A DNA stretch of 64,000 nt from Variovorax sp. PBL-H6. Lineage in GTDB: Bacteria > Pseudomonadota > Gammaproteobacteria > Burkholderiales > Burkholderiaceae_C. A model generated the notes under the pieces. That model was not told the DNA's origin and did not search any database. It saw nothing but the letters and a program-made list of their open reading frames with translations. Numbering within the stretch: the first letter of the stretch is position 1; each line of letters opens with the position of its first letter. Positions 1-64,000 of this stretch are shown in pieces. The stretch is from positions 1,550,001-1,614,000 of the forward strand of contig NZ_LR594659.1 of NCBI RefSeq assembly GCF_901827155.1, given 5' to 3'. Position numbers and translations under genes: made by a program.

Positions 1-3000
1 GCGTTCGCCGCGCTGCCGCCCGAGATACGCGCCAATGCACGCCGGCCCGAGCTGCTGGTGGTGACCAAGTCGACGTCGCGTTCGACCGTTCACCGGCCTG
101 GCCGCCTGGACTATGTGGCGGTCAAGCGTTTCGACGAGCGGGGAGAGGTGTGCGGCGAAGACCGGTTCCTCGGTCTCTTCACCTCCACCGCCTACAGCGC
201 CAACCCGGCCGAGATCCCGCTGCTGCGCCGCAAGATCGCCAGCGTGGTGGAGCGTGCCGGTCTTCCAGCGGGCAGCCATTCGGGCAAGGCGCTGATCAAC
301 ATCCTCGAGACCTACCCGCGCGACGAGCTGTTCCAGATCAGCAACGATGACCTGCTGCAGACGGCGATGGGCATCCTGCACCTGGGCGAACGACAGCGCT
401 TCCGGCTGTTCGTGCGGCGCGATCCCTTCGAGCGCTTCCTGTCCTGCCTGATCTACGCGCCGCGCGAGAACTACACCACCGAGCTGCGCCAGAAGTGGCA
501 GGACATCCTGCTGCGCGAGTTCAACGGCATTGCTTCCGAGTTCAACGTGCACCTTTCCGAATCGGTGCTGGCGCGCGTCCAGATCACGGTGCGCACCAAG
601 CCCGGAAGCATTCCCGCCTTCGATGTGCGCGAGCTGGAGGAGAAGCTGGTGGCCGCCGCCCGCCGCTGGGACGACGACCTGAAGACCGCGCTGATCGAAG
701 CCGCCGGCGAGGCGCAGGGCAACGCCTTGCTGCAGCGCTTCGGAGCGGCCTTTCCGGCCGGCTACCGCGACGAGTTCGCAGCGCGCGCCGCGGTGCACGA
801 CATCCAGCTGATGGCGCAGCTGAGCGACGAGCAGCGCCTGGGCATGAACCTTTACCGCCCGCTCGAAGCAGCTCCCGGCACGCTGCGCTTCAAGGTGCTG
901 CGGCGCGGCGAGCCGATCACGTTGTCGGCGAGCCTGCCGATGCTCGAGCACCTGGGCATGAAGGTGCTCGACGAGCATCCGCACCGCGTCGCTCCACAGG
1001 GCGAGTCGCCGGTCTGGGTCCATGACTTCGGGCTCCTGGCCGCCTCGGGCGACACCGAGATCGAAGTGGATGCGCTGCGTCCGGTGTTCGAGGAAGCCTT
1101 CCACGCCGTGCTGAACGGCGACGTCGAGAACGACGATTTCAATCGCCTGGTGCCAGCGGTGCAGCTGCCGGTTCACGAGATCGTGATCCTGCGCGCCTAC
1201 GCCAAGTACATTCGGCAGATCGGCTTCGCGCTCTCGCAGTCTTTCATCGAGGGCACGCTCGCCACCCATGCCGGCATTGCGCGGGCGCTGGTGGAGCTCT
1301 TCAAGCTGCGCTTCGACCCGCAGCCGGCGCTCGATGCGCAGGCGCGCGAGGAAGAGAAGGTGCGCGAGATCGAGGCCGCGCTGGACGGGGTGTCCAACCT
1401 GTCGGAAGACCGCGTGCTGCGGCAGTACCTGGCGCTGATCCAGGCGACCCTGCGCACCAATTACTGGCGCCGAGATGCTGCCGGACGGCGCCGCGGCTTC
1501 CTGTCCTTCAAGTTCGATGCGGCCAAGGTACCCGACCTGCCGGCGCCGAAGCCGCTGTTCGAGATCTTCGTGTATTCGACCCGCTTCGAAGGCGTGCACC
1601 TGCGCGGCGGGCGCGTTGCACGCGGCGGGCTGCGGTGGTCGGACCGGCCGGAGGATTTCCGCACCGAGGTGCTGGGCCTGGTCAAGGCGCAGATGGTGAA
1701 GAACACCGTCATCGTTCCCGTGGGTTCCAAGGGCGGCTTCGTCCTGAAGCGTGCGCCAGCAGCGAGCGACCGCGAGGCCTACCTGCGCGAGGGCGTGGCC
1801 TGCTACCAGAACTACCTGCGGGGCCTGCTCGACATTACCGACAACCTGGCCGGCACCGCCATCGTGCCGCCGGCGCAGGTACGCCGCCACGATGCGGACG
1901 ACGCCTACCTGGTGGTTGCGGCCGACAAGGGCACCGCCACCTTCAGCGACTACGCCAACGGCATCAGCAAGGAGTACGGCTTCTGGCTGGGCGATGCCTT
2001 TGCCTCGGGCGGCTCGGTGGGTTACGACCACAAGGCCATGGGCATCACCGCCCGCGGCGCCTGGGAGTCGGTCAAGCGGCATTTTCGCGAGATGGGCATC
2101 GATACCCAGAGCACGGAGTTCACCGTCGCCGGCATCGGCGACATGTCGGGCGATGTGTTCGGCAATGGCATGCTGCTGTCACCGCACATCCTGCTGGTGG
2201 CGGCCTTCGACCACCGCCACATCTTCCTGGACCCGTCGCCCGATGCGGCAAAGAGCTTCGCGGAGCGCGATCGCCTGTTCAAGCTGCCGCGCTCCTCGTG
2301 GGCCGACTACGACGCGAGCGTGATCTCCGAAGGCGGCGGCGTGCATGCGCGCAGCGCCAAATCCATCTCGCTCACCGCGCAGGTGAAGCAGGCATTGGAC
2401 ATCCAGGCCGATGCGTTGACACCCACCGAGCTGGTCAACGCCATTCTCAAGGCACCCGTGGCGCTGATCTACAACGGCGGCATCGGCACCTACGTGAAGG
2501 CGGCCGGCGAGACCCACGCGCAGGTAGGCGACCGCGCGAACGACGCGCTGCGCGTCAATGGCCGCGAGCTGCGCTGCAAGGTCTTTGCCGAGGGCGGCAA
2601 CCTGGGCTGCACGCAACTCGGGCGCATCGAGTACGCGCGTGCCGGCGGGCGCATCAACACCGATGCCATCGACAACTCGGCCGGTGTCGACACGTCCGAC
2701 CACGAGGTCAACATCAAGATCCTGCTCGGCCTGCCGATCACCGAAGGCGAGCTCACCGAGAAGCAGCGCAACGCGGTCCTGCCGGAGATGACCGACGACG
2801 TGGCGGCATTGGTGCTGCGCGACAACGTCTTCCAGACCCAGGTGCTCTCGGTCACCGGACGCATCGCGCCGCAGTTGCTGGACGCGCAGACGCGCTTCAT
2901 GCAATACCTGGAGAAGGCCGGGCGCCTGAACCGGGCCATCGAGTACCTGCCGTCCGACGAGGAACTGGCCGAGCGGCGGGCGCAGGGCCAGGGCCTCACC

Positions 3001-4011
3001 AGCCCGGAGCGCGCGGTAGTGCTGGCCTACAGCAAGATCTGGCTGTACGACGAGCTGCTCGAGTCGACGCTGCCCGACGACCCTTGGGTCGCGACGGCGC
3101 TGGAGCGCTACTTCCCGTCGCTGCTGCGCGAGCGCTTTGCGGCCTGGATGCCGCGCCATCCGCTCAAGCGCGAGATCATCGCCACGCACGTCACCAACAG
3201 CACGATCAACCGTGTCGGCAGCACCTTCATGCACCGGCTCGTCGAAGCCACCGGTGCGCGCGCCTTCGAGGTGGTGCGCGCCTACCTGCTGTCGCGCGAG
3301 ATCTTCGGCATGGTGCCGCTGTGGCTCGCCATCGAGGCGCTGGACAACCGGGTCGACGACGAGGTGCAGTCCGGCATGCTGATCGCCACGAGCCGCCAGC
3401 TGGAGCGCGGCACCATGTGGTTCCTGCGTTCTCGCCGGCTGACCGAGGACATGGCCTCGACCATCGAGCACTTCAAGTCGAACGTCGAGGCGCTCTCGGC
3501 TCGGCTGCCGCAACTGCTCGACGCCGACGAGCGCGCCCGTGTCGATACTGCGGCGGCCCACTACACGACGCGTGGCGTGCCGCGCGAGCTGGCGGAGCGC
3601 GTGGTGAACTTCGGCACGCTCTACGCCACGCTCGACATCGCCGAGATCGCCGGCAGCGCACGCTGGCCGGTCGAGCTGGTGGCCGCGATCTACTTCGATC
3701 TTGCCAACCGGCTCGGAATGCCGTGGCTGCGGGATCGCATCTCCGCGTTGCCGGGCGATCAGCACTGGCAGGCGCTCGCCAAGAGCGCGATGCAGGACGA
3801 CCTCTCCGGCCTGCAGCGTGCCATCACCCATGCGGTGCTCACCGGCGGGGGCGAGGGCGAATCGCCGGCTGCCCGCATCGAGGCGTGGCAGGCCAGCAAC
3901 GGCCGCACGCTCGAACGCGCGGCGCAGCTGATGGGCGAACTTCGCGCGGTCGCGGTGCCCGATGCTGCGATGCTGGCCGTGGCGCTGCGCGAGCTGCGGG
4001 CGCTGGCCTGA
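1..4011 (+). CDS. NAD-specific glutamate dehydrogenase, large type (5' end outside window)
   Basis: The protein catalyses NAD-dependent oxidative deamination of glutamate to 2-oxoglutarate in the cytosol. The reading frame is open from base 1 and ends with TGA at 4009-4011, giving at least 1336 residues. The large bacterial NAD-GDH family is about 1,600 residues, so a few hundred N-terminal residues lie outside the window. The GTG at 58 is only an internal codon. The catalytic core shows GGLRWSDRPEDFR, MVKNTVIVPVGSKGGF and AEGGNLGCTQLGR, typical of this family. Conservation runs unbroken from about 1500 to 2900, and the C-terminal helical region continues to the stop. No frameshift is visible. 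Family assignment is firm. Confidence 0.96.
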   Translation, partial: AFAALPPEIRANARRPELLVVTKSTSRSTVHRPGRLDYVAVKRFDERGEVCGEDRFLGLFTSTAYSANPAEIPLLRRKIASVVERAGLPAGSHSGKALINILETYPRDELFQISNDDLLQTAMGILHLGERQRFRLFVRRDPFERFLSCLIYAPRENYTTELRQKWQDILLREFNGIASEFNVHLSESVLARVQITVRTKPGSIPAFDVRELEEKLVAAARRWDDDLKTALIEAAGEAQGNALLQRFGAAFPAGYRDEFAARAAVHDIQLMAQLSDEQRLGMNLYRPLEAAPGTLRFKVLRRGEPITLSASLPMLEHLGMKVLDEHPHRVAPQGESPVWVHDFGLLAASGDTEIEVDALRPVFEEAFHAVLNGDVENDDFNRLVPAVQLPVHEIVILRAYAKYIRQIGFALSQSFIEGTLATHAGIARALVELFKLRFDPQPALDAQAREEEKVREIEAALDGVSNLSEDRVLRQYLALIQATLRTNYWRRDAAGRRRGFLSFKFDAAKVPDLPAPKPLFEIFVYSTRFEGVHLRGGRVARGGLRWSDRPEDFRTEVLGLVKAQMVKNTVIVPVGSKGGFVLKRAPAASDREAYLREGVACYQNYLRGLLDITDNLAGTAIVPPAQVRRHDADDAYLVVAADKGTATFSDYANGISKEYGFWLGDAFASGGSVGYDHKAMGITARGAWESVKRHFREMGIDTQSTEFTVAGIGDMSGDVFGNGMLLSPHILLVAAFDHRHIFLDPSPDAAKSFAERDRLFKLPRSSWADYDASVISEGGGVHARSAKSISLTAQVKQALDIQADALTPTELVNAILKAPVALIYNGGIGTYVKAAGETHAQVGDRANDALRVNGRELRCKVFAEGGNLGCTQLGRIEYARAGGRINTDAIDNSAGVDTSDHEVNIKILLGLPITEGELTEKQRNAVLPEMTDDVAALVLRDNVFQTQVLSVTGRIAPQLLDAQTRFMQYLEKAGRLNRAIEYLPSDEELAERRAQGQGLTSPERAVVLAYSKIWLYDELLESTLPDDPWVATALERYFPSLLRERFAAWMPRHPLKREIIATHVTNSTINRVGSTFMHRLVEATGARAFEVVRAYLLSREIFGMVPLWLAIEALDNRVDDEVQSGMLIATSRQLERGTMWFLRSRRLTEDMASTIEHFKSNVEALSARLPQLLDADERARVDTAAAHYTTRGVPRELAERVVNFGTLYATLDIAEIAGSARWPVELVAAIYFDLANRLGMPWLRDRISALPGDQHWQALAKSAMQDDLSGLQRAITHAVLTGGGEGESPAARIEAWQASNGRTLERAAQLMGELRAVAVPDAAMLAVALRELRALA

Positions 4012-4098
4012 AGTCGCCCAGGCGGCTGCCGCCTGCTTTGGCGGCGACATGCTCCACAATCGCTACAAGAACACAGACAAGAGCGAATGGAGGACTGG

Positions 4099-4305
4099 AT
4101 GGCCTACGAGCTGCTGAGAATAATTGCCGGCGCTTCGTTGCCGATGACGCTGAGTTCAGAGGCGGACATCGAGAACCTGCGCGTCCTTCGCGACGCAGGC
4201 TATGTGAAAGTCGAGTTGCCGCCGCAAGGCAGGCCCGCCTCCGCAGTGGTGACCGCGTTGACACCGCTCGGCCGCACTGCCATGCGCTATTTCGGCGGTG
4301 GCTAG
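4099..4305 (+). CDS. Small hypothetical protein, 68 aa
   Basis: This short frame lies just downstream of the glutamate dehydrogenase and is followed by a strong terminator. I do not recognise a family. The ATG at 4099 is preferred over the ATG at 4087 because GGAGGA (4089-4094) sits four bases before it. The product starts MAYELLRIIAGA and ends in a small C-terminal segment with TALTPLGRTAMRYF, which resembles the end of a winged-helix fold. No membrane segment or signal peptide is seen. It could be a small cytosolic regulator, but that is inference. Confidence 0.5.
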   Translation: MAYELLRIIAGASLPMTLSSEADIENLRVLRDAGYVKVELPPQGRPASAVVTALTPLGRTAMRYFGGG

Positions 4306-4368
4306 ATGCCGGCCGTTGTGCCTGCGCGACGCAGGCGGCGGCGCATCGGCATCGCACCCAGTTAAGAT

Positions 4369-4483
4369 CGCACCACGGTGGGCCGCCGGGTGCGGGCTTC
4401 CATGCAGCCTCGTGGGCTGCCGGAGCTTTCGCAGCGCGCCCGAGAGCCGCACACCAGGGGGCCCCTCGACAGGGGCTTTTTTT
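4369..4483 (+). ncRNA. Candidate small RNA or leader ending in a strong terminator
   Basis: Between the small ORF stop (4305) and the kinase start (4518) lie 212 GC-rich bases. TAAGAT at 4363-4368 resembles a -10 hexamer, and about 110 bases later there is a textbook terminator. The intervening bases can form several GC-rich hairpins. No known RNA family is recognised and no clear -35 is present, so the segment may simply be a 3' untranslated region. Confidence 0.22.
4461..4483 (+). terminator. Rho-independent terminator
   Basis: GCCCCT (4461-4466), a four-base loop CGAC and AGGGGC (4471-4476) form a perfect stem followed by seven T residues (4477-4483). It ends transcription from the dehydrogenase/small-ORF side before the histidine kinase gene. 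Confidence 0.85.
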
Positions 4484-4517
4484 ATGGCCGCTCTGACATC
4501 GGGAGGGACTGTGAGCC

Positions 4518-5954
4518 ATGATGGGTAATTCGTCCTTCGCGGGGCTTGGCAACTCGTCCTTTGCCAGCCTTACGCCGGCGCCGGCTTCCGCCGACGAGGC
4601 CGAACCATGGGTGCGCGGCGAACTGATCCGCAGCCTCATGCGGGCCTCCCGCGGCTCCTACCTGCTGGCAGCGGCGCTGATGCCGGCCATGGTGGGCCTG
4701 AGCTGGGGTCATGTGCCCGCCTGGCAGCTCTTCGTCTGGTTGGCCATCGGCATCGCGGCAACCGCCTGCCGCATCTGGGGTGAACAGGTCTACGGCCGCC
4801 ACTATGCCGACCGCGATTCGGCCGCGCAGCAGTACTTCGTCGAGCGCTACCGCTATCTGTGGAGCGCCAGCGCCTTCGCCTGGGGTTTGTCGATCCTGAT
4901 CTTCTTCGAGCGCACGCCGCTGGTGAACCAGTTCATGAGCTGGCTCATCGTTGCGGGCGTGGCCACCTTTCCCCTCAACGGGCTGGCGCTGCATCCGCCG
5001 CTGCTCAAGCGCTACGTCAACACGCTCTTCGTCACCATGCTGGCGGCGATCGTCTTTCGCGTCATCGAGCTCAATTTCGAGCGCCCGCATTTCCACTACG
5101 GTTTCCTGCTGCTGCCGGGCCTGCACTGGTGGCTGCTCCTGCGCGCCGGGCGGCGCATCCATGAAACCGCGCGCAACAGCTTCGAGCTGCTCTTTCACAA
5201 CCACATCCTGATCAACTCGCTGACCCAGCAGCGCCAGGCGGCGGTGTCGGCGGTGGCGATGAAGAACCGCTTTCTCGCGAGCGCCGCGCACGACATGCGC
5301 CAGCCGGTGCTGGCGCTCTCGCTCTACGCCGACTGGCTGCGCAACGAGCCGGAGCTCGTGGCCGAGATCGCGCCGAAGATCGTGCGCGCCACGCACGCGG
5401 TCAATGCCTTGTTCGATTCGCTGTTCGACCTCGCCCGCATCGACTCGGGGCAGGTGCGGCTGCACATCGAGCGTGTGGACGTGGCCCAGCTGCTGCACGA
5501 CCTGGAGCTCCAGTACCGCCCGGTCGCGGAGGCCAAGGGCCTGAGCTTCCGGATGCACGTGAGCTCGGGCACCGTGCTGACCGACCCGATCCGCGTGCGC
5601 CGCATGATCGGCAACCTGCTGGCCAATGCGATCAAGTACACGGCTGAAGGTGGCGTGCTGCTGGCTTCGCGCCACACCCGCGACGGCCTTCGGGTGGAGG
5701 TGTGGGACACCGGCATCGGCATCGCGCGCGAGCACCTGCGCGACGTGTTCCTGGAGTTCTACAAGGTCGCCGACCATGCCGGCACCTCCGACGGCTTCGG
5801 CCTGGGCCTGGCGATCGTGGCGCGGCTGTCGCACGCCCTCGGCCACCCCGTCAGCGTGCGCTCCAGGCTGGGCCGTGGCAGCGTGTTCCGGGTGGCCCTC
5901 CACGACGCGGACGAGTCGCAGGCCCAGACCCGCATCTCAGGCGCCGTGGGTTGA
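4518..5954 (+). CDS. Membrane sensor histidine kinase
   Basis: 478-residue kinase. Residues about 45-210 contain hydrophobic segments consistent with several transmembrane helices. A HisKA-type dimerisation helix follows, with the phospho-acceptor His258 in AAHDMRQPVLALS. A HATPase_c domain comes next, with the N box NLLANAIKYT, the G1 box DTGIGI and the G2 box GFGLGLAIV. The N-terminus carries a near-duplicate GNSSFAGL/GNSSFASL. GGAGGG at 4502-4507 serves the first of two adjacent ATGs. The gene converges on a LuxR-type response regulator (6013-6615), a likely partner. The signal sensed is unknown; the membrane part has no obvious periplasmic PAS or Cache domain. Confidence 0.93.
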   Translation: MMGNSSFAGLGNSSFASLTPAPASADEAEPWVRGELIRSLMRASRGSYLLAAALMPAMVGLSWGHVPAWQLFVWLAIGIAATACRIWGEQVYGRHYADRDSAAQQYFVERYRYLWSASAFAWGLSILIFFERTPLVNQFMSWLIVAGVATFPLNGLALHPPLLKRYVNTLFVTMLAAIVFRVIELNFERPHFHYGFLLLPGLHWWLLLRAGRRIHETARNSFELLFHNHILINSLTQQRQAAVSAVAMKNRFLASAAHDMRQPVLALSLYADWLRNEPELVAEIAPKIVRATHAVNALFDSLFDLARIDSGQVRLHIERVDVAQLLHDLELQYRPVAEAKGLSFRMHVSSGTVLTDPIRVRRMIGNLLANAIKYTAEGGVLLASRHTRDGLRVEVWDTGIGIAREHLRDVFLEFYKVADHAGTSDGFGLGLAIVARLSHALGHPVSVRSRLGRGSVFRVALHDADESQAQTRISGAVG

Positions 5955-6002
5955 AAAAAACGGCCGGAGGCCCGAAAGAAGGACCGGGCCGAAGGGCCCG
6001 GT
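5954..6002. terminator. Shared terminator region between convergent kinase and regulator
   Basis: ACCGGGCC (5983-5990) pairs perfectly with GGCCCGGT (5995-6002) around a four-base loop. A second small hairpin (GGCC pairs within 5962-5973) is followed, on the minus strand, by seven U residues (complement of 5954-5960). The arrangement gives a good minus-strand terminator for the response regulator gene and a hairpin behind the kinase gene on the plus strand. Confidence 0.65.
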
Positions 6003-6012
6003 TATCGTCTGC

Positions 6013-6615
6013 TTAAGGGTTGCTGGACAAAAGTCCGTTGGTGCGCGCGTGGTGCAGCGCCTGCGTCCGGCTCTTGACGCCGAGCCGCCTGAACAGGCGC
6101 CACAGGTGCACCTTGACCGTGTGCTCACTGATGTCGAGCTCGGTCGCGATGTCGCGGTTGCTCATGCCCTGGTCCAGCATGGCGATCAGCTGGGTCTGGC
6201 GCTTCGAGAGCTTGCTGCTGGCCGCGGCCACCGGTTCCTCGGCCTCCGTATCGGCCATCAGCAGGCCGCGCAGCGCGGCGGTGAGTTCGGCCGAACTGGC
6301 CGACTTCTCGATGTAGGTGTCCGCGCCGGCCTCGATGCAGGCCTCTTCCATGTCGCCGGCCGGCGAGGCCGAATAGACAGCCACCGGCACGTCGGGATAA
6401 ATCTTCTTCACCGCGATCACGCCCGAAACACCCGTGACGTCGGGCAGTTTCAGGTCGAGGCAGAACAGCCCGGGCTCCCCATGCTGCTTGACGGCGCTGG
6501 CCAGCTTGTCGAGCCTTTCGAGCTCCACGATGGTTTCAGCCGGCCGCAGGCGCCGCAGCACCATCACGATGGCGTCGCGCATCAGGGGGTGGTCGTCGAT
6601 GACATAAATACTCAT
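6013..6615 (-). CDS. LuxR/NarL-family response regulator
   Basis: 200 residues. The N-terminal receiver domain has acidic residues in VIDDHP (residues 5-10), the phosphorylated Asp54 in LFCLDLKLPD, and the conserved Lys104 in YIEKSAS. The C-terminal GerE/LuxR helix-turn-helix includes LSKRQTQLIAMLDQG and ISEHTVKVHLWRLFRRLGV. It is convergent with the kinase at 4518-5954 with only 58 bases between stops, so the pair probably forms a two-component system made from separate promoters. Target genes cannot be read from the sequence. Confidence 0.93.
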   Translation of the reverse strand: MSIYVIDDHPLMRDAIVMVLRRLRPAETIVELERLDKLASAVKQHGEPGLFCLDLKLPDVTGVSGVIAVKKIYPDVPVAVYSASPAGDMEEACIEAGADTYIEKSASSAELTAALRGLLMADTEAEEPVAAASSKLSKRQTQLIAMLDQGMSNRDIATELDISEHTVKVHLWRLFRRLGVKSRTQALHHARTNGLLSSNP

Positions 6616-6678
6616 AACATTTTTCTCACTGTATGCGGACCGGCTGGCCGGCCCTTGTGGGTCGCGAGGCGTTCTTCC

Positions 6679-8022
6679 CTAGTCGTTCGTGTCGCCCATC
6701 GCTTCGGCAGCGAGCGCTTCGAGTGCGTCCGTTGCCGCGCGCATGTTTGCATTGTCGACGGGTTCGAGCTGCGCGGCGAGCAAGGTCAGAGCCGCGCCGC
6801 GCTGTTCCTTCAGCGTGCCAATCGCCCGGCCCGCATCTTGCGGCGATGCAAAACCCAAGCTTTGTAACAGTTGTGAGCCGTGTTCGTCGAGAAGCTTGAA
6901 ATAAAAGAGCCCATCCTTGTCGCGGTATTGCTTGAACGAAGCCCTGGCACCTTTGGCAGACTTGGCCGCCTTGGGCCGCGCCGCGCCCCTGTTGCCCGCG
7001 TCCGCGAGGTTGCGCAGGCCAACCGCATGGCGCAGCTCGGCCATGAAGGGGTGTGAGATCGCCCGCGCCTTCCCGGCCCCGGCCAGCAGGATTTTCTCGA
7101 TCTGCGCCGGGTCGTTGACCAGGCTCTCGTACTGCGCCCGCATCGGTGCGATTTCGCGATCGATGCGCTCGAAAAGGCGCTGCTTTGCATCGCCCCAGGA
7201 AATTCCCTCGGCGAAGGCGCGCCGCAGCGCTTCGGTTTCTTCGGCGTCGGCGAAGGCCTGGTAGATCTGGAACAGCGCCGAGCCTTCGGTGTCCTTCGGC
7301 TCGCCGGGTGCGCGGGAGTCCGTCACGATGCCGGCGATCAGCTTCTGCAGCTGGGCGCGCGGGGCGAAGAGCGGGATGGTGTTGTCGTAGCTCTTGCTCA
7401 TCTTGCGGCCATCGAGGCCCGGCAGCGTCGCCACTGCGTCGTCGATTTCGGCGTCGGGCAGGGTGAAGTGCTCGCCGTACAGGTGATTGAAGCGCTGTCC
7501 CATGTCGCGCGCCATCTCGATGTGCTGGATCTGGTCGCGGCCCACGGGCACCTTGTGGGCGTTGAACATCAGGATGTCGGCGCCCATCAGCACGGGGTAC
7601 ATGAAGAGGCCCGCGCTGACGTCCGCGTCCGGGTCCTCGCCGCGCGCGGCGTTCTTGTCCACCTGCGCCTTGTACGCATGGGCACGGTTCAGCAGGCCTT
7701 TGCCGGTGACGCAGGTCAGCAGCCAGGTCAGCTCCGGGATCTCGGGGATGTCGGACTGGCGATAGAAGGTGACGCGCTGCGGGTCGAGGCCGCAGGCCAG
7801 CCAGGTCGCCGCGATCTCCAGCGTGGAGCGCTGGATGCGCGCCGGCTCGTCGACCTTGATCAGCGCGTGGTAGTCGGCCAGGAAATAGAAGCTCTGAACG
7901 TGGGCCTCGCGGCTGAAGCGCACCGAGGGGCGCACCGAGCCGACGTAGTTGCCCAGGTGCGGTGTGCCGCTGGTGGTGATGCCGGTGAGAAAGCGAACGG
8001 GCTTGGGAGAGGAACTTGCCAT
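6679..8022 (-). CDS. trpS: Tryptophanyl-tRNA synthetase with C-terminal extra domain
   Basis: Class I aminoacyl-tRNA synthetase that charges tRNA-Trp. The HIGH-type motif is SGTPHLGN (residues 18-25) and the KMSKS loop is at residues 207-211 in GRKMSKSYDN. At 447 residues it is about 100 longer than the common 330-345 residue enzyme. The extra C-terminal part holds FKQYRDKDGLFYFKLLDEHG near residues 362-381, which resembles the short YegP/DUF1508 fold, followed by a helical tail. It lies 13 bases downstream of the M50 protease gene on the same strand. Confidence 0.96.
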   Translation of the reverse strand: MASSSPKPVRFLTGITTSGTPHLGNYVGSVRPSVRFSREAHVQSFYFLADYHALIKVDEPARIQRSTLEIAATWLACGLDPQRVTFYRQSDIPEIPELTWLLTCVTGKGLLNRAHAYKAQVDKNAARGEDPDADVSAGLFMYPVLMGADILMFNAHKVPVGRDQIQHIEMARDMGQRFNHLYGEHFTLPDAEIDDAVATLPGLDGRKMSKSYDNTIPLFAPRAQLQKLIAGIVTDSRAPGEPKDTEGSALFQIYQAFADAEETEALRRAFAEGISWGDAKQRLFERIDREIAPMRAQYESLVNDPAQIEKILLAGAGKARAISHPFMAELRHAVGLRNLADAGNRGAARPKAAKSAKGARASFKQYRDKDGLFYFKLLDEHGSQLLQSLGFASPQDAGRAIGTLKEQRGAALTLLAAQLEPVDNANMRAATDALEALAAEAMGDTND

Positions 8023-8035
8023 TGCAGGAGCCTAG

Positions 8036-8707
8036 TCAGCGCAGCAGCGCCGTGATGGGCGAGATGAGCAGGCCGATGGCCTGGTAGCCGAAGCTCATCA
8101 GCGGGCGCAGCCACCAGGTGCTGACGATGCCGGCAATGACCAGGCCCATGACGATGAAGAAGCCATAAGGCTCGATGCGCGCCAGGAAGTCCTGCGCGGC
8201 GCCACGCGGCAGCAGGCCGGCGAGCACCCGCCCGCCGTCCAGCGGGGGCAGGGGGAACAGGTTGAAGGCCCACATCACCAGATTGACCAGAACGCCGCCG
8301 CGCGCCATCTCGAGAAAGAAGGTTTCCTCGACGCCGGCGGCCCGCATCAGCACGAAGGCCAGCGCCCACAGGATCGCCTGGATGAAGTTCGAGGCCGGGC
8401 CGGCCAGCGCCACCCAGATCATGTCGCGCTTCGGATGGCGCAGCCGGCCGAAGTTGACCGGCACCGGCTTGGCATAGCCGAACAGGAAGGCGCCCGAGGT
8501 GGCGAAATAGAGCAGCAGCGGCATCAGGATGGTGCCGATGGGGTCGATGTGCTTGATGGGATTGAGCGTCACGCGGCCCATCATCCAGGCCGTCTGGTCG
8601 CCCAGGTAGCGGGCCACGTAGCCATGGGCCGCCTCATGCACCGTGATCGCGAAGATCACGGGCAGTGCATAGATCAGCACTTTTTCGATCAGGTTGGAGA
8701 TATCCAC
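8036..8707 (-). CDS. Site-2-protease-like M50 family membrane metallopeptidase
   Basis: 223-residue polytopic membrane protein. The zinc-binding HExxH is seen as VHEAAHGYVARYLGD near residue 24, and the second metal motif as LPPLDGGRVLAG near residue 170. Hydrophobic helices flank both motifs. It starts with GTG (MDISNLIEKV). Compact M50 proteins of this kind are common between a YciO-like gene and trpS in betaproteobacteria. The substrate is unknown; intramembrane cleavage is inferred from the family. Confidence 0.9.
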   Translation of the reverse strand: MDISNLIEKVLIYALPVIFAITVHEAAHGYVARYLGDQTAWMMGRVTLNPIKHIDPIGTILMPLLLYFATSGAFLFGYAKPVPVNFGRLRHPKRDMIWVALAGPASNFIQAILWALAFVLMRAAGVEETFFLEMARGGVLVNLVMWAFNLFPLPPLDGGRVLAGLLPRGAAQDFLARIEPYGFFIVMGLVIAGIVSTWWLRPLMSFGYQAIGLLISPITALLR

Positions 8708-8754
8708 CGAACGATTGTCTCAGACGGCTCCGGCCGAGCCGGGCGGGCAGACGT

Positions 8755-9390
8755 TCACAGGCCGAGTGCCGCCAGCGGGCCGCGGCCCTCGCGCACCAGG
8801 ACCGGCTCGCCGCCAGTGCCCATGGGCGTCAGGTCGACCACCGTGGTGGGCTCGGAAGGGCAAGCGCCGCAGGCGATCACCGCGCCGATCTGCTTTTCGA
8901 AGCGCTCGCGGATCGCCTGCGCATCATTGAGCGCCGCGGTTTCGCCGGGCGGGATCAGGGTGGTGGCCAACAACGGTTCGCCATGCAGCATGAGCAGCTC
9001 GCACAGCACCTTGTGGTCGGGCACGCGCAGGCCGATGGTCTTGCGCTGTGGATGGCTCACCCGCCGCGGCACCTCCTTGGTGGCTTCCAGCAGAAAGGTG
9101 TAGGGGCCTGGGGTCGCTGCCTTCAGGAGGCGGTACTGCTTGTTGTCCACCCTCGCGTAGCTCGAAAGCTCGCTCAGGTCGCGGCACAGCAGCGTGAGGT
9201 GGTGCTTCTCGTCGACCTGGCGGATGCGGCGCAACTGGTCGACAGCGTCCTTGTCATCCAGGTGGCAGGCCAGGGCGTAGCTCGAATCGGTGGGCACTGC
9301 CACGATCTCGCCGCGCGCCAGCAGGGCAGCTGCCTGCTTGAGCAGGCGCTGCTGCGGGTTCTCGGGATGGATTTCGAAGAACTGGGCCAT
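8755..9390 (-). CDS. YciO-like threonylcarbamoyl-AMP synthase (Sua5/YciO/YrdC) family protein
   Basis: 211 residues from ATG 9390; a TTG at 9414 would add eight residues. The start MAQFFEIHPENPQ is characteristic of the YciO branch. The Sua5/YrdC nucleotide/threonine pocket is visible in GEIVAVPTDSSYALACHL and in KTIGLRVPDHKV. The family binds RNA and makes threonylcarbamoyl-AMP for the t6A tRNA modification, but YciO itself appears to be a weaker, partly redundant member, so the exact role is uncertain. It lies in a minus-strand run with the PHP protein and EamA transporter upstream and M50/trpS downstream. Confidence 0.87.
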   Translation of the reverse strand: MAQFFEIHPENPQQRLLKQAAALLARGEIVAVPTDSSYALACHLDDKDAVDQLRRIRQVDEKHHLTLLCRDLSELSSYARVDNKQYRLLKAATPGPYTFLLEATKEVPRRVSHPQRKTIGLRVPDHKVLCELLMLHGEPLLATTLIPPGETAALNDAQAIRERFEKQIGAVIACGACPSEPTTVVDLTPMGTGGEPVLVREGRGPLAALGL

Positions 9391-9429
9391 GGAGTCAATG
9401 CATTCTGCCGACAAACGGACAACGTGAGC

Positions 9430-10377
9430 TCAGGACTCCGCAGGCTCGATCGGCACCTTCCGCTCGCGCACCGTGAGCCAGGCGCCGGCCGCGCCGCAGA
9501 CGGCAATCATGGAGATGCCGATCAGCGAGACCCGGTCGGGCACCTGCGAGAAAACAAGCCAGCCGCCGAGCATGGCAAAGGCGATCTGGGCATAGAGGTA
9601 GGGCGTGAGGGTGGACGCCGGCGCGCGCTGGTAGGCGAGGATCAAGATGAAGTGGCCCACGGTGCCCATGAAGCCCATCAGGCAAAGCAGTGCCCACCAC
9701 TGCCAGCCCGGCAGCGCTGTCCACACGAAGGGCAGGGCCAGCGAGGCCAGGAGCGCGCCCACCCAGCCGGTGTAGAAGTGCATGGTCATCGGGTTCTCGG
9801 TGCGGGCCAGCTTGCTGGTGAGCACCTGGAACCAGGCATTGGTCAGCACCAGGCCGATGGGGAGCAGCACGGCCCAGCTCAAGGCCTCTCCGCCCGGCCG
9901 CAGGATGACCAGGGTGCCGATGAAGCCGCCCGCCACCAGCACCCAGCGAAGCGGCGAGACCTGCTCATTGAGCGTCGTCGCGGCCAGCAGGGTGATCACC
10001 AGCGGGGCGATCAGCACGATCGAGGTGAACTCGGCCAGCGGCATGTAGCGCAGGCTGAAGAAGGCCAGCGTGCTCGAGGCCAGCAGCAGCGCGCCGCGCA
10101 GCAGCTGGTATCTCGGGTGCTTGGTGCGCAGCAGCGCCGTGCCCTTCAGCGGCAGCAGCACGGCGGTGGTCGCCAGGGCCTGGAAGGCATAGCGGAACCA
10201 CACGCCCATGAGGATCGGCACGCCGGCGGTCGAGAGCTTGGTGGCGCTGTCCAGCGTGGCGAAGCAGGCCACGGCCACCATCACCAGGCCGATGCCCGCG
10301 AGGATGCGCTCGGATTCGAGGTCGCGCGTGCGCTTGCGTTCCGCCAGGCCGCCGGTCGTCGTGGTCGGGCTGCTCAC
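9430..10377 (-). CDS. EamA/DMT-family transporter
   Basis: 315 residues with about ten hydrophobic helices in two EamA repeats, for example GIGLVMVAVACFATLD near the start and VLLPIGLVLTNAWFQ opening the second half. A GTG at 10377 overlaps the TGA of the PHP gene (GTGA), which argues for translational coupling and against a longer start. The DMT superfamily exports amino acids, nucleosides or other metabolites; the substrate here cannot be assigned. Confidence 0.85.
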   Translation of the reverse strand: MSSPTTTTGGLAERKRTRDLESERILAGIGLVMVAVACFATLDSATKLSTAGVPILMGVWFRYAFQALATTAVLLPLKGTALLRTKHPRYQLLRGALLLASSTLAFFSLRYMPLAEFTSIVLIAPLVITLLAATTLNEQVSPLRWVLVAGGFIGTLVILRPGGEALSWAVLLPIGLVLTNAWFQVLTSKLARTENPMTMHFYTGWVGALLASLALPFVWTALPGWQWWALLCLMGFMGTVGHFILILAYQRAPASTLTPYLYAQIAFAMLGGWLVFSQVPDRVSLIGISMIAVCGAAGAWLTVRERKVPIEPAES

Positions 10378-11228
10378 TGGATACGGTCTTCGAGCAGTTC
10401 CCACACCGGGGTCAGCCGGCCGGGAAGCAGCGGCAGTTTGCCCAGGTCGCAATGGCTTTCGTCGGGGCTGTGGAAATCGCTGCCGCGCGAGGCGGCGAAG
10501 CCGAATTCCAGCGCCTTGTCGGCGTATTCGACGTACTCGGCTGGGGAGTGGCTGCCCGTCACGACCTCGATCGCCCTGCCGCCGTGTTCCTTGAACTCGA
10601 GGAACAGCGCGTATTCCTCATTGGCCGTGAACTTGTAGCGGCCCGGGTGCGCAATCACCGCGAGGCCCTTGGCCTGGGTGATCCAGCGCACCGCGTCCTT
10701 CAGCGTGGCCCAGCGGTGCGGCACATACCCCGGCTTGCCTTCGGTGAGGAACTTGCGAAACACCTCCGAGGTGTCTCGGCAATGGCCTTGCTCGACCAGG
10801 AAGCGGGCGAAATGGGTGCGCGAGATCAGCTCGGGATTGCCCACGAACTTGAGCGCACCTTCATAGGCGCCCTTGATGCCCACCTGGGCCAGGCCCTCGG
10901 CCATTTCCTCGGCCCGCCGGCCGCGGCCGCCGCGGGTGCCGTAGAGGCCTTCGCCGATGGCCGCGTCCTCAGGGTCGAAGCCCAGCCCGACGATGTGCAC
11001 CGTCTCGTTGGCGAAGGTGACCGAAATTTCGGTGCCTGTGAGGTAGCGCATGCCCTGCGCGCGCGCCGCCGCAGCCGCGCGGTGCTGGCCGCCGATCTCG
11101 TCGTGGTCGGTCAGGGCCCAGAGCTCGACGCCGTTGGAAGCGGCGCGGGCCGCCAGTTGCTCGGGGGTCAGGGTGCCGTCGGACACCACGGAGTGGCAGT
11201 GCAGGTCGGCGTTCAGGATGGAAGACAC
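10374..11228 (-). CDS. PHP-domain phosphoesterase (RNase AM / YciV-like)
   Basis: 284 residues, GTG start. The PHP metal site is clear: ADLHCHSVVSDG at the N-terminus, LTDHDEIGG near residue 40, GTEIS near residue 65, and FHSPDESHCDLG near the C-terminus. This branch (E. coli YciV/RNase AM) hydrolyses 3',5'-nucleotide bisphosphates and trims rRNA 5' ends. The neighbouring YciO-like gene and trpS match a conserved neighbourhood for this family. The EamA transporter overlaps its stop codon. Confidence 0.9.
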   Translation of the reverse strand: MSSILNADLHCHSVVSDGTLTPEQLAARAASNGVELWALTDHDEIGGQHRAAAAARAQGMRYLTGTEISVTFANETVHIVGLGFDPEDAAIGEGLYGTRGGRGRRAEEMAEGLAQVGIKGAYEGALKFVGNPELISRTHFARFLVEQGHCRDTSEVFRKFLTEGKPGYVPHRWATLKDAVRWITQAKGLAVIAHPGRYKFTANEEYALFLEFKEHGGRAIEVVTGSHSPAEYVEYADKALEFGFAASRGSDFHSPDESHCDLGKLPLLPGRLTPVWELLEDRIQ

Positions 11229-11286
11229 CCGGTGGATCTTATTCTTTCTTGCATGGGCTTGCAGGGCCCATGGAGACTGTCGAGCC

Positions 11287-11305
11287 TGCTATCGAACGAA
11301 TAGCA
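11287..11305. repeat. Short inverted repeat in the divergent PHP/PPK2 spacer
   Basis: TGCTAT (11287-11292) and ATAGCA (11300-11305) form a 6-bp stem with a seven-base loop. The sequence resembles short intergenic TGCTAT...ATAGC repeats that I recall from Comamonadaceae genomes; this comparison is from memory. The rest of the 210-base divergent spacer must hold both promoters, but no clear -35/-10 pair was found. Confidence 0.35.
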
Positions 11306-11438
11306 ACCACAAAGCGCCGGTGCGCCCTTTCGAGCGCTTCTTGCGTGCCGCGACGACGGCGGCGGGCGGTCCCGTCTGTCACGAGTCGGTCATTCCGCAA
11401 GGGCAGCATGGTTGTCCTCTATTTGTTTCGGAAGCTTT

Positions 11439-12356
11439 ATGACGCTGCCCAGCACCCTCGGCGACCAGGACGAACTGATGCAGCGCATGGCGCGCGACCT
11501 CATCGACAGCTACGACGAAGAACTGGAGCTCGAGATCGAGGACCGTGACCTGGACGAGCTCGAGTCGGGCCACCCGGGCGACAAGGCAGCCCGCCGCGCT
11601 TACTTCAAGGAGCTGTTCCGCCTGCAGGGCGAGCTCGTCAAGCTGCAGGACTGGGTGCAGCACAGCCGGCAGAAGGTGGTGATCCTGTTCGAGGGCCGCG
11701 ACGCGGCGGGCAAGGGCGGGGTGATCAAGCGCATCACCCAACGGCTCAACCCGCGCGTGGCGCGCGTCGCGGCGCTGCCGGCGCCCAACGACCGCGAGCG
11801 CACCCAGTGGTACTTCCAGCGCTACGTGGCCCAACTGCCGGCCGCCGGCGAGATGGTGCTGTTCGACCGCAGCTGGTACAACCGCGCCGGCGTCGAGCGC
11901 GTGATGGGCTTCTGCACCGACGACGAATACGAGGAGTTCTTCCGCTCCGTGCCCGACTTCGAGCGCATGCTGGTGCGTTCGGGGATCAAGCTCATCAAAT
12001 ACTGGTTCTCGATCACCGACGAAGAGCAGCACATGCGCTTCCTGGGCCGCATCCACGACCCGCTCAAGCAGTGGAAGCTCAGCCCGATGGACCTGGAATC
12101 CCGCCGCCGCTGGGAGGAATACACCAAGGCGAAGGAAACCATGCTGGAGCGCACGCACATCGAGGAAGCGCCCTGGTGGGTGGTCCAGGCCGTCGACAAG
12201 AAGAAGGCGCGCCTGAATTGCATCACGCACCTGCTGGGCCAATTGCCCTACCAGGAGGTGCCGCATGCCCCGATCGAGCTGCCCGCGCGCGAGCGGCACG
12301 CAGACTACCTGCGGCAACCGGTGCCGGCTTCGATGTACGTGCCCGAGGTCTACTAG
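11439..12356 (+). CDS. ppk2: Polyphosphate kinase 2
   Basis: 305 residues. PPK2 uses inorganic polyphosphate to phosphorylate nucleoside diphosphates or monophosphates. The Walker A-like loop is FEGRDAAGKGGVIKR, followed by the paired motifs VLFDRSWYNRAGVERVMGF and KYWFSITDEEQ. A region rich in acidic residues (LELEIEDRDLDELE) precedes the kinase fold. An ATG at 11439 is preferred to the upstream TTG at 11412, with GGAAG just before it. The tail LPARERHADYLRQPVPASMYVPEVY matches long PPK2 proteins. Confidence 0.94.
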   Translation: MTLPSTLGDQDELMQRMARDLIDSYDEELELEIEDRDLDELESGHPGDKAARRAYFKELFRLQGELVKLQDWVQHSRQKVVILFEGRDAAGKGGVIKRITQRLNPRVARVAALPAPNDRERTQWYFQRYVAQLPAAGEMVLFDRSWYNRAGVERVMGFCTDDEYEEFFRSVPDFERMLVRSGIKLIKYWFSITDEEQHMRFLGRIHDPLKQWKLSPMDLESRRRWEEYTKAKETMLERTHIEEAPWWVVQAVDKKKARLNCITHLLGQLPYQEVPHAPIELPARERHADYLRQPVPASMYVPEVY

Positions 12357-12427
12357 GAGCGTCGCAGCGCAGCTCGCGGCCCGGAAGCTGCTAAGGTGGG
12401 GAGCCGAACCCGGCCCACGCCCGCACC

Positions 12428-13477
12428 ATGGCCCGTCGCTCTTCCTCGACCTCTGCCGCGAAGGCGTTCACGCGCGCCTACCAGCGCAGCATGAAGGCCC
12501 TCACCACCGCCACCCTGCGCAATGGAAAGCGCATCGCAGGGCAGGTGCAGCGCGCGGCGGCCGAGCACCTCAAGCCGCCTCGCGGCCCCGGCGACTGGCT
12601 GGCGGGGGCCGCGCTCGGCCCTGGCGGGGCGCGGCGCTATCACCTGTACCGGCCGCCGGACATGCAGCTGGGCGAGCGCCTGCCGCTCCTGGTCATGCTG
12701 CATGGCTGCGGCCAGACCGGGCGCGACTTTGCCGCCAGCACGCGCATGAACCTGCTGGCTGCACGCGAACGCTTCTTCGTGCTCTACCCGGAGCAGGACC
12801 GCATGGCCCATCCGCAGGGCTGCTGGAATTGGTACGACCGCCGCTTCGGCAAGGCCGACGCCGAGGCTGCGACGCTGATGGCCGCCATCGACCAGGTCTG
12901 CCTGCTGTACCCGGTGGACCGCGAGCGCGTCGCCGTGGCCGGGCTCTCCGCGGGCGCCGGCATGGCGGCGCTGATGGCCACGCGCTACGCCGTGCGCTTC
13001 AAGGCCCTGGCCATGCATTCGGGCGTGGCACCCGGCGCCGCCCGCTCGCCCGCGACCGCGCTGGGCGCCATGCGCGGGCGCCATGTGCCGCCGATGCCCG
13101 CCACTGCGGTCGGCAAGGCCATGGGGGCCGCCGCGGTCTTCGCCACGCTGCCGCCGCTGCTGGTCCTGCATGGCGATGCCGATCTGGTCGTGTCGGCCCG
13201 CAATGCGTTGAGCACCGCGGAGGTCTGGGCCACGGCCACCGGCGCGCGGCCCGGCATCCAGCGCACCGTGCAGCGTGGCAAGCGCCATGCAATGCGGGTC
13301 ACGGAGTTCAAGCGCAAGGGCCGCACCCTTGTCATGCTGTGCGAGGTCGCGGGGCTGGGTCATGCCTGGAGCGGCGGCGCGCCACGCCTGCCTTTCAGCG
13401 ACGCGGCCGGGCCCAATGCGTCGCGGCTGATCTGGGCCTTCGCCTCGAAGCAGTTCAAGGCGGCCGCGGTAGCCTGA
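12428..13477 (+). CDS. LpqC/PHB-depolymerase-family esterase
   Basis: 349 residues with an alpha/beta-hydrolase fold. The oxyanion region is LLVMLHGCGQTGRDFA, and the nucleophile is in AGLSAGAGMAAL (GxSxG). HGDADLVV probably holds the acid, and GLGHAWSGG the catalytic His. These are hallmarks of the esterase_PHB family (LpqC/FaeC-like). The N-terminus is basic and has no signal peptide, so the enzyme may act on intracellular PHA or on small esters. It begins 71 bases after ppk2, perhaps co-transcribed. Confidence 0.9.
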   Translation: MARRSSSTSAAKAFTRAYQRSMKALTTATLRNGKRIAGQVQRAAAEHLKPPRGPGDWLAGAALGPGGARRYHLYRPPDMQLGERLPLLVMLHGCGQTGRDFAASTRMNLLAARERFFVLYPEQDRMAHPQGCWNWYDRRFGKADAEAATLMAAIDQVCLLYPVDRERVAVAGLSAGAGMAALMATRYAVRFKALAMHSGVAPGAARSPATALGAMRGRHVPPMPATAVGKAMGAAAVFATLPPLLVLHGDADLVVSARNALSTAEVWATATGARPGIQRTVQRGKRHAMRVTEFKRKGRTLVMLCEVAGLGHAWSGGAPRLPFSDAAGPNASRLIWAFASKQFKAAAVA

Positions 13478-13502
13478 CATGTCCGGCATCGCCTGCGACC
13501 AC

Positions 13503-13777
13503 TGATGCCGGTGCTGCGCGAATGGCTGGCAAGGCGAGGGCGCTGGCCGCATCGGCCTGATCCTCACCGGCCACAGCCTCGGTGCCGCACTCGCCACACT
13601 GCCCGCCACGGTGCTTGCCCCGAGCCTGCTGGAACCTTCGGCTCGCCGCGCGTCGGCAGCACGGCGTTCGTGGCCGCGCTCGCGGAAGTCCAGTTGCTTC
13701 GACTCGTCAATGGCTGCGACCTCGTCACGCACCTGCCGCCGGCCTTGTCGCTCTTCGCGAATGCCCGTTTCGGGTGA
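13503..13777 (+). pseudogene. Frameshifted remnant of a class 3 lipase
   Basis: The spacer between the esterase and urtA holds two pieces of one protein family in different frames. Frame 3 encodes LILTGHSLGAALATLPATVL (the lipase nucleophile elbow, 13557 on). Frame 2 encodes GTFGSPRVGSTAFVAAL and LLRLVNGCDLVTHLPPAL (13631-13757). In an intact Lipase_3 domain these segments follow each other in one frame. No start codon, N-terminal half or catalytic His region remains. The gene has therefore decayed by truncation and a shift near 13605-13630. Confidence 0.7.
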
Positions 13778-13874
13778 AGAGAACAGGCTGAGCTGTACGC
13801 CACCCGGCGTATTTCCGACGCGGGACCGATTCCGCAGACTCGCCTGTGTCATTCACACCCAGGAGAAGAGTCCC

Positions 13875-15146
13875 ATGCAACAACGTCGATTCACCCTCAA
13901 GGCGCTCACGGCCGCGGTCGCGCTGGCCGGCCTTTCCGCCATTCCGGCCTTGGCTGCCGACACCATCAAGGTCGGCGTGCTGCACTCGCTGTCGGGCACC
14001 ATGGCCATCTCCGAGACCGTGCTCAAGGACACCGTGCTGATGGCGATCGACGAGATCAATGCCAAGGGCGGGGTGCTCGGCAAGAAGCTCGAGCCCGTGG
14101 TGGTCGACCCGGCCTCCAACTGGCCGCTCTTCGCCGAGAAGACCAAGCAGCTGCTCGGCCAGGACAAGGTGTCGGTGATCTTCGGCTGCTGGACCTCCGT
14201 GTCGCGCAAGTCGGTGCTGCCGGTGGTCGAGGAAATGAACGGCCTGCTGTTCTACCCCGTCCAGTACGAAGGCGAGGAGCTCAGCAAGAACGTCTTCTAC
14301 ACCGGCGCCGCGCCCAACCAGCAGGCCATTCCCGCGGTCGACTACCTGATGAGCAAGGAAGGCGGCGGCGCCAAGCGCTGGGTGCTGCTGGGCACCGACT
14401 ACGTCTATCCGCGCACCACCAACAAGATCCTGCGCGCCTACCTCAAGAGCAAGGGCGTGAAGGACACCGACATCGACGAGAAGTACACCCCCTTCGGCCA
14501 CAGCGACTACCAGACCATCGTCGCCGACATCAAGAAGTTCTCCTCCGGCGGCAAGACGGCCGTGGTGTCGACCATCAACGGCGACTCCAACGTGCCCTTC
14601 TACAAGGAACTCGGCAACGCCGGCCTGAAGGCCAAGGACGTGCCGGTGGTCGCCTTCTCGGTGGGCGAGGAAGAGCTGCGCGGCGTCGACACCAAGCCGC
14701 TGGTGGGCCACCTGGCCGCATGGAACTACTTCATGTCGATCAAGAACCCGACCAACACCGCGTTCATCAAGCAGTGGAGCGACTACGCCAAGGCCAAGAA
14801 CATCGCCGGCCACAAGGACAAGCCGCTCACCAACGACCCGATGGAAGCCACCTACATCGGCATCCACATGTGGAAGCAGGCGGTCGAGAAGGCCAAGAGC
14901 ACCGACACCGACAAGGTGATCGCGGCGATGGCCGGTCAGACGTTTACCGCGCCCTCGGGCATCGTTTCGAAGATGGACGAGAAGAACCACCACCTGCACA
15001 AGAGCGTGTTCATCGGCGAGATCAAGGCCGACGGGCAGTTCAGCGTCGTGTGGAAGACGCCGGGTCCGGTCAAGGCCAAGCCGTGGAGTCCGTACATCGA
15101 GGGCAACGACAAGAAGCCGGACTATCCGGCTGGCAAGTCGATGTAA
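13875..15146 (+). CDS. urtA: Urea ABC transporter substrate-binding protein UrtA
   Basis: 423 residues. A Sec signal peptide (residues 1-28, ending PALAAD) precedes the type-I periplasmic binding fold with IKVGVLHSLSGTMAIS. The urea-binding subfamily is recognised from VSVIFGCWTSVSRKSVLPV and LLFYPVQYEGEE. AGGAGA at 13861-13866 precedes the ATG. It is the first gene of a five-gene urea/short-chain amide uptake operon. Such operons are usually induced by nitrogen limitation, but no clear sigma-54 site was found in the 97 bases upstream. Confidence 0.96.
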   Translation: MQQRRFTLKALTAAVALAGLSAIPALAADTIKVGVLHSLSGTMAISETVLKDTVLMAIDEINAKGGVLGKKLEPVVVDPASNWPLFAEKTKQLLGQDKVSVIFGCWTSVSRKSVLPVVEEMNGLLFYPVQYEGEELSKNVFYTGAAPNQQAIPAVDYLMSKEGGGAKRWVLLGTDYVYPRTTNKILRAYLKSKGVKDTDIDEKYTPFGHSDYQTIVADIKKFSSGGKTAVVSTINGDSNVPFYKELGNAGLKAKDVPVVAFSVGEEELRGVDTKPLVGHLAAWNYFMSIKNPTNTAFIKQWSDYAKAKNIAGHKDKPLTNDPMEATYIGIHMWKQAVEKAKSTDTDKVIAAMAGQTFTAPSGIVSKMDEKNHHLHKSVFIGEIKADGQFSVVWKTPGPVKAKPWSPYIEGNDKKPDYPAGKSM

Positions 15147-15162
15147 GGCAAAGAGCGCTGCC

Positions 15163-15184
15163 CCCTCTCCCCTTGGGGAGAGGG
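15163..15184 (+). promoter_or_regulatory. Intercistronic stem-loop between urtA and urtB
   Basis: CCCTCTCC (15163-15170) pairs perfectly with GGAGAGGG (15177-15184) around a six-base loop. There is no T-run, so it is unlikely to be a full terminator. A hairpin here fits mRNA stabilisation or partial attenuation, giving more binding protein than permease. Confidence 0.6.
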
Positions 15185-15202
15185 AGCAAAGCCCGAACCA
15201 CG

Positions 15203-16789
15203 ATGCTCCGACGAACACTTCACCGCCTGCTCTGCGCCTCGACGCTGCTGATGGCGCTGTCCATCCACGCACTCACCCTGGACGAGGCCCGTGCCATCGC
15301 CTCGGGCGAATCCGAGGCCCGCATCGCCGCCCTCAACAAGGCCGTCGCGACCGCGGACGAGAAGACCGCCGCCTTCATCGAGGCCATGGCCGGCGACGCG
15401 GTCAAGTACACCGAGGACAAGGTCTTCCTCATCAAGGGCGACAAGGCCTACGACCCGGTCACCGGTGCCGAGCTCAAGTTGCCCGACACGGCCGACGACG
15501 TGGTCAACAACAACCTGATGCGCGGCGCGCTCGACGCGGCGCAGGCCGCGCTCAAGCTCACGAGCAAGGACGAGGCGGTGCGCGCCGAGGCGGCGCAGGC
15601 CCTTTTCAAGGAGCCCGACGAATCGCGCCTGCCCCTGGTCGAGAAGGCGCTGGCCGCCGAAACCAACGACCGGATCAAGGCCCGGCTCGAACTGGTGCGC
15701 GCCGCCAGCATGCTGGGCAGCGTGGACAGGGCAAAGCGCCTCTCGGCCGCGAAGGCGCTGGGCGAGAGCCGCAGCCCCGACACCAAGCTGCTGCTCAACC
15801 AGCGCCTGGCCGACGAGACCGACGCCGATGTCAAGACGACCATCGAGGCGTCCATCCGCAGCATCGACGGTTCGCTGGTCTGGGGCGACCGCATCAATGC
15901 GATCTTCAGCGGCATCAGCCTGGGCTCGGTCCTGTTGCTGGCCGCACTGGGACTGGCCATCACCTACGGCCTGATGGGCGTGATCAACATGGCGCATGGC
16001 GAGCTGATGATGATCGGCGCCTACGCCACCTACGTGATGCAGGGCATCTTCCAGCGCTACATGCCCGAGCCGCTCTTCGGCTGGTACCTGGTCGCCGCGA
16101 TTCCCGTCGCCTTTCTCGCCTCGGCGCTCGTGGGCGCGGTGTTGGAGCGCGGCGTGATCCGCTTCCTCTACGGACGGCCGCTCGAGACCCTGCTGGCCAC
16201 CTGGGGCATCAGCCTGATGCTGCAGCAGCTGGTGCGCTCGCTCTTCGGCGCGCAGAACGTCGGCGTGGAGAACCCCGCCTGGATGAGCGGCGGCTTCACC
16301 ATGCTGAGCAACGTCACGCTGCCGTGGAACCGCATCTGCATCATCGTCTTCGCAGTCCTGGTGCTGCTGGCGATGGGCTGGCTCATCGGCCGCACGCGGC
16401 TGGGGCTGTTCGTGCGGGGCGTCACGCAGAACCGTCCCATCGCGTCCTGCATGGGCGTGAACACCGCCCGCATCGACACCTACGCCTTCGCGCTGGGCTC
16501 GGGCATCGCCGGGCTGGCGGGCTGTGCGCTCTCGCAGATCGGCAACGTAGGCCCCGACCTCGGCCAGAGCTACATCGTCGATTCCTTCATGGTCGTCGTG
16601 ATGGGCGGCGTCGGCCAGCTCGCCGGCACCGTGTACGCGGCAATGGGACTGGGCGTGCTCAACAAGTTCATCGAAGGGTGGGCCGGCGCGGTGCTCGCGA
16701 AGATCGCGGTGCTGGTCTTCATCATCATCTTCATCCAGAAGCGGCCCCAAGGCATCTTCGCTGTCAAAGGTCGGAGCGCCGAAGCATGA
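15203..16789 (+). CDS. urtB: Urea ABC transporter permease UrtB
   Basis: 528 residues. A signal-like hydrophobic segment comes first. A soluble region of about 190 residues follows with helical repeats (LTLDEARAIASGE ... SRSPDTKLLLNQRL), as is usual for UrtB, and then the LivH-like membrane domain from about residue 225 (GLAITYGLMGVINMAHGELMMIGAY). Its stop overlaps the start of urtC (ATGA at 16786), so the two are probably translationally coupled. The conserved permease end EKRPQGIF-type motif reads QKRPQGIFAVKG. Confidence 0.95.
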   Translation: MLRRTLHRLLCASTLLMALSIHALTLDEARAIASGESEARIAALNKAVATADEKTAAFIEAMAGDAVKYTEDKVFLIKGDKAYDPVTGAELKLPDTADDVVNNNLMRGALDAAQAALKLTSKDEAVRAEAAQALFKEPDESRLPLVEKALAAETNDRIKARLELVRAASMLGSVDRAKRLSAAKALGESRSPDTKLLLNQRLADETDADVKTTIEASIRSIDGSLVWGDRINAIFSGISLGSVLLLAALGLAITYGLMGVINMAHGELMMIGAYATYVMQGIFQRYMPEPLFGWYLVAAIPVAFLASALVGAVLERGVIRFLYGRPLETLLATWGISLMLQQLVRSLFGAQNVGVENPAWMSGGFTMLSNVTLPWNRICIIVFAVLVLLAMGWLIGRTRLGLFVRGVTQNRPIASCMGVNTARIDTYAFALGSGIAGLAGCALSQIGNVGPDLGQSYIVDSFMVVVMGGVGQLAGTVYAAMGLGVLNKFIEGWAGAVLAKIAVLVFIIIFIQKRPQGIFAVKGRSAEA

Positions 16790-18009
16790 GCCGCACGGCC
16801 GCACTTCCTTCCAAAGGTCCGCTCCTCGGCGGCAAGGGCTGGACCTTCTTCTTCGTCGCGCTGATCGCCGTCTGCGCCGTGGCCCCCGTGCTCAACCTGC
16901 TGGTGCCCTCGGGCAGCGCGCTGCACATGAGCGACTACGCAGTGGCACTGGTCGGCAAGATCATGTGCTACGCCATCTGCGCCCTGGCCATGGACCTGAT
17001 CTGGGGCTACACCGGCATCCTCTCGCTGGGCCACGGCCTGTTCTTTGCGCTGGGCGGCTACATGATGGGCATGTACCTCATGCGCCAGATCGGGCGCGAC
17101 GGCAACTACAAGAGCGACCTGCCGGACTTCATGGTCTTCCTCGACTGGAAGACGCTGCCCTGGCACTGGACCTTCAGCGACAGCTTCATCGCGACGCTGC
17201 TGCTGATCGTCGCCGTGCCGGGCCTGATCGCCTTCGTGTTCGGCTTCTTCGCCTTCCGTTCGCGCATCAAGGGCGTGTACTTCTCGATCATCACGCAGGC
17301 CATGACCTTCGCGGCGATGCTGCTGTTCTTCCGCAACGAGACCGGCTTCGGCGGCAACAACGGCTTTACCGATTTCAAGCGCATCCTCGGCACGCCGATC
17401 GCGACGCAGGAGATGCGCATGACGCTGTTCGCGCTCACCGGGCTCACGCTGCTGGGCTTCTTCCTGTTCGCGCGGTGGCTCATCGGCAGCAAGTTCGGCC
17501 GCGTGCTCCAGGCCATCCGCGATGCCGAGTCGCGCGTGATGTTCTCGGGCTACAACCCGCTGCCCTACAAGCTCACGGTCTGGGTCATCTCGGCCGTGAT
17601 GTGCGGCGTGGCCGGGGCGCTCTACGTGCCGCAGGTGGGCATCATCAATCCGGGCGAGATGAGCGCGGCCAACTCCATCGAGATCGCAATCTGGGCCGCG
17701 GTCGGCGGACGCGCCACGCTGGTCGGGCCGATCCTCGGCGCCTTCATCGTCAACGGCGCGAAGAGCTGGCTCACCGTGGCCTATCCGGAATACTGGCTCT
17801 ACTTCCTCGGTGCGCTGTTCATTGCCGTCACGCTGTTCCTGCCGAACGGCATCGTGGGCCTGGTCAAGAAGTGGACGACCCGGGAGAGGAGGGCTGCGGC
17901 CGGCGAAGAACCGCGCCAGCTTGCCCAGCGTGCCGTGGCCGTGGAGCAGGGCGTCGATCCCGGCGCACTCGCGCCGCTGCCGGTGCGCACGGAAGGAGCG
18001 CGCGCATGA
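16786..18009 (+). CDS. urtC: Urea ABC transporter permease UrtC
   Basis: 407 residues with a LivM-type fold. Family marks include ALAMDLIWGYTGILSLGHGLFFALGGY, FRNETGFGGNNGFTDFK and GRVLQAIRDAESRVMFSGY. The last 35 residues are a charged cytosolic tail. The gene overlaps urtB at its start and urtD at its stop (ATGA at 18006-18009), so stoichiometric expression is likely. Confidence 0.95.
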   Translation: MSRTAALPSKGPLLGGKGWTFFFVALIAVCAVAPVLNLLVPSGSALHMSDYAVALVGKIMCYAICALAMDLIWGYTGILSLGHGLFFALGGYMMGMYLMRQIGRDGNYKSDLPDFMVFLDWKTLPWHWTFSDSFIATLLLIVAVPGLIAFVFGFFAFRSRIKGVYFSIITQAMTFAAMLLFFRNETGFGGNNGFTDFKRILGTPIATQEMRMTLFALTGLTLLGFFLFARWLIGSKFGRVLQAIRDAESRVMFSGYNPLPYKLTVWVISAVMCGVAGALYVPQVGIINPGEMSAANSIEIAIWAAVGGRATLVGPILGAFIVNGAKSWLTVAYPEYWLYFLGALFIAVTLFLPNGIVGLVKKWTTRERRAAAGEEPRQLAQRAVAVEQGVDPGALAPLPVRTEGARA

Positions 18010-18884
18010 CGCCCGACCTGATGGACGCCGGCGCGGAGCGCATCGCACGCCACAACCAGCACAGCGACTTCGGCAAGCTCACCGCCTCGGGCGGCCGCGC
18101 GGCCGGCTACGGCCGGCATGCCACGCCCGGCGAGGTCGACGTCACGCACGGCCGCATCCTCTACCTCGAGGACGTGAGCGTGAGCTTCGACGGCTTCAAG
18201 GCCATCAACAAGCTCTCGCTCGACATCGCGCCCGGCGAGTTGCGTTGCGTGATCGGCCCGAACGGCGCGGGCAAGACCACGATGATGGACATCATCACCG
18301 GCAAGACGCGGCCGGACGAGGGCACGGTCTTCTTCGGCAGCACCATCGACCTGCTGCGCCACAAGGAGGCCGACATCGCCCAGCTCGGCATCGGCCGCAA
18401 GTTCCAGAAGCCGACGGTGTTCGAGCAGTTGACCGTGTTCGAGAACCTCGAGCTCGCGCTCAAGACCGACAAGGGCGTGAAGGCCTCGATGCTGTTCCGG
18501 CTCGACTCCGCGCAATCCGACCGGCTGGCCGAGGTGCTGCACACCATCCACCTGGGGGAGAGCGTCTCGCGCCTCGCTGGCAACCTGAGCCATGGGCAGA
18601 AGCAGTGGCTGGAAATCGGCATGCTGCTGATGCAGGACCCGAAGCTGCTGCTGCTCGACGAGCCGGTGGCCGGCATGACCGACGAGGAGACGGCGCGCAC
18701 CGCCGAGCTCTTCCTGAAGCTCAAGGGCAAGCATTCGCTGATGGTGGTCGAGCACGACATGAGCTTCGTGCGGACCATCTCGGAGATCGTGACCGTGCTT
18801 TGCGACGGGTCCGTGCTGGCGCAGGGCACGCTCGACGAGGTGCAGGCCGACGAGCGCGTGATCGAGGTCTATCTGGGACGCTGA
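18006..18884 (+). CDS. urtD: Urea ABC transporter ATP-binding protein UrtD
   Basis: 292 residues. About 50 residues of low conservation precede the ATPase. Walker A is GPNGAGKTT, the ABC signature is LAGNLSHGQKQWLEIGM, Walker B is LLLLDEPVAGM, and the H-loop follows in VVEHDMSFV. It pairs with UrtE as LivG/LivF pairs do. It overlaps urtC by four bases. Confidence 0.95.
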   Translation: MTPDLMDAGAERIARHNQHSDFGKLTASGGRAAGYGRHATPGEVDVTHGRILYLEDVSVSFDGFKAINKLSLDIAPGELRCVIGPNGAGKTTMMDIITGKTRPDEGTVFFGSTIDLLRHKEADIAQLGIGRKFQKPTVFEQLTVFENLELALKTDKGVKASMLFRLDSAQSDRLAEVLHTIHLGESVSRLAGNLSHGQKQWLEIGMLLMQDPKLLLLDEPVAGMTDEETARTAELFLKLKGKHSLMVVEHDMSFVRTISEIVTVLCDGSVLAQGTLDEVQADERVIEVYLGR

Positions 18885-18902
18885 GAAGGCAGGAACACCA
18901 CG

Positions 18903-19595
18903 ATGCTCAAGGTCAGGAACATCCATCAGTACTACGGCGGCTCCCACATCCTGCGTGACGTGAGCCTGGAGGCGCATGCGGGCAGGGTCACGGTGCTGCT
19001 CGGGCGCAACGGCGTGGGCAAGACCACCCTGCTCAAATGCTTGACGGGGCTGGTCCCCATCAAGAGCGGCAGCATCGAGTTCGACGGCGCGCCGATCCAC
19101 CGGAAGACGCCCTACGAGCGCGCCCGAGCCGGCATGGGCTTCGTGCCGCAGGGGCGCGAGATCTTCGCGCGCCTCACGGTCGAAGAGAACCTGCGCATGG
19201 GCCTGGCCTATCGCCCGGCAGGCACGCCGATCCCGCCGGAGCTGTTCGATCTTTTTCCCGTGCTCAAGCAGATGCTCAACCGCCGCGGCGGCGATCTGTC
19301 GGGCGGCCAGCAGCAGCAGCTCGCCATCGCGCGGGCACTGGCGCCTGGCCCCAAGCTGCTGATCCTCGACGAGCCGACCGAAGGCATCCAGCCCAGCATC
19401 ATCAAGGACATCGGCCGCGTGATCCGCATGCTCGCTGACCGCGGCGACATGGCCATCGTGCTGTGCGAGCAGTACTACGACTTCGCGCAGGAACTGGCCG
19501 ACGACTACCTGGTCATGGAACGCGGCGAGGTGATTGCGCGCGGCGCAGGCAAGGACATGGAGGCGCAGGGAGTGCGCCAGCTGGTCGCAATCTGA
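18903..19595 (+). CDS. urtE: Urea ABC transporter ATP-binding protein UrtE
   Basis: 230 residues, the LivF-like ATPase of the urea transporter. Walker A is GRNGVGKTT, the signature is DLSGGQQQQLAIARAL, and Walker B is LLILDEPTEGIQPS. It is the last urt gene. In many relatives the urease genes ureDABC follow here. In this window a DedA-rhodanese gene follows instead, and the only urease gene seen is a ureD copy near 33 kb on the other strand. Confidence 0.95.
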   Translation: MLKVRNIHQYYGGSHILRDVSLEAHAGRVTVLLGRNGVGKTTLLKCLTGLVPIKSGSIEFDGAPIHRKTPYERARAGMGFVPQGREIFARLTVEENLRMGLAYRPAGTPIPPELFDLFPVLKQMLNRRGGDLSGGQQQQLAIARALAPGPKLLILDEPTEGIQPSIIKDIGRVIRMLADRGDMAIVLCEQYYDFAQELADDYLVMERGEVIARGAGKDMEAQGVRQLVAI

Positions 19596-19765
19596 ACGCT
19601 GCCGGGGCGGCTCGCCCGTGCCCGAGCGCTCCGGGGGATTCGCGAGCCGCCACAGCCCGTGCCGAGCATTGGCGCTACGCTAGCGGTCGTCGCCTCTTGC
19701 GCCTGCCGCCGCTTCGCCATGTCCCTTGCCTGCCAGTGCCGCCTTCGTCCAGCCGGGGTTCGCGC

Positions 19766-20710
19766 ATGGAAACGCTGATCGCCCTGATGGTCGACCATGC
19801 CGTGGCGGTCGTCTTCGTCATCACCTTCGCCGCGCGCGTCGGCCTGCCGTTGCCCGCCGCGCCCGTGCTGGTCGTGGCCGGCGGCATCGCCGCCATGGCC
19901 GAGCCGGTGCTGCTGCTCGCCCTGGTCGCCGCGGCGCTGCTGGCCAACGTGCTCGGCGACGCCGTGTGGTTCTATGCCGGCCGCACCTACGGCTATCGCT
20001 TCATGCGGCTGCTGTGCAAGATCTCCATCTCGCCCGACTCCTGCGTGCGCAGCAGCGAATCCCTGATCACCCGCTGGGGCGGGCTGTCGCTGGTCGCCGC
20101 CAAGTTCGTGCCCGGCGTCTCCGTGGTAGCACCGCCAATGGCCGGCGCACTCGGCATGTCCTCGTGGCGCTTCCTGGGCTTCGAAACCATGGCCGCCCTG
20201 CTGTGGGTCGGCGTCTTCCTCGGCCTGGGCTGGGTCTTCCGGGAGCAGATCGAGGCCGTGCTCGACACGCTGGCCAATGCCGGCGGCGTCGCGACCGTTG
20301 CGCTGGTCGTTGTGCTCGCAGCGATGCTGGCGCTGCGCTGGTGGCGCCGCCGCAGCGTCCTGCGTATCGCGAGCATGCCGCGCGCCGGCATCGACGAGCT
20401 GCTCGGGCTGATGGCGGGCGAGGCCCCGCCGATCGTGGTCGACGTGCGCGGAGAGGCCGGAGTGCAGGTCGATCCACGCCGCATTCCCGGGGCCGTGCCG
20501 ATTCCCCTCAAGGCCCTGCAGCAGCGGCGCGCGGCGCTGCCCTTCGACGACAAGGGGCGCGAGATCATCCTCTACTGCAATTGCCCGAACGAGCTCTCGG
20601 CTGCGCTCGCCGCGCAGGCGCTGATGGCGCGCGGCTTCTTGCGCGCGCGGCCGCTGGCCGGCGGGCTGGAGGCCTGGGTGGACGCCGGCCACCCGACTGC
20701 CGAGGCCTGA
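19766..20710 (+). CDS. DedA-family membrane protein fused to a rhodanese domain
   Basis: 314 residues. Residues 1-200 form a DedA/SNARE-associated membrane domain (FAARVGLPLPAAPVLVVAGG; KFVPGVSVVAPPMAGALGM). After a final helix and the basic stretch RWWRRRS, residues about 215-310 form a rhodanese domain. This has IVVDVRGEAGVQ and the active-site loop YCNCPNELSAA with a Cys in the catalytic position. DedA proteins act in lipid flipping and membrane homeostasis; a rhodanese tail suggests a redox or sulfur-linked role. The ATG at 19766 is chosen because translation upstream lacks family similarity. It converges on the ABC ATPase gene. Confidence 0.88.
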   Translation: METLIALMVDHAVAVVFVITFAARVGLPLPAAPVLVVAGGIAAMAEPVLLLALVAAALLANVLGDAVWFYAGRTYGYRFMRLLCKISISPDSCVRSSESLITRWGGLSLVAAKFVPGVSVVAPPMAGALGMSSWRFLGFETMAALLWVGVFLGLGWVFREQIEAVLDTLANAGGVATVALVVVLAAMLALRWWRRRSVLRIASMPRAGIDELLGLMAGEAPPIVVDVRGEAGVQVDPRRIPGAVPIPLKALQQRRAALPFDDKGREIILYCNCPNELSAALAAQALMARGFLRARPLAGGLEAWVDAGHPTAEA

Positions 20711-20734
20711 CCCGACCGGAGCGCGCCCGGCCGC

Positions 20735-21469
20735 TCAGTGCTGAAGGATCTTCGAGAGGAACTGCCGCGCGCGCTCCGAGCGCGCCGCGGGGTTGCCGAA
20801 GAACTCCTCCTTGCCGCAATCCTCGACGATGCGGCCCTGGTCCATGAAGATCACGCGGTGGGCGACCTTGCGCGCAAAGCCCATCTCGTGCGTGACGCAC
20901 ATCATGGTCATGCCCTCGCGCGCGAGCTGCACCATCACATCGAGCACCTCGTTCACCATCTCCGGGTCCAGCGCCGAGGTGGGCTCGTCGAACAGCATGG
21001 CGACGGGGTTCATCGCGAGCGCGCGGGCGATCGCCACGCGTTGCTGCTGGCCGCCCGAGAGCTGGCTGGGGTACTTGTGCGCATGGGCCCGCATGCCCAC
21101 CCGCTGGAGCAGTGCCATGGAGGTGGTGTGCGCCTCCTCGACGGAGCGCTTGAGGACCTTGCGCTGTGCAATCGAGAGGTTCTCCTCGATCGACAGGTGC
21201 GGAAACAGCTCGAAGTGCTGGAACACCATGCCCACGCGCGAGCGCAGCCTGTTCATGTCCACCTTCGGGTCGCCCACGGAGACGCCGTCGACCGCGATGC
21301 TGCCCTGCTGGAAGGGCTCCAGCGCATTGACGCACTTGATGAGCGTGGACTTGCCCGAACCCGAAGGGCCGCAGACCACGACGACCTCGCCCTTGCGCAC
21401 GCTGGTGCTGCAGTCGGCCAACACCTGGAAGGACCCATACCACTTGCTCAGTTGACGTATCTCGATCAT
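20735..21469 (-). CDS. Polar amino-acid ABC transporter ATP-binding protein (GlnQ/HisP type)
   Basis: 244 residues. Walker A is GPSGSGKST, the signature is [17 protein letters not shown], and Walker B is [32 protein letters not shown] is typical for polar amino-acid importers. The matching binding protein and permease are not next to it but lie on the other arm of the island (26725-28316). The three parts probably form one importer. It is the last gene of the left arm, six bases after the M20 gene. Confidence 0.93.
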
Positions 21470-21475
21470 GGAAGC

Positions 21476-22723
21476 TCAGCGTGTCAGGAGTTGCAGGAGG
21501 GTGTTGGCGACGACCACCGTCGCCTTGCGCAATTCGTCCAGCGGCACGCGCTCGTCTGCGCGGTGCCCGTTGGCTTCGAGCAGCGACTCCGGGCCGGCGC
21601 CGTACATCACGGTGGGAATGCCGGCTTCGCTGTAGAGACGCGCGTCGGTGTAGAGCGGCACGCCGATCGGCGTCACCGCCTTGCCCATCACCGCGCTCGC
21701 CTCGCGGCACATCAGCTCGGCCAGTTCCTTCGCGCCGGGCGCGGGGGCGAAGGGGCGCGCCAGCAGGATGCGGCGGATCTCGACCTCGATGCCGGGCAGC
21801 GCGCGGCAGGCCTGCTCGATCACGCCGCGCAACTCGGCCTCCACCGCCTCCGGCGATTCCTCGGGCACGATGCGACGGTCGATGCGCAGGCTGAGCCGGT
21901 CGGCCACCACGTTGGTGTTGATGCCTCCTTCGATCAGCCCGATCACCAGCGTCGGGTGACTGATGCCGGGCGTCTGCGAAGGCCTGCCGGCGAGCGCGTC
22001 GCGATGCCGATAGAGCGCCGGCAGCAGCGTGGCGGCGGCCTCGATGGCGTCATGGCCGGTGTCCGGCCGGGCTGCGTGGGCGGACTTGCCGCGCAGCGTC
22101 ACCTCGAGGTGCAGGCAGCCGTTGTGGGCGACCACCACGTGGTGCGAGAAGGCGGCCGAGAGCACGTAGTCGGGCCGGCTCAGCCCTTGGGAAAGAATCC
22201 AGCCCGGGCCGGTCATGCCGCCCGTCTCCTCGTCGTAGGTGAGATGCAGCTCGACGGTGCCGCCCAGCGCCGCTCCTTCGGCCGCGAGCTGCTTGAGCGC
22301 GCGCAGTGCGCAGGCATAGGTGGTGAAGTCCGACTTGGACACGGCGGCGCCGCGACCGTACAGCCAGCCATCGCGCACTTCGCCGCCATAGGGGTCGACA
22401 CTCCAGCCTTCGCCGGGCGGCACCACGTCGCCGTGCGCGTTGAGCGCCACCACGGGGCCGTCGCCGAAGCGTTCGCGCACGATCAGGTTGGTCGCGCTGC
22501 GCATGCCGTGCTCGGCCGCGAACCGGGCCGGCACCGGGTGGCGTTCGACTTCGAAGCCCATCGCCTCGAGCAGGCCTGCCGTGAGTTCGGCATGCGGCGC
22601 GCAGTCGCCCGGCGGATTGTCGGAAGGACACCGCACCAGCCGGGCCAGCGTGCCCACCTGCTCGTCGAAATGCGTGTCGATGAAGTGGCGCAGGCTCTCG
22701 CGCGCGGAGTCGTGGTCGGTCAT
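21476..22723 (-). CDS. M20-family deacylase (ArgE/DapE/ACY1 type)
   Basis: 415 residues. The di-zinc site is visible as VVALNAHGDVVPPGEGW (first His/Asp), YGRGAAVSKSDFTTY, and LTYDEETGGMTGPGW (Glu pair). The dimerisation-domain His is in GKSAHAARPDTGHDAI. Such enzymes remove N-acyl, N-formyl or N-carbamoyl groups from amino acids. In this cluster it could process the ring-opened product of the hydantoinase, or an N-acyl amino acid; both are inference. The ATG at 22723 lies only five bases after the stop of the fusion oxidoreductase, so the genes are co-transcribed. Confidence 0.9.
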   Translation of the reverse strand: MTDHDSARESLRHFIDTHFDEQVGTLARLVRCPSDNPPGDCAPHAELTAGLLEAMGFEVERHPVPARFAAEHGMRSATNLIVRERFGDGPVVALNAHGDVVPPGEGWSVDPYGGEVRDGWLYGRGAAVSKSDFTTYACALRALKQLAAEGAALGGTVELHLTYDEETGGMTGPGWILSQGLSRPDYVLSAAFSHHVVVAHNGCLHLEVTLRGKSAHAARPDTGHDAIEAAATLLPALYRHRDALAGRPSQTPGISHPTLVIGLIEGGINTNVVADRLSLRIDRRIVPEESPEAVEAELRGVIEQACRALPGIEVEIRRILLARPFAPAPGAKELAELMCREASAVMGKAVTPIGVPLYTDARLYSEAGIPTVMYGAGPESLLEANGHRADERVPLDELRKATVVVANTLLQLLTR

Positions 22724-22728
22724 GGTGG

Positions 22729-25674
22729 TCAGAGAAAGCGGTCGATGCGGAACGGGGTGATGTCGATGTCGGTGCGGCCGTGCGCGATCAGGTCGGCGAC
22801 CAGCTTTGCCGTGATCGGCGCCAGCGTGTAGCCGTTGGAAGTGACGGCGTTGTAGAAGCCCGGCACACCCGGCACCTCGCCGATGATCGGCGCGCCGTCG
22901 ATGTTCACGTTCATGCCGGCCCAGCAGCGCACCATGTGCAGCCCGCTCACGGCCGGCAGCACCCGGCGGGCCACCCAGAGGTTGCCCTCGATGCTGGCGC
23001 GCTCGGCGCGGTTGAGCCGCATGTCCGGGTGAAAGGCAGCAGTCCAGCCGCCGCCGATCAGCAGGCCGCCGCTGGCCGCCTGCTTGAGGCTCAGGTGACG
23101 GTCGGCATGCGCGATCAGGTGATCGACCAGCGGCGGCGCGGGCTCGGTCACGATCATCTGCAGCGGTGCGCCCTGGACCGGGATCTTCACGCCCAGCATT
23201 TCCCCGAGCGCACTGGACCAGGCGCCGCTCGCATTGACGATGCGGCCGGCCCGGATCGTGCCGCGCGAGGTGCGCACCTCGAAGCCCGCGCCCGCGCCGG
23301 GCAGCCGCTCGATGGCCTGCACGTCGCAGCCGCGCAGCAGGCGCGCGCCCTGTTGCTGCGCACGCCGCGCCACCGCGTAGGTGGCACGCAGCGGATTGAT
23401 CTTGCCCTCCATCGGGCAGTGCTCCGCACCCAGCAGCTCGCCGGACAGGGCGGGCGACAGCCGGCGCAGAGCGGCGCCGTCGATCACCTCGGCGTCGATG
23501 CCATGGCGCCGCTCCAGCGCGGCCTTGGCCTCGAGGAAGCGCATGCCGGCCTCGCTGTCGGCCACCATCAGGCCGCCGGTGATCTTGATCTCGAGGTCCT
23601 CGCCGCAATCGGCCTCGATCTGCTGCCACAGCTTCACCGACATCGGCCCGAGCGGCAGCGTGGCCGCGGCCGGACCGCCGCCGGCCTGCGCCCGGGCCCC
23701 GAAGTCGAACGAGAGCAGCTGCACATGCAGGCTGCCCGCATTGGCGCCCGAGGCCTGGAGGTTGACGTCGTCGCGGTCGACCACCGTCACCTCCTGCCCC
23801 GCCCGCGAGAGGTAGTAGCCAAGGCAGGAGCCCAGCACGCCGGCACCGATGACCAGCACCTCGGTGCGCAGCGGCGCGAAGGCTTCGACCGCCATCGGCC
23901 GCGCAAGGTTGGGCGTGATCGCCGGCTTGTGGCCGCCCCATTCGGGCTTCTCGAAACCCAATGCACCGACCGGGACGGGCTTGGCGGGCGGCCTGGGCGC
24001 GAAGTACTGCTCCACATCGGGCGGCTTGCCCGTCGTCTCGCCGAGCAGGCGGGCGGCAGTCACGGCGCAGTAGCGGCCCTGGCAACGCCCCATGCCGAGC
24101 CGCGTGTTGCGCTTGAGGGCGGCCAGCGTGTCGCGGCCGGCCCGGATCTGCTCGCGGACGTCCCCGAACCGGATCTCCTCGCAGCGGCACAGCAGCGTGT
24201 CGTCGGTCACGTCCGCCAGCCGCACCGGCGGCGCGGCGTAGAGCGACCACAGCGCGCGCTGGAAGCGCTCCGCCTGCCGCAGATCGGCGAGCGCCGCCGC
24301 GGGCTCGGGCGCGTCCAGGCCCAGGTTGCGGGCCGCCGCGGCGCCGGCCAGCGTGCCGCGTGCCAGGGCCACGCGCGAGCCGCCCAGGTCCGCGCCGTCG
24401 CCGGCGACAAGAACGCCGGGCAGGTGGGTGGTGCCGTCTTCGCGGGTGACGGTCGCGGGGTAGCCGAGGTGCCGGTCCGCCACCCGGTGTTCGCAGCCCA
24501 GCATGCGCGCGAGCTCGGTGGAAGGTATGAAGCCGTAGCCCAGGCACAGCGTGTCGGCCTCGAAGCGCTGCACCGTGCCCGGCACTGCGCGGCCTTGCGC
24601 ATCGAGGCGTGCGGCCTGCACGGCCTCGAGGCGGTCCGTGCCTTCGGCAGCAGTCACCGCCGTACCCCAGATCACCGGCACACCGTGCGTGCGCAGCTGC
24701 CGCAGGTAGCGCCAGCCGTCGCGCAGCAAGTCGGGCGCGGCTCGCGTCGCGGTCCACATGGATTGCCATTGGCCCAGCCCGGGTCGCGGCGCCGATTCCA
24801 GTACGGCGAGCACCTTCGCGCCGCCGGCCAGCAGCTCGGCGGCCAGTTGCAGGTTCAGCGGCCCGTTGCCCGCGATGAGCACCCGCTGTCCCGGGGCCAC
24901 GCGGTAGGCGCGCGCCAGCGTCTGGCCGGCACCGGTGGTCATCACGCCCGGCAGCGTCCAGCCGGGGAAGGGCACGGGTCGCTCGTAGGCCCCCGGGGCA
25001 AGCACGAGTTGCCGGCACGCGATGACATGCGCCTGCCCACGAATGAGCGCGCCGACCTCGTTCGGCGAGAAGGCGGCCCAGACCTGCGCGTCCTGCTCGA
25101 TCACGACCCCCGCCGCCAGCACCTCACGCTCCAGCGCGAGGCCGGCCGCGAACTGGCGGTCGGCGGGTGCGGCGGCGTGGTGGGAGGGCGCCAGCGGCTT
25201 GTAGAACTGGCCGCCTGCCTGGAGCCGTTCGTCCAATACCAGCACACCCGCCCCGGCGCGGCGCGCGGCCAGCGCCGCCGACAGGCCAGCCGGCCCGGCG
25301 CCGATCACCAGCAGGTCGACTTCGCGGCGCGCCGGCTCGGCTGCCGGCTCGGGCGCCAGCGGCCGCAGCGGATCCTCGGGCGTGCCGGCAGGCATCGCCG
25401 AGCGGACCTGCTGGCCTTCGGCCACCTTGGTGAGACAGGCGCGCTGGCTGGCGCGCCCGTCCACCGTCACCAGGCAATCGAAGCAGGCCCCCATCCCGCA
25501 GTACAGGCCGCGGCGTTCTCCGCCGCGGGTATGGCGCATCTCGCGGATGCCGCCTGCCGCCAGCGCCGCGGCGAGGGTCTCCCCCTCCAGGCCTTCCATC
25601 GGCTGCCCGTCGTACCAGAAGCGCACCGGCTTGCCGGCAGGGCTCATCGAAGGGTGGCTCAATCGAACAGGCAT
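22729..25674 (-). CDS. Three-part FAD oxidoreductase: HcnA-, HcnB- and HcnC-like domains fused
   Basis: 981 residues. Residues 15-95 are a small [2Fe-2S] domain with Cys59, Cys64, Cys67 and Cys80 (LYCGMGACFDC, then RACLT). Residues about 118-480 are a pyridine-nucleotide-disulfide-type FAD domain starting VDLLVIGAGPAGLSAAL. A BFD-like [2Fe-2S] segment follows with LLCRCEEIRFG and GMGRCQGRYCAVT. From about residue 610 a second FAD domain of the D-amino-acid-oxidase family begins (TEVLVIGAGVLGSCLG). Hydrogen cyanide synthase, opine oxidases and D-hydroxyproline dehydrogenases usually split these parts over two or three subunits. It probably oxidises an imino or D-amino acid. The ATG at 25674 has no good ribosome site, so the start is uncertain. 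Confidence 0.9.
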   Translation of the reverse strand: MPVRLSHPSMSPAGKPVRFWYDGQPMEGLEGETLAAALAAGGIREMRHTRGGERRGLYCGMGACFDCLVTVDGRASQRACLTKVAEGQQVRSAMPAGTPEDPLRPLAPEPAAEPARREVDLLVIGAGPAGLSAALAARRAGAGVLVLDERLQAGGQFYKPLAPSHHAAAPADRQFAAGLALEREVLAAGVVIEQDAQVWAAFSPNEVGALIRGQAHVIACRQLVLAPGAYERPVPFPGWTLPGVMTTGAGQTLARAYRVAPGQRVLIAGNGPLNLQLAAELLAGGAKVLAVLESAPRPGLGQWQSMWTATRAAPDLLRDGWRYLRQLRTHGVPVIWGTAVTAAEGTDRLEAVQAARLDAQGRAVPGTVQRFEADTLCLGYGFIPSTELARMLGCEHRVADRHLGYPATVTREDGTTHLPGVLVAGDGADLGGSRVALARGTLAGAAAARNLGLDAPEPAAALADLRQAERFQRALWSLYAAPPVRLADVTDDTLLCRCEEIRFGDVREQIRAGRDTLAALKRNTRLGMGRCQGRYCAVTAARLLGETTGKPPDVEQYFAPRPPAKPVPVGALGFEKPEWGGHKPAITPNLARPMAVEAFAPLRTEVLVIGAGVLGSCLGYYLSRAGQEVTVVDRDDVNLQASGANAGSLHVQLLSFDFGARAQAGGGPAAATLPLGPMSVKLWQQIEADCGEDLEIKITGGLMVADSEAGMRFLEAKAALERRHGIDAEVIDGAALRRLSPALSGELLGAEHCPMEGKINPLRATYAVARRAQQQGARLLRGCDVQAIERLPGAGAGFEVRTSRGTIRAGRIVNASGAWSSALGEMLGVKIPVQGAPLQMIVTEPAPPLVDHLIAHADRHLSLKQAASGGLLIGGGWTAAFHPDMRLNRAERASIEGNLWVARRVLPAVSGLHMVRCWAGMNVNIDGAPIIGEVPGVPGFYNAVTSNGYTLAPITAKLVADLIAHGRTDIDITPFRIDRFL

Positions 25675-25700
25675 GGGCGAAGAAGAGGAGGAAAAGAACG

Positions 25701-25738
25701 TTGACGGCGATGAACGTATACGTATACTACACGTATAC
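25701..25738 (+). promoter_or_regulatory. Sigma-70 promoter overlaid by three GTATAC half-sites
   Basis: TTGACG (25701-25706), a 16-base spacer and TATACT (25723-25728) make a good sigma-70 promoter facing the DapA-family gene. GTATAC occurs at 25716-25721, 25722-25727 and 25733-25738; the first two form a perfect 12-bp palindrome. These sites overlap the -10 region, as expected for a repressor. GntR/FCD regulators often bind palindromes with a TATAC core, and such a regulator is encoded at the end of the same arm (29851-30537). The site lies between the divergent arms and could control both. Confidence 0.7.
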
Positions 25739-25777
25739 CTTGCAATCAGCCACCTCGAACCTCCCCCAGGACCGCCG

Positions 25778-26674
25778 ATGACAGCATTTCGAGGCACCTA
25801 CACGGTGCTCATCACCCCCATGACCGCCGATGGCCGGCAGGTCGACGTGCCGGCACTGAAGAAGCTGGTCGAGTGGCAGATCCAGGAGGGCATCCACGGG
25901 CTGATCCCGCTGGGCAGCACCGGCGAATTCCTGTCCTTGACGCCGCAGGAGCGCCAGCTCGTCATCGAAACCTGCGTGACCACCGCAGCAAAACGCGTGC
26001 CGGTTCTGATCGGCACCGGCGCCGAGTGGACGGACGAATGCGTGCGCCTGAGCCGGGAGGCCGAGGGCATGGGCGCCGACGGCGTGATGATCATCCCGCC
26101 CTTCTACAGCACGCCCACGGACGACGAGCTGTTCGAGCACTATCGCAAGGTGGGCGAGGCGATCGGCATTCCGATCATGGTCTACAACAACCCGGCCACG
26201 GCCAACGTGGACCTCAAGCCAGAGCTGGTGGCGCGCCTTTCGCGCATCGACAACTGCAGGTACATCAAGGAGTCGACGCTCGAAGTGACCCGCGTGCGCG
26301 ACATCATCGAACTGTGCGGCGACCGCATGACGGTGTTCGCCGGCATCCTCGGCTACGAGTCCTTCTGGCTCGGTGCCCAGGGCTGGGTGGCGGTGTGCTC
26401 CAACCTGATCCCGAAGATGTCGGCCCGCCTCTTCGAACTGGTCGCCGACGAGCGCGACATGCCTGCGGCCCTGGCGCTCTACAAGAAGATGCTGCCGATC
26501 GTGCGCTGGGTCGGCGGCCATCGCTATGTCGCGGCCTCCAAGGACGGGCTCACGATGATGGGCCTGCCCGTCGGCAAGCCCCGCGCTCCGCGCCTGCCGC
26601 TCCCGGCCAACGAGGCGGCCGACCTGCGCCGCGAGCTCGACCGCCTGCAGCTCCTCGATTCGATCCGCGCCTGA
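25778..26674 (+). CDS. DapA-family (dihydrodipicolinate synthase/NAL superfamily) lyase
   Basis: 298 residues. Schiff-base Lys164 is in CRYIKEST, the catalytic Tyr136 in IMVYNNPATA, and the substrate loop is GSTGEFLSL (residues 46-54). In this superfamily the Lys forms an imine with a pyruvate-like substrate. Members include DHDP synthase, KDG aldolases and the deaminase of hydroxyproline breakdown. The neighbourhood (oxidase fusion, amino-acid importer, hydantoinase) argues for a catabolic lyase or deaminase rather than lysine biosynthesis. It is the first gene of the right arm. Confidence 0.9.
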   Translation: MTAFRGTYTVLITPMTADGRQVDVPALKKLVEWQIQEGIHGLIPLGSTGEFLSLTPQERQLVIETCVTTAAKRVPVLIGTGAEWTDECVRLSREAEGMGADGVMIIPPFYSTPTDDELFEHYRKVGEAIGIPIMVYNNPATANVDLKPELVARLSRIDNCRYIKESTLEVTRVRDIIELCGDRMTVFAGILGYESFWLGAQGWVAVCSNLIPKMSARLFELVADERDMPAALALYKKMLPIVRWVGGHRYVAASKDGLTMMGLPVGKPRAPRLPLPANEAADLRRELDRLQLLDSIRA

Positions 26675-26724
26675 GCCGCGCGCGCCCGTTTCTTCGCCTC
26701 CTTCACTTCCCCAAGGACATCACC

Positions 26725-27555
26725 ATGAAACTGCTTCCCGCTCTCGTGTCGGCCTCGGCCCTGTTCCTTCTCGGCGCGGGCGCTGCGAACGCGCAGGCGT
26801 GCAAGTCGCCGGTGCCCGATTCGGCGCTCGTCAAGAAGGGCACCCTCGTGATGTCGGTGAATCCCACGCTGCCGCCCTTGCAGTTCGTCGACCAGACGGG
26901 CGCACTCAAGGGCATGCGCGTGGAACTGGGCGAGGCGATCGCCAAGCGGCTGTGCCTGACGCCGGAGTACGTGCGCATCGAGTTCTCGGCCATGATCCCG
27001 GGCCTGCAGGCGGGCCGCTGGGATGTCATCAACACCGGCATCTTCTATACCGAGGAGCGCGCCAAGCTGATGCAGATGCTGATCTACGAGGACCAGGCCA
27101 TCAGCATCAGCACCGCCAAGGGCAACCCGCTGAAGATCGGCAAGCCGGAGGACCTCTCGGGCAAGAGCATCGGCGTGGAGATCGGCGGCTTCGAGGAGCG
27201 CAAGGCGCGCGAGCTCGACAAGCAGCTCACCGACAAGGGCATGAAGGGCATGACCATCCGCACCTTCGAGAACTTCGCCATGGCCTTCCAGGCCTTGCGC
27301 GCCGGCCAGGTCGAAGTGGCGTTGTCGATCGATTCCACGGGCGCCGAGTACCAGAAGCGCGGCGATTTCGACCGCGTGCTGCACGGCCTGTTCCCGACCC
27401 CCGTCGCGCTCGCTGCCCGCAACAAGGATGTGGCCGGCGCCATCGCCAAGGTGCTCAACGACATGAAGGCGGACGGCAGCTTCCAGAAGCTGTTCGACCA
27501 GTACGGCGTGAAGGCCTTCGAAGGCGCCGTGACCGTCAAGGGCCCTGCGGGCTGA
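26725..27555 (+). CDS. Amino-acid ABC transporter substrate-binding protein
   Basis: 276 residues. A Sec signal peptide (MKLLPALVSASALFLLG ... ANAQA) precedes a type-II periplasmic binding domain: GTLVMSVNPTLPPLQFVDQTGALKGM and GRWDVINTGIFYTEERAK. It belongs to SBP_bac_3, binding polar or modified amino acids. It lies 50 bases after the DapA-family gene and 38 bases before the permease. Confidence 0.92.
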   Translation: MKLLPALVSASALFLLGAGAANAQACKSPVPDSALVKKGTLVMSVNPTLPPLQFVDQTGALKGMRVELGEAIAKRLCLTPEYVRIEFSAMIPGLQAGRWDVINTGIFYTEERAKLMQMLIYEDQAISISTAKGNPLKIGKPEDLSGKSIGVEIGGFEERKARELDKQLTDKGMKGMTIRTFENFAMAFQALRAGQVEVALSIDSTGAEYQKRGDFDRVLHGLFPTPVALAARNKDVAGAIAKVLNDMKADGSFQKLFDQYGVKAFEGAVTVKGPAG

Positions 27556-27593
27556 GTGCCGCGCGGCCACCGAAGCCCCTCGAAGGAACTGCC

Positions 27594-28316
27594 ATGGGAC
27601 AAGGCTGGAGCTGGTCGGGATTCACCGACTACCTGTTGAACCCTTACCTGCTGAGCGGCGCCGTGACCACGCTGTGGCTCACGCTTGCCGCGATCGCCGG
27701 CGGACTGGTGGTGGGCTGCGCGCTGGCCCTGGCCCGGCTGTCGAGCCGCCGCTGGCTCAACGCGCCGGCGCACTTCTACATCTGGGTGTTCCGCGGCACG
27801 CCGCTGCTGGTGCAGCTGATCATCATCTACACCGGCCTGCCGCAGCTGGGGCTGAAGCTGTCGGTCATCGAGTCGGCCCTGCTCGGCCTGATCCTCAACG
27901 AGGCGGCGTACCTGGCCGAGATCGTGCGCGGCGGCATCCAGTCGGTGCCGGTGGGCCAGACCCATGCGGCGCGCGCCGTCGGCTTCAGCAACGCGCAGAC
28001 CATGCGCTACATCGTCATGCCGCAGGCGATGCGGCTGATCGTGCCGACGCTGGGCAACAGCATCAACGGCCTGCTGAAGACCACCTCGATCACGTCGGTG
28101 ATCTCGATGGAAGAGCTGCTGCGCCGCACGCAGGTGCTGATCCAGGAAAGATTCATGGTGCTCGAGCTGTTCCTCGTCGCAGCCCTCTACTACCTGCTGA
28201 TGACCACCGCCTGGGACTTCGTGCAGCGCCGCATCGAACGCCACTACGGCCGCGCCTACGGACCGGCGAGCGCGCCGGCCGCGGCACCGCCGGAGGCCGC
28301 GCTCGAGCAGCGCTAG
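27594..28316 (+). CDS. Amino-acid ABC transporter permease (HisM/GlnP type)
   Basis: 240 residues with five or six hydrophobic helices. The coupling EAA motif reads GQTHAARAVGFSNAQTMRYIVMPQAMR. The segment WVFRGTPLLVQLIIIYTGLP is typical of polar amino-acid permeases. Only one permease gene is present, so the membrane part is either a homodimer or uses a partner encoded elsewhere. GAAGGAAC precedes the ATG at 27594. Confidence 0.92.
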   Translation: MGQGWSWSGFTDYLLNPYLLSGAVTTLWLTLAAIAGGLVVGCALALARLSSRRWLNAPAHFYIWVFRGTPLLVQLIIIYTGLPQLGLKLSVIESALLGLILNEAAYLAEIVRGGIQSVPVGQTHAARAVGFSNAQTMRYIVMPQAMRLIVPTLGNSINGLLKTTSITSVISMEELLRRTQVLIQERFMVLELFLVAALYYLLMTTAWDFVQRRIERHYGRAYGPASAPAAAPPEAALEQR

Positions 28317-28323
28317 GACTGCC

Positions 28324-29778
28324 ATGGCCCACTACGACCTGATTCTTCGCAACGCCGACATCGCCACCGTCGGCGACCGCTACCGTGCCGACATCGGCGT
28401 GCGCGAAGGCCGCATCGCCGCCATCGCGCAAGGCCTCGAAGGCCACGCCGCACGCGAGATCGATGCCGCGGGCCGGCTCGTCACGCCCGGCGGTGTCGAC
28501 GGCCACTGCCACTTCGACCAGCCCACCAGCGACGGCTCGCGCTTTGCCGACGACTTCTTCACCGGCACCCGGTCGGCGGCCTGCGGCGGCACCACCACCG
28601 TGCTGCCCTTCGCCGCCCAGCAGAAAGGGCACAGCCTGCAGGCCGCGGTCGACGACTACCACCAGCGCGCAGAGGGCAAGGCGGTGATCGACTACGCCTT
28701 CCACCTGATCGTGTCCGACGCCACCCGCGACGTGACGCGGCGGGAGCTGCCCGCGCTGATCGAGAAGGGCTACACCTCCTTCAAGATCTACATGACCTAC
28801 GACGACCTGAAGCTGGACGACCGGCAGGTCCTCGAAGTGCTCGCCGCCGCGCGCCGGCATGGTGCGATGACCATGGTCCATGCCGAGAACAGCGACTGCA
28901 TCGCCTGGCTCACCGAGCAGCTGCTCGACGCCGGCCTCACCGCGCCGCGCTACCACGCGAGCTCCCGGCCGATGGCGGTGGAGCGCGAGGCCACGCACCG
29001 AGCCATCGCGCTGGCCGAACTGGTCGATACCCCGATCCTGATCGTGCACGTCTCTGGCCGCGAGGCCGTCGAGCAGATCCACTGGGCCCGCGGGCGCGGC
29101 CTGCCGATCCATGCAGAGACCTGCCCGCAGTACCTCTTCCTGAGCGCCGAGGACCTGGGGCTGCACGAAGACGACCCGATGCACGGAGCGCGCTGCATCT
29201 GCAGCCCGCCGCCGCGCGACAAGGCCAACCAGCCCTTCATCTGGAACGGGCTGGCCAGCGGTCTCTTCACCATCGTCTCCTCCGACCATGCGCCCTTCAA
29301 CATGAACGGCCCGGACGGCAAGCGGGTGGCCGGCGAGAACGCCTCGTTCGACCGCATCCCCAACGGCATTCCGGGCGTGGAAACGCGGCTGCCGCTGCTG
29401 ATGAGCGAGGGCGTGCTGGCCGGGCGCATCGACATCCATCGCTTCGTGGAGCTCACTGCCACGAATCCGGCGCGGCTCTACGGCCTGTACCCGCGCAAGG
29501 GCACGATCGCGGTCGGCAGTGATGCGGACTTCGTGGTGTGGGACGTCTTCGCCGCGGGCAAGGAGAAGACCATCGCCAACGACATGCTCCACCATGCCGC
29601 CGACTACACCCCCTACGAGGGCATGAAGCTGCGCGCCTGGCCCGGTATCACCGTGTCGCGCGGTCGCGTGGTGTGGCAGGACGGCGAGTTCCGGGCCGAG
29701 CCGGGATCGGGCGAGTTCCTGCCGTGCCTGCGCCCGCGCGCGCCCAACGCCGGCAACCCGCTGCAGAAGTGGCTGTGA
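28324..29778 (+). CDS. hydA: Dihydropyrimidinase / D-hydantoinase
   Basis: 484 residues, amidohydrolase fold. The first metal motif is GGVDGHCHFDQP, the carboxylated Lys is in YTSFKIYMTYDDL, and later metal ligands are in HAENSDCI, HVSGREAV and SSDHAPFN. The family opens the ring of dihydropyrimidines or 5-substituted hydantoins to N-carbamoyl amino acids. No dihydropyrimidine dehydrogenase genes lie nearby; neighbours are an amino-acid importer and an oxidase, so a hydantoin or cyclic-imide nutrient is more likely than pyrimidine. It starts eight bases after the permease stop. Confidence 0.93.
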   Translation: MAHYDLILRNADIATVGDRYRADIGVREGRIAAIAQGLEGHAAREIDAAGRLVTPGGVDGHCHFDQPTSDGSRFADDFFTGTRSAACGGTTTVLPFAAQQKGHSLQAAVDDYHQRAEGKAVIDYAFHLIVSDATRDVTRRELPALIEKGYTSFKIYMTYDDLKLDDRQVLEVLAAARRHGAMTMVHAENSDCIAWLTEQLLDAGLTAPRYHASSRPMAVEREATHRAIALAELVDTPILIVHVSGREAVEQIHWARGRGLPIHAETCPQYLFLSAEDLGLHEDDPMHGARCICSPPPRDKANQPFIWNGLASGLFTIVSSDHAPFNMNGPDGKRVAGENASFDRIPNGIPGVETRLPLLMSEGVLAGRIDIHRFVELTATNPARLYGLYPRKGTIAVGSDADFVVWDVFAAGKEKTIANDMLHHAADYTPYEGMKLRAWPGITVSRGRVVWQDGEFRAEPGSGEFLPCLRPRAPNAGNPLQKWL

Positions 29779-29850
29779 GGCCGAGCCGTGCGCCGCCGCG
29801 GGCCTGATAAGCTTTTCCCGCTCCACGTGGAGTTCGCCTTCTCCTCCCGC

Positions 29851-30537
29851 ATGCCAAGCCTTCCCAGTCCGGCGCAGCCCGCCACCATCACCATCGCGCC
29901 GCTGGAGGTGCGTTCCACCAGCCTGGCCGAGCAGGCTTACGAGCGGTTGCGCCAGCTCATCCTCGACCGCCAGATCTCGGCCGGCAGCCCCTTGCAGGAA
30001 GCTCGCCTGGCCGAGGACCTGCGCATCTCCCGCACGCCGATGCGCGAGGCGCTGGTGCGGCTGGCCGGCGAAGGCCTGCTGGTGCGGCGCGACGCGCGCT
30101 CCTATGCCGTGCGCGCGCTCGGCACCAAGGAATACTTCGACTGCATGCGCGCGCGCGAGGTGATCGAGTGCGAGGCCATCGCGCTCGCCGTGGCCAAGAT
30201 CACCGATGCCGAGATCGACGCGCTCGAGGCCGAGGCACAGGCCCTGCACAACGGCGAACACAGCGAGATCGAGCACTTCCATTTCGACGACCGCTTCCAT
30301 TCGCTGATCGCCAACGCGAGCGGCAACGTGGTGTTCCCGCGGCTGGTCGAGGAGCTGCGCGTCAATGCGCGGCTGTTCCGACTGCACAGCCCGCTGCACC
30401 GCCAGCGCGAGAACCACGACGAGCACGGCACCATCATCGATGCCTTGCGCGCCCGCGACCCGGAGCGCGCCCGCGAGGCCATGCGCGCGCATCTGCGCAG
30501 CCTGCAGGAAGACGTCAAGCGCGCCATCATCGAGTGA
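29851..30537 (+). CDS. GntR-family regulator, FCD subfamily
   Basis: 228 residues from ATG 29851; a GTG at 29788 would add 21 residues of low conservation. The N-terminal winged helix reads LAEQAYERLRQLILDRQIS and LRISRTPMREALVRLAGEGL. The C-terminal FCD domain has metal-site residues in FDDRFHSLIANAS and AMRAHL. As the last gene of the right arm it is the best candidate to bind the GTATAC sites at 25716-25738. Its stop overlaps the stop of the convergent MFS gene by 11 bases. Confidence 0.9.
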   Translation: MPSLPSPAQPATITIAPLEVRSTSLAEQAYERLRQLILDRQISAGSPLQEARLAEDLRISRTPMREALVRLAGEGLLVRRDARSYAVRALGTKEYFDCMRAREVIECEAIALAVAKITDAEIDALEAEAQALHNGEHSEIEHFHFDDRFHSLIANASGNVVFPRLVEELRVNARLFRLHSPLHRQRENHDEHGTIIDALRARDPERAREAMRAHLRSLQEDVKRAIIE

Positions 30538-31969
30538 GCGGGCCTTCGCTCGAATCGCTGCCCAGCGGCGGCGCCACTTCCTCCAGCGGCTTGCGCTCCG
30601 CGTCGACCGCGAAGCGCAGCGCCAGCAGCCCGGCGATCACCACCAGCGCCGCTCCGATCGCATAGCCGACGGCCACCGCGGTGCGGCTGCCGGTTTCGAT
30701 CAGCGCGCCGAAGAGCACCGGCGCGACGAAGCCGCCCGCGCCCGTGCCCACGGCGTAGAAGATCGCGATGGCGATCGCCCGGATCTCGAGCGGGAACACC
30801 TCGCTCACCGTCAGGTAGGCCGAGCTCGCTGCTGCCGAGGCCAGGAAGAACACGGCCGACCAGGCCAACGCCTGGCTGCGCGCATCGAGCCAGCCCTGCA
30901 TGAAAGCCCATCCGGTCAGTGCGAGGCCGATGCCCGAGCACACATAGGTCAGCGCGATCATGCGGCGGCGCCCGACACGGTCGAACAACGGCCCGAGGAT
31001 CAGCGGCCCCAGCACGTTGCCGAGCGCGAAGGGAAAGATGTAGAGCGCGACGCGCCCTTCCGGCACCCCGTGGAAGCGCGTCAGCACCAGCGCATAGGTG
31101 AAGAAAATGGCGTTGTAGAAGAAGGCCTGCGAGATCATCAGCGCGAGCGCGACGCCGCTGCGCTGCGGGTAGCGGCGCAGCAGCACCTGCGCGACCTCGC
31201 GCCAACCCGGGCTCGCGCGCCGGCCGTAGTGCACGCGGCCCACGGGCGTGGGTAGCGTGCCGTACTGCGCGGCGACCTCCGCCTCGATGCCTGCGACGAT
31301 GCGCTCCGCTTCTTCGGTGCGGCCATGCGCCATCAACCAGCGTGGACTTTCCGGCACGTCGCGCCGCACCAGCAGGATCGCCACGGCCAGCACCGCGCCC
31401 AGGCCGAAGCCTGCGCGCCAACCCCACACGGGCCCGAGCACCCGCGGGTCCAGCAGCACAAGGCTCAGCCCCGCGCCGAGCGCAGCGCCGATCCAGAAGC
31501 TGCCATTGATCGCCAGGTTCACGCGGCCGCGCACCCGCGCAGGAATCAGCTCGTCGATCGCCGAGTTGATGGCCGCGTATTCCCCGCCGATGCCCAGCCC
31601 GGTGAGAAAGCGGCACAGCGCGAAGAAGGCGAAGTCGGGGGAAAAGGCGGTGGCAAGCGTGGCCAGTGCATAGACGGCCAGCGTGATCAGGAACAGCTTC
31701 TTGCGCCCCAGCCGGTCGGTCAGGCGGCCGAAGAGCAGGGCGCCGATCACCGCGCCACCGATGTAGAGCGAGCCCGACCAGCCGATCTGCGCCGCCGTCA
31801 GCGCCAGCGTGTCGGGCCGTTCGAGCACGCCGCCGATCGAGCCGACCAGCGTGACCTCCAGCCCGTCGAGCACCCAGGCGACGCCCAGCGCCACGACCAC
31901 GCGCCAGTGCCAGCGCGACCAGGGAAGGCGGTCGAGGCGAGCCGGGATGTCGCTGTGGACATCCGTCAT
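30527..31969 (-). CDS. MFS transporter (AAHS/sugar-porter-like)
   Basis: 480 residues with about twelve hydrophobic helices. Motif A is seen as GRLTDRLGRKKLFLIT after helix 2 and again as GPLFDRVGRRRMIALT after helix 8. DVPESPRWLM matches sugar/organic-acid porters of the MFS. The gene reads toward the GntR gene with an 11-base overlap of coding ends. The substrate is unknown; an organic or aromatic acid is plausible for the AAHS branch. Confidence 0.9.
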   Translation of the reverse strand: MTDVHSDIPARLDRLPWSRWHWRVVVALGVAWVLDGLEVTLVGSIGGVLERPDTLALTAAQIGWSGSLYIGGAVIGALLFGRLTDRLGRKKLFLITLAVYALATLATAFSPDFAFFALCRFLTGLGIGGEYAAINSAIDELIPARVRGRVNLAINGSFWIGAALGAGLSLVLLDPRVLGPVWGWRAGFGLGAVLAVAILLVRRDVPESPRWLMAHGRTEEAERIVAGIEAEVAAQYGTLPTPVGRVHYGRRASPGWREVAQVLLRRYPQRSGVALALMISQAFFYNAIFFTYALVLTRFHGVPEGRVALYIFPFALGNVLGPLILGPLFDRVGRRRMIALTYVCSGIGLALTGWAFMQGWLDARSQALAWSAVFFLASAAASSAYLTVSEVFPLEIRAIAIAIFYAVGTGAGGFVAPVLFGALIETGSRTAVAVGYAIGAALVVIAGLLALRFAVDAERKPLEEVAPPLGSDSSEGPLTR

Positions 31970-32072
31970 CGGGTCGGCTTCGCGAGGCGCGGCATGCCCC
32001 GAGCCTAATGCCGCCGACGGGCCGCGCCTGTAGTCGCATGCCCCATGCGCGCGGCGCGGACCCTCCGGCGAA

Positions 32073-32150
32073 TCAGAAGACGCCGAATACCTTCAGCAAA
32101 ATGATCACGCCGATCGGTACGCCGCACAGCCAGAGGATGATGCTTTTCAT
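32073..32150 (-). CDS. 25-residue hydrophobic membrane peptide
   Basis: A 78-base frame encodes MKSIILWLCGVPIGVI followed by ILLKVFGVF. The product is a single hydrophobic helix with a Lys near each end. AGGAG lies six bases before the ATG on the minus strand, an excellent ribosome site in a spacer otherwise lacking genes. Very similar 24-27 residue proteins starting with a basic residue and IILWLLG-P are common in proteobacteria (recalled, not searched). The function is unknown. It lies between ureD and the MFS gene, all on the minus strand. Confidence 0.65.
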   Translation of the reverse strand: MKSIILWLCGVPIGVIILLKVFGVF

Positions 32151-32273
32151 GGAGTTCTCCTGTTCTTTGGAGTGGCCACCTTAGCGAGCGCTTTGCCGGG
32201 GCCGAGCCGGAGAACGACGGGCGGCCGGGTAGGGCAAGGGCCCACCGCACGGCAAGCAGAGGGCCGGCGCGGG

Positions 32274-33119
32274 CTACATCGCCCAGATGCGCGGCGGCGC
32301 ACCGCGCATCTGCCACAGCTCGGCACGCCATGCCTGCCACGCCTGCCGCAGCAACTGCATCGCCGGCTCGACCAGGGGCGCCAGCACGCGCAGCACGACC
32401 ACGCCCGGCTGCGGGCTGGTTGCGCCAGCGCTGTCGCGCAGCGCATGGGCCTCGATCAGCGCACGCGCGGCGTCGAGCGCGGCTTCGCGCCGGGGCCGGG
32501 CGATCGCGGCGCCCGCGACAAAGAACAGGGTGGCCAGGCATCGATGGCCGGCCAGCCCCAACGGACCATCGAGCAGCCGCGGGTCCGCGGCATCGATGCG
32601 CCCGCGCTCCAGCCAGGCGCCCGGCATCTCGATGTGCTGCAGCAGCGTGCCTTTCTCGAAGGGCTTGCCGGCGCCGGGCAAGCCCAGCGCCGTCACGTCC
32701 CAGCCGATCAGCTCTGCGCCTTCGGCGAGCTGAAGCGAGAGCCGGTTCTCCGCGCGGCAGCCGCTGAAGCAGATCGCTTCGAGCGGCAGCCATTCGAGCC
32801 GCGCTCCGGGCTCGAGCTGCAGCGCCGTGCGCTGCAGCGCCGTGCGCTGCAGCGCCGGCTCGCCTTCCGAGCGATAGAAGCGACTGGCGCCCGGCGTCGT
32901 GATCAACCCATGGCTGCCGCCTGCGGCGCTCACCCGGATGTCGAGCGTGTCGCCACCCACCAGCCCGCCCGGCGGATGCACCAGCACGTTGTGGCAGACC
33001 GCGTCGCCCTCGGGGTACAGGCTCTGCAGGATCCGCAGTGGGCCTTCGTGGCGGAAGCGCGCGACGCTGCGCGGGCCTTCCAGTCGGTAGTCGAGCTCGA
33101 GTCGCGCGTTCCAGGGCAT
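32274..33119 (-). CDS. ureD: Urease accessory protein UreD, without adjacent urease genes
   Basis: 281 residues, normal for UreD/UreH, the chaperone that helps load nickel into urease. Family marks are LVHPPGGLVGGDTLDI, LITTPGASRFYRSEG, LEWLPLEAICF and GWDVTALGLPGAGKPF. The usual downstream ureA, ureB and ureC are absent: the next minus-strand genes are a tiny membrane peptide and an MFS transporter. A 15-base tandem repeat adds ALQRT units in the middle of the protein. Confidence 0.9.
   Translation of the reverse strand: MPWNARLELDYRLEGPRSVARFRHEGPLRILQSLYPEGDAVCHNVLVHPPGGLVGGDTLDIRVSAAGGSHGLITTPGASRFYRSEGEPALQRTALQRTALQLEPGARLEWLPLEAICFSGCRAENRLSLQLAEGAELIGWDVTALGLPGAGKPFEKGTLLQHIEMPGAWLERGRIDAADPRLLDGPLGLAGHRCLATLFFVAGAAIARPRREAALDAARALIEAHALRDSAGATSPQPGVVVLRVLAPLVEPAMQLLRQAWQAWRAELWQMRGAPPRIWAM
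32816..32860. repeat. 15-bp tandem repeat inside ureD
   Basis: The unit GCTGCAGCGCCGTGC occurs at 32816-32830 and 32831-32845, with an imperfect third copy at 32846-32860. It keeps the frame and encodes repeated ALQRT in UreD. It looks like a recent slippage expansion. Confidence 0.8.
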
Positions 33120-33285
33120 GGGGCGAGTGTAGGGAGCAGGATGGCGGCACCCCGGCGCGTACGGAGTTCATCCCCGGAAGACGTGGACAAGCTTGTGGAA
33201 AACCCCGGGTACAAGTCGCCAGAGCGTTGTCCGGCAAGGGCTTGCGCTGGGTTGCCCAAGGAAACGGCAGCGCCTGGACGCCGTG

Positions 33286-33807
33286 CTAAGGCTGCCAAGC
33301 GCCCACGTGCGCCGCGATGGCTTCGTCGAGCAGCGCCGGCCCGATGCATTCGACCGGATGCGCCGACGCTGCGAACACGTCGCGGCAGGACAGCTCCGCG
33401 TCGCGCTGCTCCGGGCGCTCGCCGCGGAATACGCGCAAGCGCTCGGCGTCGATGCCGAAGACCACGCGGCCGATGTTGGACCAGAAGATGGCGCCCGCGC
33501 ACATCACGCAGGGTTCGCCCGAGGAATAGATCGTGGCAGCCGCCAGCGCCTCGCGCGAGAGGCCGCGCCCGGCCAGCATGCGCACCGCATTGGTTTCGGC
33601 GTGGCCTGTGACATCGCCGGTCTCGGCTGTGTTGCACCAGGCCTCGGCCAGCACCTCGCCGTCGGCCGAGACGATCACCGCGCCGAATGGCCGATTGCCG
33701 CGCCGCCGCGCGGCATGCGACCACACGATGGCCTTGCGCAGGTAGCGCCCGTCTCGCTCGTCGAGCGGGGTCTCCGGGGGAACGGTGGGAAGAAGGAGCG
33801 AATCCAT
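33286..33807 (-). CDS. Zinc-dependent nucleoside/base deaminase (CDA fold)
   Basis: 173 residues. The deaminase zinc site is HAETNAV (His plus the proton-shuttling Glu) and EPCVMCAGAIFW (two Cys). The length and GNRPFGAVIVSADGEVL fit the guanine/cytosine deaminase branch rather than the tRNA-specific TadA. It may belong to purine or pyrimidine salvage, which would suit the nearby ureD. The 166-base gap before ureD shows no feature. Confidence 0.85.
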   Translation of the reverse strand: MDSLLLPTVPPETPLDERDGRYLRKAIVWSHAARRRGNRPFGAVIVSADGEVLAEAWCNTAETGDVTGHAETNAVRMLAGRGLSREALAAATIYSSGEPCVMCAGAIFWSNIGRVVFGIDAERLRVFRGERPEQRDAELSCRDVFAASAHPVECIGPALLDEAIAAHVGAWQP

Positions 33808-33936
33808 GGGTTCATGCTACCCAAGGCGTGCAACTGATGCCCAGACGTGGCGATTGCCAAGCGCAGCGAAGTGCAGCCGAGGGTGCAGAAGAAGCCGCCG
33901 TTGCGCCTGCGCCGGCACAGACGCGCGGTGCGCACC

Positions 33937-35133
33937 CTACAGGCCGAGCTCGTGCTTGGCGATGATGTTGCGCTGGATCTCGTTGCTGCCGCCATAGATC
34001 GACATGGCACGACGCCAGAAGTAGTTGGGTGCCGCGCCGCGCACGCTGGCCTCGATGCCATCGAGATTTCCTTCGCCGCGCATCAGCGCAGGGTCGAGCA
34101 CCTGCCCCTGGGGGCCGGCGGCCTCGAAGATCAGCTCCGTGATGCGCTGGCCTATCTCGGTGCCCCGGATCTTCAGCGCCGACGCCAGGCCGGCCCCCGG
34201 CGAGCTGCCCGAGCCCATGCTCGACAGCGCTCGCAGCGTCGTCACTTCGAGCGCCTTGAGCTGTGCCTCGACCGCAGACACCTTTGCGCGGAACACCGGG
34301 TCTTCGAGGAGCGGGCGGCCTCGATGCCGTACGCCCGATGCGATGCGGTGCAGCCGTCGCATCGCGAAAGTCGAAAACCCGATGTTCGAGTTCTCGACGC
34401 GCTCGTGCTCCAGCAAGAACTTGGCATAGCTCCAGCCGCGGCCCTCTTCGCCGACCAGGTTGGACTTGGGCACCTTCACATCCGTCAGGAACACCGCATT
34501 GAACGAATGCGTGCCCTCCAGCATCGGAATCGGCTGTATCACGATGCCCGGCGACTTCATGTCGATCAGCAGGAACGAGATCCCGCGCTGCGCCTTCGCC
34601 TCGCGGCTGGTGCGCACCAGGCAGAACATCCAGTCGGCATAGTGGGCGTACGAGGTCCAGATCTTCTGGCCGTTGACCAGGTAGTGATCGCCCCGGTCTT
34701 CCGCGCGCGTGGCGAGCGAGGCCAGGTCCGAGCCCGACGCCGGCTCCGAATAGCCCTGGCACCACCAGACGGTCGAGGCCCGGATGCCCGGCAGGTGCTG
34801 CTGCTTCTGCGCGTCGCTGCCGAAATTGAAGATCACCGGCCCCACCATGCGCGGACCGAAGGGCTGGATGGTCGGGCAGTTCAGCTCCGCACTGATGGTC
34901 TCGAAGATGTAGCGCTGCGTCGCGCTCCAGCCCGGGCCGCCTTGCGCGACCGGCCAGGTGTACGCATGCCAGCCGCGGCGCCCGAGGATCTGCTGCCAGC
35001 GCATGAAGTCCTCGCGATGCAGGTGCAGGTCGTGCTCGACGCGGCGCGAAATGTCGCGCGGCAGGTTCTCGGTGATGAAGGTGCGTACGTCATCTGCGAA
35101 TGCCTGCTCTTCCTTCGAAAAGGCCAGTTCCAT
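33937..35133 (-). CDS. Acyl-CoA dehydrogenase, large-subunit type
   Basis: 398 residues. FAD-dependent alpha,beta-dehydrogenation of an acyl-CoA. The flavin/substrate region is WWCQGYSEPASGSDLASL, then NGQKIWTSYAHYADWMF. The C-terminus has YGGSNEIQRNIIAKHELGL. AGGAGA precedes the ATG at 35133. It is a close paralogue of the gene at 57838, sharing long identical stretches such as EDFMRWQQILGR/DDFMRWQQILGR. It resembles large subunits of heteromeric acyl-CoA dehydrogenases (PimC-like), but no small-subunit gene is adjacent here. Confidence 0.92.
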   Translation of the reverse strand: MELAFSKEEQAFADDVRTFITENLPRDISRRVEHDLHLHREDFMRWQQILGRRGWHAYTWPVAQGGPGWSATQRYIFETISAELNCPTIQPFGPRMVGPVIFNFGSDAQKQQHLPGIRASTVWWCQGYSEPASGSDLASLATRAEDRGDHYLVNGQKIWTSYAHYADWMFCLVRTSREAKAQRGISFLLIDMKSPGIVIQPIPMLEGTHSFNAVFLTDVKVPKSNLVGEEGRGWSYAKFLLEHERVENSNIGFSTFAMRRLHRIASGVRHRGRPLLEDPVFRAKVSAVEAQLKALEVTTLRALSSMGSGSSPGAGLASALKIRGTEIGQRITELIFEAAGPQGQVLDPALMRGEGNLDGIEASVRGAAPNYFWRRAMSIYGGSNEIQRNIIAKHELGL

Positions 35134-35168
35134 CTCTCGTCTCCTGGTGGATGCGGCGGATTGCCGCG

Positions 35169-35948
35169 TCAGTCTTTCGAACCGAGTGCAAAGTGGACGC
35201 CGCCGACGCGCACGCCCGCCGCATCCGCCTCGACCCCGCGGGCCTGCGCAGTCTTGCGGATGGCCGAGGCGTCGCGCACTGCCAGCTCGATGCCCGCCAG
35301 CCCTTCGCCGCGATCGTCGCGCGGCGCCACGAAGCGCAGCCTTGCGTTGTCGACCTGCAGTCGCCAGCTGTCGCCCTCGCGCTCGACCTGCCGTTGCAGA
35401 ATGCGGCCCCAGCGCGCCGCCAGCGCGGCCGGGTCATCGGCCTGCAGCACGGCGCCCGTGATGCCCTGCACGCGCGCATCCGACACGGCCTCCTGCCAAT
35501 GCGGGCCCGCCGGCCAGTAGGGACCGTTCAGGTCGGCGCCGTTGCGCGTGGTGTTGATCTCGAGCAGCGCGCCGCCCGTATCGCGCGGGTGCAGCTGCAT
35601 GCCTTCGTAGTCGCCGAGCGCAAGCGGCGCGGCGATGCGCACGCCCACCTCATCCACATGCGTGCGCCAGCGCGGCAGCGATTCGCTGTCGAGGATCACC
35701 ATGTAGCCCCCATCGCCCTTTCGCCGCTCCAGGTAGCGGCCCGCGGTGGTGCCTTCGCGCAGCGGTGCGACGACCTCGACGAAGCTGGTGCCGAAGGGCA
35801 TGAGCGCGTTGTGCAAGCCGAACTGCCCCACTTCGGGATCGCGATGGCAGACCCGCACGCCGAATACCTCGCAGAGGTCCTCCTCTACCGGTTCCAGCTT
35901 GGCCGCCACCAGGCAGAGCTGGCGAAGTCTCAAATAGGTCGTTGTCAA
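35169..35948 (-). CDS. VOC/glyoxalase-fold protein
   Basis: 259 residues from TTG 35948, which has AGGAG nine bases upstream; a longer TTG start at 36011 would run through the AT-rich promoter and is rejected. The product starts LTTTYLRLRQLCLVAAKLEPVE and has two VOC-like halves. Possible metal ligands are His and Glu in LHPRDTGGALLEINTT. It may be an epimerase or dioxygenase-like enzyme for an acyl-CoA intermediate. It is transcribed with the dehydrogenase 35 bases downstream and divergent from the CoA-transferase. Confidence 0.78.
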   Translation of the reverse strand: MTTTYLRLRQLCLVAAKLEPVEEDLCEVFGVRVCHRDPEVGQFGLHNALMPFGTSFVEVVAPLREGTTAGRYLERRKGDGGYMVILDSESLPRWRTHVDEVGVRIAAPLALGDYEGMQLHPRDTGGALLEINTTRNGADLNGPYWPAGPHWQEAVSDARVQGITGAVLQADDPAALAARWGRILQRQVEREGDSWRLQVDNARLRFVAPRDDRGEGLAGIELAVRDASAIRKTAQARGVEADAAGVRVGGVHFALGSKD

Positions 35949-35992
35949 GACGTCTGTCTCCTTGTGCTCGCCAACAATGGCAATTTTGAATA

Positions 35993-36002
35993 TGATATAA
36001 CA
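35993..36002 (+). promoter_or_regulatory. TGNNATAACA motif upstream of the CoA-transferase operon
   Basis: TGATATAACA lies in an AT-rich spacer, 50 bases before the ATG at 36053 and 44 bases before the divergent VOC start. The same TGNNATAACA pattern appears before 39749 and 50643 at nearly the same distance. It contains TATAAC, a possible -10 element, so it may be promoter, operator or both. Confidence 0.5.
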
Positions 36003-36052
36003 AATACACAAATCAACAGGTCACAAGCCACAAGAGACAAAGGCCACCCGAC

Positions 36053-37237
36053 ATGACATCGCTTGCTGGACTGCGTGTGCTCGACCTCTCGCGCTTCATT
36101 GCCGGCCCCTACTGCGCCATGATGCTGGGCGACATGGGCGCCGAGGTGGTGAAGATCGAGCCGCCGGGCGAGGGCGAGTACGCGCGGCGCGCCACGCCGG
36201 CTGTCGACGGGCAGAGCCTCTACACCTTCATCGTCAACCGCAACAAGAAAAGCCTGGCCATCGACCTGCGCAGCGCGGCCGGACTGCAGGTCCTGCGTGA
36301 GCTGATCGCGCATGCCGACGTGCTTGTCGAGAACTTCCGCCCGGGCACGATGGAGAAGATGGGGCTCGGCTGGGACGCGGTGCATGCGCTCAACCCGCGC
36401 CTCGTCATGGCGCGCATCTCCGGCTTCGGGCAGGACGGCCCGCTCGCCACCAAGCAATGCTTCGACGGCGTGGCGCAGGCCATGAGCGGCCTGATGGACA
36501 TGACCGGCCAGGAGGACGGCCCGCCCACGATGATCGGCTCGTTCATGTGCGACTACACGACCGGCATGTACACCGCCCTCGGCATCCTCTCGGCGCTCCA
36601 TGCCCGCCACGCCACCGGCGAAGGGCAGCTCGTCGACGTCTCGCTGCTGGAGAGCGCCACCTCGATGCTCATGACGGCGATCCCGCAGCAGAAGCTCTTC
36701 GGCACCACCATGACGCGCGTCGGCAGCCGCGACCGCTTCGTGGCGCCGTCGAACACCTTCCGCACGGGCGACGGCCGCCATGTGTTGATGGTGGGCGGCG
36801 ACGACAACATGTTCCCGCGCGTCGTGCGCGCCATGCGGCAGCCGGCACTGCTGGACGACCCGCGCTTCGCCACGATGGCATCGCGGCTCGAACACCGCGA
36901 CGCCGTCGAGGGTGCCGTGGCCGCGTGGATGCTGTCGCACGAGGCCGACGGGATCGTCGCGCTCCTCGAAGCCGAAGGCGTGCCCTGCGCCAAGGTCGCG
37001 ACCATCGACGAGGTCGTGGAGAACCCGCAACTGCGCCACCGCGGCGCCATCGCTGACATTCCATTCGGCGGCGTGAACGTGCCCGTGCAGGGCGTGACCA
37101 TCCACCTGTCGGCCACCCCGCTCGCCATCGAGCGCGCCATGCCGGCCGTGGGCGAGCACAACGCCGAGGTGCTGCAGCAGTGGCTCGGCATGGGCGCCGA
37201 GCAGGTCGCTGCGCTCGAGGCCGCAGGCGCCCTTTGA
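36053..37237 (+). CDS. CaiB/BaiF-family (class III) CoA-transferase
   Basis: 394 residues. The family moves CoA between acyl-CoA and a free acid. The N-terminus LAGLRVLDLSRFIAGPYCAMMLGDMGAEVVKIE is diagnostic. The catalytic Asp is residue 167 in MCDYTTGMYTALG. It heads an operon with two enoyl-CoA hydratases, an SDR and a GntR regulator, so it probably activates the substrate. A separate acyl-CoA ligase lies downstream. Confidence 0.93.
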   Translation: MTSLAGLRVLDLSRFIAGPYCAMMLGDMGAEVVKIEPPGEGEYARRATPAVDGQSLYTFIVNRNKKSLAIDLRSAAGLQVLRELIAHADVLVENFRPGTMEKMGLGWDAVHALNPRLVMARISGFGQDGPLATKQCFDGVAQAMSGLMDMTGQEDGPPTMIGSFMCDYTTGMYTALGILSALHARHATGEGQLVDVSLLESATSMLMTAIPQQKLFGTTMTRVGSRDRFVAPSNTFRTGDGRHVLMVGGDDNMFPRVVRAMRQPALLDDPRFATMASRLEHRDAVEGAVAAWMLSHEADGIVALLEAEGVPCAKVATIDEVVENPQLRHRGAIADIPFGGVNVPVQGVTIHLSATPLAIERAMPAVGEHNAEVLQQWLGMGAEQVAALEAAGAL

Positions 37238-37272
37238 CGAATCACCCACAACCATCCGCAGGAGACCGGCAC

Positions 37273-38064
37273 TTGACCACCGAACTGATCGAGCATCTCG
37301 AACACGGCGTACTGACGCTCACCCTCAACAGGCCCGAACGGCTCAACGCACTGACGGTGCCCATGACCGAGGCCTTGCTCGACGCGCTGCGCCGCGCCGC
37401 CGTCGATGCGCGCGCGCGCGCCGTGGTGCTGACCGGCGCGGGGCGCGCCTTCTGTGCGGGCGGCGACGTCAAGGCCATGGCCGAGGACGACGCGGCGTCG
37501 CAGACGCTCGAGTCGCGCACGCTCCAGCTGCGCGAGCACATGGAATGTTCGCGCCTGCTCCACGAGATGCCCAAGCCGACCATCGCCGTCGCGCGCGGCG
37601 CCGTGGCGGGCGCGGGCCTGTCGCTGGCGCTGGCCTGCGACCTGCTGCTGGCGAGCGACACGCTCAAGCTCACCTCGGCGTTCGCCAAGGTCGGCCTTTC
37701 GGGCGATTTCGGCAGCACCTACTTCCTGACTCACCTCCTCGGCCCGCGGGCGCGGGCCTTTGCACTGCTGTCCCCCGTGCTGAAGGCCGACGAGGCGCTG
37801 GCCCAGGGCCTGGTCACCCGCGTGGTGCCCGATGCCGAGCTCGACGTCGAGGGCCGCGCGCTCGCGCAGCAGCTGGCCGACGGCCCGTCGATCACGCTGG
37901 GCCACATCAAGGCCAACCTCAATGCCGCCGAGCAGGGCGCCACGCTGGCGCAGGCGCTCGACCACGAGGCCATCCGGCACATCCGCTGCGGCATGACCGA
38001 AGACCACCAGGAAGCGGCCCGCGCCTTCGTCGAGAAGCGCGCGCCGAAGTTCGTCAATCGCTGA
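37273..38064 (+). CDS. Enoyl-CoA hydratase/isomerase family protein
   Basis: 263 residues from TTG 37273 with GGAG eight bases upstream; a start further upstream would overlap the CoA-transferase. Crotonase motifs are TLNRPERLNALT, VLTGAGRAFCAGGDVKAM and ARGAVAGAGLSLALACDLLLAS. The end FVEKRAPKFVNR is typical. It probably hydrates the enoyl-CoA made by an acyl-CoA dehydrogenase. It lies 11 bases before the SDR gene. Confidence 0.92.
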   Translation: MTTELIEHLEHGVLTLTLNRPERLNALTVPMTEALLDALRRAAVDARARAVVLTGAGRAFCAGGDVKAMAEDDAASQTLESRTLQLREHMECSRLLHEMPKPTIAVARGAVAGAGLSLALACDLLLASDTLKLTSAFAKVGLSGDFGSTYFLTHLLGPRARAFALLSPVLKADEALAQGLVTRVVPDAELDVEGRALAQQLADGPSITLGHIKANLNAAEQGATLAQALDHEAIRHIRCGMTEDHQEAARAFVEKRAPKFVNR

Positions 38065-38075
38065 AGGAGCCCTTC

Positions 38076-38846
38076 ATGGACCGCTTTTCTCTCAAGGGCA
38101 AGACTGCCATCGTCACCGGCTCGTCGCGCGGCATCGGCCGCGCCATCGCCATCGCCTACGCCCGCGCGGGGGCGCGTGTCGTCGTCACCAGCCGCAAGCT
38201 CGACGCCTGCAATGCGGTGGTCGAGCAGCTGCGCGGCGAAGGGCTGGAAGCGATGGCCATCGCCTGCAACATCTCCGGCAAGGAGCAGGTCGCGGCGCTG
38301 GTCGACCAGGCCGAAAAGGCGTACGGCCCGGTCGACGTGCTGGTCTGCAATGCGGCCGTCAATCCGTACTACGGACCGATGTCGGGCATCACCGACGAGG
38401 CCTTCTCCAAGGTGATGGACGTGAACATCCGCTCCAACCTCTGGCTCGTCAACCGGGTGGCGCCGGGCATGGCGGAGCGGGGCGGCGGCTCGATCGTCAT
38501 CATCAGCTCCATCGCGGGCTTGACCGGATCGCGGGTGCTCGGCGCCTACGCGATCTCCAAGGCGGCCGACATGCAGCTCGCGCGCAACCTCGCGCTCGAA
38601 TGGGGCAAGCAGGGCGTGCGGACCAACTGCATCGCACCCGGCCTCATCAAGACCGATTTCGCCAAGGCGTTGTGGGACAACCCGCAGACGCTGGCCGCCG
38701 CGCTGGCGTCCAGTCCGCTCAACGCCATCGGTGATCCGGAGGACATCGCCGGTGCGGCGTTGCTGCTGGGCTCCGATGCCGGACGCTTCATCACCGGCAC
38801 CACCATCGTGATCGATGGCGGTGCCACCATCGGCGGCGAGGCCTGA
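38076..38846 (+). CDS. Short-chain dehydrogenase/reductase
   Basis: 256 residues. Cofactor motif TGSSRGIGRAIA, the NAA motif VCNAAVNPYYG, catalytic Ser in IIISSIAGL and YxxxK as AYAISKAAD. The C-terminus GTTIVIDGGATIGG is typical of classical SDRs. An Arg/Lys after strand 2 (VVVTSRKLDA) favours NADP(H). In context it is probably a hydroxyacyl-CoA or alcohol dehydrogenase. AAGGAG precedes the ATG. Confidence 0.92.
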   Translation: MDRFSLKGKTAIVTGSSRGIGRAIAIAYARAGARVVVTSRKLDACNAVVEQLRGEGLEAMAIACNISGKEQVAALVDQAEKAYGPVDVLVCNAAVNPYYGPMSGITDEAFSKVMDVNIRSNLWLVNRVAPGMAERGGGSIVIISSIAGLTGSRVLGAYAISKAADMQLARNLALEWGKQGVRTNCIAPGLIKTDFAKALWDNPQTLAAALASSPLNAIGDPEDIAGAALLLGSDAGRFITGTTIVIDGGATIGGEA

Positions 38847-38865
38847 GGCCGCGCGGGAGCATCCA

Positions 38866-39681
38866 ATGACCTACCAGGACATCACCGCCGCGACCGAAGG
38901 CCGCATCCGCACGATCACGCTGAACCGGCCCGACCGGCTCAATGCGTGGACGCACCGCATGGAAACCGAGTTCCGCCAGGCCGTGCAAGCCGCCGAGGCC
39001 GACGACGCCGTGCGCGCCATCGTCGTGACCGGCGCGGGGCGGGGCTTCTGTGCCGGTGCCGACATGGACATCCTCGAGGCCGGCGCCGCGGGTGTGGCCG
39101 GCAGCGATGCAGCCGCCATGCCAGCGCCGACAGCCGCGGGCATCGACGCCAACTACGCCTGGCGCTTCAGCTACCTGCTGCGCGTGCGCAAGCCGGTGTT
39201 CGTGGCCATCAACGGGCCTATCGCGGGCATCGGCCTGTGCATGGCCGTGTTCTGCGACTTCCGCTACATGGCCGAGGGCCAGAAGCTCACCACCGCCTTT
39301 GCCAAGCGCGGGTTGATCGCCGAGCATGGCATCTCGTGGATGCTGCCTCGCCTGGTCGGCCCCACCCATGCGCTGGACCTGCTTCTCTCCGCCCGCACGC
39401 TGAACACGGCGGAGGCAGCCTCGATGGGCCTGGTGAAGGCGCTGCCCGCCGAAGGCTTCCTCGCGCGCGTCCAGGCCATCGCGAAGGACGTGACCGACAA
39501 CGCCTCGCCGCGCTCCATCGGCGTGATCAAGCGGCAGGTGTACGACAGCCTGTTCCAGGACCTCGACACCGCCTGGCGCCGCGCGGACGAGGAGATGCAG
39601 GCCTCCTTCGGCAGCGAGGATTTCCGGGAAGGCGTGGCGCATTTCCTGGAAAAGCGGCCTCCCGCGTTCACCGGCCGCTGA
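38866..39681 (+). CDS. Enoyl-CoA hydratase/isomerase family protein
   Basis: 271 residues from ATG 38866. Crotonase motifs are TLNRPDRLNAWT, VVTGAGRGFCAGADMDIL and INGPIAGIGLCMAVFCDFRYMA, with the active-site segment AKRGLIAEHGISW. It is the fourth gene of the operon, distinct from the first hydratase, so the two probably act at different steps or on different chain types. Confidence 0.92.
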   Translation: MTYQDITAATEGRIRTITLNRPDRLNAWTHRMETEFRQAVQAAEADDAVRAIVVTGAGRGFCAGADMDILEAGAAGVAGSDAAAMPAPTAAGIDANYAWRFSYLLRVRKPVFVAINGPIAGIGLCMAVFCDFRYMAEGQKLTTAFAKRGLIAEHGISWMLPRLVGPTHALDLLLSARTLNTAEAASMGLVKALPAEGFLARVQAIAKDVTDNASPRSIGVIKRQVYDSLFQDLDTAWRRADEEMQASFGSEDFREGVAHFLEKRPPAFTGR

Positions 39682-39693
39682 CAAGCGCCGACG

Positions 39694-39715
39694 TGAAATA
39701 ACATATAAGCTATTT
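39694..39715 (+). promoter_or_regulatory. TGNNATAACA motif and AAATA/TATTT inverted repeat before the GntR gene
   Basis: TGAAATAACA (39694-39703) matches the pattern at 35993 and 50586 and lies 45 bases before the ATG at 39749. AAATA (39696-39700) and TATTT (39711-39715) form an inverted repeat with a ten-base spacer. The position fits autoregulation by the GntR protein. Confidence 0.5.
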
Positions 39716-39748
39716 GACAAGGCGCGCCTACCCGCACGCTTCCATCCC

Positions 39749-40465
39749 ATGGACGACATCCTCACCCGCGACAGCCTCAACGCACAGGCCTACAGCCGCC
39801 TCTGCCGCGACCTCAAGGCAGGCCGGTTCGCGCCCGGCGAGAAGCTCAAGCTGCGGGACCTCGCGGCCGAGATGGGCATCAGCCCGACGCCGGTGCGCGA
39901 GGCGCTGGCGCGGTTGATTTCCGAGCAGGCGCTCGAGCAGGTCGGCCACCACTCGGTGCGGGTGCCGGTGATGAGCGAGCAGCGCTTCGCCGAAGTGCGC
40001 GAGCTGCGGCTCATGCTCGAGGGCGAGGCGGCAGCGCGCGCTGCGCTGCATGCCGGCAGCGACGACGTGAAGAAGCTCGAGGCGCTGCACGAGCGCATGG
40101 CGGCCCTGCGCGAGGCCGGCGACACCGCGGGCGAGCTGCTCGAGTCGGAGCGCTTCCACATGGGCGTCTACGCGCTGGCCGACAGGCCGGTGCTGCAGCG
40201 CATGATCGAAAGCCTGTGGCTGCAGTGCGGACCCCTCATGAAGGCGCTGCAGACCCATGCGATCGGCCAGCCGCGCAAGCAGCACCCGCATCACATGGTG
40301 CTGCGCGGTCTTCGCAAGCGCGACGGCGAGGTGGCCCGGCGCGGCATCCACGACGAGATCGACCGCACCAGCGCGCCGATCCTCGCCTACCTGCGCGAGC
40401 GCGGCGAGGACGCGTCGGCGCAGCCCGCTCCGGCGGCACGCCGCGCGGCCCGCCAGATCGCCTGA
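39749..40465 (+). CDS. GntR-family regulator, FCD subfamily
   Basis: 238 residues. The winged helix includes AYSRLCRDLKAGRFAPGEKLKL and ISPTPVREALARLISEQAL. The FCD effector domain has RELRLMLEGEAAARAA and SERFHMGVYALAD. It lies at the end of the acyl-CoA operon and before the ligase, and is the likeliest regulator of the TGNNATAACA sites. The effector is probably an acyl-CoA or free acid intermediate (inference). Confidence 0.9.
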   Translation: MDDILTRDSLNAQAYSRLCRDLKAGRFAPGEKLKLRDLAAEMGISPTPVREALARLISEQALEQVGHHSVRVPVMSEQRFAEVRELRLMLEGEAAARAALHAGSDDVKKLEALHERMAALREAGDTAGELLESERFHMGVYALADRPVLQRMIESLWLQCGPLMKALQTHAIGQPRKQHPHHMVLRGLRKRDGEVARRGIHDEIDRTSAPILAYLRERGEDASAQPAPAARRAARQIA

Positions 40466-40535
40466 CGCGCCTGCCCGGCATGGGCGGCGCCCCGGCGTGG
40501 CGCTGGTCCATGCATCAGGACGATGCACCTCAATG

Positions 40536-40551
40536 CCCAATATTCATTGGG
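40536..40551. promoter_or_regulatory. Palindrome upstream of the acyl-CoA ligase
   Basis: CCCAAT (40536-40541) and ATTGGG (40546-40551) form a perfect inverted repeat with a four-base spacer, in the 190-base gap before the ligase gene. It is about 105 bases from the ATG. It differs from the TGNNATAACA motif, so another regulator may act here. Nothing else is evident in the gap except a run of nine A residues (40591-40599). Confidence 0.4.
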
Positions 40552-40655
40552 GTTCACTTGCCGCAGCCGGCGCGTGGCCGCATGATTGCGAAAAAAAAAG
40601 GCTTCCGCACCGCGGGCCAGCCCTGAAATGCGCAATCGACCGGAGACACGCCAGG

Positions 40656-42317
40656 ATGATCGCCTACCGCCACGGCCAGAGGCCGCTGCACGAGTATTTG
40701 CGGGAGCATGCCCGCAGGACGCCCGACAAGCCTGCCCTGGTCTGGTACGGCCGGCGCATCAGCTACGCCGAGCTCGATGACCTGAGCGATCGCTTTGCCC
40801 AGAGCCTGCGCGAGCGAGGCATCGGCCAGGGCGACGTGGTCGCACTCTTCCTGCACAACTGCCCCGAATACCTGATCGCGCACTTCGGCGTGCAGAAGCT
40901 CGGCGCCATCGTGAGCCCCTGCAACCCGGACGCACGCGCCTACGAGCTCGAGCACCAGTTGACCGAGCTCGACGCCAGCGCCGTCGTCGCGGGCGAGGAC
41001 CTCCTCAAGGTCGTGCTCGGCTCTCATGCGCTGCGCACGGTGGCCCATGTGTACGCGGTGCGCTATGGCGACATGCTGCCCGCCACGCTGGCCATGGACG
41101 TGCCGCCATGCATCCGGCTGCGGCACGAGCCGGCACCGCCGCTGCCCGGCTGCGTGATCGACTTCGCCAACGCGCTGGCCGAGGTGGGCCCCTTCACGCC
41201 GGTCGAGACCATCGCGATGGACGACGTCTGCCTCATGGCCTACACCTCCGGCAGCACCGGCCTGCCCAAGGGCGCGATGATCAGTTTCGAATGCGCGCTC
41301 TACAAGATCGCGGTGAGCGCGGACGGCTTCCGGCTGGGTGAAGGGGACGTGATGCTGGCCGACGTCGCGCTGCACCACATCTCCGGCATGATGACCGGCC
41401 TGGCGCTGCCGATCTACTGCGGCGCCACGGTCGTGCTGCTGCACCGCTTCGACGCCACGGCGGTGCTGCAGGCCATCGAGGCCTGCCGGGTGAGCTGGTG
41501 GTACACCATGGCGCCTTCGCTGCCTTCCGTCATGGCCTGCGACGATGCCGCCACCTTCGACCTCTCTTCGCTGCGTACCACCGTCGGCACGAGCTTTGGT
41601 GTGCAGCTGAGCGAATCGCTCGCGCGGCGCTGGAGCCGCTTCGCGAACGAGTGCCTCGTCTACGAGGCCGGCTATGGCCTGAGCGAAACCCACACCTGCG
41701 ACACGCTGATGCCGCCGGACGCCATCAAGTGGGGCACCAACGGCAAGCCCGCACCCGGCGTGGAGCTGCGCATCGTCGACCCCGAGACCGGCCGCGAACT
41801 GCCGGCCGGCCAGCGCGGCGAGATCCTGCTGCGCAGCCCCATCCGCTACAAGGGCTACTGGCTGCATCCGGCCGCCACGCAGGCCATGCTGCTCGACGGC
41901 TGGCTTCGCACCGGGGACGTCGGCGTCGTCGACGAGGAAGGCTACCTGACCTTCCTCGGCCGCACCAAGGAAATGATCAAGGTCTGGAGCTACAGCGTGT
42001 TCCCGGAGGAGGTCGAGGCCATCCTCGCCCTGCATCCCGACGTGCGCCAGGCCGCGGTGGTCGGCCTGCCCGACCCCGACCGCGGCGAGGCCGTGCAGGC
42101 CTACGTGGTGCTGAAGGACGAGGCGGCGGCCCGCGTGCGCGCCGGCCAGCAGACCGACCGCGTCGACCAGAAGATCATCGAATGGTGCCTGCAGCACATG
42201 TCGCACTACAAGGTGCCGCGCACCGTGATCTTCCGCAGCGGCCTGCCATCATCTGAAAGCGGCAAGCTGCTGCGCCGGATGCTGCACGACCCGGCGGCAT
42301 CGATGGCCATCAACTGA
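40656..42317 (+). CDS. Acyl-CoA synthetase, CaiC-like (AMP-forming)
   Basis: 553 residues of the ANL superfamily. The P-loop is LMAYTSGSTGLPKGAM. Further motifs are YEAGYGLSETHT and GWLRTGDVGVVDEEGYLTFLGRTKEMIKVWSY. The C-terminal catalytic Lys is probably in SSESGKLLRR. It activates a carboxylic acid to its CoA thioester. It is a clear paralogue of the ligase at 59041, sharing QNCP/HNCP-EYLIAHFG-type stretches. A strong hairpin follows its stop. Confidence 0.93.
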   Translation: MIAYRHGQRPLHEYLREHARRTPDKPALVWYGRRISYAELDDLSDRFAQSLRERGIGQGDVVALFLHNCPEYLIAHFGVQKLGAIVSPCNPDARAYELEHQLTELDASAVVAGEDLLKVVLGSHALRTVAHVYAVRYGDMLPATLAMDVPPCIRLRHEPAPPLPGCVIDFANALAEVGPFTPVETIAMDDVCLMAYTSGSTGLPKGAMISFECALYKIAVSADGFRLGEGDVMLADVALHHISGMMTGLALPIYCGATVVLLHRFDATAVLQAIEACRVSWWYTMAPSLPSVMACDDAATFDLSSLRTTVGTSFGVQLSESLARRWSRFANECLVYEAGYGLSETHTCDTLMPPDAIKWGTNGKPAPGVELRIVDPETGRELPAGQRGEILLRSPIRYKGYWLHPAATQAMLLDGWLRTGDVGVVDEEGYLTFLGRTKEMIKVWSYSVFPEEVEAILALHPDVRQAAVVGLPDPDRGEAVQAYVVLKDEAAARVRAGQQTDRVDQKIIEWCLQHMSHYKVPRTVIFRSGLPSSESGKLLRRMLHDPAASMAIN

Positions 42318-42339
42318 AAAGGGGCGCGCAGCCCCTTTT
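42317..42339. terminator. Bidirectional terminator between convergent genes
   Basis: AAAAGGGGC (42317-42325) pairs perfectly with GCCCCTTTT (42331-42339) around a five-base loop. It provides a T-run on both strands and separates the ligase from the convergent acyl-CoA dehydrogenase. Confidence 0.85.
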
Positions 42340-42352
42340 CGCGGTATTGCGT

Positions 42353-43594
42353 TCAGCGCACCGCGGCTGCGCGATATCCCGAGAGCTCGTGCTTGGCGAT
42401 CGCGTTGCGGTGCACTTCGTCGGGGCCGTCGGCCACCCGCAGGTGGCGTGCGTAGGCGTAGAACGAAGTCAGCAACGTGTCCTGACTCAGGCCGGCCGCG
42501 CCGAAGGCCTGCATCGCGTCGTCGATCACCTGCACGCAGTTGTTGGGGGCGATGACCTTGATCATCGCGATCTCCTTGGCCGCCACCTTGTTGCCGACCG
42601 TGTCCATGCGCCACGCGGCGTGCAGCACCATCCAGCGCGTCTGGTCGATGAGCATCCGCGCCTTCGCGATGCGCTCGCGCCACACGCCCTGCTCCGACAG
42701 CGGCTTGCCGAAGGCGACGCGCGAGACCACGCGCTCGCACATCATCTCGAGCGCCGACTCGGCCATGCCGATCATGCGCATGCAATGGTGGATGCGGCCG
42801 GGGCCGAGGCGGCCCTGCGCGATCTCGAAGCCGCGGCCCTCGCCGAGCAGCAGGTTCGACGCCGGCACCCGCACGTTCTCGAACAGCACCTCGGGGTGCC
42901 CGAAGGGCGCGTCGTAGTGGCCCATGAGCGCCATGTCGCGCAGCACGGTCACGCCGGGCGTGTCGCGCGGCACGATGATCATCGACTGCTGCCGATGCCG
43001 GTCGGCGTTGTCGGGGTCGGTCTTGCCCATGAGGATGAAGAGCTTGCAACGCTCGTTCATCGCGCCGGTGATGTACCACTTGCGCCCGTTGATCACATAG
43101 TCGCTGCCGTCGCGGCGGATGCTGCACTCGATGTTGGTTGCGTCCGACGAGGCGACCGCCGGTTCCGTCATGGCGAAGGAGGAGCGGATCTCGCCATCGA
43201 GCATCGGGCGCAGCCAGCGCTCCTGCTGCTCGGGCGAGCCGTAGCGCGCGATGACCTCGGTGTTGCCGGTGTCCGGCGCGCTGCAGTTGAAGGCCTCGGC
43301 ACACCAGTAGCGCCTGCCCATGATTTCGCACAGCGGCGCGTACTCGAGGTTCGTCAGGCCCGCTCCGTGGCCGGCCTCGGGCAGGAACATGTTCCACAGG
43401 CCGGCGGCGCGCGCCTTCGGCTTGAGCTCCTCCATCAGCGGCAGCGTGGTGTAGCTGCCGCCGTCGCGGGCGTTCAGCCAGGACTGCTGGGCTTCTTCCT
43501 CGCGCCGCTTTTCGTTGGGATAGATGTGCTCGTCCATGAAGGCGAGGAGGCGGGTGCGGAGGTCCTGGACCTTGGGCGTGTAGTCGAATTCCAT
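42353..43594 (-). CDS. Acyl-CoA dehydrogenase (ACAD10/11-like)
   Basis: 413 residues. Motifs include [36 protein letters not shown], and the C-terminal [15 protein letters not shown]. The start [28 protein letters not shown] is typical of the long-chain ACAD10/11 branch. Such genes often sit with an APH-type phosphotransferase, and one lies at 47820. It is divergent from the FadB/FadJ-type gene; the 168-base spacer holds both promoters. Confidence 0.92.
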
Positions 43595-43762
43595 GGTGTC
43601 GAAGGTGCGTGGGTGGGAAGAGCCCAGCGGAGTGGGGGATGACTCGATGGTGCCCCGACCCGGCCGCTTCGGGGGCCGTTCGGCATGAAGGCTTTTCATC
43701 CGGCGCATGCGTCTTGTTGATGCGGCTGCAGCGCCGGCTGAAGGAACATCGATGCGCATCCA

Positions 43763-45874
43763 ATGGCGAAAGGAACCTACGTGACAGCCAGCTACGAAGT
43801 GCGCGACGGCATTGCCGTCGTCGCGATGGACAACCCCCCCGTCAACAGCCTGGGCCTGGGCAACCGCAGATTCATCGCGGAATCGATCGCGCGTGCGCAG
43901 GACGATGCCGAGGTCCTCGCCATCGTGCTGACCGGGAAAGGCCGCGCATTCTGCGGCGGCGCCGATATCCGCGAGTTCAACAAGCCCGAAGCCACGGCCT
44001 CGCCGGAACTCGTCGACGTGATCCGCCTGGTCGAGGGCAGCAGCAAACCCGTCGTGGCCGCGATCCATGGCGTCGTGATGGGAGGCGGCCTGGAGCTGGC
44101 GATGGGCTGCCACTACCGCATCGTGCAGAGCGGCACGCAGGTCGCACTGCCCGAGGTGCGCATCGGCATCCTGCCCGGCGCGACCGGCACCCAGCGGCTG
44201 CCGCGCCTGATCGGGCTCGAAGCCGCGCTCAACATGATCGTGACGGGCAACACGGTGATGAGCGACGTGCTGGCCGAGATGCCGTCGCAGAAGCTGTTCG
44301 ACCGGCTCGTTCGGGACGACGTCGTGGCCGCCGCCATCGAGTTCGCGCGTGCCAAGGCGCAGCTTCGCCCGCTGCCGCGCTCCCGCGACCTGAAGGTCGA
44401 GCATCCGAACGCCGAGGCCTACCTGCAGTTCGCGCGCAACAGTGTCGCGGCGAGTTCGCGCAACTACCCCGCGCCGCTTCGCTGCCTCGACTGTGTGGCG
44501 CAGTCGGTGCGCCTGGACTTCGACGCGGCCGTGGACTACGAGCGCGCCGCCATCACCGAGCTCGTGTGGACGCCGGAGAGCGCTGCGTTGCGCCACGGCT
44601 TCTTCGCCGAACGCGCGGCCAGCAAGATTGCCGACGTCCCCGAAGACACGCCCCAGCGCGCCATCCAGTCGGTCGGCGTGATCGGTGCCGGCACCATGGG
44701 CGGCGGCATCACCATGAACTTCCTCAACGCCGGGGTCCCCGTCAAGATCCTCGAGATGAAGCAGGAGGCGCTCGACCGCGGCATCGCCACCATCCGCAAG
44801 AACTACGAGGCCCAGGTCAAGAAGGGCAAGCTCAAGGCCGACAAGTACGAGCAGCGCATGGCGCTGCTGTCCACCACCCTCGACTACAACGACCTCAAGG
44901 ATGCCGACCTCGTCATCGAGGCCGTCTTCGAGGAACTGGGCGTCAAGGAGAAGGTCTTCAAGGAACTCGATCGCGTCGCCAAGCCCGGCGCCATCCTCGC
45001 CTCCAACACCTCGACGCTCGATGTCGACAAGATCGCCGCCTTCACGAAGCGCCCGCAGGATGTCGTCGGCATGCACTTCTTCAGCCCCGCCAACGTCATG
45101 AAGCTGCTGGAGGTCGTGCGCGGCAAGCACACTGCCAAGGACGTGCTCGCCACCGTCATGGCCCTCGCCAAGAAGATCAAGAAGACGGCCGTCGTCTCCG
45201 GCGTGTGCGATGGCTTCATCGGCAACCGCATGATCGAGCAGTACTCGCGCCAGGCCGGCTTCCTGCTCGACGAGGGTGCCACCCCGCAGCAGGTGGACAG
45301 GGCCATCGAGAAATTCGGCTTTGCCATGGGCCCCTTCCGGATGGGCGACCTTGCCGGCAACGACATCGGCTGGGCCATCCGCAAGCGCCGCGCCGTCGAG
45401 CATCCCGACATGAAGTACAGCCGCACGGCAGACAAGCTGTGCGAGCTCGGCCGCTTCGGCCAGAAGACCGGGGCAGGCTGGTACGACTACCAGGCCGGCA
45501 AGCGCGACGCCATCCCGTCGGCGCTCGTCAACAAGATGATCGAGGACCACCGCAAGGAGCTCGGCATCACCCCGCGCAAGATCTCCGACGACGAGATCGT
45601 GCAGCGACTGGTCTACGCACTGGTCAACGAGGGCGCCCATATCCTCGAAGACGGCATCGCCTCCAAGTCCGGCGACATCGACATGGTGTATCTCACCGGC
45701 TACGGCTTCCCGATCTACCGCGGCGGCCCGATGCACTACGCCAACCAGGTCGGTCTCTTCAACGTGGCCGAAGCGATGAAGCGCTTTGCGAAGAACCCGC
45801 GCGACGACGCGGCGTTCTGGCAGCCGGCCCCGCTGATCGAGAAGCTGGTGGCCGAAGGCAAGCAGTTCGGCTGA
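43763..45874 (+). CDS. Bifunctional enoyl-CoA hydratase / 3-hydroxyacyl-CoA dehydrogenase
   Basis: 703 residues. Residues 1-280 are a crotonase domain ([38 protein letters not shown]). From about 305 an NAD-binding domain begins ([18 protein letters not shown]), with [12 protein letters not shown] and [16 protein letters not shown], followed by two C-terminal 3HAD domains. It performs two beta-oxidation steps. An ATG at 43763 is used; a GTG at 43781 with AAAGGAA just upstream is an attractive alternative, giving 697 residues. The thiolase follows 34 bases later. Confidence 0.95.
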
Positions 45875-45908
45875 ACCCCATCATCATCTCTCTGCAAAGG
45901 ACTCCACC

Positions 45909-47084
45909 ATGACCCGTGCCGTCATCGTCTCCACCGCCCGCACCCCGCTTGCCAAGAGCTGGAAAGGCGCCTTCAACATGACGCACGGCGCCACCCTCGG
46001 CGGCCATGCCGTGCAGCACGCCGTGGCGCGTGCCGGCATCGAGGCTGCCGAAGTCGACGACGTCATCATGGGCTGCGCCAACCCCGAAGGTGCCACCGGC
46101 GCCAACATCGCGCGCCAGATCGCCTTGCGTGCCGGCCTGCCCGTCACCACCTCGGGCATGACCATCAACCGCTTCTGCTCCTCGGGCCTGCAGACCATCG
46201 CCACCGCCGCGCAGCGCATCATTGCCGGCGAGGGCGAGGTCTACGTGGCCGGCGGCGTGGAGAGCATCTCGTGCGTGCAGAACGAGATGAACAAGCACAT
46301 GCTGGCCGACCCCTGGCTGGTCAAGCACAAGCCCGAGACCTACTGGAACATGCTGCAGACCGCCGAGCAGGTCGCCAAGCGCTACGACATCGGCCGCGAC
46401 GCCATGGACGAGTACGGCGCCGCCAGCCAGCAGAAGGCCGCCGCCGCGCTCGAGAAGGGCCTCTTCAAGGACGAGATCGCCCCCATCACCGTGCTGGCCG
46501 GCGTGGCCGACCCCGTGATGGGCCTGCGCACCAAGGAAGTGACGGTCGAGAACGACGAGGGCATCCGCCCCGGCACCACCAAGGAAGGCATCAGCGGCAT
46601 CCGCCCGGCCATTCCTGGCGGCGTGATCTCGGCCGGCAATGCCAGCCAGTTCTCCGATGGCGGCGGCGCCTGCGTGGTGGTGGAGGAGGGCTACGCCGAG
46701 AAGAAGGGGCTGAAGCCCCTGGGCCGCTTCCTCGGCTTCGCGGTCGCGGGCTGCGAGCCCGACGAAATGGGCATCGGCCCGGTGTTCGCCATCCCCAAGG
46801 TGCTCAAGCGCCTGGGCCTGAAGGTCCAGGACATCGACCTGTGGGAGCTCAACGAGGCCTTCGCGGTGCAGGTGATCTACTGCCGCGACAAGCTGGGCAT
46901 TCCGGGCGACCGGCTGAACGTGAACGGTGGCGCCATCGCGGTCGGGCACCCCTATGGCGTGAGCGGCCAGCGGCTGACCGGGCACGCGCTGATCGAAGGC
47001 AAGCGCCGCGGTGCGAAGAAGGTGGTCGTGACGATGTGCATCGGCGGCGGGATGGGGGCCGCGGGGGTGTTCGAGGTGCTCTGA
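45909..47084 (+). CDS. Acetyl-CoA acyltransferase (thiolase)
   Basis: 391 residues. The acyl-accepting Cys90 is in [13 protein letters not shown], the His in [19 protein letters not shown], and the second Cys in [14 protein letters not shown]. It completes beta-oxidation with the upstream fusion enzyme and is probably co-transcribed with it. The substrate may be longer or branched acyl-CoA rather than acetoacetyl-CoA, judging by the neighbours (inference). Confidence 0.95.
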
Positions 47085-47098
47085 ACGCGTCGGGCCGC

Positions 47099-47812
47099 TC
47101 AGGCCCCGGACCGGAGGCGGAAAGCGATGCCCTGTGCGTTGAATGCAGCGCGCCGGGCGTCGCCGCACACATCGAAGCCTTGCGCCGATGCCTTGCGCAC
47201 CAGCGGCGCGAGTTCGGCCGCGGCGAATTCCAGTGCGGTCACGCCGGTGCGCCCGTCCGCAGCCAGGGCGAAGCGGAGGTCGAAGGAGGCGAGGGTGACC
47301 CGTGGCAATCCGCCCTCGTCGCGCGAGGACCGCGCATGGAAGAGCTGCGCCCAGTGAAGGGCCACGCGCTCGGGCGCCCGGACCGCCAACTCCATCCCGC
47401 AGAGCCGATCGGCCCCATTGCCGCTTGCAGCGCGGCCGTCCTCGGCTGAACCCACCGGGGCTGCCTGCTCGCGCAGGTCGACCGTGCAGGCGCCGGTGTC
47501 CATCGCGTCGAGCCGAAGTCTTGGCGTGCAGCCCAGCGCCGAACCGTCGAGGGCCTCGATGCCGAGGCGCCGCAGGTGCGTGCGCTGCGTGCCGAGATCG
47601 TCGCAGCCCAGGTCCAGGGTGTTGCCCGGGGCGGCGCAAACCTCGAGCCATTGAGCGTCGAGCAGGAAGCGACCGCACGGTGAGTCCCCGGCTGTGCGCG
47701 GAGGCATTGCCGCCATACCGAGGACCTTGTCGAAGACCGATGCCACCGCGGCGGCATCGGCAGCCGCGAAGCGCAAGCCGCGAAAGCAGGGCGGATGCAA
47801 CACTGGCGGCAT
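47099..47812 (-). CDS. VOC/glyoxalase-like protein
   Basis: 237 residues from ATG 47812. The track upstream of that ATG overlaps the phosphotransferase gene and has no family features. The protein starts MPPVLHPPCFRGLRFAAADAAAVA and has two weak VOC-type halves (FDKVLGMAAMPP; LRFALAADGRTGVTALEFAA). The metal ligands are unclear, so it may be a degenerate or binding-only member. It lies seven bases after the phosphotransferase stop. Confidence 0.68.
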   Translation of the reverse strand: MPPVLHPPCFRGLRFAAADAAAVASVFDKVLGMAAMPPRTAGDSPCGRFLLDAQWLEVCAAPGNTLDLGCDDLGTQRTHLRRLGIEALDGSALGCTPRLRLDAMDTGACTVDLREQAAPVGSAEDGRAASGNGADRLCGMELAVRAPERVALHWAQLFHARSSRDEGGLPRVTLASFDLRFALAADGRTGVTALEFAAAELAPLVRKASAQGFDVCGDARRAAFNAQGIAFRLRSGA

Positions 47813-47819
47813 CTCGCGA

Positions 47820-48884
47820 TCAGGCCTGCGCGGCGCGCTGCCAGCCGAGTTCGGCCAGTTGCCGCGCCTGGCGGCCGGCATCGAGCGCGTGCGTGTTCGA
47901 GGCGTTCCCCGCCAGCGCACGGCCCATGATCCCTTGTGCAATCGCGGCGGCGCGGAACAGGTTGAAGGCGGTGTAGAAGCGCCACGCTTCCGGTGTTACG
48001 GCCGGAAGCTTGCGGCGCTCGCAGTAGCGTGCGAGATAGCCCTCTTCGGAAGGCAGCCCCAGTGCTTCCAACTGGCTGGCAGACAGGTCGCCGAGTCCGC
48101 GGAACGGCGGCGGCAGTTGCCAGGCCATGCAGTGGTAGGCGAAGTCCGCCATCGGGTCGCCCAGGGTCGAGAGTTCCCAGTCGAGCACGGCGATGATGCG
48201 CGGCGCATCGTGCGCGAACACCAGGTTGTCGAGGCGGAAGTCGCCGTGCACGATGCGCGTCGCCGTTTCCTGCGGCACGTGTTGCGGAAGCCATTCGATG
48301 AGCCGCTCGACCGCCTCGATGCGCTCGGTCTCGCTGGCCCGGTACTGTCGGCTCCAGCGCGCGATCTGGCGCTCGATGTAGTTGCCCGGGCGACCGTAGT
48401 CGCCGAGGCCCACCGCGTGGACATCGACCTCGTGCAGCGCGGCCATCACCCTGTTCATCTCGTCGCAGATCCGGCCTCGCTCGTCCGCGCTCGCATCGGG
48501 CAGGCGAGGGTCCCACAGGATGCGGCCATCCATGTAGTCCATCACGTAGAACGCGGTGCCGATGACCGCGTCGTCCTCGCACAGCGCATGCACGCGCGGG
48601 ACCGGCACGTCCGTGTCGGCGAGCGCCTTCATGACCCGGAATTCGCGATCCACGGCATGGGCCGAGGGCAGCAGCGTGCCCGTCGGCTTGCGGCGCACGA
48701 CATAGCGGTTGCTGGCGGTCTCGACCAGGAAGGTCGGGTTCGACTGGCCGCCCCTGAACTGCGAGACGCGAAAGCCCGCGCGTACGCCATCGTCGACGTG
48801 CGAGTCGAACCACCGCTGCAGCGAGCCCTCGTCGAAGCGGTGGCGCTCGTGGACCTCCGTCGTGCCGCTGAACGCCTCGCTCAT
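47820..48884 (-). CDS. Phosphotransferase family protein (APH fold, ACAD10/11 kinase-like)
   Basis: 354 residues. The kinase motifs are IVHGDFRLDNLVF (HGDxxxxN) and VLDWELSTLGDPMADFAYH (DFG-like DWE). FRGGQSNPTFLVETASNRYVVRRKP marks the N-lobe. This branch works with acyl-CoA dehydrogenases, phosphorylating 4-hydroxyacyl-CoA in eukaryotic ACAD10/11; here the partner could be the enzyme at 42353. It is divergent from the LysR gene. Confidence 0.9.
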   Translation of the reverse strand: MSEAFSGTTEVHERHRFDEGSLQRWFDSHVDDGVRAGFRVSQFRGGQSNPTFLVETASNRYVVRRKPTGTLLPSAHAVDREFRVMKALADTDVPVPRVHALCEDDAVIGTAFYVMDYMDGRILWDPRLPDASADERGRICDEMNRVMAALHEVDVHAVGLGDYGRPGNYIERQIARWSRQYRASETERIEAVERLIEWLPQHVPQETATRIVHGDFRLDNLVFAHDAPRIIAVLDWELSTLGDPMADFAYHCMAWQLPPPFRGLGDLSASQLEALGLPSEEGYLARYCERRKLPAVTPEAWRFYTAFNLFRAAAIAQGIMGRALAGNASNTHALDAGRQARQLAELGWQRAAQA

Positions 48885-49060
48885 GGGGCCGTGGGTCCGC
48901 AGGGCCGTCGTCGGATCAAAGGGATCATGGGGCTTGTCTCCTCGGTGAATGCAGGTGCAGAGCGTCTCGCGGCATGATGGTGCGCGTTCTCGGGAGACAG
49001 CCTAAGGGCACCGCCCCCCGGGAAGCCAATGAATGCTTGGAATAGACCTGGATACAGCGA

Positions 49061-49963
49061 ATGCATATCTCGAGAGTCGACCTCAACCTGCTCGTGGTGC
49101 TCGACACCATCTACACGGAAGGCGGCATCACCAAGGCCGCCGAGAAGCTGCACCTGACGCAGCCGGCCATCAGCCATGCGCTGGCGCGCCTGCGCGACCT
49201 CTTCAACGATCCGCTGTTCGAGCGGCAGGGCCACCGGATGGTGCCGACGCCGCTGACCAAGCGGCTGATCGATCCGCTGCGCGGTTCGCTGCAGTCGATC
49301 GGTTCGCTGCTGAACGACACCCAGAGCTTCGAGCCCGCCGTTGCGAGGAAGCGCTTCGTGATCGGGCTGCGCGACTTCATGGAGTCGACGGTGATGTCGC
49401 CGCTGATGCGTGCCCTGGCGCTCGAGGCGCCGGAGGTCGAGGTCTCGAGCGTTCGCGCCAATCGCCGCAGCCTCGAGAGCGAGCTGGCCGCCGGCACGCT
49501 CGACCTGGCGGTGGACGTGCTTCTTCCGTTGTCGGACGCGGTCAAGTTCAAGCGGATCAGCGTCGACGGGATGGCCGTGGTGGCCCGCAAGGGGCATCCG
49601 GCGATCGATGGGTCGGTGGACCTGGACACCTATCTGGCGCAGCGCCACATCCTCGTGACCTCGCGACGCCAGGGGCCCGGCTTCGAGGACATCGAGCTGC
49701 GGCGCATGGGGGTGCAGCGGCAGGTGGCGCTGCGATGCCAGTTCTACTTTGCGGCGTGCCGCACGGTGTCGGAGACCGACCTCGTGCTCACGATGCCTGA
49801 GAGCTATGCGCACATGGCCAACCGGCAGTTCGGCAACCAGGTGCTGGCGTTTCCGGCGCCGCATTCGTCGATGGACGCCTACATGTATTGGCATGCGAGT
49901 GCGGACAACGATGCGGCGAATCGGTGGCTTCGCAATGTGCTGATGCGGTGCTGCGTGCGGTGA
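49061..49963 (+). CDS. LysR-family transcriptional regulator (NodD/SyrM-like)
   Basis: 300 residues. The helix-turn-helix is VVLDTIYTEGGITKAAEKLHLTQPAISHALARLRDLFNDPLF. MHISRVDLNLLVVLDTIY is typical of the NodD/NahR-like branch. It is divergent from the phosphotransferase/VOC pair (176-base gap), a common arrangement in which the LysR protein regulates its neighbour. No clear T-N11-A box was found. Confidence 0.92.
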   Translation: MHISRVDLNLLVVLDTIYTEGGITKAAEKLHLTQPAISHALARLRDLFNDPLFERQGHRMVPTPLTKRLIDPLRGSLQSIGSLLNDTQSFEPAVARKRFVIGLRDFMESTVMSPLMRALALEAPEVEVSSVRANRRSLESELAAGTLDLAVDVLLPLSDAVKFKRISVDGMAVVARKGHPAIDGSVDLDTYLAQRHILVTSRRQGPGFEDIELRRMGVQRQVALRCQFYFAACRTVSETDLVLTMPESYAHMANRQFGNQVLAFPAPHSSMDAYMYWHASADNDAANRWLRNVLMRCCVR

Positions 49964-49998
49964 ACGTGCGAATGAAGGGCTTTGACAGCGTGCGCGTG

Positions 49999-50187
49999 CG
50001 CAGGCATGCGGTATGCCCTGTGCCGGCCGACGTCGCCGGCCGCTTCGCGGCTGCCCTGCGCTGCTCGCGTCAGGCGGGGTCCGCGCAAACTCGCCTTCGG
50101 CTCAGACACGCGCGGCCCTGATCCGCCTGCCGCTGCGCTGCTCGGCGGCGCCTCAACGGCCGGCCCAGGGCATACCGCACGCCTGCG
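49999..50187 (+). mobile_element. 189-bp MITE-like element, copy A
   Basis: The element has terminal inverted repeats of about 30 bases: 49999-50028 matches the reverse complement of 50158-50187 with two mismatches, starting CGCAGGC-TGCGGTATGCCCTG. The inner part has AAACTCGCCT at 50087-50096. It has no coding capacity and no obvious target duplication. Copy B (50264-50452) is the same length and lies in opposite orientation. Confidence 0.7.
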
Positions 50188-50263
50188 TGGATAAGCTCGG
50201 GGTGAGGCTCCAGACGTTCGAGGTCTGAGGTCCGAAGTGCACGCAACGCCCGAACACTCCCAA

Positions 50264-50452
50264 GCCCGGCATGCGGTGCGGGTTGGGCGACCCCTCTGCG
50301 GCGCCGAGGAGCGCAGCCTTTCGCGGATCAGGGCTCGCGACTGTTTGAGCCGCAGGCGAGTTTGAGCGAGACCCCGCGAAAGGCGAGCACCGCAGGGAAG
50401 CCCCGAAGGGGCCGCCGCAGTGGGGTCGACCGGCCCGTACCGCGTGCCGGGC
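50264..50452 (-). mobile_element. 189-bp MITE-like element, copy B (inverted)
   Basis: The element matches copy A over its length when reverse complemented, including AGGCGAGTTT (50354-50363) collinear with AAACTCGCCT of copy A. Its own terminal inverted repeats are 50264-50294 and 50422-50452, sharing GCCCGGCA-GCGGT-CGGG. It is more diverged than copy A. The 76 bases between the copies hold no recognisable feature. Confidence 0.68.
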
Positions 50453-50459
50453 GTGCATC

Positions 50460-50505
50460 CAACGACGGACCCCTTCTCCATTCAACGATGGACCCCTTCT
50501 CCATC
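50460..50505. repeat. 23-bp tandem direct repeat, two copies
   Basis: Bases 50460-50482 and 50483-50505 are direct copies differing at two positions; each contains GGACCCCTTCTCCAT. The repeat begins eight bases after MITE-like copy B. No gene is present. Confidence 0.75.
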
Positions 50506-50585
50506 CAGCCACGGCGCCCCTCCACGTCCACGCATGCGGGTTTTCGCCAGTACGCCTCCTGCCCCTCGACCTGTAAATTTCAATC

Positions 50586-50595
50586 TGTTATAACA
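50586..50595. promoter_or_regulatory. Palindromic TGTTATAACA upstream of the transporter operon
   Basis: TGTTATAACA is a perfect 10-bp palindrome, 47 bases before the ATG at 50643, in an AT-rich island within otherwise GC-rich DNA. It fits the TGNNATAACA pattern at 35993 and 39694. TATAAC within it could also be the -10 element, with TCGACC (50567-50572) as a possible weak -35. Confidence 0.55.
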
Positions 50596-50642
50596 AATTA
50601 CGCGCCAGAGATTGTTCCGGCGCATCACCGCAGGAGACACCG

Positions 50643-51893
50643 ATGTCCATGAAAAGGCGCCACTTCCTCCAGTCCACCGCAGCCGTCGGCGTGCTGGGCC
50701 TGCCCGCGATGCGAGCCGCCCGCGCCCAGGCCGGCCCGGTTCGCATCGGCGTGATGCTGCCGATGAGCGGCATCGGCGCGGAGGCCGGTGCAGCGTGGCT
50801 GGCAGGCGCGAAGGTCGCGGCCGAGCAGTGGAACGCAAAGGGCGGCGTGCTCAAGCGCAACGTGGAGCTGGTCGTGCGCGACGACAAGTTCACCAGTGCG
50901 GGCGCGGTCGCGGCAGCGCGCGAGCTGGCCGGCAGCGGGGTCAACCTGTTGATCGGCGGATCGCAGTCGCCCATGGCGCTGGCCACCGCACCGATCCTGC
51001 CCGAGCTCAAGGCCATGATGGTCGCGCCGTGCCCGACGGTGATGTCGCTCACGCACGAGAACTTCCAGCCGAACTTCTTTCGCCTGTCCTGGAACGCCTA
51101 CATTGCCTTCGCCGGCATCGGCAACATGCTCACCGACCGCTTCAAGGACGTGCAGACCTGGTCGTGCATCGTGCCCGACAGCGAGAACGGCCGCGACATG
51201 GCGCGCTTCTTCACCATCGGCGTGCAGCGCGCCGCCGCCAAGGCCGGACGCCAGGTCAAGGTGCTGGAGCCGGTGTTCGCCAGCCTCAACAAGGCCGACT
51301 ACAAGATCGAGATCAACAGCCTGATGAACGCGCCCTCGCAAGGGCTGTTCGTCGGACTCACCGCCGCGCCCTGCATCAGCCTGCTGCAGCAGGGCCGCGC
51401 CGTGGGCATGGACAAGAAGTTCAAGGTGATCGGCGACGCCGGCACCGAACTGATGATCGCCAAGGCGATGCAGAAGTCCACGCCCGCCAACCTGTGGAGC
51501 ATCAGCTACTGGGTGCCGGGCACCGACGCCGGACGGCGCAACCCCCTGAGCACGCCGCTCTACGAAGCCTACGTGAAGCTCACCGGCGACAAGAACCCGC
51601 CGAGCATCGTGCAGTCGAGCCACCGTTGCGCCCTCGGGCTCTTCAACGCGATCCAGAAGGCGGGCAGCACCGAGACCGACGCCGTCATCGCCGCGCTCGA
51701 AGGCCTCACCTTCGACACCGCGGTGGGCAGCTACCACGTGCGCAAGGAAGACCACCAGGGCCTGGGCACCGCGTACATCGCCAAGGTGGGCGCGCGCGAT
51801 GCAGACCCGGGCTACGGCATCGTCGATGCCATTGCCTACAACGAAGCCGACGTGGCCGAGCCGCCATCGCCGGGCAAGGCGATCTCGCTGTGA
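50643..51893 (+). CDS. Branched-chain-type ABC transporter substrate-binding protein, first copy
   Basis: 416 residues. A twin-arginine signal (MKRRHFLQSTAAVGVLG ... RAQAG) directs the protein to the periplasm, often folded. The Peripla_BP_6 domain begins GPVRIGVMLPMSGIGAEAG. AGGAGA precedes the ATG. A second binding protein from the same family follows at 51911, with shared segments such as VFASLNKADYKIEIN and QQGRAVGMDKKFKVIG, so the pair arose by tandem duplication. The ligand is unknown; the genes downstream suggest a carboxylic acid. Confidence 0.92.
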   Translation: MSMKRRHFLQSTAAVGVLGLPAMRAARAQAGPVRIGVMLPMSGIGAEAGAAWLAGAKVAAEQWNAKGGVLKRNVELVVRDDKFTSAGAVAAARELAGSGVNLLIGGSQSPMALATAPILPELKAMMVAPCPTVMSLTHENFQPNFFRLSWNAYIAFAGIGNMLTDRFKDVQTWSCIVPDSENGRDMARFFTIGVQRAAAKAGRQVKVLEPVFASLNKADYKIEINSLMNAPSQGLFVGLTAAPCISLLQQGRAVGMDKKFKVIGDAGTELMIAKAMQKSTPANLWSISYWVPGTDAGRRNPLSTPLYEAYVKLTGDKNPPSIVQSSHRCALGLFNAIQKAGSTETDAVIAALEGLTFDTAVGSYHVRKEDHQGLGTAYIAKVGARDADPGYGIVDAIAYNEADVAEPPSPGKAISL

Positions 51894-51910
51894 GCGCGAA
51901 GGAAACGACG

Positions 51911-53173
51911 ATGACACTCAAGCGCAGAACCCTCGTGCAGGCCGCAGGCGCTGCGGCCTTGGTGGGCGCCGCCGGCAGCCGGCTTTCACCCTTGGCGCGT
52001 GCCCAGGGCGCGCCCATCCGGATCGGCGCCATGCTGCCGATGAGCGGCATCGGCGCAGAGGCCGGCGCGGCCTGGCTGAACGGCATCAAGGCCGCGCAGC
52101 TGCAATGGAACGACAACGGCGGACTCCTCGGCCGACAGATCGAGATCGTGGTGCGCGACGACAAGTTCACCAGCGCGGGCGCGGTCAGCGCGGTGCGCGA
52201 GCTGGCGGGCGAGGGCGTCAACGTGTCGATCGGCGCCGGCCAGTCGCCCATGGCCCTGGCCATTGCGCCTATCCTGGCCGAGCTCAAGAGCGTGGTGGTG
52301 GCGCCCGCGCCGAGCGTGATGTCGGTGACGCACGAGAACTTCAGCCGCAACTTCTTCCGCCTGTCGTCCAACGCGCTGATGCTCTACGGCGGCATCGGCA
52401 ACCTGATGACGAGCAAGTTCAGCGACGTGGAAACGTGGGCCGTGATCGCGCCCGACAGCGAGAACGGCCGCGACGTCGCGCGCTACTTCAAGCACGGCGT
52501 GATGGGCGCGGCGGCCAAGGCCGGGCGCAAGGTCCAGGTGCTCGAGCCTGTGTTCGCCAGCCTCAACAAGGCCGACTACAAGATCGAGATCAACAACCTG
52601 ATGAACTCGGGCGCGCAGGGCCTGTTCATCGGCCTCACGGCGGCGCCCTGCGTCAGCCTGCTGCAGCAGGGCCGCGCCGTGGGCATGGACAAGAAGTTCA
52701 AGGTGATCGGCGAGGCAGGCACCGAGCTGCTGATTGCCAAGGCCATGCAGAAGTCGACCCCGCAGAACCTGTGGGGCGTGACCTTCTGGGCGCCGGAGCT
52801 GGAGCCGTTCAAGAGCCAGTTCCCCGTCAGCAAGCAGCTCAGCGAGTACATCCTCAAGGTGGCCGGCACACCCTACGTGCCGGGCATCGTGCAGGCATCG
52901 CATCGCTCCGCGCTGGCCATCTTCAACGCGGTGAAGAAGGCCAATTCGACCGAGACGGAGCCGGTGATCCAGGCGCTCGAGGGCCTGCAGTTCGACACGG
53001 CCGCGGGCCCGTACCGCATCCGCAAGGAAGACCACCAGGGCGTCGGGTCGTTCTACTTCGCCAAGATCGGCGCCCGCGACACGCCGCCGGGCTACGGCCT
53101 GGAACAGGTGATCCGCCTGGACGAGACCGAGATCGTCGAGCCACCATCGCCGGGCAGGAAGTACGAGGGCTGA
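51911..53173 (+). CDS. Branched-chain-type ABC transporter substrate-binding protein, second copy
   Basis: 420 residues. Tat-type signal with LKRRTLVQAAGAAALVG, then the binding domain from APIRIGAMLPMSGIGAEAG. It is a close paralogue of the protein at 50643 but differs in the C-terminal lobe (WAPELEPFKSQFPVSKQL against WVPGTDAGRRNPLSTPL), consistent with a changed ligand. It lies 17 bases after the first copy and two bases before the fused permease. Confidence 0.92.
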   Translation: MTLKRRTLVQAAGAAALVGAAGSRLSPLARAQGAPIRIGAMLPMSGIGAEAGAAWLNGIKAAQLQWNDNGGLLGRQIEIVVRDDKFTSAGAVSAVRELAGEGVNVSIGAGQSPMALAIAPILAELKSVVVAPAPSVMSVTHENFSRNFFRLSSNALMLYGGIGNLMTSKFSDVETWAVIAPDSENGRDVARYFKHGVMGAAAKAGRKVQVLEPVFASLNKADYKIEINNLMNSGAQGLFIGLTAAPCVSLLQQGRAVGMDKKFKVIGEAGTELLIAKAMQKSTPQNLWGVTFWAPELEPFKSQFPVSKQLSEYILKVAGTPYVPGIVQASHRSALAIFNAVKKANSTETEPVIQALEGLQFDTAAGPYRIRKEDHQGVGSFYFAKIGARDTPPGYGLEQVIRLDETEIVEPPSPGRKYEG

Positions 53174-53175
53174 AC

Positions 53176-55170
53176 GTGGTCAATGAACTGATGTTCGCGG
53201 TATTCAATGCCGCGGCGTTCGGCATGGCGATCTTCGTGGTCGCCGCCGGCCTCACGCTCATCTTCGGGCTGATGCGCCTGCTCAACATGGCGCAGGGCGG
53301 CTTCTTCATGATCGGTGCCTACACGGCCTATTCGGTGATGGGGCGCGACGTGCAGTCGCTCTGGCTGTTCCTGTTCGCCGCGCTGGTGGGCGGGATCGTG
53401 GTGGCGCTGCTGGGCCTCGTGACCGACCGGCTGGTGCTGCGCCGGCTGCGCAACGTCGATCCGCACTACGTGCTGATCGCGACCTTCGCGCTCATGATGG
53501 TCTGCTCCGGCGTGACCAAGCTGGTGTGGGGCGTCGACTTCTTCTCCGTCAATCCGCCGCCGGGCCTGGACCAGCCGCTCAACCCCTTCGGCATGTTCTT
53601 CTCGGCCTACCAGATCTTCGTGATCGCGGCCGGCGTGCTGGTCTACATCGTGCTGGAGGTGGCCATCCACCGCATGTGGTTCGGCAAGCTGATGCAGGCG
53701 CTCGCGGCCGACCCGTGGATGGCGGGCGTGCTGGGGCTCAACGTCTCTTTCGGCATCGCGCTGAGCGTGATGGCCAGCTTCTTCCTCGCGGGCCTCGCGG
53801 GCGGCCTGCTGCTGCCCAACCAGAGCCTGTCGACCGGGCTGGGCGACTCCTACCTGATGTTTGCCTTCTTCGCGGTGATCATCGGCGGGCTCGGCAACAT
53901 CCGCGGCGCCTTCATCGGCTCGCTGGTACTGGGCCTGGTGCAGAGCCTCAACACCGTGCTCCTGCCTTCGTTGCCTGGCCTCGCGATCTACGTCGTGCTC
54001 GCCGCCTTCCTGCTCTGGAAGCCCAATGGCCTGTTCCCTGCCGTCGGCGCACAGGCCGACTCCGGCAGCGAGGCCCACGGCTCGGGCGCGCTGCATCGCC
54101 CGCGCATTCCGCGTGGCGTGTGGCAAGTGCTGGGCGTCGCCACGGTCGGCATCCTGGCGACGCTGCCGCTGTGGGTGAACGCAGGGCCGCTGTACGTGGT
54201 CGGGACGGTCCTGGTGCAGGTGATCTTCGCGCTCTCCTGGAACATCCTGTTCGGCTACACCGGGCTGGTGTCCTTCGGGCATGCGGGCTTCTTCGCCATC
54301 GGCGCCTACCTCGCTGCGCTGGCGCTGCGGCACATCGCGGGCGTGCCTTTTCTCGGCGTGCTGGCGACCGCGGCGCTGTTCGGCGCCTGCGCGGCGTGGG
54401 TCGTCGGCGTGCTGGCGCTGCGCCGCATGAGCGGCGTGTTCCTCGCGGTGCTGACGGTGGCGCTGGCCGAGGCACTGCGGCTCATCATCGGCTTCTCGAC
54501 CTTGCTGGGGCGGGAGGACGGCATCACCGACATCCCGCGGCCGGTGCTCGACCTCGGCCTGCTGCGCATCGACCTCACCAGCTCCAGCGCCTACTACTGG
54601 TTCCTGCTGGTGGCCACGGTGCTGATCACCGCCTTCCTGTGGTGGCTGCTGCACAGCCGCTTCGGCCGCACGCTGCAGACGGTGCGCCAGGACGCGGAGC
54701 GCGCAGCCTTCATGGGGACGAACGTCGCACGCTACCGGCTCGCGGCCTTCGTGATCTCGGGCGCGGTCGCGGCGGTGGCTGGCGCGCTGTACGCGCCCTG
54801 GTCGCGCATCGTCACGGTGGAGGAGGTGCATTGGCTGGCCTCGGCCCAGCCGATGCTGAACACGCTGCTGGGCGGGGTGAGTTCGTTCTGGGGGCCGGTG
54901 GTGGGGGCAGGGCTGTTTGCCGCCATCACGTACGCCACGCGCACGCTGGTGGGCCTGTCGGAGCTGATCGTCGGCACCGGGCTGCTCGCCATCATCCTGC
55001 TGGCACCCAACGGCGCGGTCGGGTTGTGGCGCAGCGTGGAGGAGCGGCTCTGGGGCCGGAGGCCGGCCGTGCCGGCGGGCGACGCGGCGGGCGATGCGGC
55101 GGGTGAGCCGGTAGCGCGAGAGGCGCGCGTGCCGGCCATCGGCAAGCTCGAGGCAGGAGGCGCGCGATGA
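53176..55170 (+). CDS. Fused branched-chain-type ABC permease (LivH-LivM)
   Basis: 664 residues. The GTG at 53176 is preceded by GAGGG. Residues 1-290 are LivH-like (FGLMRLLNMAQGGFFMIGAYTAY). A hydrophilic linker (about 290-315, ADSGSEAHGSGALHRP) leads to a LivM-like half (SWNILFGYTGLVSFGHAGFFAIGAYLAAL; GRTLQTVRQDAERAAFMG). Such permeases are usually two genes; the fusion fixes their 1:1 ratio. Near the C-terminus are repeats of GDAAG. It overlaps livG by four bases. Confidence 0.93.
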   Translation: MVNELMFAVFNAAAFGMAIFVVAAGLTLIFGLMRLLNMAQGGFFMIGAYTAYSVMGRDVQSLWLFLFAALVGGIVVALLGLVTDRLVLRRLRNVDPHYVLIATFALMMVCSGVTKLVWGVDFFSVNPPPGLDQPLNPFGMFFSAYQIFVIAAGVLVYIVLEVAIHRMWFGKLMQALAADPWMAGVLGLNVSFGIALSVMASFFLAGLAGGLLLPNQSLSTGLGDSYLMFAFFAVIIGGLGNIRGAFIGSLVLGLVQSLNTVLLPSLPGLAIYVVLAAFLLWKPNGLFPAVGAQADSGSEAHGSGALHRPRIPRGVWQVLGVATVGILATLPLWVNAGPLYVVGTVLVQVIFALSWNILFGYTGLVSFGHAGFFAIGAYLAALALRHIAGVPFLGVLATAALFGACAAWVVGVLALRRMSGVFLAVLTVALAEALRLIIGFSTLLGREDGITDIPRPVLDLGLLRIDLTSSSAYYWFLLVATVLITAFLWWLLHSRFGRTLQTVRQDAERAAFMGTNVARYRLAAFVISGAVAAVAGALYAPWSRIVTVEEVHWLASAQPMLNTLLGGVSSFWGPVVGAGLFAAITYATRTLVGLSELIVGTGLLAIILLAPNGAVGLWRSVEERLWGRRPAVPAGDAAGDAAGEPVAREARVPAIGKLEAGGAR

Positions 55171-55940
55171 CCGAAGAGCTGCTGCGCGTGGACGGCGTGC
55201 GCAAGAACTACGGCCCGATCGAGGTGCTGCACGGCGTGAGCCTGTCGGCCGCGCGCGGGGAGGTCTTCGCCATCATCGGCCCGAACGGCGCCGGCAAGAC
55301 CACCATGTTCAAGGTCATGACCGGCGAAGTGCCCTGCGACGGCGGGACCATCCGCTTCGAGGGCAAGGACGTCACCCGCCTTCCCGCGCACGAACGCGTG
55401 CGCCAGGGCTTCGGCCGCACCTTCCAGGTCGCGCGCGTGTTCCACGACTTCACCGTGCTCGACAACGTGATCGCCGCCGTCGAGGCGCGCCGCCAGTACC
55501 GGCGCGAGCCGCTGGGGGCGCGCTGGCGCTGCGCGCCCTCGGCGGACGTGCGGGCCGAGGCCATGGCGCTGCTGGAAGACGTCAAGCTCCACGCGCTGGC
55601 GCAGGAGGCCGCGCGCTTTCTCTCGCACGGCGACAAGAAGCGGCTCGAGTTCGTGATCGCGCTGGCCGGCAGGCCGAGCATCCTGATGCTCGACGAGCCC
55701 ACCGCCGGCATGTCGCCCAGCGACCGGGCCGACATCGCGCAGCTGGTCGCGCGCACGCAGAAGGAGCGCGGCATCACCGTCGTCATGACCGAGCACGACA
55801 TGGACGTGGTGTTCGGCCTGGCCGACCGGATCATGGTGATGAACTACGGCGAGGTGGTGTCGACCGGCACCGTCGAGCAGGTGCGCAGCGATCCGAAAGT
55901 GCGCGAGGTCTACCTCGGCAAGGAGATGGTCGGTGCTTGA
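55167..55940 (+). CDS. livG: ABC transporter ATP-binding protein LivG
   Basis: 257 residues. Walker A is GPNGAGKTT, Walker B is ILMLDEPTAGMSP, and the H-loop is in VVMTEHDMDVVFG. The signature is weak (FLSHGDKKRLEFVIAL), as in some LivG proteins. The start overlaps the permease stop (ATGA) and its stop overlaps livF. Confidence 0.93.
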   Translation: MTEELLRVDGVRKNYGPIEVLHGVSLSAARGEVFAIIGPNGAGKTTMFKVMTGEVPCDGGTIRFEGKDVTRLPAHERVRQGFGRTFQVARVFHDFTVLDNVIAAVEARRQYRREPLGARWRCAPSADVRAEAMALLEDVKLHALAQEAARFLSHGDKKRLEFVIALAGRPSILMLDEPTAGMSPSDRADIAQLVARTQKERGITVVMTEHDMDVVFGLADRIMVMNYGEVVSTGTVEQVRSDPKVREVYLGKEMVGA

Positions 55941-56637
55941 AGTCCGCGAACTCGACGCCTTCTACGGCGACAGCCACATCCTGCATGGCGCACAGGTGTC
56001 GGTGAAGGCCGGCCAGCGCGTCGCGCTGCTCGGGCGCAACGGCGCCGGCAAGTCGACGCTGCTGAAAAGCGTGATGAACGCCGGGCCGCGCGTGCGCGGC
56101 ATCCTGCGCTTCGACGGCCGCGACCTGCATGGCGTGCCGACGCACCAGCGCACCCGCATGGGCCTGTCGCTGGTCCCGGAGGACCGGCGCATCTTCACGC
56201 ACCTCACCGTCGCGGAGAACATCGCCATGGCGCGCTACGGCGCCTCGGCCGACCGGCCTGCGATCCGGGTGGCGGACATCATCGCCCGCTTTCCCATGCT
56301 GGCGCCGCTGCAGCAGCGCTACGGCGGCCAGCTCAGCGGCGGCCAGCAGCAGCTGCTGGCGGTGGCGCGCGCGATGGCCGCCAACCCCACGCTCCTGCTG
56401 CTCGACGAGCCGACCGAAGGGCTGGCACCGATCATCGTCGAGGAGATGGCGCGCGATGTCGTGCGCACCTGCACCGAGGGCAACGTGGCGCTCCTGCTGT
56501 GCGAGCAGAACATCTGGTTCGCGCGGCGCTGCACCCAGTACGTCTACGTGATCGACACGGGCCGCGTGGTCTTCGAGGGCGACTGGGACCGCTTCGACCA
56601 GCACCCCGAGGTGCAGCAGCGCTACCTCGCGCTCTGA
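55933..56637 (+). CDS. livF: ABC transporter ATP-binding protein LivF
   Basis: 234 residues from GTG 55933, inside the last codons of livG, with AAGGAG just upstream. Walker A is GRNGAGKST, the signature is [16 protein letters not shown], and Walker B is LLLLDEPTEGLAP. It completes the importer with LivG, the fused permease and two binding proteins. Confidence 0.93.
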   Translation: MLEVRELDAFYGDSHILHGAQVSVKAGQRVALLGRNGAGKSTLLKSVMNAGPRVRGILRFDGRDLHGVPTHQRTRMGLSLVPEDRRIFTHLTVAENIAMARYGASADRPAIRVADIIARFPMLAPLQQRYGGQLSGGQQQLLAVARAMAANPTLLLLDEPTEGLAPIIVEEMARDVVRTCTEGNVALLLCEQNIWFARRCTQYVYVIDTGRVVFEGDWDRFDQHPEVQQRYLAL

Positions 56638-56676
56638 ACCCGGCCGGACTTTCCAAGCAACCTTTCCGGACATTCC

Positions 56677-57807
56677 ATGGATCTCCAGTACACCCCCGAA
56701 CAGAACCAGCTGCGCGAAAGCGTCGAGCGCTTCGTGCGCGAGGAATACGATTTCGCGCACCGCCGCAAGCTGGTCGCGAGCGAGCTCGGCCACGACGAGA
56801 ACTGCTGGCGCAGCTACGCCGATTTCGGCTGGCTGGCCGTGCCCTTCAGCGAAGAGGACGGCGGCATCGGCGGCGACGCGACCGACACCGGCATCGTGAT
56901 GGAAGGTATCGGCCGCGGCCTGCTGCTGGAGCCTTACCTTGCCAACGTGGTGCTCGCCGGCGGCGTGCTGGCCTCCCTCGGCAGCACCGCACAGAAGGCC
57001 AGCTGGCTGCAGCCGATGATGGCCGGCGAACACAAGCTGGCACTGGCCTATGCCGAACCCGAGTCGCGCTACGAGATCGCGCACTGCACGACCACGGCCC
57101 GGCGCGAGGGCCAGGGCTGGCGCATCGACGGGCGCAAGTCCCTGGTGCACGGCGGCGCTGCCGCGGACCACTACGTGGTGATCGCGCGCAGCGCCGGCCA
57201 GGCCTCGGAGCCGGCCGGACTGACGGCGCTGGTCGTCGATGCCAAGGCACCGGGACTCGAGGTGCGCCCCCATGCCATGCACGATGGCAGCCGCGCCGCG
57301 GACCTGGTGTTCGAAGGCGTGCGTGCCGATGCGTCGCAGCGGCTTGGGGAGGAGGGCGCGGCCCTGCCTGTGCTCGAGCTCGTGATCGACCAGGCCATCG
57401 CCGCCATCGCCTCGGAAGCCGTCGGTGCGATGAGCACGCTGGTGGACATGACGCTCGACTACCTCAAGACGCGCCAGCAGTTCGGCCGTCCCATCGGCAC
57501 CAACCAGGCACTGCAGCATCGCATGGTCGACATGACCATCGCGCTGGACGAGGCTCGCTCGATGGCGTTGTACGGCGCGCTGATGCTGGGCGAGGCCGAT
57601 GCCGCCGCACGCCGCAAGGCGCTCTCGGCCACCAAGATCGAGATCGACCGCGCGGCACGCCGGGTGGGACAGGAGGCGGTGCAACTGCACGGCGCCATGG
57701 GCGTGACCGAGGAGCTGGCGGTAGGCCACTACTTCAAGCGTCTCTCGATGATCGGCGTCAGCTTCGGCGACAGCAGCTGGCACCTGCAGCGCTATGCGCA
57801 AGCCTGA
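56677..57807 (+). CDS. Acyl-CoA dehydrogenase, small-subunit (PimD-like)
   Basis: 376 residues. The start MDLQYTPEQNQLRESVERFVREEYDF and the segments LAYAEPESRYE and RQQFGRPIGTNQALQHRMVDM mark the family. Compared with the next gene it lacks the usual WWCQGYSEPG motif. Pairs of unequal acyl-CoA dehydrogenases form heteromeric enzymes in pimelate, steroid and similar pathways; the adjacent 57838 gene is the likely partner. It lies 39 bases after livF. Confidence 0.9.
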   Translation: MDLQYTPEQNQLRESVERFVREEYDFAHRRKLVASELGHDENCWRSYADFGWLAVPFSEEDGGIGGDATDTGIVMEGIGRGLLLEPYLANVVLAGGVLASLGSTAQKASWLQPMMAGEHKLALAYAEPESRYEIAHCTTTARREGQGWRIDGRKSLVHGGAAADHYVVIARSAGQASEPAGLTALVVDAKAPGLEVRPHAMHDGSRAADLVFEGVRADASQRLGEEGAALPVLELVIDQAIAAIASEAVGAMSTLVDMTLDYLKTRQQFGRPIGTNQALQHRMVDMTIALDEARSMALYGALMLGEADAAARRKALSATKIEIDRAARRVGQEAVQLHGAMGVTEELAVGHYFKRLSMIGVSFGDSSWHLQRYAQA

Positions 57808-57837
57808 CCGAGCCGCGCGAGAAGGAGGCGGCACGGC

Positions 57838-59037
57838 ATGAATCTCGATCTTTCCCCGCAGGAGCGGGCATTCGAAGCGGAGGTGCGCGAGTTCATCGCG
57901 CGCGAGCTGCCGCAGGACATTCGCGAGAAGGTGCGTCTGGACCGGCACCTCGGGCGCGACGACTTCATGCGCTGGCAGCAGATCCTCGGGCGCAAGGGCT
58001 GGTTCACCGGCGCCTGGCCGCGCGAGTTCGGCGGCCATGCATGGAGCCCCATGCAGACCATCATCTTCAACCGGGTCGCGGGCGAGATGCACTGCCCCGA
58101 GCTGCAGGTCTTCGGGCCGGCGATGGTGGGGCCGGTCATCTACACCTTCGGCACGCCCGAGCAGAAGGCCGGGCACCTGCCGTCCATTCGCGATTCGTCG
58201 GTGTGGTGGTGCCAGGGGTACTCGGAGCCGGGCGCAGGCTCCGACCTCGCGGCGCTGCAGACGGCGGCCGAGGACGGCGGCGACCACTACATCGTGAACG
58301 GCCAGAAGATCTGGACCTCCTACGCGCATCATGCGGACTGGATGTTCTGCCTGGTCCGCACCGGCCGCGAGGGCAAGCGGCAGCAGGGCATCTCCTTCCT
58401 GCTCATCGACATGAAGACCCCGGGCATCGAGGTGCAGCCGATCCGCATGATGGACGGGCGGCACTATCTCAACGCCGTGTTCTTCAACGACGTGCGCGTG
58501 CCCAGGCGCAACCTGATCGGCGAGGAGGGGCGGGGCTGGACCTACGCGAAGTTCCTGCTGGAGCACGAGCGCGTGGAGAACGCCAACCTGCGCTTCATCA
58601 CGCAGGAGCTTCAGAAGCTGCACCGCGTGGCAGCGGAAGTGGGCAGCAATGGCAAGCGTCTGGCAGACGACCCCTCCTTCATGGCGGAGGTTGCCGCAGT
58701 CGAGGTGCAGTTCAAGGCGCTCGAGATCGGGCTCTTGCGGATGCTGTCGGACATGGATGCCGGCACGCCGCCCGGGCCGGGCAAGTCCTCCTTCATCAAG
58801 ATCCGCGGCACCGAGATCGCGCAGCGCATCACCGAGCTGCTGGTGCAGGCGAGCGGCCCCGATGCGCTGCGCTACCAGCCCGGGCCGCTCTTCGGCCAGG
58901 GAGAGGACGCGCCGATCGGCCCCGCGCACGCGCTCGGGCCGGTCGCGACCTACCTGTTCTGCCGCGCCATGACCATCTACGGCGGCAGTACCGAGATCCA
59001 GAAGAACATCATGGCCAAGCACGCGCTGGGCCTGTAG
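57838..59037 (+). CDS. Acyl-CoA dehydrogenase, large-subunit (PimC-like)
   Basis: 399 residues. FAD/substrate motifs WWCQGYSEPGAGSDLAAL and NGQKIWTSYAHHADWMF, C-terminus YGGSTEIQKNIMAKHALGL. AAGGAGG precedes the ATG. It is the closest paralogue in the window of the protein at 33937. Together with the preceding small-subunit gene it probably forms an alpha2beta2 dehydrogenase. The acyl chain type cannot be read from the sequence. Confidence 0.92.
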   Translation: MNLDLSPQERAFEAEVREFIARELPQDIREKVRLDRHLGRDDFMRWQQILGRKGWFTGAWPREFGGHAWSPMQTIIFNRVAGEMHCPELQVFGPAMVGPVIYTFGTPEQKAGHLPSIRDSSVWWCQGYSEPGAGSDLAALQTAAEDGGDHYIVNGQKIWTSYAHHADWMFCLVRTGREGKRQQGISFLLIDMKTPGIEVQPIRMMDGRHYLNAVFFNDVRVPRRNLIGEEGRGWTYAKFLLEHERVENANLRFITQELQKLHRVAAEVGSNGKRLADDPSFMAEVAAVEVQFKALEIGLLRMLSDMDAGTPPGPGKSSFIKIRGTEIAQRITELLVQASGPDALRYQPGPLFGQGEDAPIGPAHALGPVATYLFCRAMTIYGGSTEIQKNIMAKHALGL

Positions 59038-59040
59038 AGC

Positions 59041-60654
59041 ATGAACGACGACGACATCGACTACCTCCAGGGCGAGCAGCCCCTGCACGACTACCTGCGC
59101 GGCCACGCCCGCCGCCAGCCCGGCAAGGCCGCGCTGCTGTGGTACGGCCGCGCCATCAGCTATGCCGAACTCGACCGCTGGAGCGATGCCTTCGCCCAGG
59201 CGCTGCACGAGCGCGGGGTGGCCAAGGGCGACCGGGTGGCGCTCTTCATGCAGAACTGCCCGCAGTACCTCATCGCACACTTCGGCATTCAGAAGATCGG
59301 TGCCATCGTGAGCCCCTGCAGCCCGATGTTCAAGGCGCACGAGTTCGCCTACCAGGTGGGCGACCTCGGTGCCAAGGCGATCGTGGCGGCCGACCACCTG
59401 GTGCCGATCGTCCAGTCGGTGGCCGATCGGGTCCGCGTGCCGCATGTGTTCTGCGTGCGCTACGCAGACTTGCTGCCGCAGGTGCCGAGCCTTCGCGTCC
59501 CCGGCGAAGTGGCGGCGCGCGAACCGCTGCCCGAAGGCACGCTGGACTTCCACGCGATCGTGACCCGCTCCGGCGACGTGAGCGCACCGGCGGTGCAGCC
59601 GTCGATGGACGACGTGTCGCTGATGACCTACACCTCTGGCACCACCGGCATGCCGAAGGGGGCCATGCTCAGCTACCGCAACGCGCTCTACAAGACGGCC
59701 GTCGGGCAGGAGATGTTCCGCATTCGCGAGGACGACGTGATGCTGGCCGTGGCACCGCTCTATCACATCGCCGGCATGATCTGCGGCGTGACGATGCTCG
59801 CCTACACCGGCGCAACCGTGGTGCTGCTCAACCGCATGGACCCGCTGGCCGTGCTCCAGGCCATCGAGCGGCATCGCGTGAGCTGGTGGTACGCCATGGC
59901 GCCGATGCTGGTGTCGACCATGAACGAGCCGGGTGCCGAGCGCTTCGACCTGTCGTCGCTGCACACCACCATGGCGACCAGCTTCGGCATCAAGCTCACC
60001 GAGGAGCTGGCCCGGCGCTGGAGCGCCTTCGCCAACGACTGCCTGGTGTACGAGGCCGGCTACGGGCTTTCGGAGACCCACACCAACGACGTGCTCATGC
60101 CGCGCGATGCGGTGCGCTGGGGCACCAACGGCGTGCCGGGCCGTGGCGTGGAGCTGAAAATCCTCGACCCCGAAGGCCGCGAGCTTCCGCCCGGCGAGAG
60201 CGGCGAGATCGTGGTGCGCAGCCGCGGCGTGTTCCACGGGTACTGGAACCGGCCCGACGCGACCGCCGAAGTCCTGCGCGACGGGTGGGTCCACACCGGC
60301 GACATCGGCAAGATGGACGACCAGGGCTACCTCACCTTCATCGGCCGCGTGAAGGAGATGATCAAGGTGTCGGGCTACAGCGTCTTCCCCGAGGAGGTCG
60401 AGTCCATCCTGATCCTGCACCCCGGCGTGCGGCAGGTCGCCGTGATCGGCGTGCCCGATGTCGACAAGGGCGAGGTGATCAAGGCCTTCGTCGTGCCGCA
60501 GCCGAAGGGCATCGACGCGGAGGAGCTGCTGCGTTGGGCGCGCGACAACATGTCGCACTACAAGGTGCCGCGCCAGCTGGAGTTCCGCGAGTCGCTGCCG
60601 GCGAGCGGAACGGGGAAGGTGCTGCGCCGGCTGCTGAAAGAATCGGTCCGCTGA
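59041..60654 (+). CDS. Acyl-CoA synthetase, CaiC-like (AMP-forming)
   Basis: 537 residues. The P-loop is LMTYTSGTTGMPKGAML; other motifs are YEAGYGLSETHT and GWVHTGDIGKMDDQGYLTFIGRVKEMIKVSGYSVFP. The C-terminal Lys is in ASGTGKVLRRLL. It is a paralogue of the ligase at 40656. It starts four bases after the dehydrogenase stop and probably activates the imported acid, so importer, ligase and dehydrogenase form one module. Confidence 0.93.
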   Translation: MNDDDIDYLQGEQPLHDYLRGHARRQPGKAALLWYGRAISYAELDRWSDAFAQALHERGVAKGDRVALFMQNCPQYLIAHFGIQKIGAIVSPCSPMFKAHEFAYQVGDLGAKAIVAADHLVPIVQSVADRVRVPHVFCVRYADLLPQVPSLRVPGEVAAREPLPEGTLDFHAIVTRSGDVSAPAVQPSMDDVSLMTYTSGTTGMPKGAMLSYRNALYKTAVGQEMFRIREDDVMLAVAPLYHIAGMICGVTMLAYTGATVVLLNRMDPLAVLQAIERHRVSWWYAMAPMLVSTMNEPGAERFDLSSLHTTMATSFGIKLTEELARRWSAFANDCLVYEAGYGLSETHTNDVLMPRDAVRWGTNGVPGRGVELKILDPEGRELPPGESGEIVVRSRGVFHGYWNRPDATAEVLRDGWVHTGDIGKMDDQGYLTFIGRVKEMIKVSGYSVFPEEVESILILHPGVRQVAVIGVPDVDKGEVIKAFVVPQPKGIDAEELLRWARDNMSHYKVPRQLEFRESLPASGTGKVLRRLLKESVR

Positions 60655-60676
60655 GGTGGCGCCCGCTCCCGCGGGT

Positions 60677-61564
60677 TCAGGGCCGCAGGGTACGCGAGAA
60701 CTTGAACGACCATCCCAGGTTGAGCCCCGCCGCGGCCACCAGGATCGCCGCGGCGCCAGCCAGCTGCTCGAGCTGCAGCCGATGATCGAAGGCCACCATG
60801 TCCACGCCGATCGCCACGACCGGATAGACGAAGGAAAGCGCGCCCACTGCGTGCGTCGGCAGCTTCTGGATCGCGCCGTAGAGCAGCACGAACACCAGCC
60901 CGGTGTAGATCACGCCCATGACGGCGAAGCTCCCCCAGGCCCTGGCGTCGGCAGGCAAGGCCGAGAGGTTGGCAAAGGGCGCAATCATCACGATGCCCAC
61001 GCACACCTGCGCCAGCGCGATCATGTGCGGGGGCGTGCCGCTGAGCTTTTTCGTGATCATGGCGGCGACCGCATAGAAGAAGGCCGCGCCGAGCGCCATG
61101 AGCACGCCCGCGACATAGTCGGCGCCGGTGTAGCTGGCGCCGGGCTTCGCCTGCACGATCAGCACCACGCCGGCGAAGGCAATCCCCAGCCATCCGAGCT
61201 GGGTGCTGCTGACCCGCTCGGAAAACAGCAGTGCGCCGAGCGCAACCATCATGAAGGGCTGCGTGTTGTAGACCGTCGTCGCGATGGCGATCGACGCGCG
61301 CGAGAACGAGGCGAAGATGAGCAGCCAGTTGAGCACGATGGCGACTCCGCCCAGCGCCGCCCACCCGAGCAGGCGAAGCGAGAGCTTGCCGCGCAGCATG
61401 CCCAGGGCGGCGCAAACCGCCAGCAACGTGGCCGCGCCGAATGCGCAGCGCCAGAAGAGCAGGTCGATGACCGGCTGGCCCGAGCGGACGACGAACCAGC
61501 CGATGGTTCCTGAAATCACCATGGCGGCGGTCATCTCGAGCGTGCCGCGTGTCTTGTCGATCAT
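60677..61564 (-). CDS. EamA/DMT-family transporter
   Basis: 295 residues from ATG 61564 (MIDKTRGTLEMTAAMVISGT), with ten hydrophobic segments in two EamA repeats. Upstream in-frame codons up to 61705 lack family similarity. The gene converges on the ligase gene with 22 bases between stops; CCCGC/GCGGG nearby could pair as a weak hairpin. It is unrelated in detail to the EamA protein at 9430. The substrate is unknown. Confidence 0.85.
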   Translation of the reverse strand: MIDKTRGTLEMTAAMVISGTIGWFVVRSGQPVIDLLFWRCAFGAATLLAVCAALGMLRGKLSLRLLGWAALGGVAIVLNWLLIFASFSRASIAIATTVYNTQPFMMVALGALLFSERVSSTQLGWLGIAFAGVVLIVQAKPGASYTGADYVAGVLMALGAAFFYAVAAMITKKLSGTPPHMIALAQVCVGIVMIAPFANLSALPADARAWGSFAVMGVIYTGLVFVLLYGAIQKLPTHAVGALSFVYPVVAIGVDMVAFDHRLQLEQLAGAAAILVAAAGLNLGWSFKFSRTLRP

Positions 61565-61733
61565 CGTTGGGGATCTCTGGGGCTTGTTCGAGGTATCGAT
61601 CGGGAGGGCCAGCCCTGCATTCTGAAGCCACGGCCGAATCCGATGGGGGCTGCGCGCCCAGAGGCGGCGGCATTGGTGATTCCCCTCAAAAGTAGGGACG
61701 CACACATGAGAACCAACGCACTACACTGAGCCG

Positions 61734-63251
61734 ATGTCCACTTGGCTGACCTCGGCGCTTCAGAGAGAGCACTGGGCGATTGGCGACCAGACCTGGTCGC
61801 GCAATCCGGCAACGGGTGTCTTCGAGCTGGCCGACTACAAAGGATGGGGCGCGCCCCCGCAGGCGTGCGACCCTCTCGACCTGGCGCCCCTGGTGGGCGC
61901 CCGTGTGAGCGTCGACGGGGCAGATCGGGCAGGCAAGTCCGTCGCGCTCTATCCCGGGCCCTTCAAGTTCTCTCCCGTCACGGGCAAGGCGCTGCCCGCG
62001 CCATCCGCTGCCCATCGGGGCACCTGGTTGCCGCCCTTCGGCGGTGACAGCGCCACCGAAGATTCGCCGCAGGGTTTGCGCCTGACGGCCGCACCTCTCG
62101 CGCTGCGTTCGACGCTGTCCATCGAGTCCCTGCCCGACCGCCAGCTGGCGGCGCCTCCTGCGGGCCACTATCAATTTCTCGTCAGCGCGTGCCAGACCTG
62201 CGACGCCCGGTTGCTCGCCATGGAGTTTTCGCGTGGACGCATCTACCACTGGCTGCCGCACTCGGAACGATGGCTGGAGCTCCGTCCCGCCGGCGCGCAG
62301 GCACTCGGCAGGAGTTCTCTCGGCCAGGAGGCCTGGGGCATGGCGTTGCACGATCCGCAGGGCGCCAGCAGGATCTTCATGCCGACCGACGACGGACTGG
62401 CCATCGTCTCCATCAACCTGATCGCCGGAACCTTCCAGTCGCACGTCGTCGGCACCCGCTGCCTGGGCGCGCCCATCCTGTGGCAGGACAAGGTGTACGT
62501 GCCGATGCTGCAAGACGACGGCAAGCTGGGCGTTCATGGCCTGGATCCGGCGGGCACTGCGCTTTTCCGGGTCGAAGGGCCCGGGCTCGATGCCGCCCCG
62601 GCGGCGTGGGTCCGCCCGCTGGCCGATCGCCGGCAGATCGTCTGGATGTCGGCGGCGGGGCAGCTGCTCGTCAAAGCCGGCGACGGCGACAGGCTCGAAA
62701 CATCCCTGCTGCCCTGGCCGCCCGGCGTCGTGCCGAGCTTCGAGCTCGGCAGTCCCTACCTGTCGCGCAGTGGGCATCTCTGGCAGCAGTGCGCGCTGCA
62801 GGAGGGGGGCACAGAAGGCGAAGGGGGGCAGCGCTTCGCCTTCGTTCAACTGGGCCTTCGCGAGCCGGAGATCAGGCCGGCCAGTTCGCCTCGACTGAGC
62901 ACCGGCGCGGCGTGCTTCCAACGCGATGCGCGCCTGCGGATCGCACCGTGGTTCGATGCCGACATCTCCATGGATTCCGAGGCCGGCGAAGTGGTCATCC
63001 CCCTGCTGGAATCGACTTCGGCATCGACCGTGCTGTGCGCGCGCGTGGCGAGCACCGCCGCGACGGACACCCTCTTCGCATCGAACGAGGCGCATACCGC
63101 CACCTTCGAGCTGCATGGCGAGAACGACGTGCAGTTCTGGGTTGCCAGCCTGCCGCGGCCCTGGGCGACCCAGCCCTTCGTCTATGCGGGCCACCTGTAT
63201 CTCTATCACCCCGACAAGCGTCGTTTGCCAGGGTGGCGGATCGACCCATGA
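61734..63251 (+). CDS. Unrecognised 505-residue protein
   Basis: The frame is clean and codon use is normal. No family is recognised. There is no signal peptide or membrane segment. The N-terminal third has WTSALQREHWAIGD-like text and a proline-rich loop; the middle has many beta-type segments with short repeats (ACQTCDARLLAMEFSRGRIYHWL; VVGTRCLGAPILWQDKVYVPML; RQIVWMSAAGQLLVKAGDGD) that could be a beta-propeller. The C-terminus is rich in Trp and Tyr (FVYAGHLYLYHPDKRRLPGWRID). It precedes a zinc-ribbon protein, so the two may act together. Confidence 0.75.
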   Translation: MSTWLTSALQREHWAIGDQTWSRNPATGVFELADYKGWGAPPQACDPLDLAPLVGARVSVDGADRAGKSVALYPGPFKFSPVTGKALPAPSAAHRGTWLPPFGGDSATEDSPQGLRLTAAPLALRSTLSIESLPDRQLAAPPAGHYQFLVSACQTCDARLLAMEFSRGRIYHWLPHSERWLELRPAGAQALGRSSLGQEAWGMALHDPQGASRIFMPTDDGLAIVSINLIAGTFQSHVVGTRCLGAPILWQDKVYVPMLQDDGKLGVHGLDPAGTALFRVEGPGLDAAPAAWVRPLADRRQIVWMSAAGQLLVKAGDGDRLETSLLPWPPGVVPSFELGSPYLSRSGHLWQQCALQEGGTEGEGGQRFAFVQLGLREPEIRPASSPRLSTGAACFQRDARLRIAPWFDADISMDSEAGEVVIPLLESTSASTVLCARVASTAATDTLFASNEAHTATFELHGENDVQFWVASLPRPWATQPFVYAGHLYLYHPDKRRLPGWRIDP

Positions 63252-63275
63252 GCGGTGCTTGACCTGTTTCTCGAC

Positions 63276-64000
63276 ATGGCGAACCTGGCGGAACTGAAAC
63301 TGACGTTTTCGCAGCCGTGCAAGCGCTGTGCCCAACTGCTGTATGGGCGCGTCAAGTTCTGTCCGTACTGCGGCGGCGAGAGCGACGCACCCCGGTGGGG
63401 CGACGAGGCCGCGAACACGGCGTTCGGGCCCGGGCGTGCGGCCTCTGATACCGCCGAACCGGTGGCATCGCTGGCGGACGAGTTCCCCGCCATGCCGGAG
63501 GACGAAGCGGGAGAGACGACCGATGGTCCCATCGCCCCCGAGCTCCGCAACGAGGCCCGCGAGGAGCTGGGCCTGGACATCGCCCATATCGTCCCGGCCG
63601 CCTTCGAGTGGCCCGACGAGCTGCCGCTTGCGATCACGACGGCACAGCCGCGAGCCCCCGCGTTGCACCGGCGGCCGATTCTGAAGTACACCGCGATCGG
63701 GGTGGGGATGGCCGTGTCCGCGCTCGCGCTGGTCCTCGGCTATATCCGAACCAGCCAGGAGGGCGACGCCCGGAGATCGCAAGCGCCGATGGCGCAGCCG
63801 GTTCAGGCGCAGATCGCGCCGCGCCTCGCTGCCGCTGCATCTCCCGCCGAGTCGCGCACTGAGCCGCCGCAGGCCGTGCAAGCCCCGGCCGCCGCGCCGG
63901 TGCCGGTCGTGCCGGTCGCAGCGGCCACAGCCGTTCCCGCGTCGCCGATGCCTGCGCCGGAGACCGCGAAGGCTGCGTGCAACGAAGCTCTTGCGGCATT
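63276..64000 (+). CDS. Zinc-ribbon membrane protein with Pro/Ala-rich periplasmic-type region (3' end outside window)
   Basis: The frame is open from 63276 to the end of the window (at least 241 residues) and has no stop. A GTG at 63255, in the same frame, is an alternative start. Residues 14-36 form a zinc ribbon with two CxxC pairs (PCKRC and FCPYC). An acidic linker follows, then one hydrophobic helix near residues 142-158 (YTAIGVGMAVSALALVLGY). The remainder is rich in Pro, Ala and Val. The order zinc ribbon, helix, Pro/Ala linker suggests an anchored sensor or peptidoglycan-linked protein. Function is unknown. Confidence 0.72.
   Translation, partial: MANLAELKLTFSQPCKRCAQLLYGRVKFCPYCGGESDAPRWGDEAANTAFGPGRAASDTAEPVASLADEFPAMPEDEAGETTDGPIAPELRNEAREELGLDIAHIVPAAFEWPDELPLAITTAQPRAPALHRRPILKYTAIGVGMAVSALALVLGYIRTSQEGDARRSQAPMAQPVQAQIAPRLAAAASPAESRTEPPQAVQAPAAAPVPVVPVAAATAVPASPMPAPETAKAACNEALAA

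Follow-up and report, generated by a model that had tools for sequence, protein, structure and literature searches.

Gene content of the island

Examination of the window considered here, a 64-kb stretch (64,000 nucleotides) of the Variovorax sp. PBL-H6 genome, revealed an island between positions 20735 and 30537 that comprises eight open genes arranged in two arms, both directed outward from one common gap (Table 1). All of the enzyme, transport and regulator families named in an earlier, sequence-only reading of this DNA were found in open frames; the gene set described there is real, although its count of seven should be eight. As had also been proposed, the importer is split between the arms, with the ATPase being encoded on the left and the binding protein and permease on the right. 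The best NCBIfam match of the ATPase was GlnQ, with a score of 312 bits, under the cut-off of 379.

Table 1. Genes and predicted regulatory features of the island (positions in the window)
Feature	Position	Strand	Evidence and remarks
ABC importer ATPase, polar amino acid type, GlnQ-like	20735-21469	-	PF00005, 118.9 bits; last gene of left arm
M20 metallo-hydrolase, ArgE/DapE-like	21476-22723	-	PF01546 and PF07687, on the longer mechanical ORF
Fused three-part dehydrogenase (oxidase)	22729-25674	-	Fer2_4, Pyr_redox_2, Fer2_BFD/SO_alpha_A3 and DAO, in that order (Pfam)
Sigma-70-like promoter of DapA arm, TTGACG-16-TATACT	25701-25728	+	Predicted from sequence
Operator-like repeat, GTATACGTATACTACACGTATAC	25716-25738	no strand	Covers the -10 box; lies between both arms
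DapA-family (DHDPS) lyase/aldolase	25778-26674	+	PF00701, 199 bits; first gene of right arm
Periplasmic amino-acid-type binding protein, family 3	26725-27555	+	PF00497, 95.8 bits
ABC importer permease, HisMQ type	27594-28316	+	PF00528, 82 bits; TIGR01726, 106 bits (cut-off 42.2)
Hydantoinase/dihydropyrimidinase-type cyclic amidohydrolase	28324-29778	+	NF009941 and TIGR02033, above cut-offs
GntR-FCD regulator	29788-30537 (probable start 29851)	+	PF00392 and PF07729

The shared intergenic region

Both arms start from the same 103-bp gap, which carries repeated GTATAC. All three copies of this hexamer in the 64-kb window fall within the operator-like repeat, and three copies were reached in none of 100 shuffled sequences. 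The promoter-like site of the DapA arm is the sole such site between positions 20600 and 30700 (10/12 matches; mean of 0.4 in shuffled sequences). Among 43 distinct homologous gaps, 32 have TTGA[CT] and TATACT with this spacing between them, and 40 retain GTATACGTATAC. GTATAC itself was present in each of 53 gaps, duplicates included, a count that considered only divergent oxidase/DapA pairs. The Rhizobiales loci fall outside this count because the oxidase and DapA genes are co-directional there; the GTATAC core is found 5' of the binding-protein gene in only two of seven such loci.

The sequence GTATACGTATACTNNNCGTATAC, allowing up to three mismatches, was searched for in 62 Variovorax genomes: each of the 23 that bear the oxidase has it at a single place, whereas the remaining 39 do not have it, with the PBL-H6 genome holding no second copy of the operator-like site. 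A reversed control pattern gave two matches in total across the same 62 genomes, one of these being in the PBL-H6 genome. Given the common gap and a repeated site that is confined to oxidase-bearing genomes, the two arms very probably constitute one unit. Judged from sequence, a private site common to both arms would argue against the arms being unlinked, a possibility raised in the earlier reading.

The fused dehydrogenase and the DapA-family enzyme

The oxidase is one chain of 981 residues, rather than separate alpha, beta and gamma subunits, and combines a gamma-like 2Fe-2S part, an alpha-like FAD/BFD part and a beta-like DAO FAD part. The CX4CX2CX11-12C and CXC-x30-36-CX4C motifs and two GXGXXG motifs were found in all 52 distinct homologs; a strict R-x-W-[AG]-G sequence is present in 41 of the 52 and the looser R-x-W-A-[AG] in 50 of 50. 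As such, the island oxidase contains the motifs reported for flavin opine and D-hydroxyproline dehydrogenases, namely, the gamma cysteines, the two ADP-binding motifs and Arg-x-Trp. Its nearest solved structures by sequence are archaeal L-proline dehydrogenase and heterotetrameric sarcosine oxidase (1y56, 2gag and 1vrq; E value of 2.2e-33 for 1y56_B), from which it differs in being a single fused chain of low identity that presumably lacks the C-terminal half of SoxA. Indeed, scores with the soxA (166.6; cut-off 1164) and soxB (119; cut-off 529) models were both below cut-off. A fold search returned the same top relatives as did sequence, yet these matches add nothing to the sequence comparison because the predicted structure is poor (mean pLDDT 67.5; pTM 0.51).

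The DapA-family protein contains GSTGE from residue 46, Y136 and K164, residues to which we assign a Schiff-base role, as well as Thr at the alignment position that we take to correspond to Arg138 of DHDPS. With TIGR00674, the model for lysine-pathway DHDPS, it scored 195.6 bits, below the cut-off of 206.15, while another gene in the same genome scored 336 with PF00701. On the basis of these three observations, the protein was ruled out as the DapA of the lysine pathway.

Distribution of the island

The distribution of the island was considered in 44 related loci, 39 of which are fully visible once five partial loci (L031, L032, L035, L036 and L042) are removed. DapA, the binding protein, the permease and the GntR regulator were found in all 39, the hydantoinase in 38 and M20 in 36, with an intact ATPase being found in 23 and not in the other 16. 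At G365, the place of the ABC importer in the locus is taken by a TRAP transporter. When lists of genomes were compared by eye, the oxidase (searched for in 61 Variovorax genomes) and the close type of DapA (at least 89% identity; searched for, like the site, in 62) were assigned to the same 23 genomes; G824, included in the DapA and site searches only, has neither the close DapA nor the site. Taken with the operator-like site common to both arms, this overlap points to an association beyond chance. Distances between oxidases co-vary with those between DapA proteins and between binding proteins across 50 loci (r = 0.98 and 0.94, respectively), and do so at r = 0.84 and 0.60 when only the 40 Comamonadaceae-type loci are considered.

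A related core was found on plasmids of Azospirillum, Rhizobium, Agrobacterium and Aureimonas, with 14 of 16 matches having been opened (all but H3 and H7) and H16 (split, 40%) being kept outside the counts. Of the 11 alphaproteobacterial plasmid loci, three lack the hydantoinase and all lack the window-type M20. The G741 stretch yielded no hydantoinase, its cluster instead including a phosphotriesterase-family protein. Azospirillum B510 carries an ATPase, a hydantoinase, DUF3830 and the oxidase, the last of these being matched only from residue 187, while DapA, the permease and the binding protein of the island type are all missing from the stretch examined. Finally, a sister cluster, opened in six of seven genomes (all but G774), includes the importer and a DapA of 60-63% identity, is without the oxidase, and has genes of its own for a CoA-transferase, an acyl-CoA dehydrogenase, MaoC, a tautomerase and a second DHDPS. 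Recurrence of the genes together in the 39 loci and the plasmid loci clearly refutes the possibility that they never co-occur elsewhere.

No description of the island was found in a literature search covering titles and the openings of abstracts. The cyanide nit/cio cluster of P. pseudoalcaligenes was rejected as a match, its gene set being different in the text available, and the available portion of a paper on AMDase (PMC4996985) presents no link to the island. An HCN-synthase-like role, another idea considered for the oxidase, was not adopted.

The hydrolases and DUF3830

The hydantoinase scored above cut-off with both the NF009941 dihydropyrimidinase model (806.7 bits; cut-off 647) and TIGR02033 (540.7 bits; cut-off 393.25). 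It contains H61, H63, K154, H186, H242 and D321, presumably the ligands of a binuclear metal center and the carboxylated Lys, together with Y159, S294 and N347, which we take to recognize the ring. By contrast with this agreement with Hyu hydantoinase/carbamoylase and dihydropyrimidine pathways, where an M20-fold partner is likewise found, the island M20 is ArgE/DapE-like, and a flavin dehydrogenase and DapA are added. Of the 53 NCBIfam families matched by M20, the 25 with the highest scores all have curated cut-offs that it did not reach; among these 25, the last of which scored 61 bits, there was no carbamoylase model (TIGR01879; cut-off 204), with which a control, L097, scored 434.5 bits.

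In alphaproteobacterial loci, where the window-type M20 is absent, DUF3830 is found, a family named nowhere in the literature searched. When 16 of 19 DUF3830 matches were opened (14 regions from Variovorax and two from the same order), hydantoinase-family genes, most of about 31% identity, were found nearby in 10; one of the 10 regions also contains a true carbamoylase and one, as judged by eye, a hydantoin-racemase-like gene. In a further three sister clusters, a hydantoinase lies in the stretch adjoining the DUF3830 region. A simple exchange of M20 for DUF3830 was considered and is weakened, since G741 carries both and the exchange is confounded with lineage; the G741 M20 matches that of the window over only 101 residues, at 28.7% identity.

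Proposed function

We modestly favor the view that the island is under local control and degrades an amino-acid-like compound, a substrate class suggested by family membership; in this view, a core of import, oxidation and DapA action is joined by accessory hydrolases and subject to GntR repression. The GntR regulator would most likely repress both arms by occupying the GTATAC repeats that overlap the promoter of the DapA arm, with the substrate or an intermediate relieving this repression. The compound would be brought in by the binding protein, permease and ATPase, and the amine would be dehydrogenated by the fused 2Fe-2S/FAD/FAD enzyme, with electrons probably passing to the respiratory chain, by analogy to the oxidase family. 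The imine or 2-oxo acid may then be cleaved or deaminated by the Schiff-base DapA-family enzyme, although the sister cluster, which retains DapA without the oxidase, indicates that the two need not catalyze consecutive steps. The hydantoinase and M20 would play an accessory hydrolytic role, supplying the core substrate from its ring-closed forms (ureide or imide type) and from those that are N-acylated.

The sequence-only reading had joined the importer, catabolic enzymes and regulator in one functional unit, a notion that is supported, and had ordered them in a fixed five-step series, which is not supported as stated. In its strict form, such a route would run from import through ring opening by the hydantoinase, N-decarbamoylation by M20 and oxidation to cleavage by DapA, with every step being obligatory. 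Retention of the presumed metal-binding and ring-recognition residues, and the proximity of DUF3830, the family of the alphaproteobacterial versions, to hydantoinase-family genes, are consistent with this route. Yet the hydantoinase is missing from one of the 39 loci, three of the 11 plasmid loci and the G741 stretch, and the window-type M20 from three of the 39 and all of the 11. Together with the ArgE/DapE-like character of M20, whose 25 best family matches include no carbamoylase model, these absences make the strict route unlikely.

The island might instead serve opine-like secondary-amine catabolism, with the oxidase releasing an amino acid and a 2-oxo acid by cleavage of an N-carboxyalkyl amino acid, and DapA acting on the 2-oxo acid side. 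As described in the available part of the relevant report, the OdhABC opine dehydrogenase (also NoxAB/OoxAB), encoded in clusters with putative ABC transporter genes, has 2Fe-2S, FAD and DAO-like parts, the gamma cysteine motif and Arg-x-Trp, all of which the island oxidase shares (PMC4575208). The same portion of that report describes three polypeptides rather than one fused chain and alpha-part cysteines 15-20 residues apart, as opposed to the CXC-x32-CX4C of the island oxidase, and does not mention DapA or a hydantoinase (PMC4575208). Plant-associated hosts and an importer of the amino-acid type would also fit. Nonetheless, among the matches listed (60 of 384 plasmid records), the catalytic domain shares no more than 35% identity with any protein outside its own clade, and three opine-type neighborhoods contain neither an annotated DapA-family gene nor an island-type hydantoinase, such that this alternative seems quite improbable.

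A hydroxyproline-type pathway, in which the oxidase would act on cis-4-hydroxy-D-proline or a relative and DapA would deaminate the pyrroline, is rated as very unlikely. In trans-4-hydroxyproline catabolism, as presented in the available text, HypE, D-Hyp dehydrogenase, a DHDPS-family deaminase and KGSA dehydrogenase participate, so that here, too, an enzyme of the DAAO superfamily is followed by one of the DHDPS superfamily (PMC4113996). As the earlier reading had stated, however, the island contains neither an epimerase nor an aldehyde dehydrogenase; across the whole genome, the best score with PF05544, the proline racemase family, was 20.7 bits, below the cut-off of 27. The genome also holds no further operator-like site. 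Moreover, island DapA shares only about 28% identity with the DapA-family gene carried by a stretch of Sinorhizobium meliloti pSymB that we take to be the hyp cluster, the record being unannotated, where GSMGD replaces GSTGE, and the best match of the oxidase in that stretch is 25%. Because the epimerase is absent and the presumed hyp genes are dissimilar, a canonical hydroxyproline cluster was set aside, in agreement with the earlier reading. Catabolism of N-acyl-homoserine and homoserine, through lactone opening, M20 deacylation, homoserine oxidation and DapA-mediated release of pyruvate and formaldehyde, is most improbable: the phosphotriesterase family, represented in G741 where the hydantoinase was not found, includes known lactonases, and Variovorax uses AHLs, but the hydantoinase retains residues presumed to recognize a cyclic -CO-NH-CO- group and the surroundings of DUF3830 point to ureides.

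Beyond the favored reading, it is tentatively suggested, with some doubt, that the locus belongs to an undescribed module of plant-associated Proteobacteria. This would combine the importer, a new branch of the DapA family and, usually, a hydantoinase with either the fused three-in-one amine dehydrogenase or, in the sister form, an acyl-CoA oxidation set, while DUF3830 and M20 would be interchangeable hydrolytic helpers of cyclic-ureide breakdown. If so, Variovorax, Azospirillum and rhizobia would share a new catabolic route of the amino-acid type, the fused three-part flavoenzyme and DUF3830 would each gain a testable role, and the inducer of a regulator with a single site would directly name the substrate. 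Annotations of the DapA-family enzyme as one of lysine biosynthesis would likewise be corrected; the Azospirillum relative scores just above the TIGR00674 cut-off, at 207.8.

Gene Content and Conservation of the Island

When both arms of the island, found in a genome of 6.87 Mb, were re-read with domain searches, the genes and coordinates listed by the sequence-only reading proved correct, with eight open genes in all, as did the split importer, seen in the gene order as an ATPase on the left arm and a binding protein and permease on the right. Adjoining the left arm, an open frame (19463-20710, plus strand) encodes a single protein with both a rhodanese and a DedA-type VTT domain, relatives of which border the island at several Variovorax loci.

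Layout of the island and its intergenic repeat
Feature	Position	Strand or place	Content
Island	20735-30537	two diverging arms	eight open genes
Left arm		minus	fused oxidase, M20, ATPase
Right arm		plus	DapA family, binding protein, permease, hydantoinase, GntR
Repeat	25716-25738	gap between arms, 25675-25777	GTATACGTATACTACACGTATAC

The search of other genomes that this reading had proposed was based on an oxidase scan of one genome per species, which detects close relatives only. This revealed 40 loci titled with what we take to be Comamonadaceae genera, except L021, from a bin named only Proteobacteria; four added Variovorax loci (L067, L068, L076 and L077) brought the total to 44, 39 of them fully visible. 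With presence called at ≥60% identity (GntR, 55%) and ≥60% coverage within 7 kb, DapA, the binding protein, the permease and GntR were found, each and together, in all 39, the hydantoinase in 38 (absent from L022) and M20 in 36 (absent from L018, L022 and L076). The ATPase was present in 23 loci; because the whole gene was wanting in the other 16, the importer may be served by another ATPase. Partial remnants of this gene, whole elsewhere, were seen in L009 (14208-14546) and L021 (14211-14402). Distances of the oxidase, DapA and binding protein co-varied over 50 loci (r 0.98, 0.94), more weakly so within 40 Comamonadaceae-type loci (r 0.84, 0.60).

The oxidase, which shares 91% identity with its counterpart in Variovorax sp. 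WS11, is carried by 23 of 61 Variovorax genomes. DapA of the island branch occurs in 30 of 62: at ≥89% identity in the same 23 genomes, and at 61-63% in seven in which no oxidase was found. Even draws that included the present genome placed the oxidase in 2/369 genomes at class level and 4/398 at phylum level; the island, a catabolic unit, is thus patchy. No description of it was found in the open-licence library searched.

The same core was also seen on plasmids of Azospirillum, Rhizobium, Agrobacterium vitis and Aureimonas. All 11 such alphaproteobacterial plasmid loci read held the ATPase, a GntR and a member of the DUF3830 family, ten held DapA, the binding protein and the permease, eight held the hydantoinase (not L062, L063 or L065), and none held window-type M20. 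The locus of Azospirillum B510 (L066), where island-type DapA, binding protein and permease were not found near the oxidase, looks as if part of the island had been lost; there (9026-15018), the oxidase match starts only at residue 187, with the hydantoinase directly adjoining. In genome G741, DUF3830 is accompanied by a phosphotriesterase-family protein and an unrelated M20, and the stretch read showed no hydantoinase; G365 holds the oxidase, DapA, hydantoinase and GntR together with a TRAP transporter. In Rhizobium rhododendri (L065, 1341-6580), a second DUF3830 gene has as neighbours a SoxA-like flavoprotein subunit and an ABC importer of the amino-acid type. Ring-opening and amine dehydrogenation are also paired on a plasmid of Agrobacterium fabrum (L128, 3287-10015), where an opine-type three-subunit dehydrogenase adjoins hydantoinase A/B of the oxoprolinase family.

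A Candidate Regulatory Site between the Arms

All three copies of GTATAC in the whole window sit in the gap between the arms, a number reached in none of 100 shuffles. A single sigma-70-like promoter was detected in the region (25701-25728), and the GTATACGTATACTACACGTATAC site overlies its -10 box; no promoter-like site was found there for the left arm. GTATAC was present in 53/53 homologous divergent gaps, duplicates counted, with two or more copies in 42 of 43 distinct gaps, and GTATACGTATAC was kept in 40 of the 43, all except those of Azospirillum and G741. Genome-wide, the site pattern (up to three mismatches) matched a single place in every Variovorax genome that bears the oxidase (23 of 62) and none in the other 39; a reversed control pattern gave two matches in all 62 together, one in the present genome. 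In the Rhizobiales versions, the island genes are co-directional. Of seven such loci, two (L057 and L058) have GTATAC in the 450 bases that precede the binding-protein gene and five do not, so the site is not shared by all versions. GntR would bind the candidate site and presumably act as a repressor.

Predicted Enzymes and Their Proposed Order

The island hydantoinase scored above curated family cut-offs and retains residues that we take to serve metal binding and ring recognition. By contrast with a control from locus L097, a clear carbamoylase, the island M20 fell below the cut-offs of the 25 best-matching families shown, and these included no carbamoylase model.

In the oxidase, a single chain unites gamma-, alpha- and beta-like parts, and the cluster and flavin motifs are intact. 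Among homologs, Arg-x-Trp was found in 41/52 with a strict pattern and 50/50 with a loosened one. The nearest solved structures, at low identity, are archaeal L-proline dehydrogenase and heterotetrameric sarcosine oxidase. In the flavin opine dehydrogenase of Pseudomonas putida, parts of these three kinds form separate subunits (PMC4575208), rather than the one fused chain seen here.

The island DapA shares 28% identity with the DapA-family gene of an S. meliloti pSymB stretch. It contains GSTGE, Y136 and K164, with Thr at the position of Arg138 in DHDPS of the lysine pathway; the roles of these positions are presumed, as is the identity of the pSymB stretch as the hyp cluster. An Azospirillum DapA-family gene annotated as lysine-pathway dapA (L055, 9944-10864) likewise encodes Thr at this position, and scored only just above the lysine-pathway cut-off (207.8 versus 206.15).

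The sequence-only reading had placed the enzymes in series. That they form one unit held up, both arms very probably belonging together; as to rigid order, the evidence instead favours a core with helpers. Import would be followed by dehydrogenation and cleavage by DapA, with the hydantoinase and M20 assisting beside this core. DapA's place in that order is tentative, since a sister Variovorax cluster has DapA and the importer without the oxidase.

The Sister Cluster and DUF3830

Of the seven Variovorax genomes with 61-63% DapA, six were opened, and every one of their sister clusters contains importer parts, DapA, a second DHDPS, LacI, a tautomerase, an acyl-CoA dehydrogenase, a CoA-transferase and MaoC (in G771 matched over 43% only); the island DapA branch and its importer can hence occur without the oxidase. 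Four (G763, G756, G761 and G785) hold both a hydantoinase and DUF3830; neither was found within the stretch read in G771, which has one DUF3830 elsewhere in its genome, or G798. A related set was seen in G395. The island and sister hydantoinases are 69% identical. The two versions never co-occur in the 62 Variovorax genomes, weak evidence of mutual exclusivity given a chance probability of 0.03.

A search of the window genome for DUF3830 found none. Sixteen of 19 DUF3830 regions found elsewhere were read (14 from Variovorax, two from the same order). A hydantoinase-family gene, mostly at ~31% identity, lay within ~7 kb in ten, and in the adjoining stretch in three more, these being sister clusters; none was found in the remaining three regions as read. 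By gene context only, DUF3830 is tied to cyclic-ureide chemistry.
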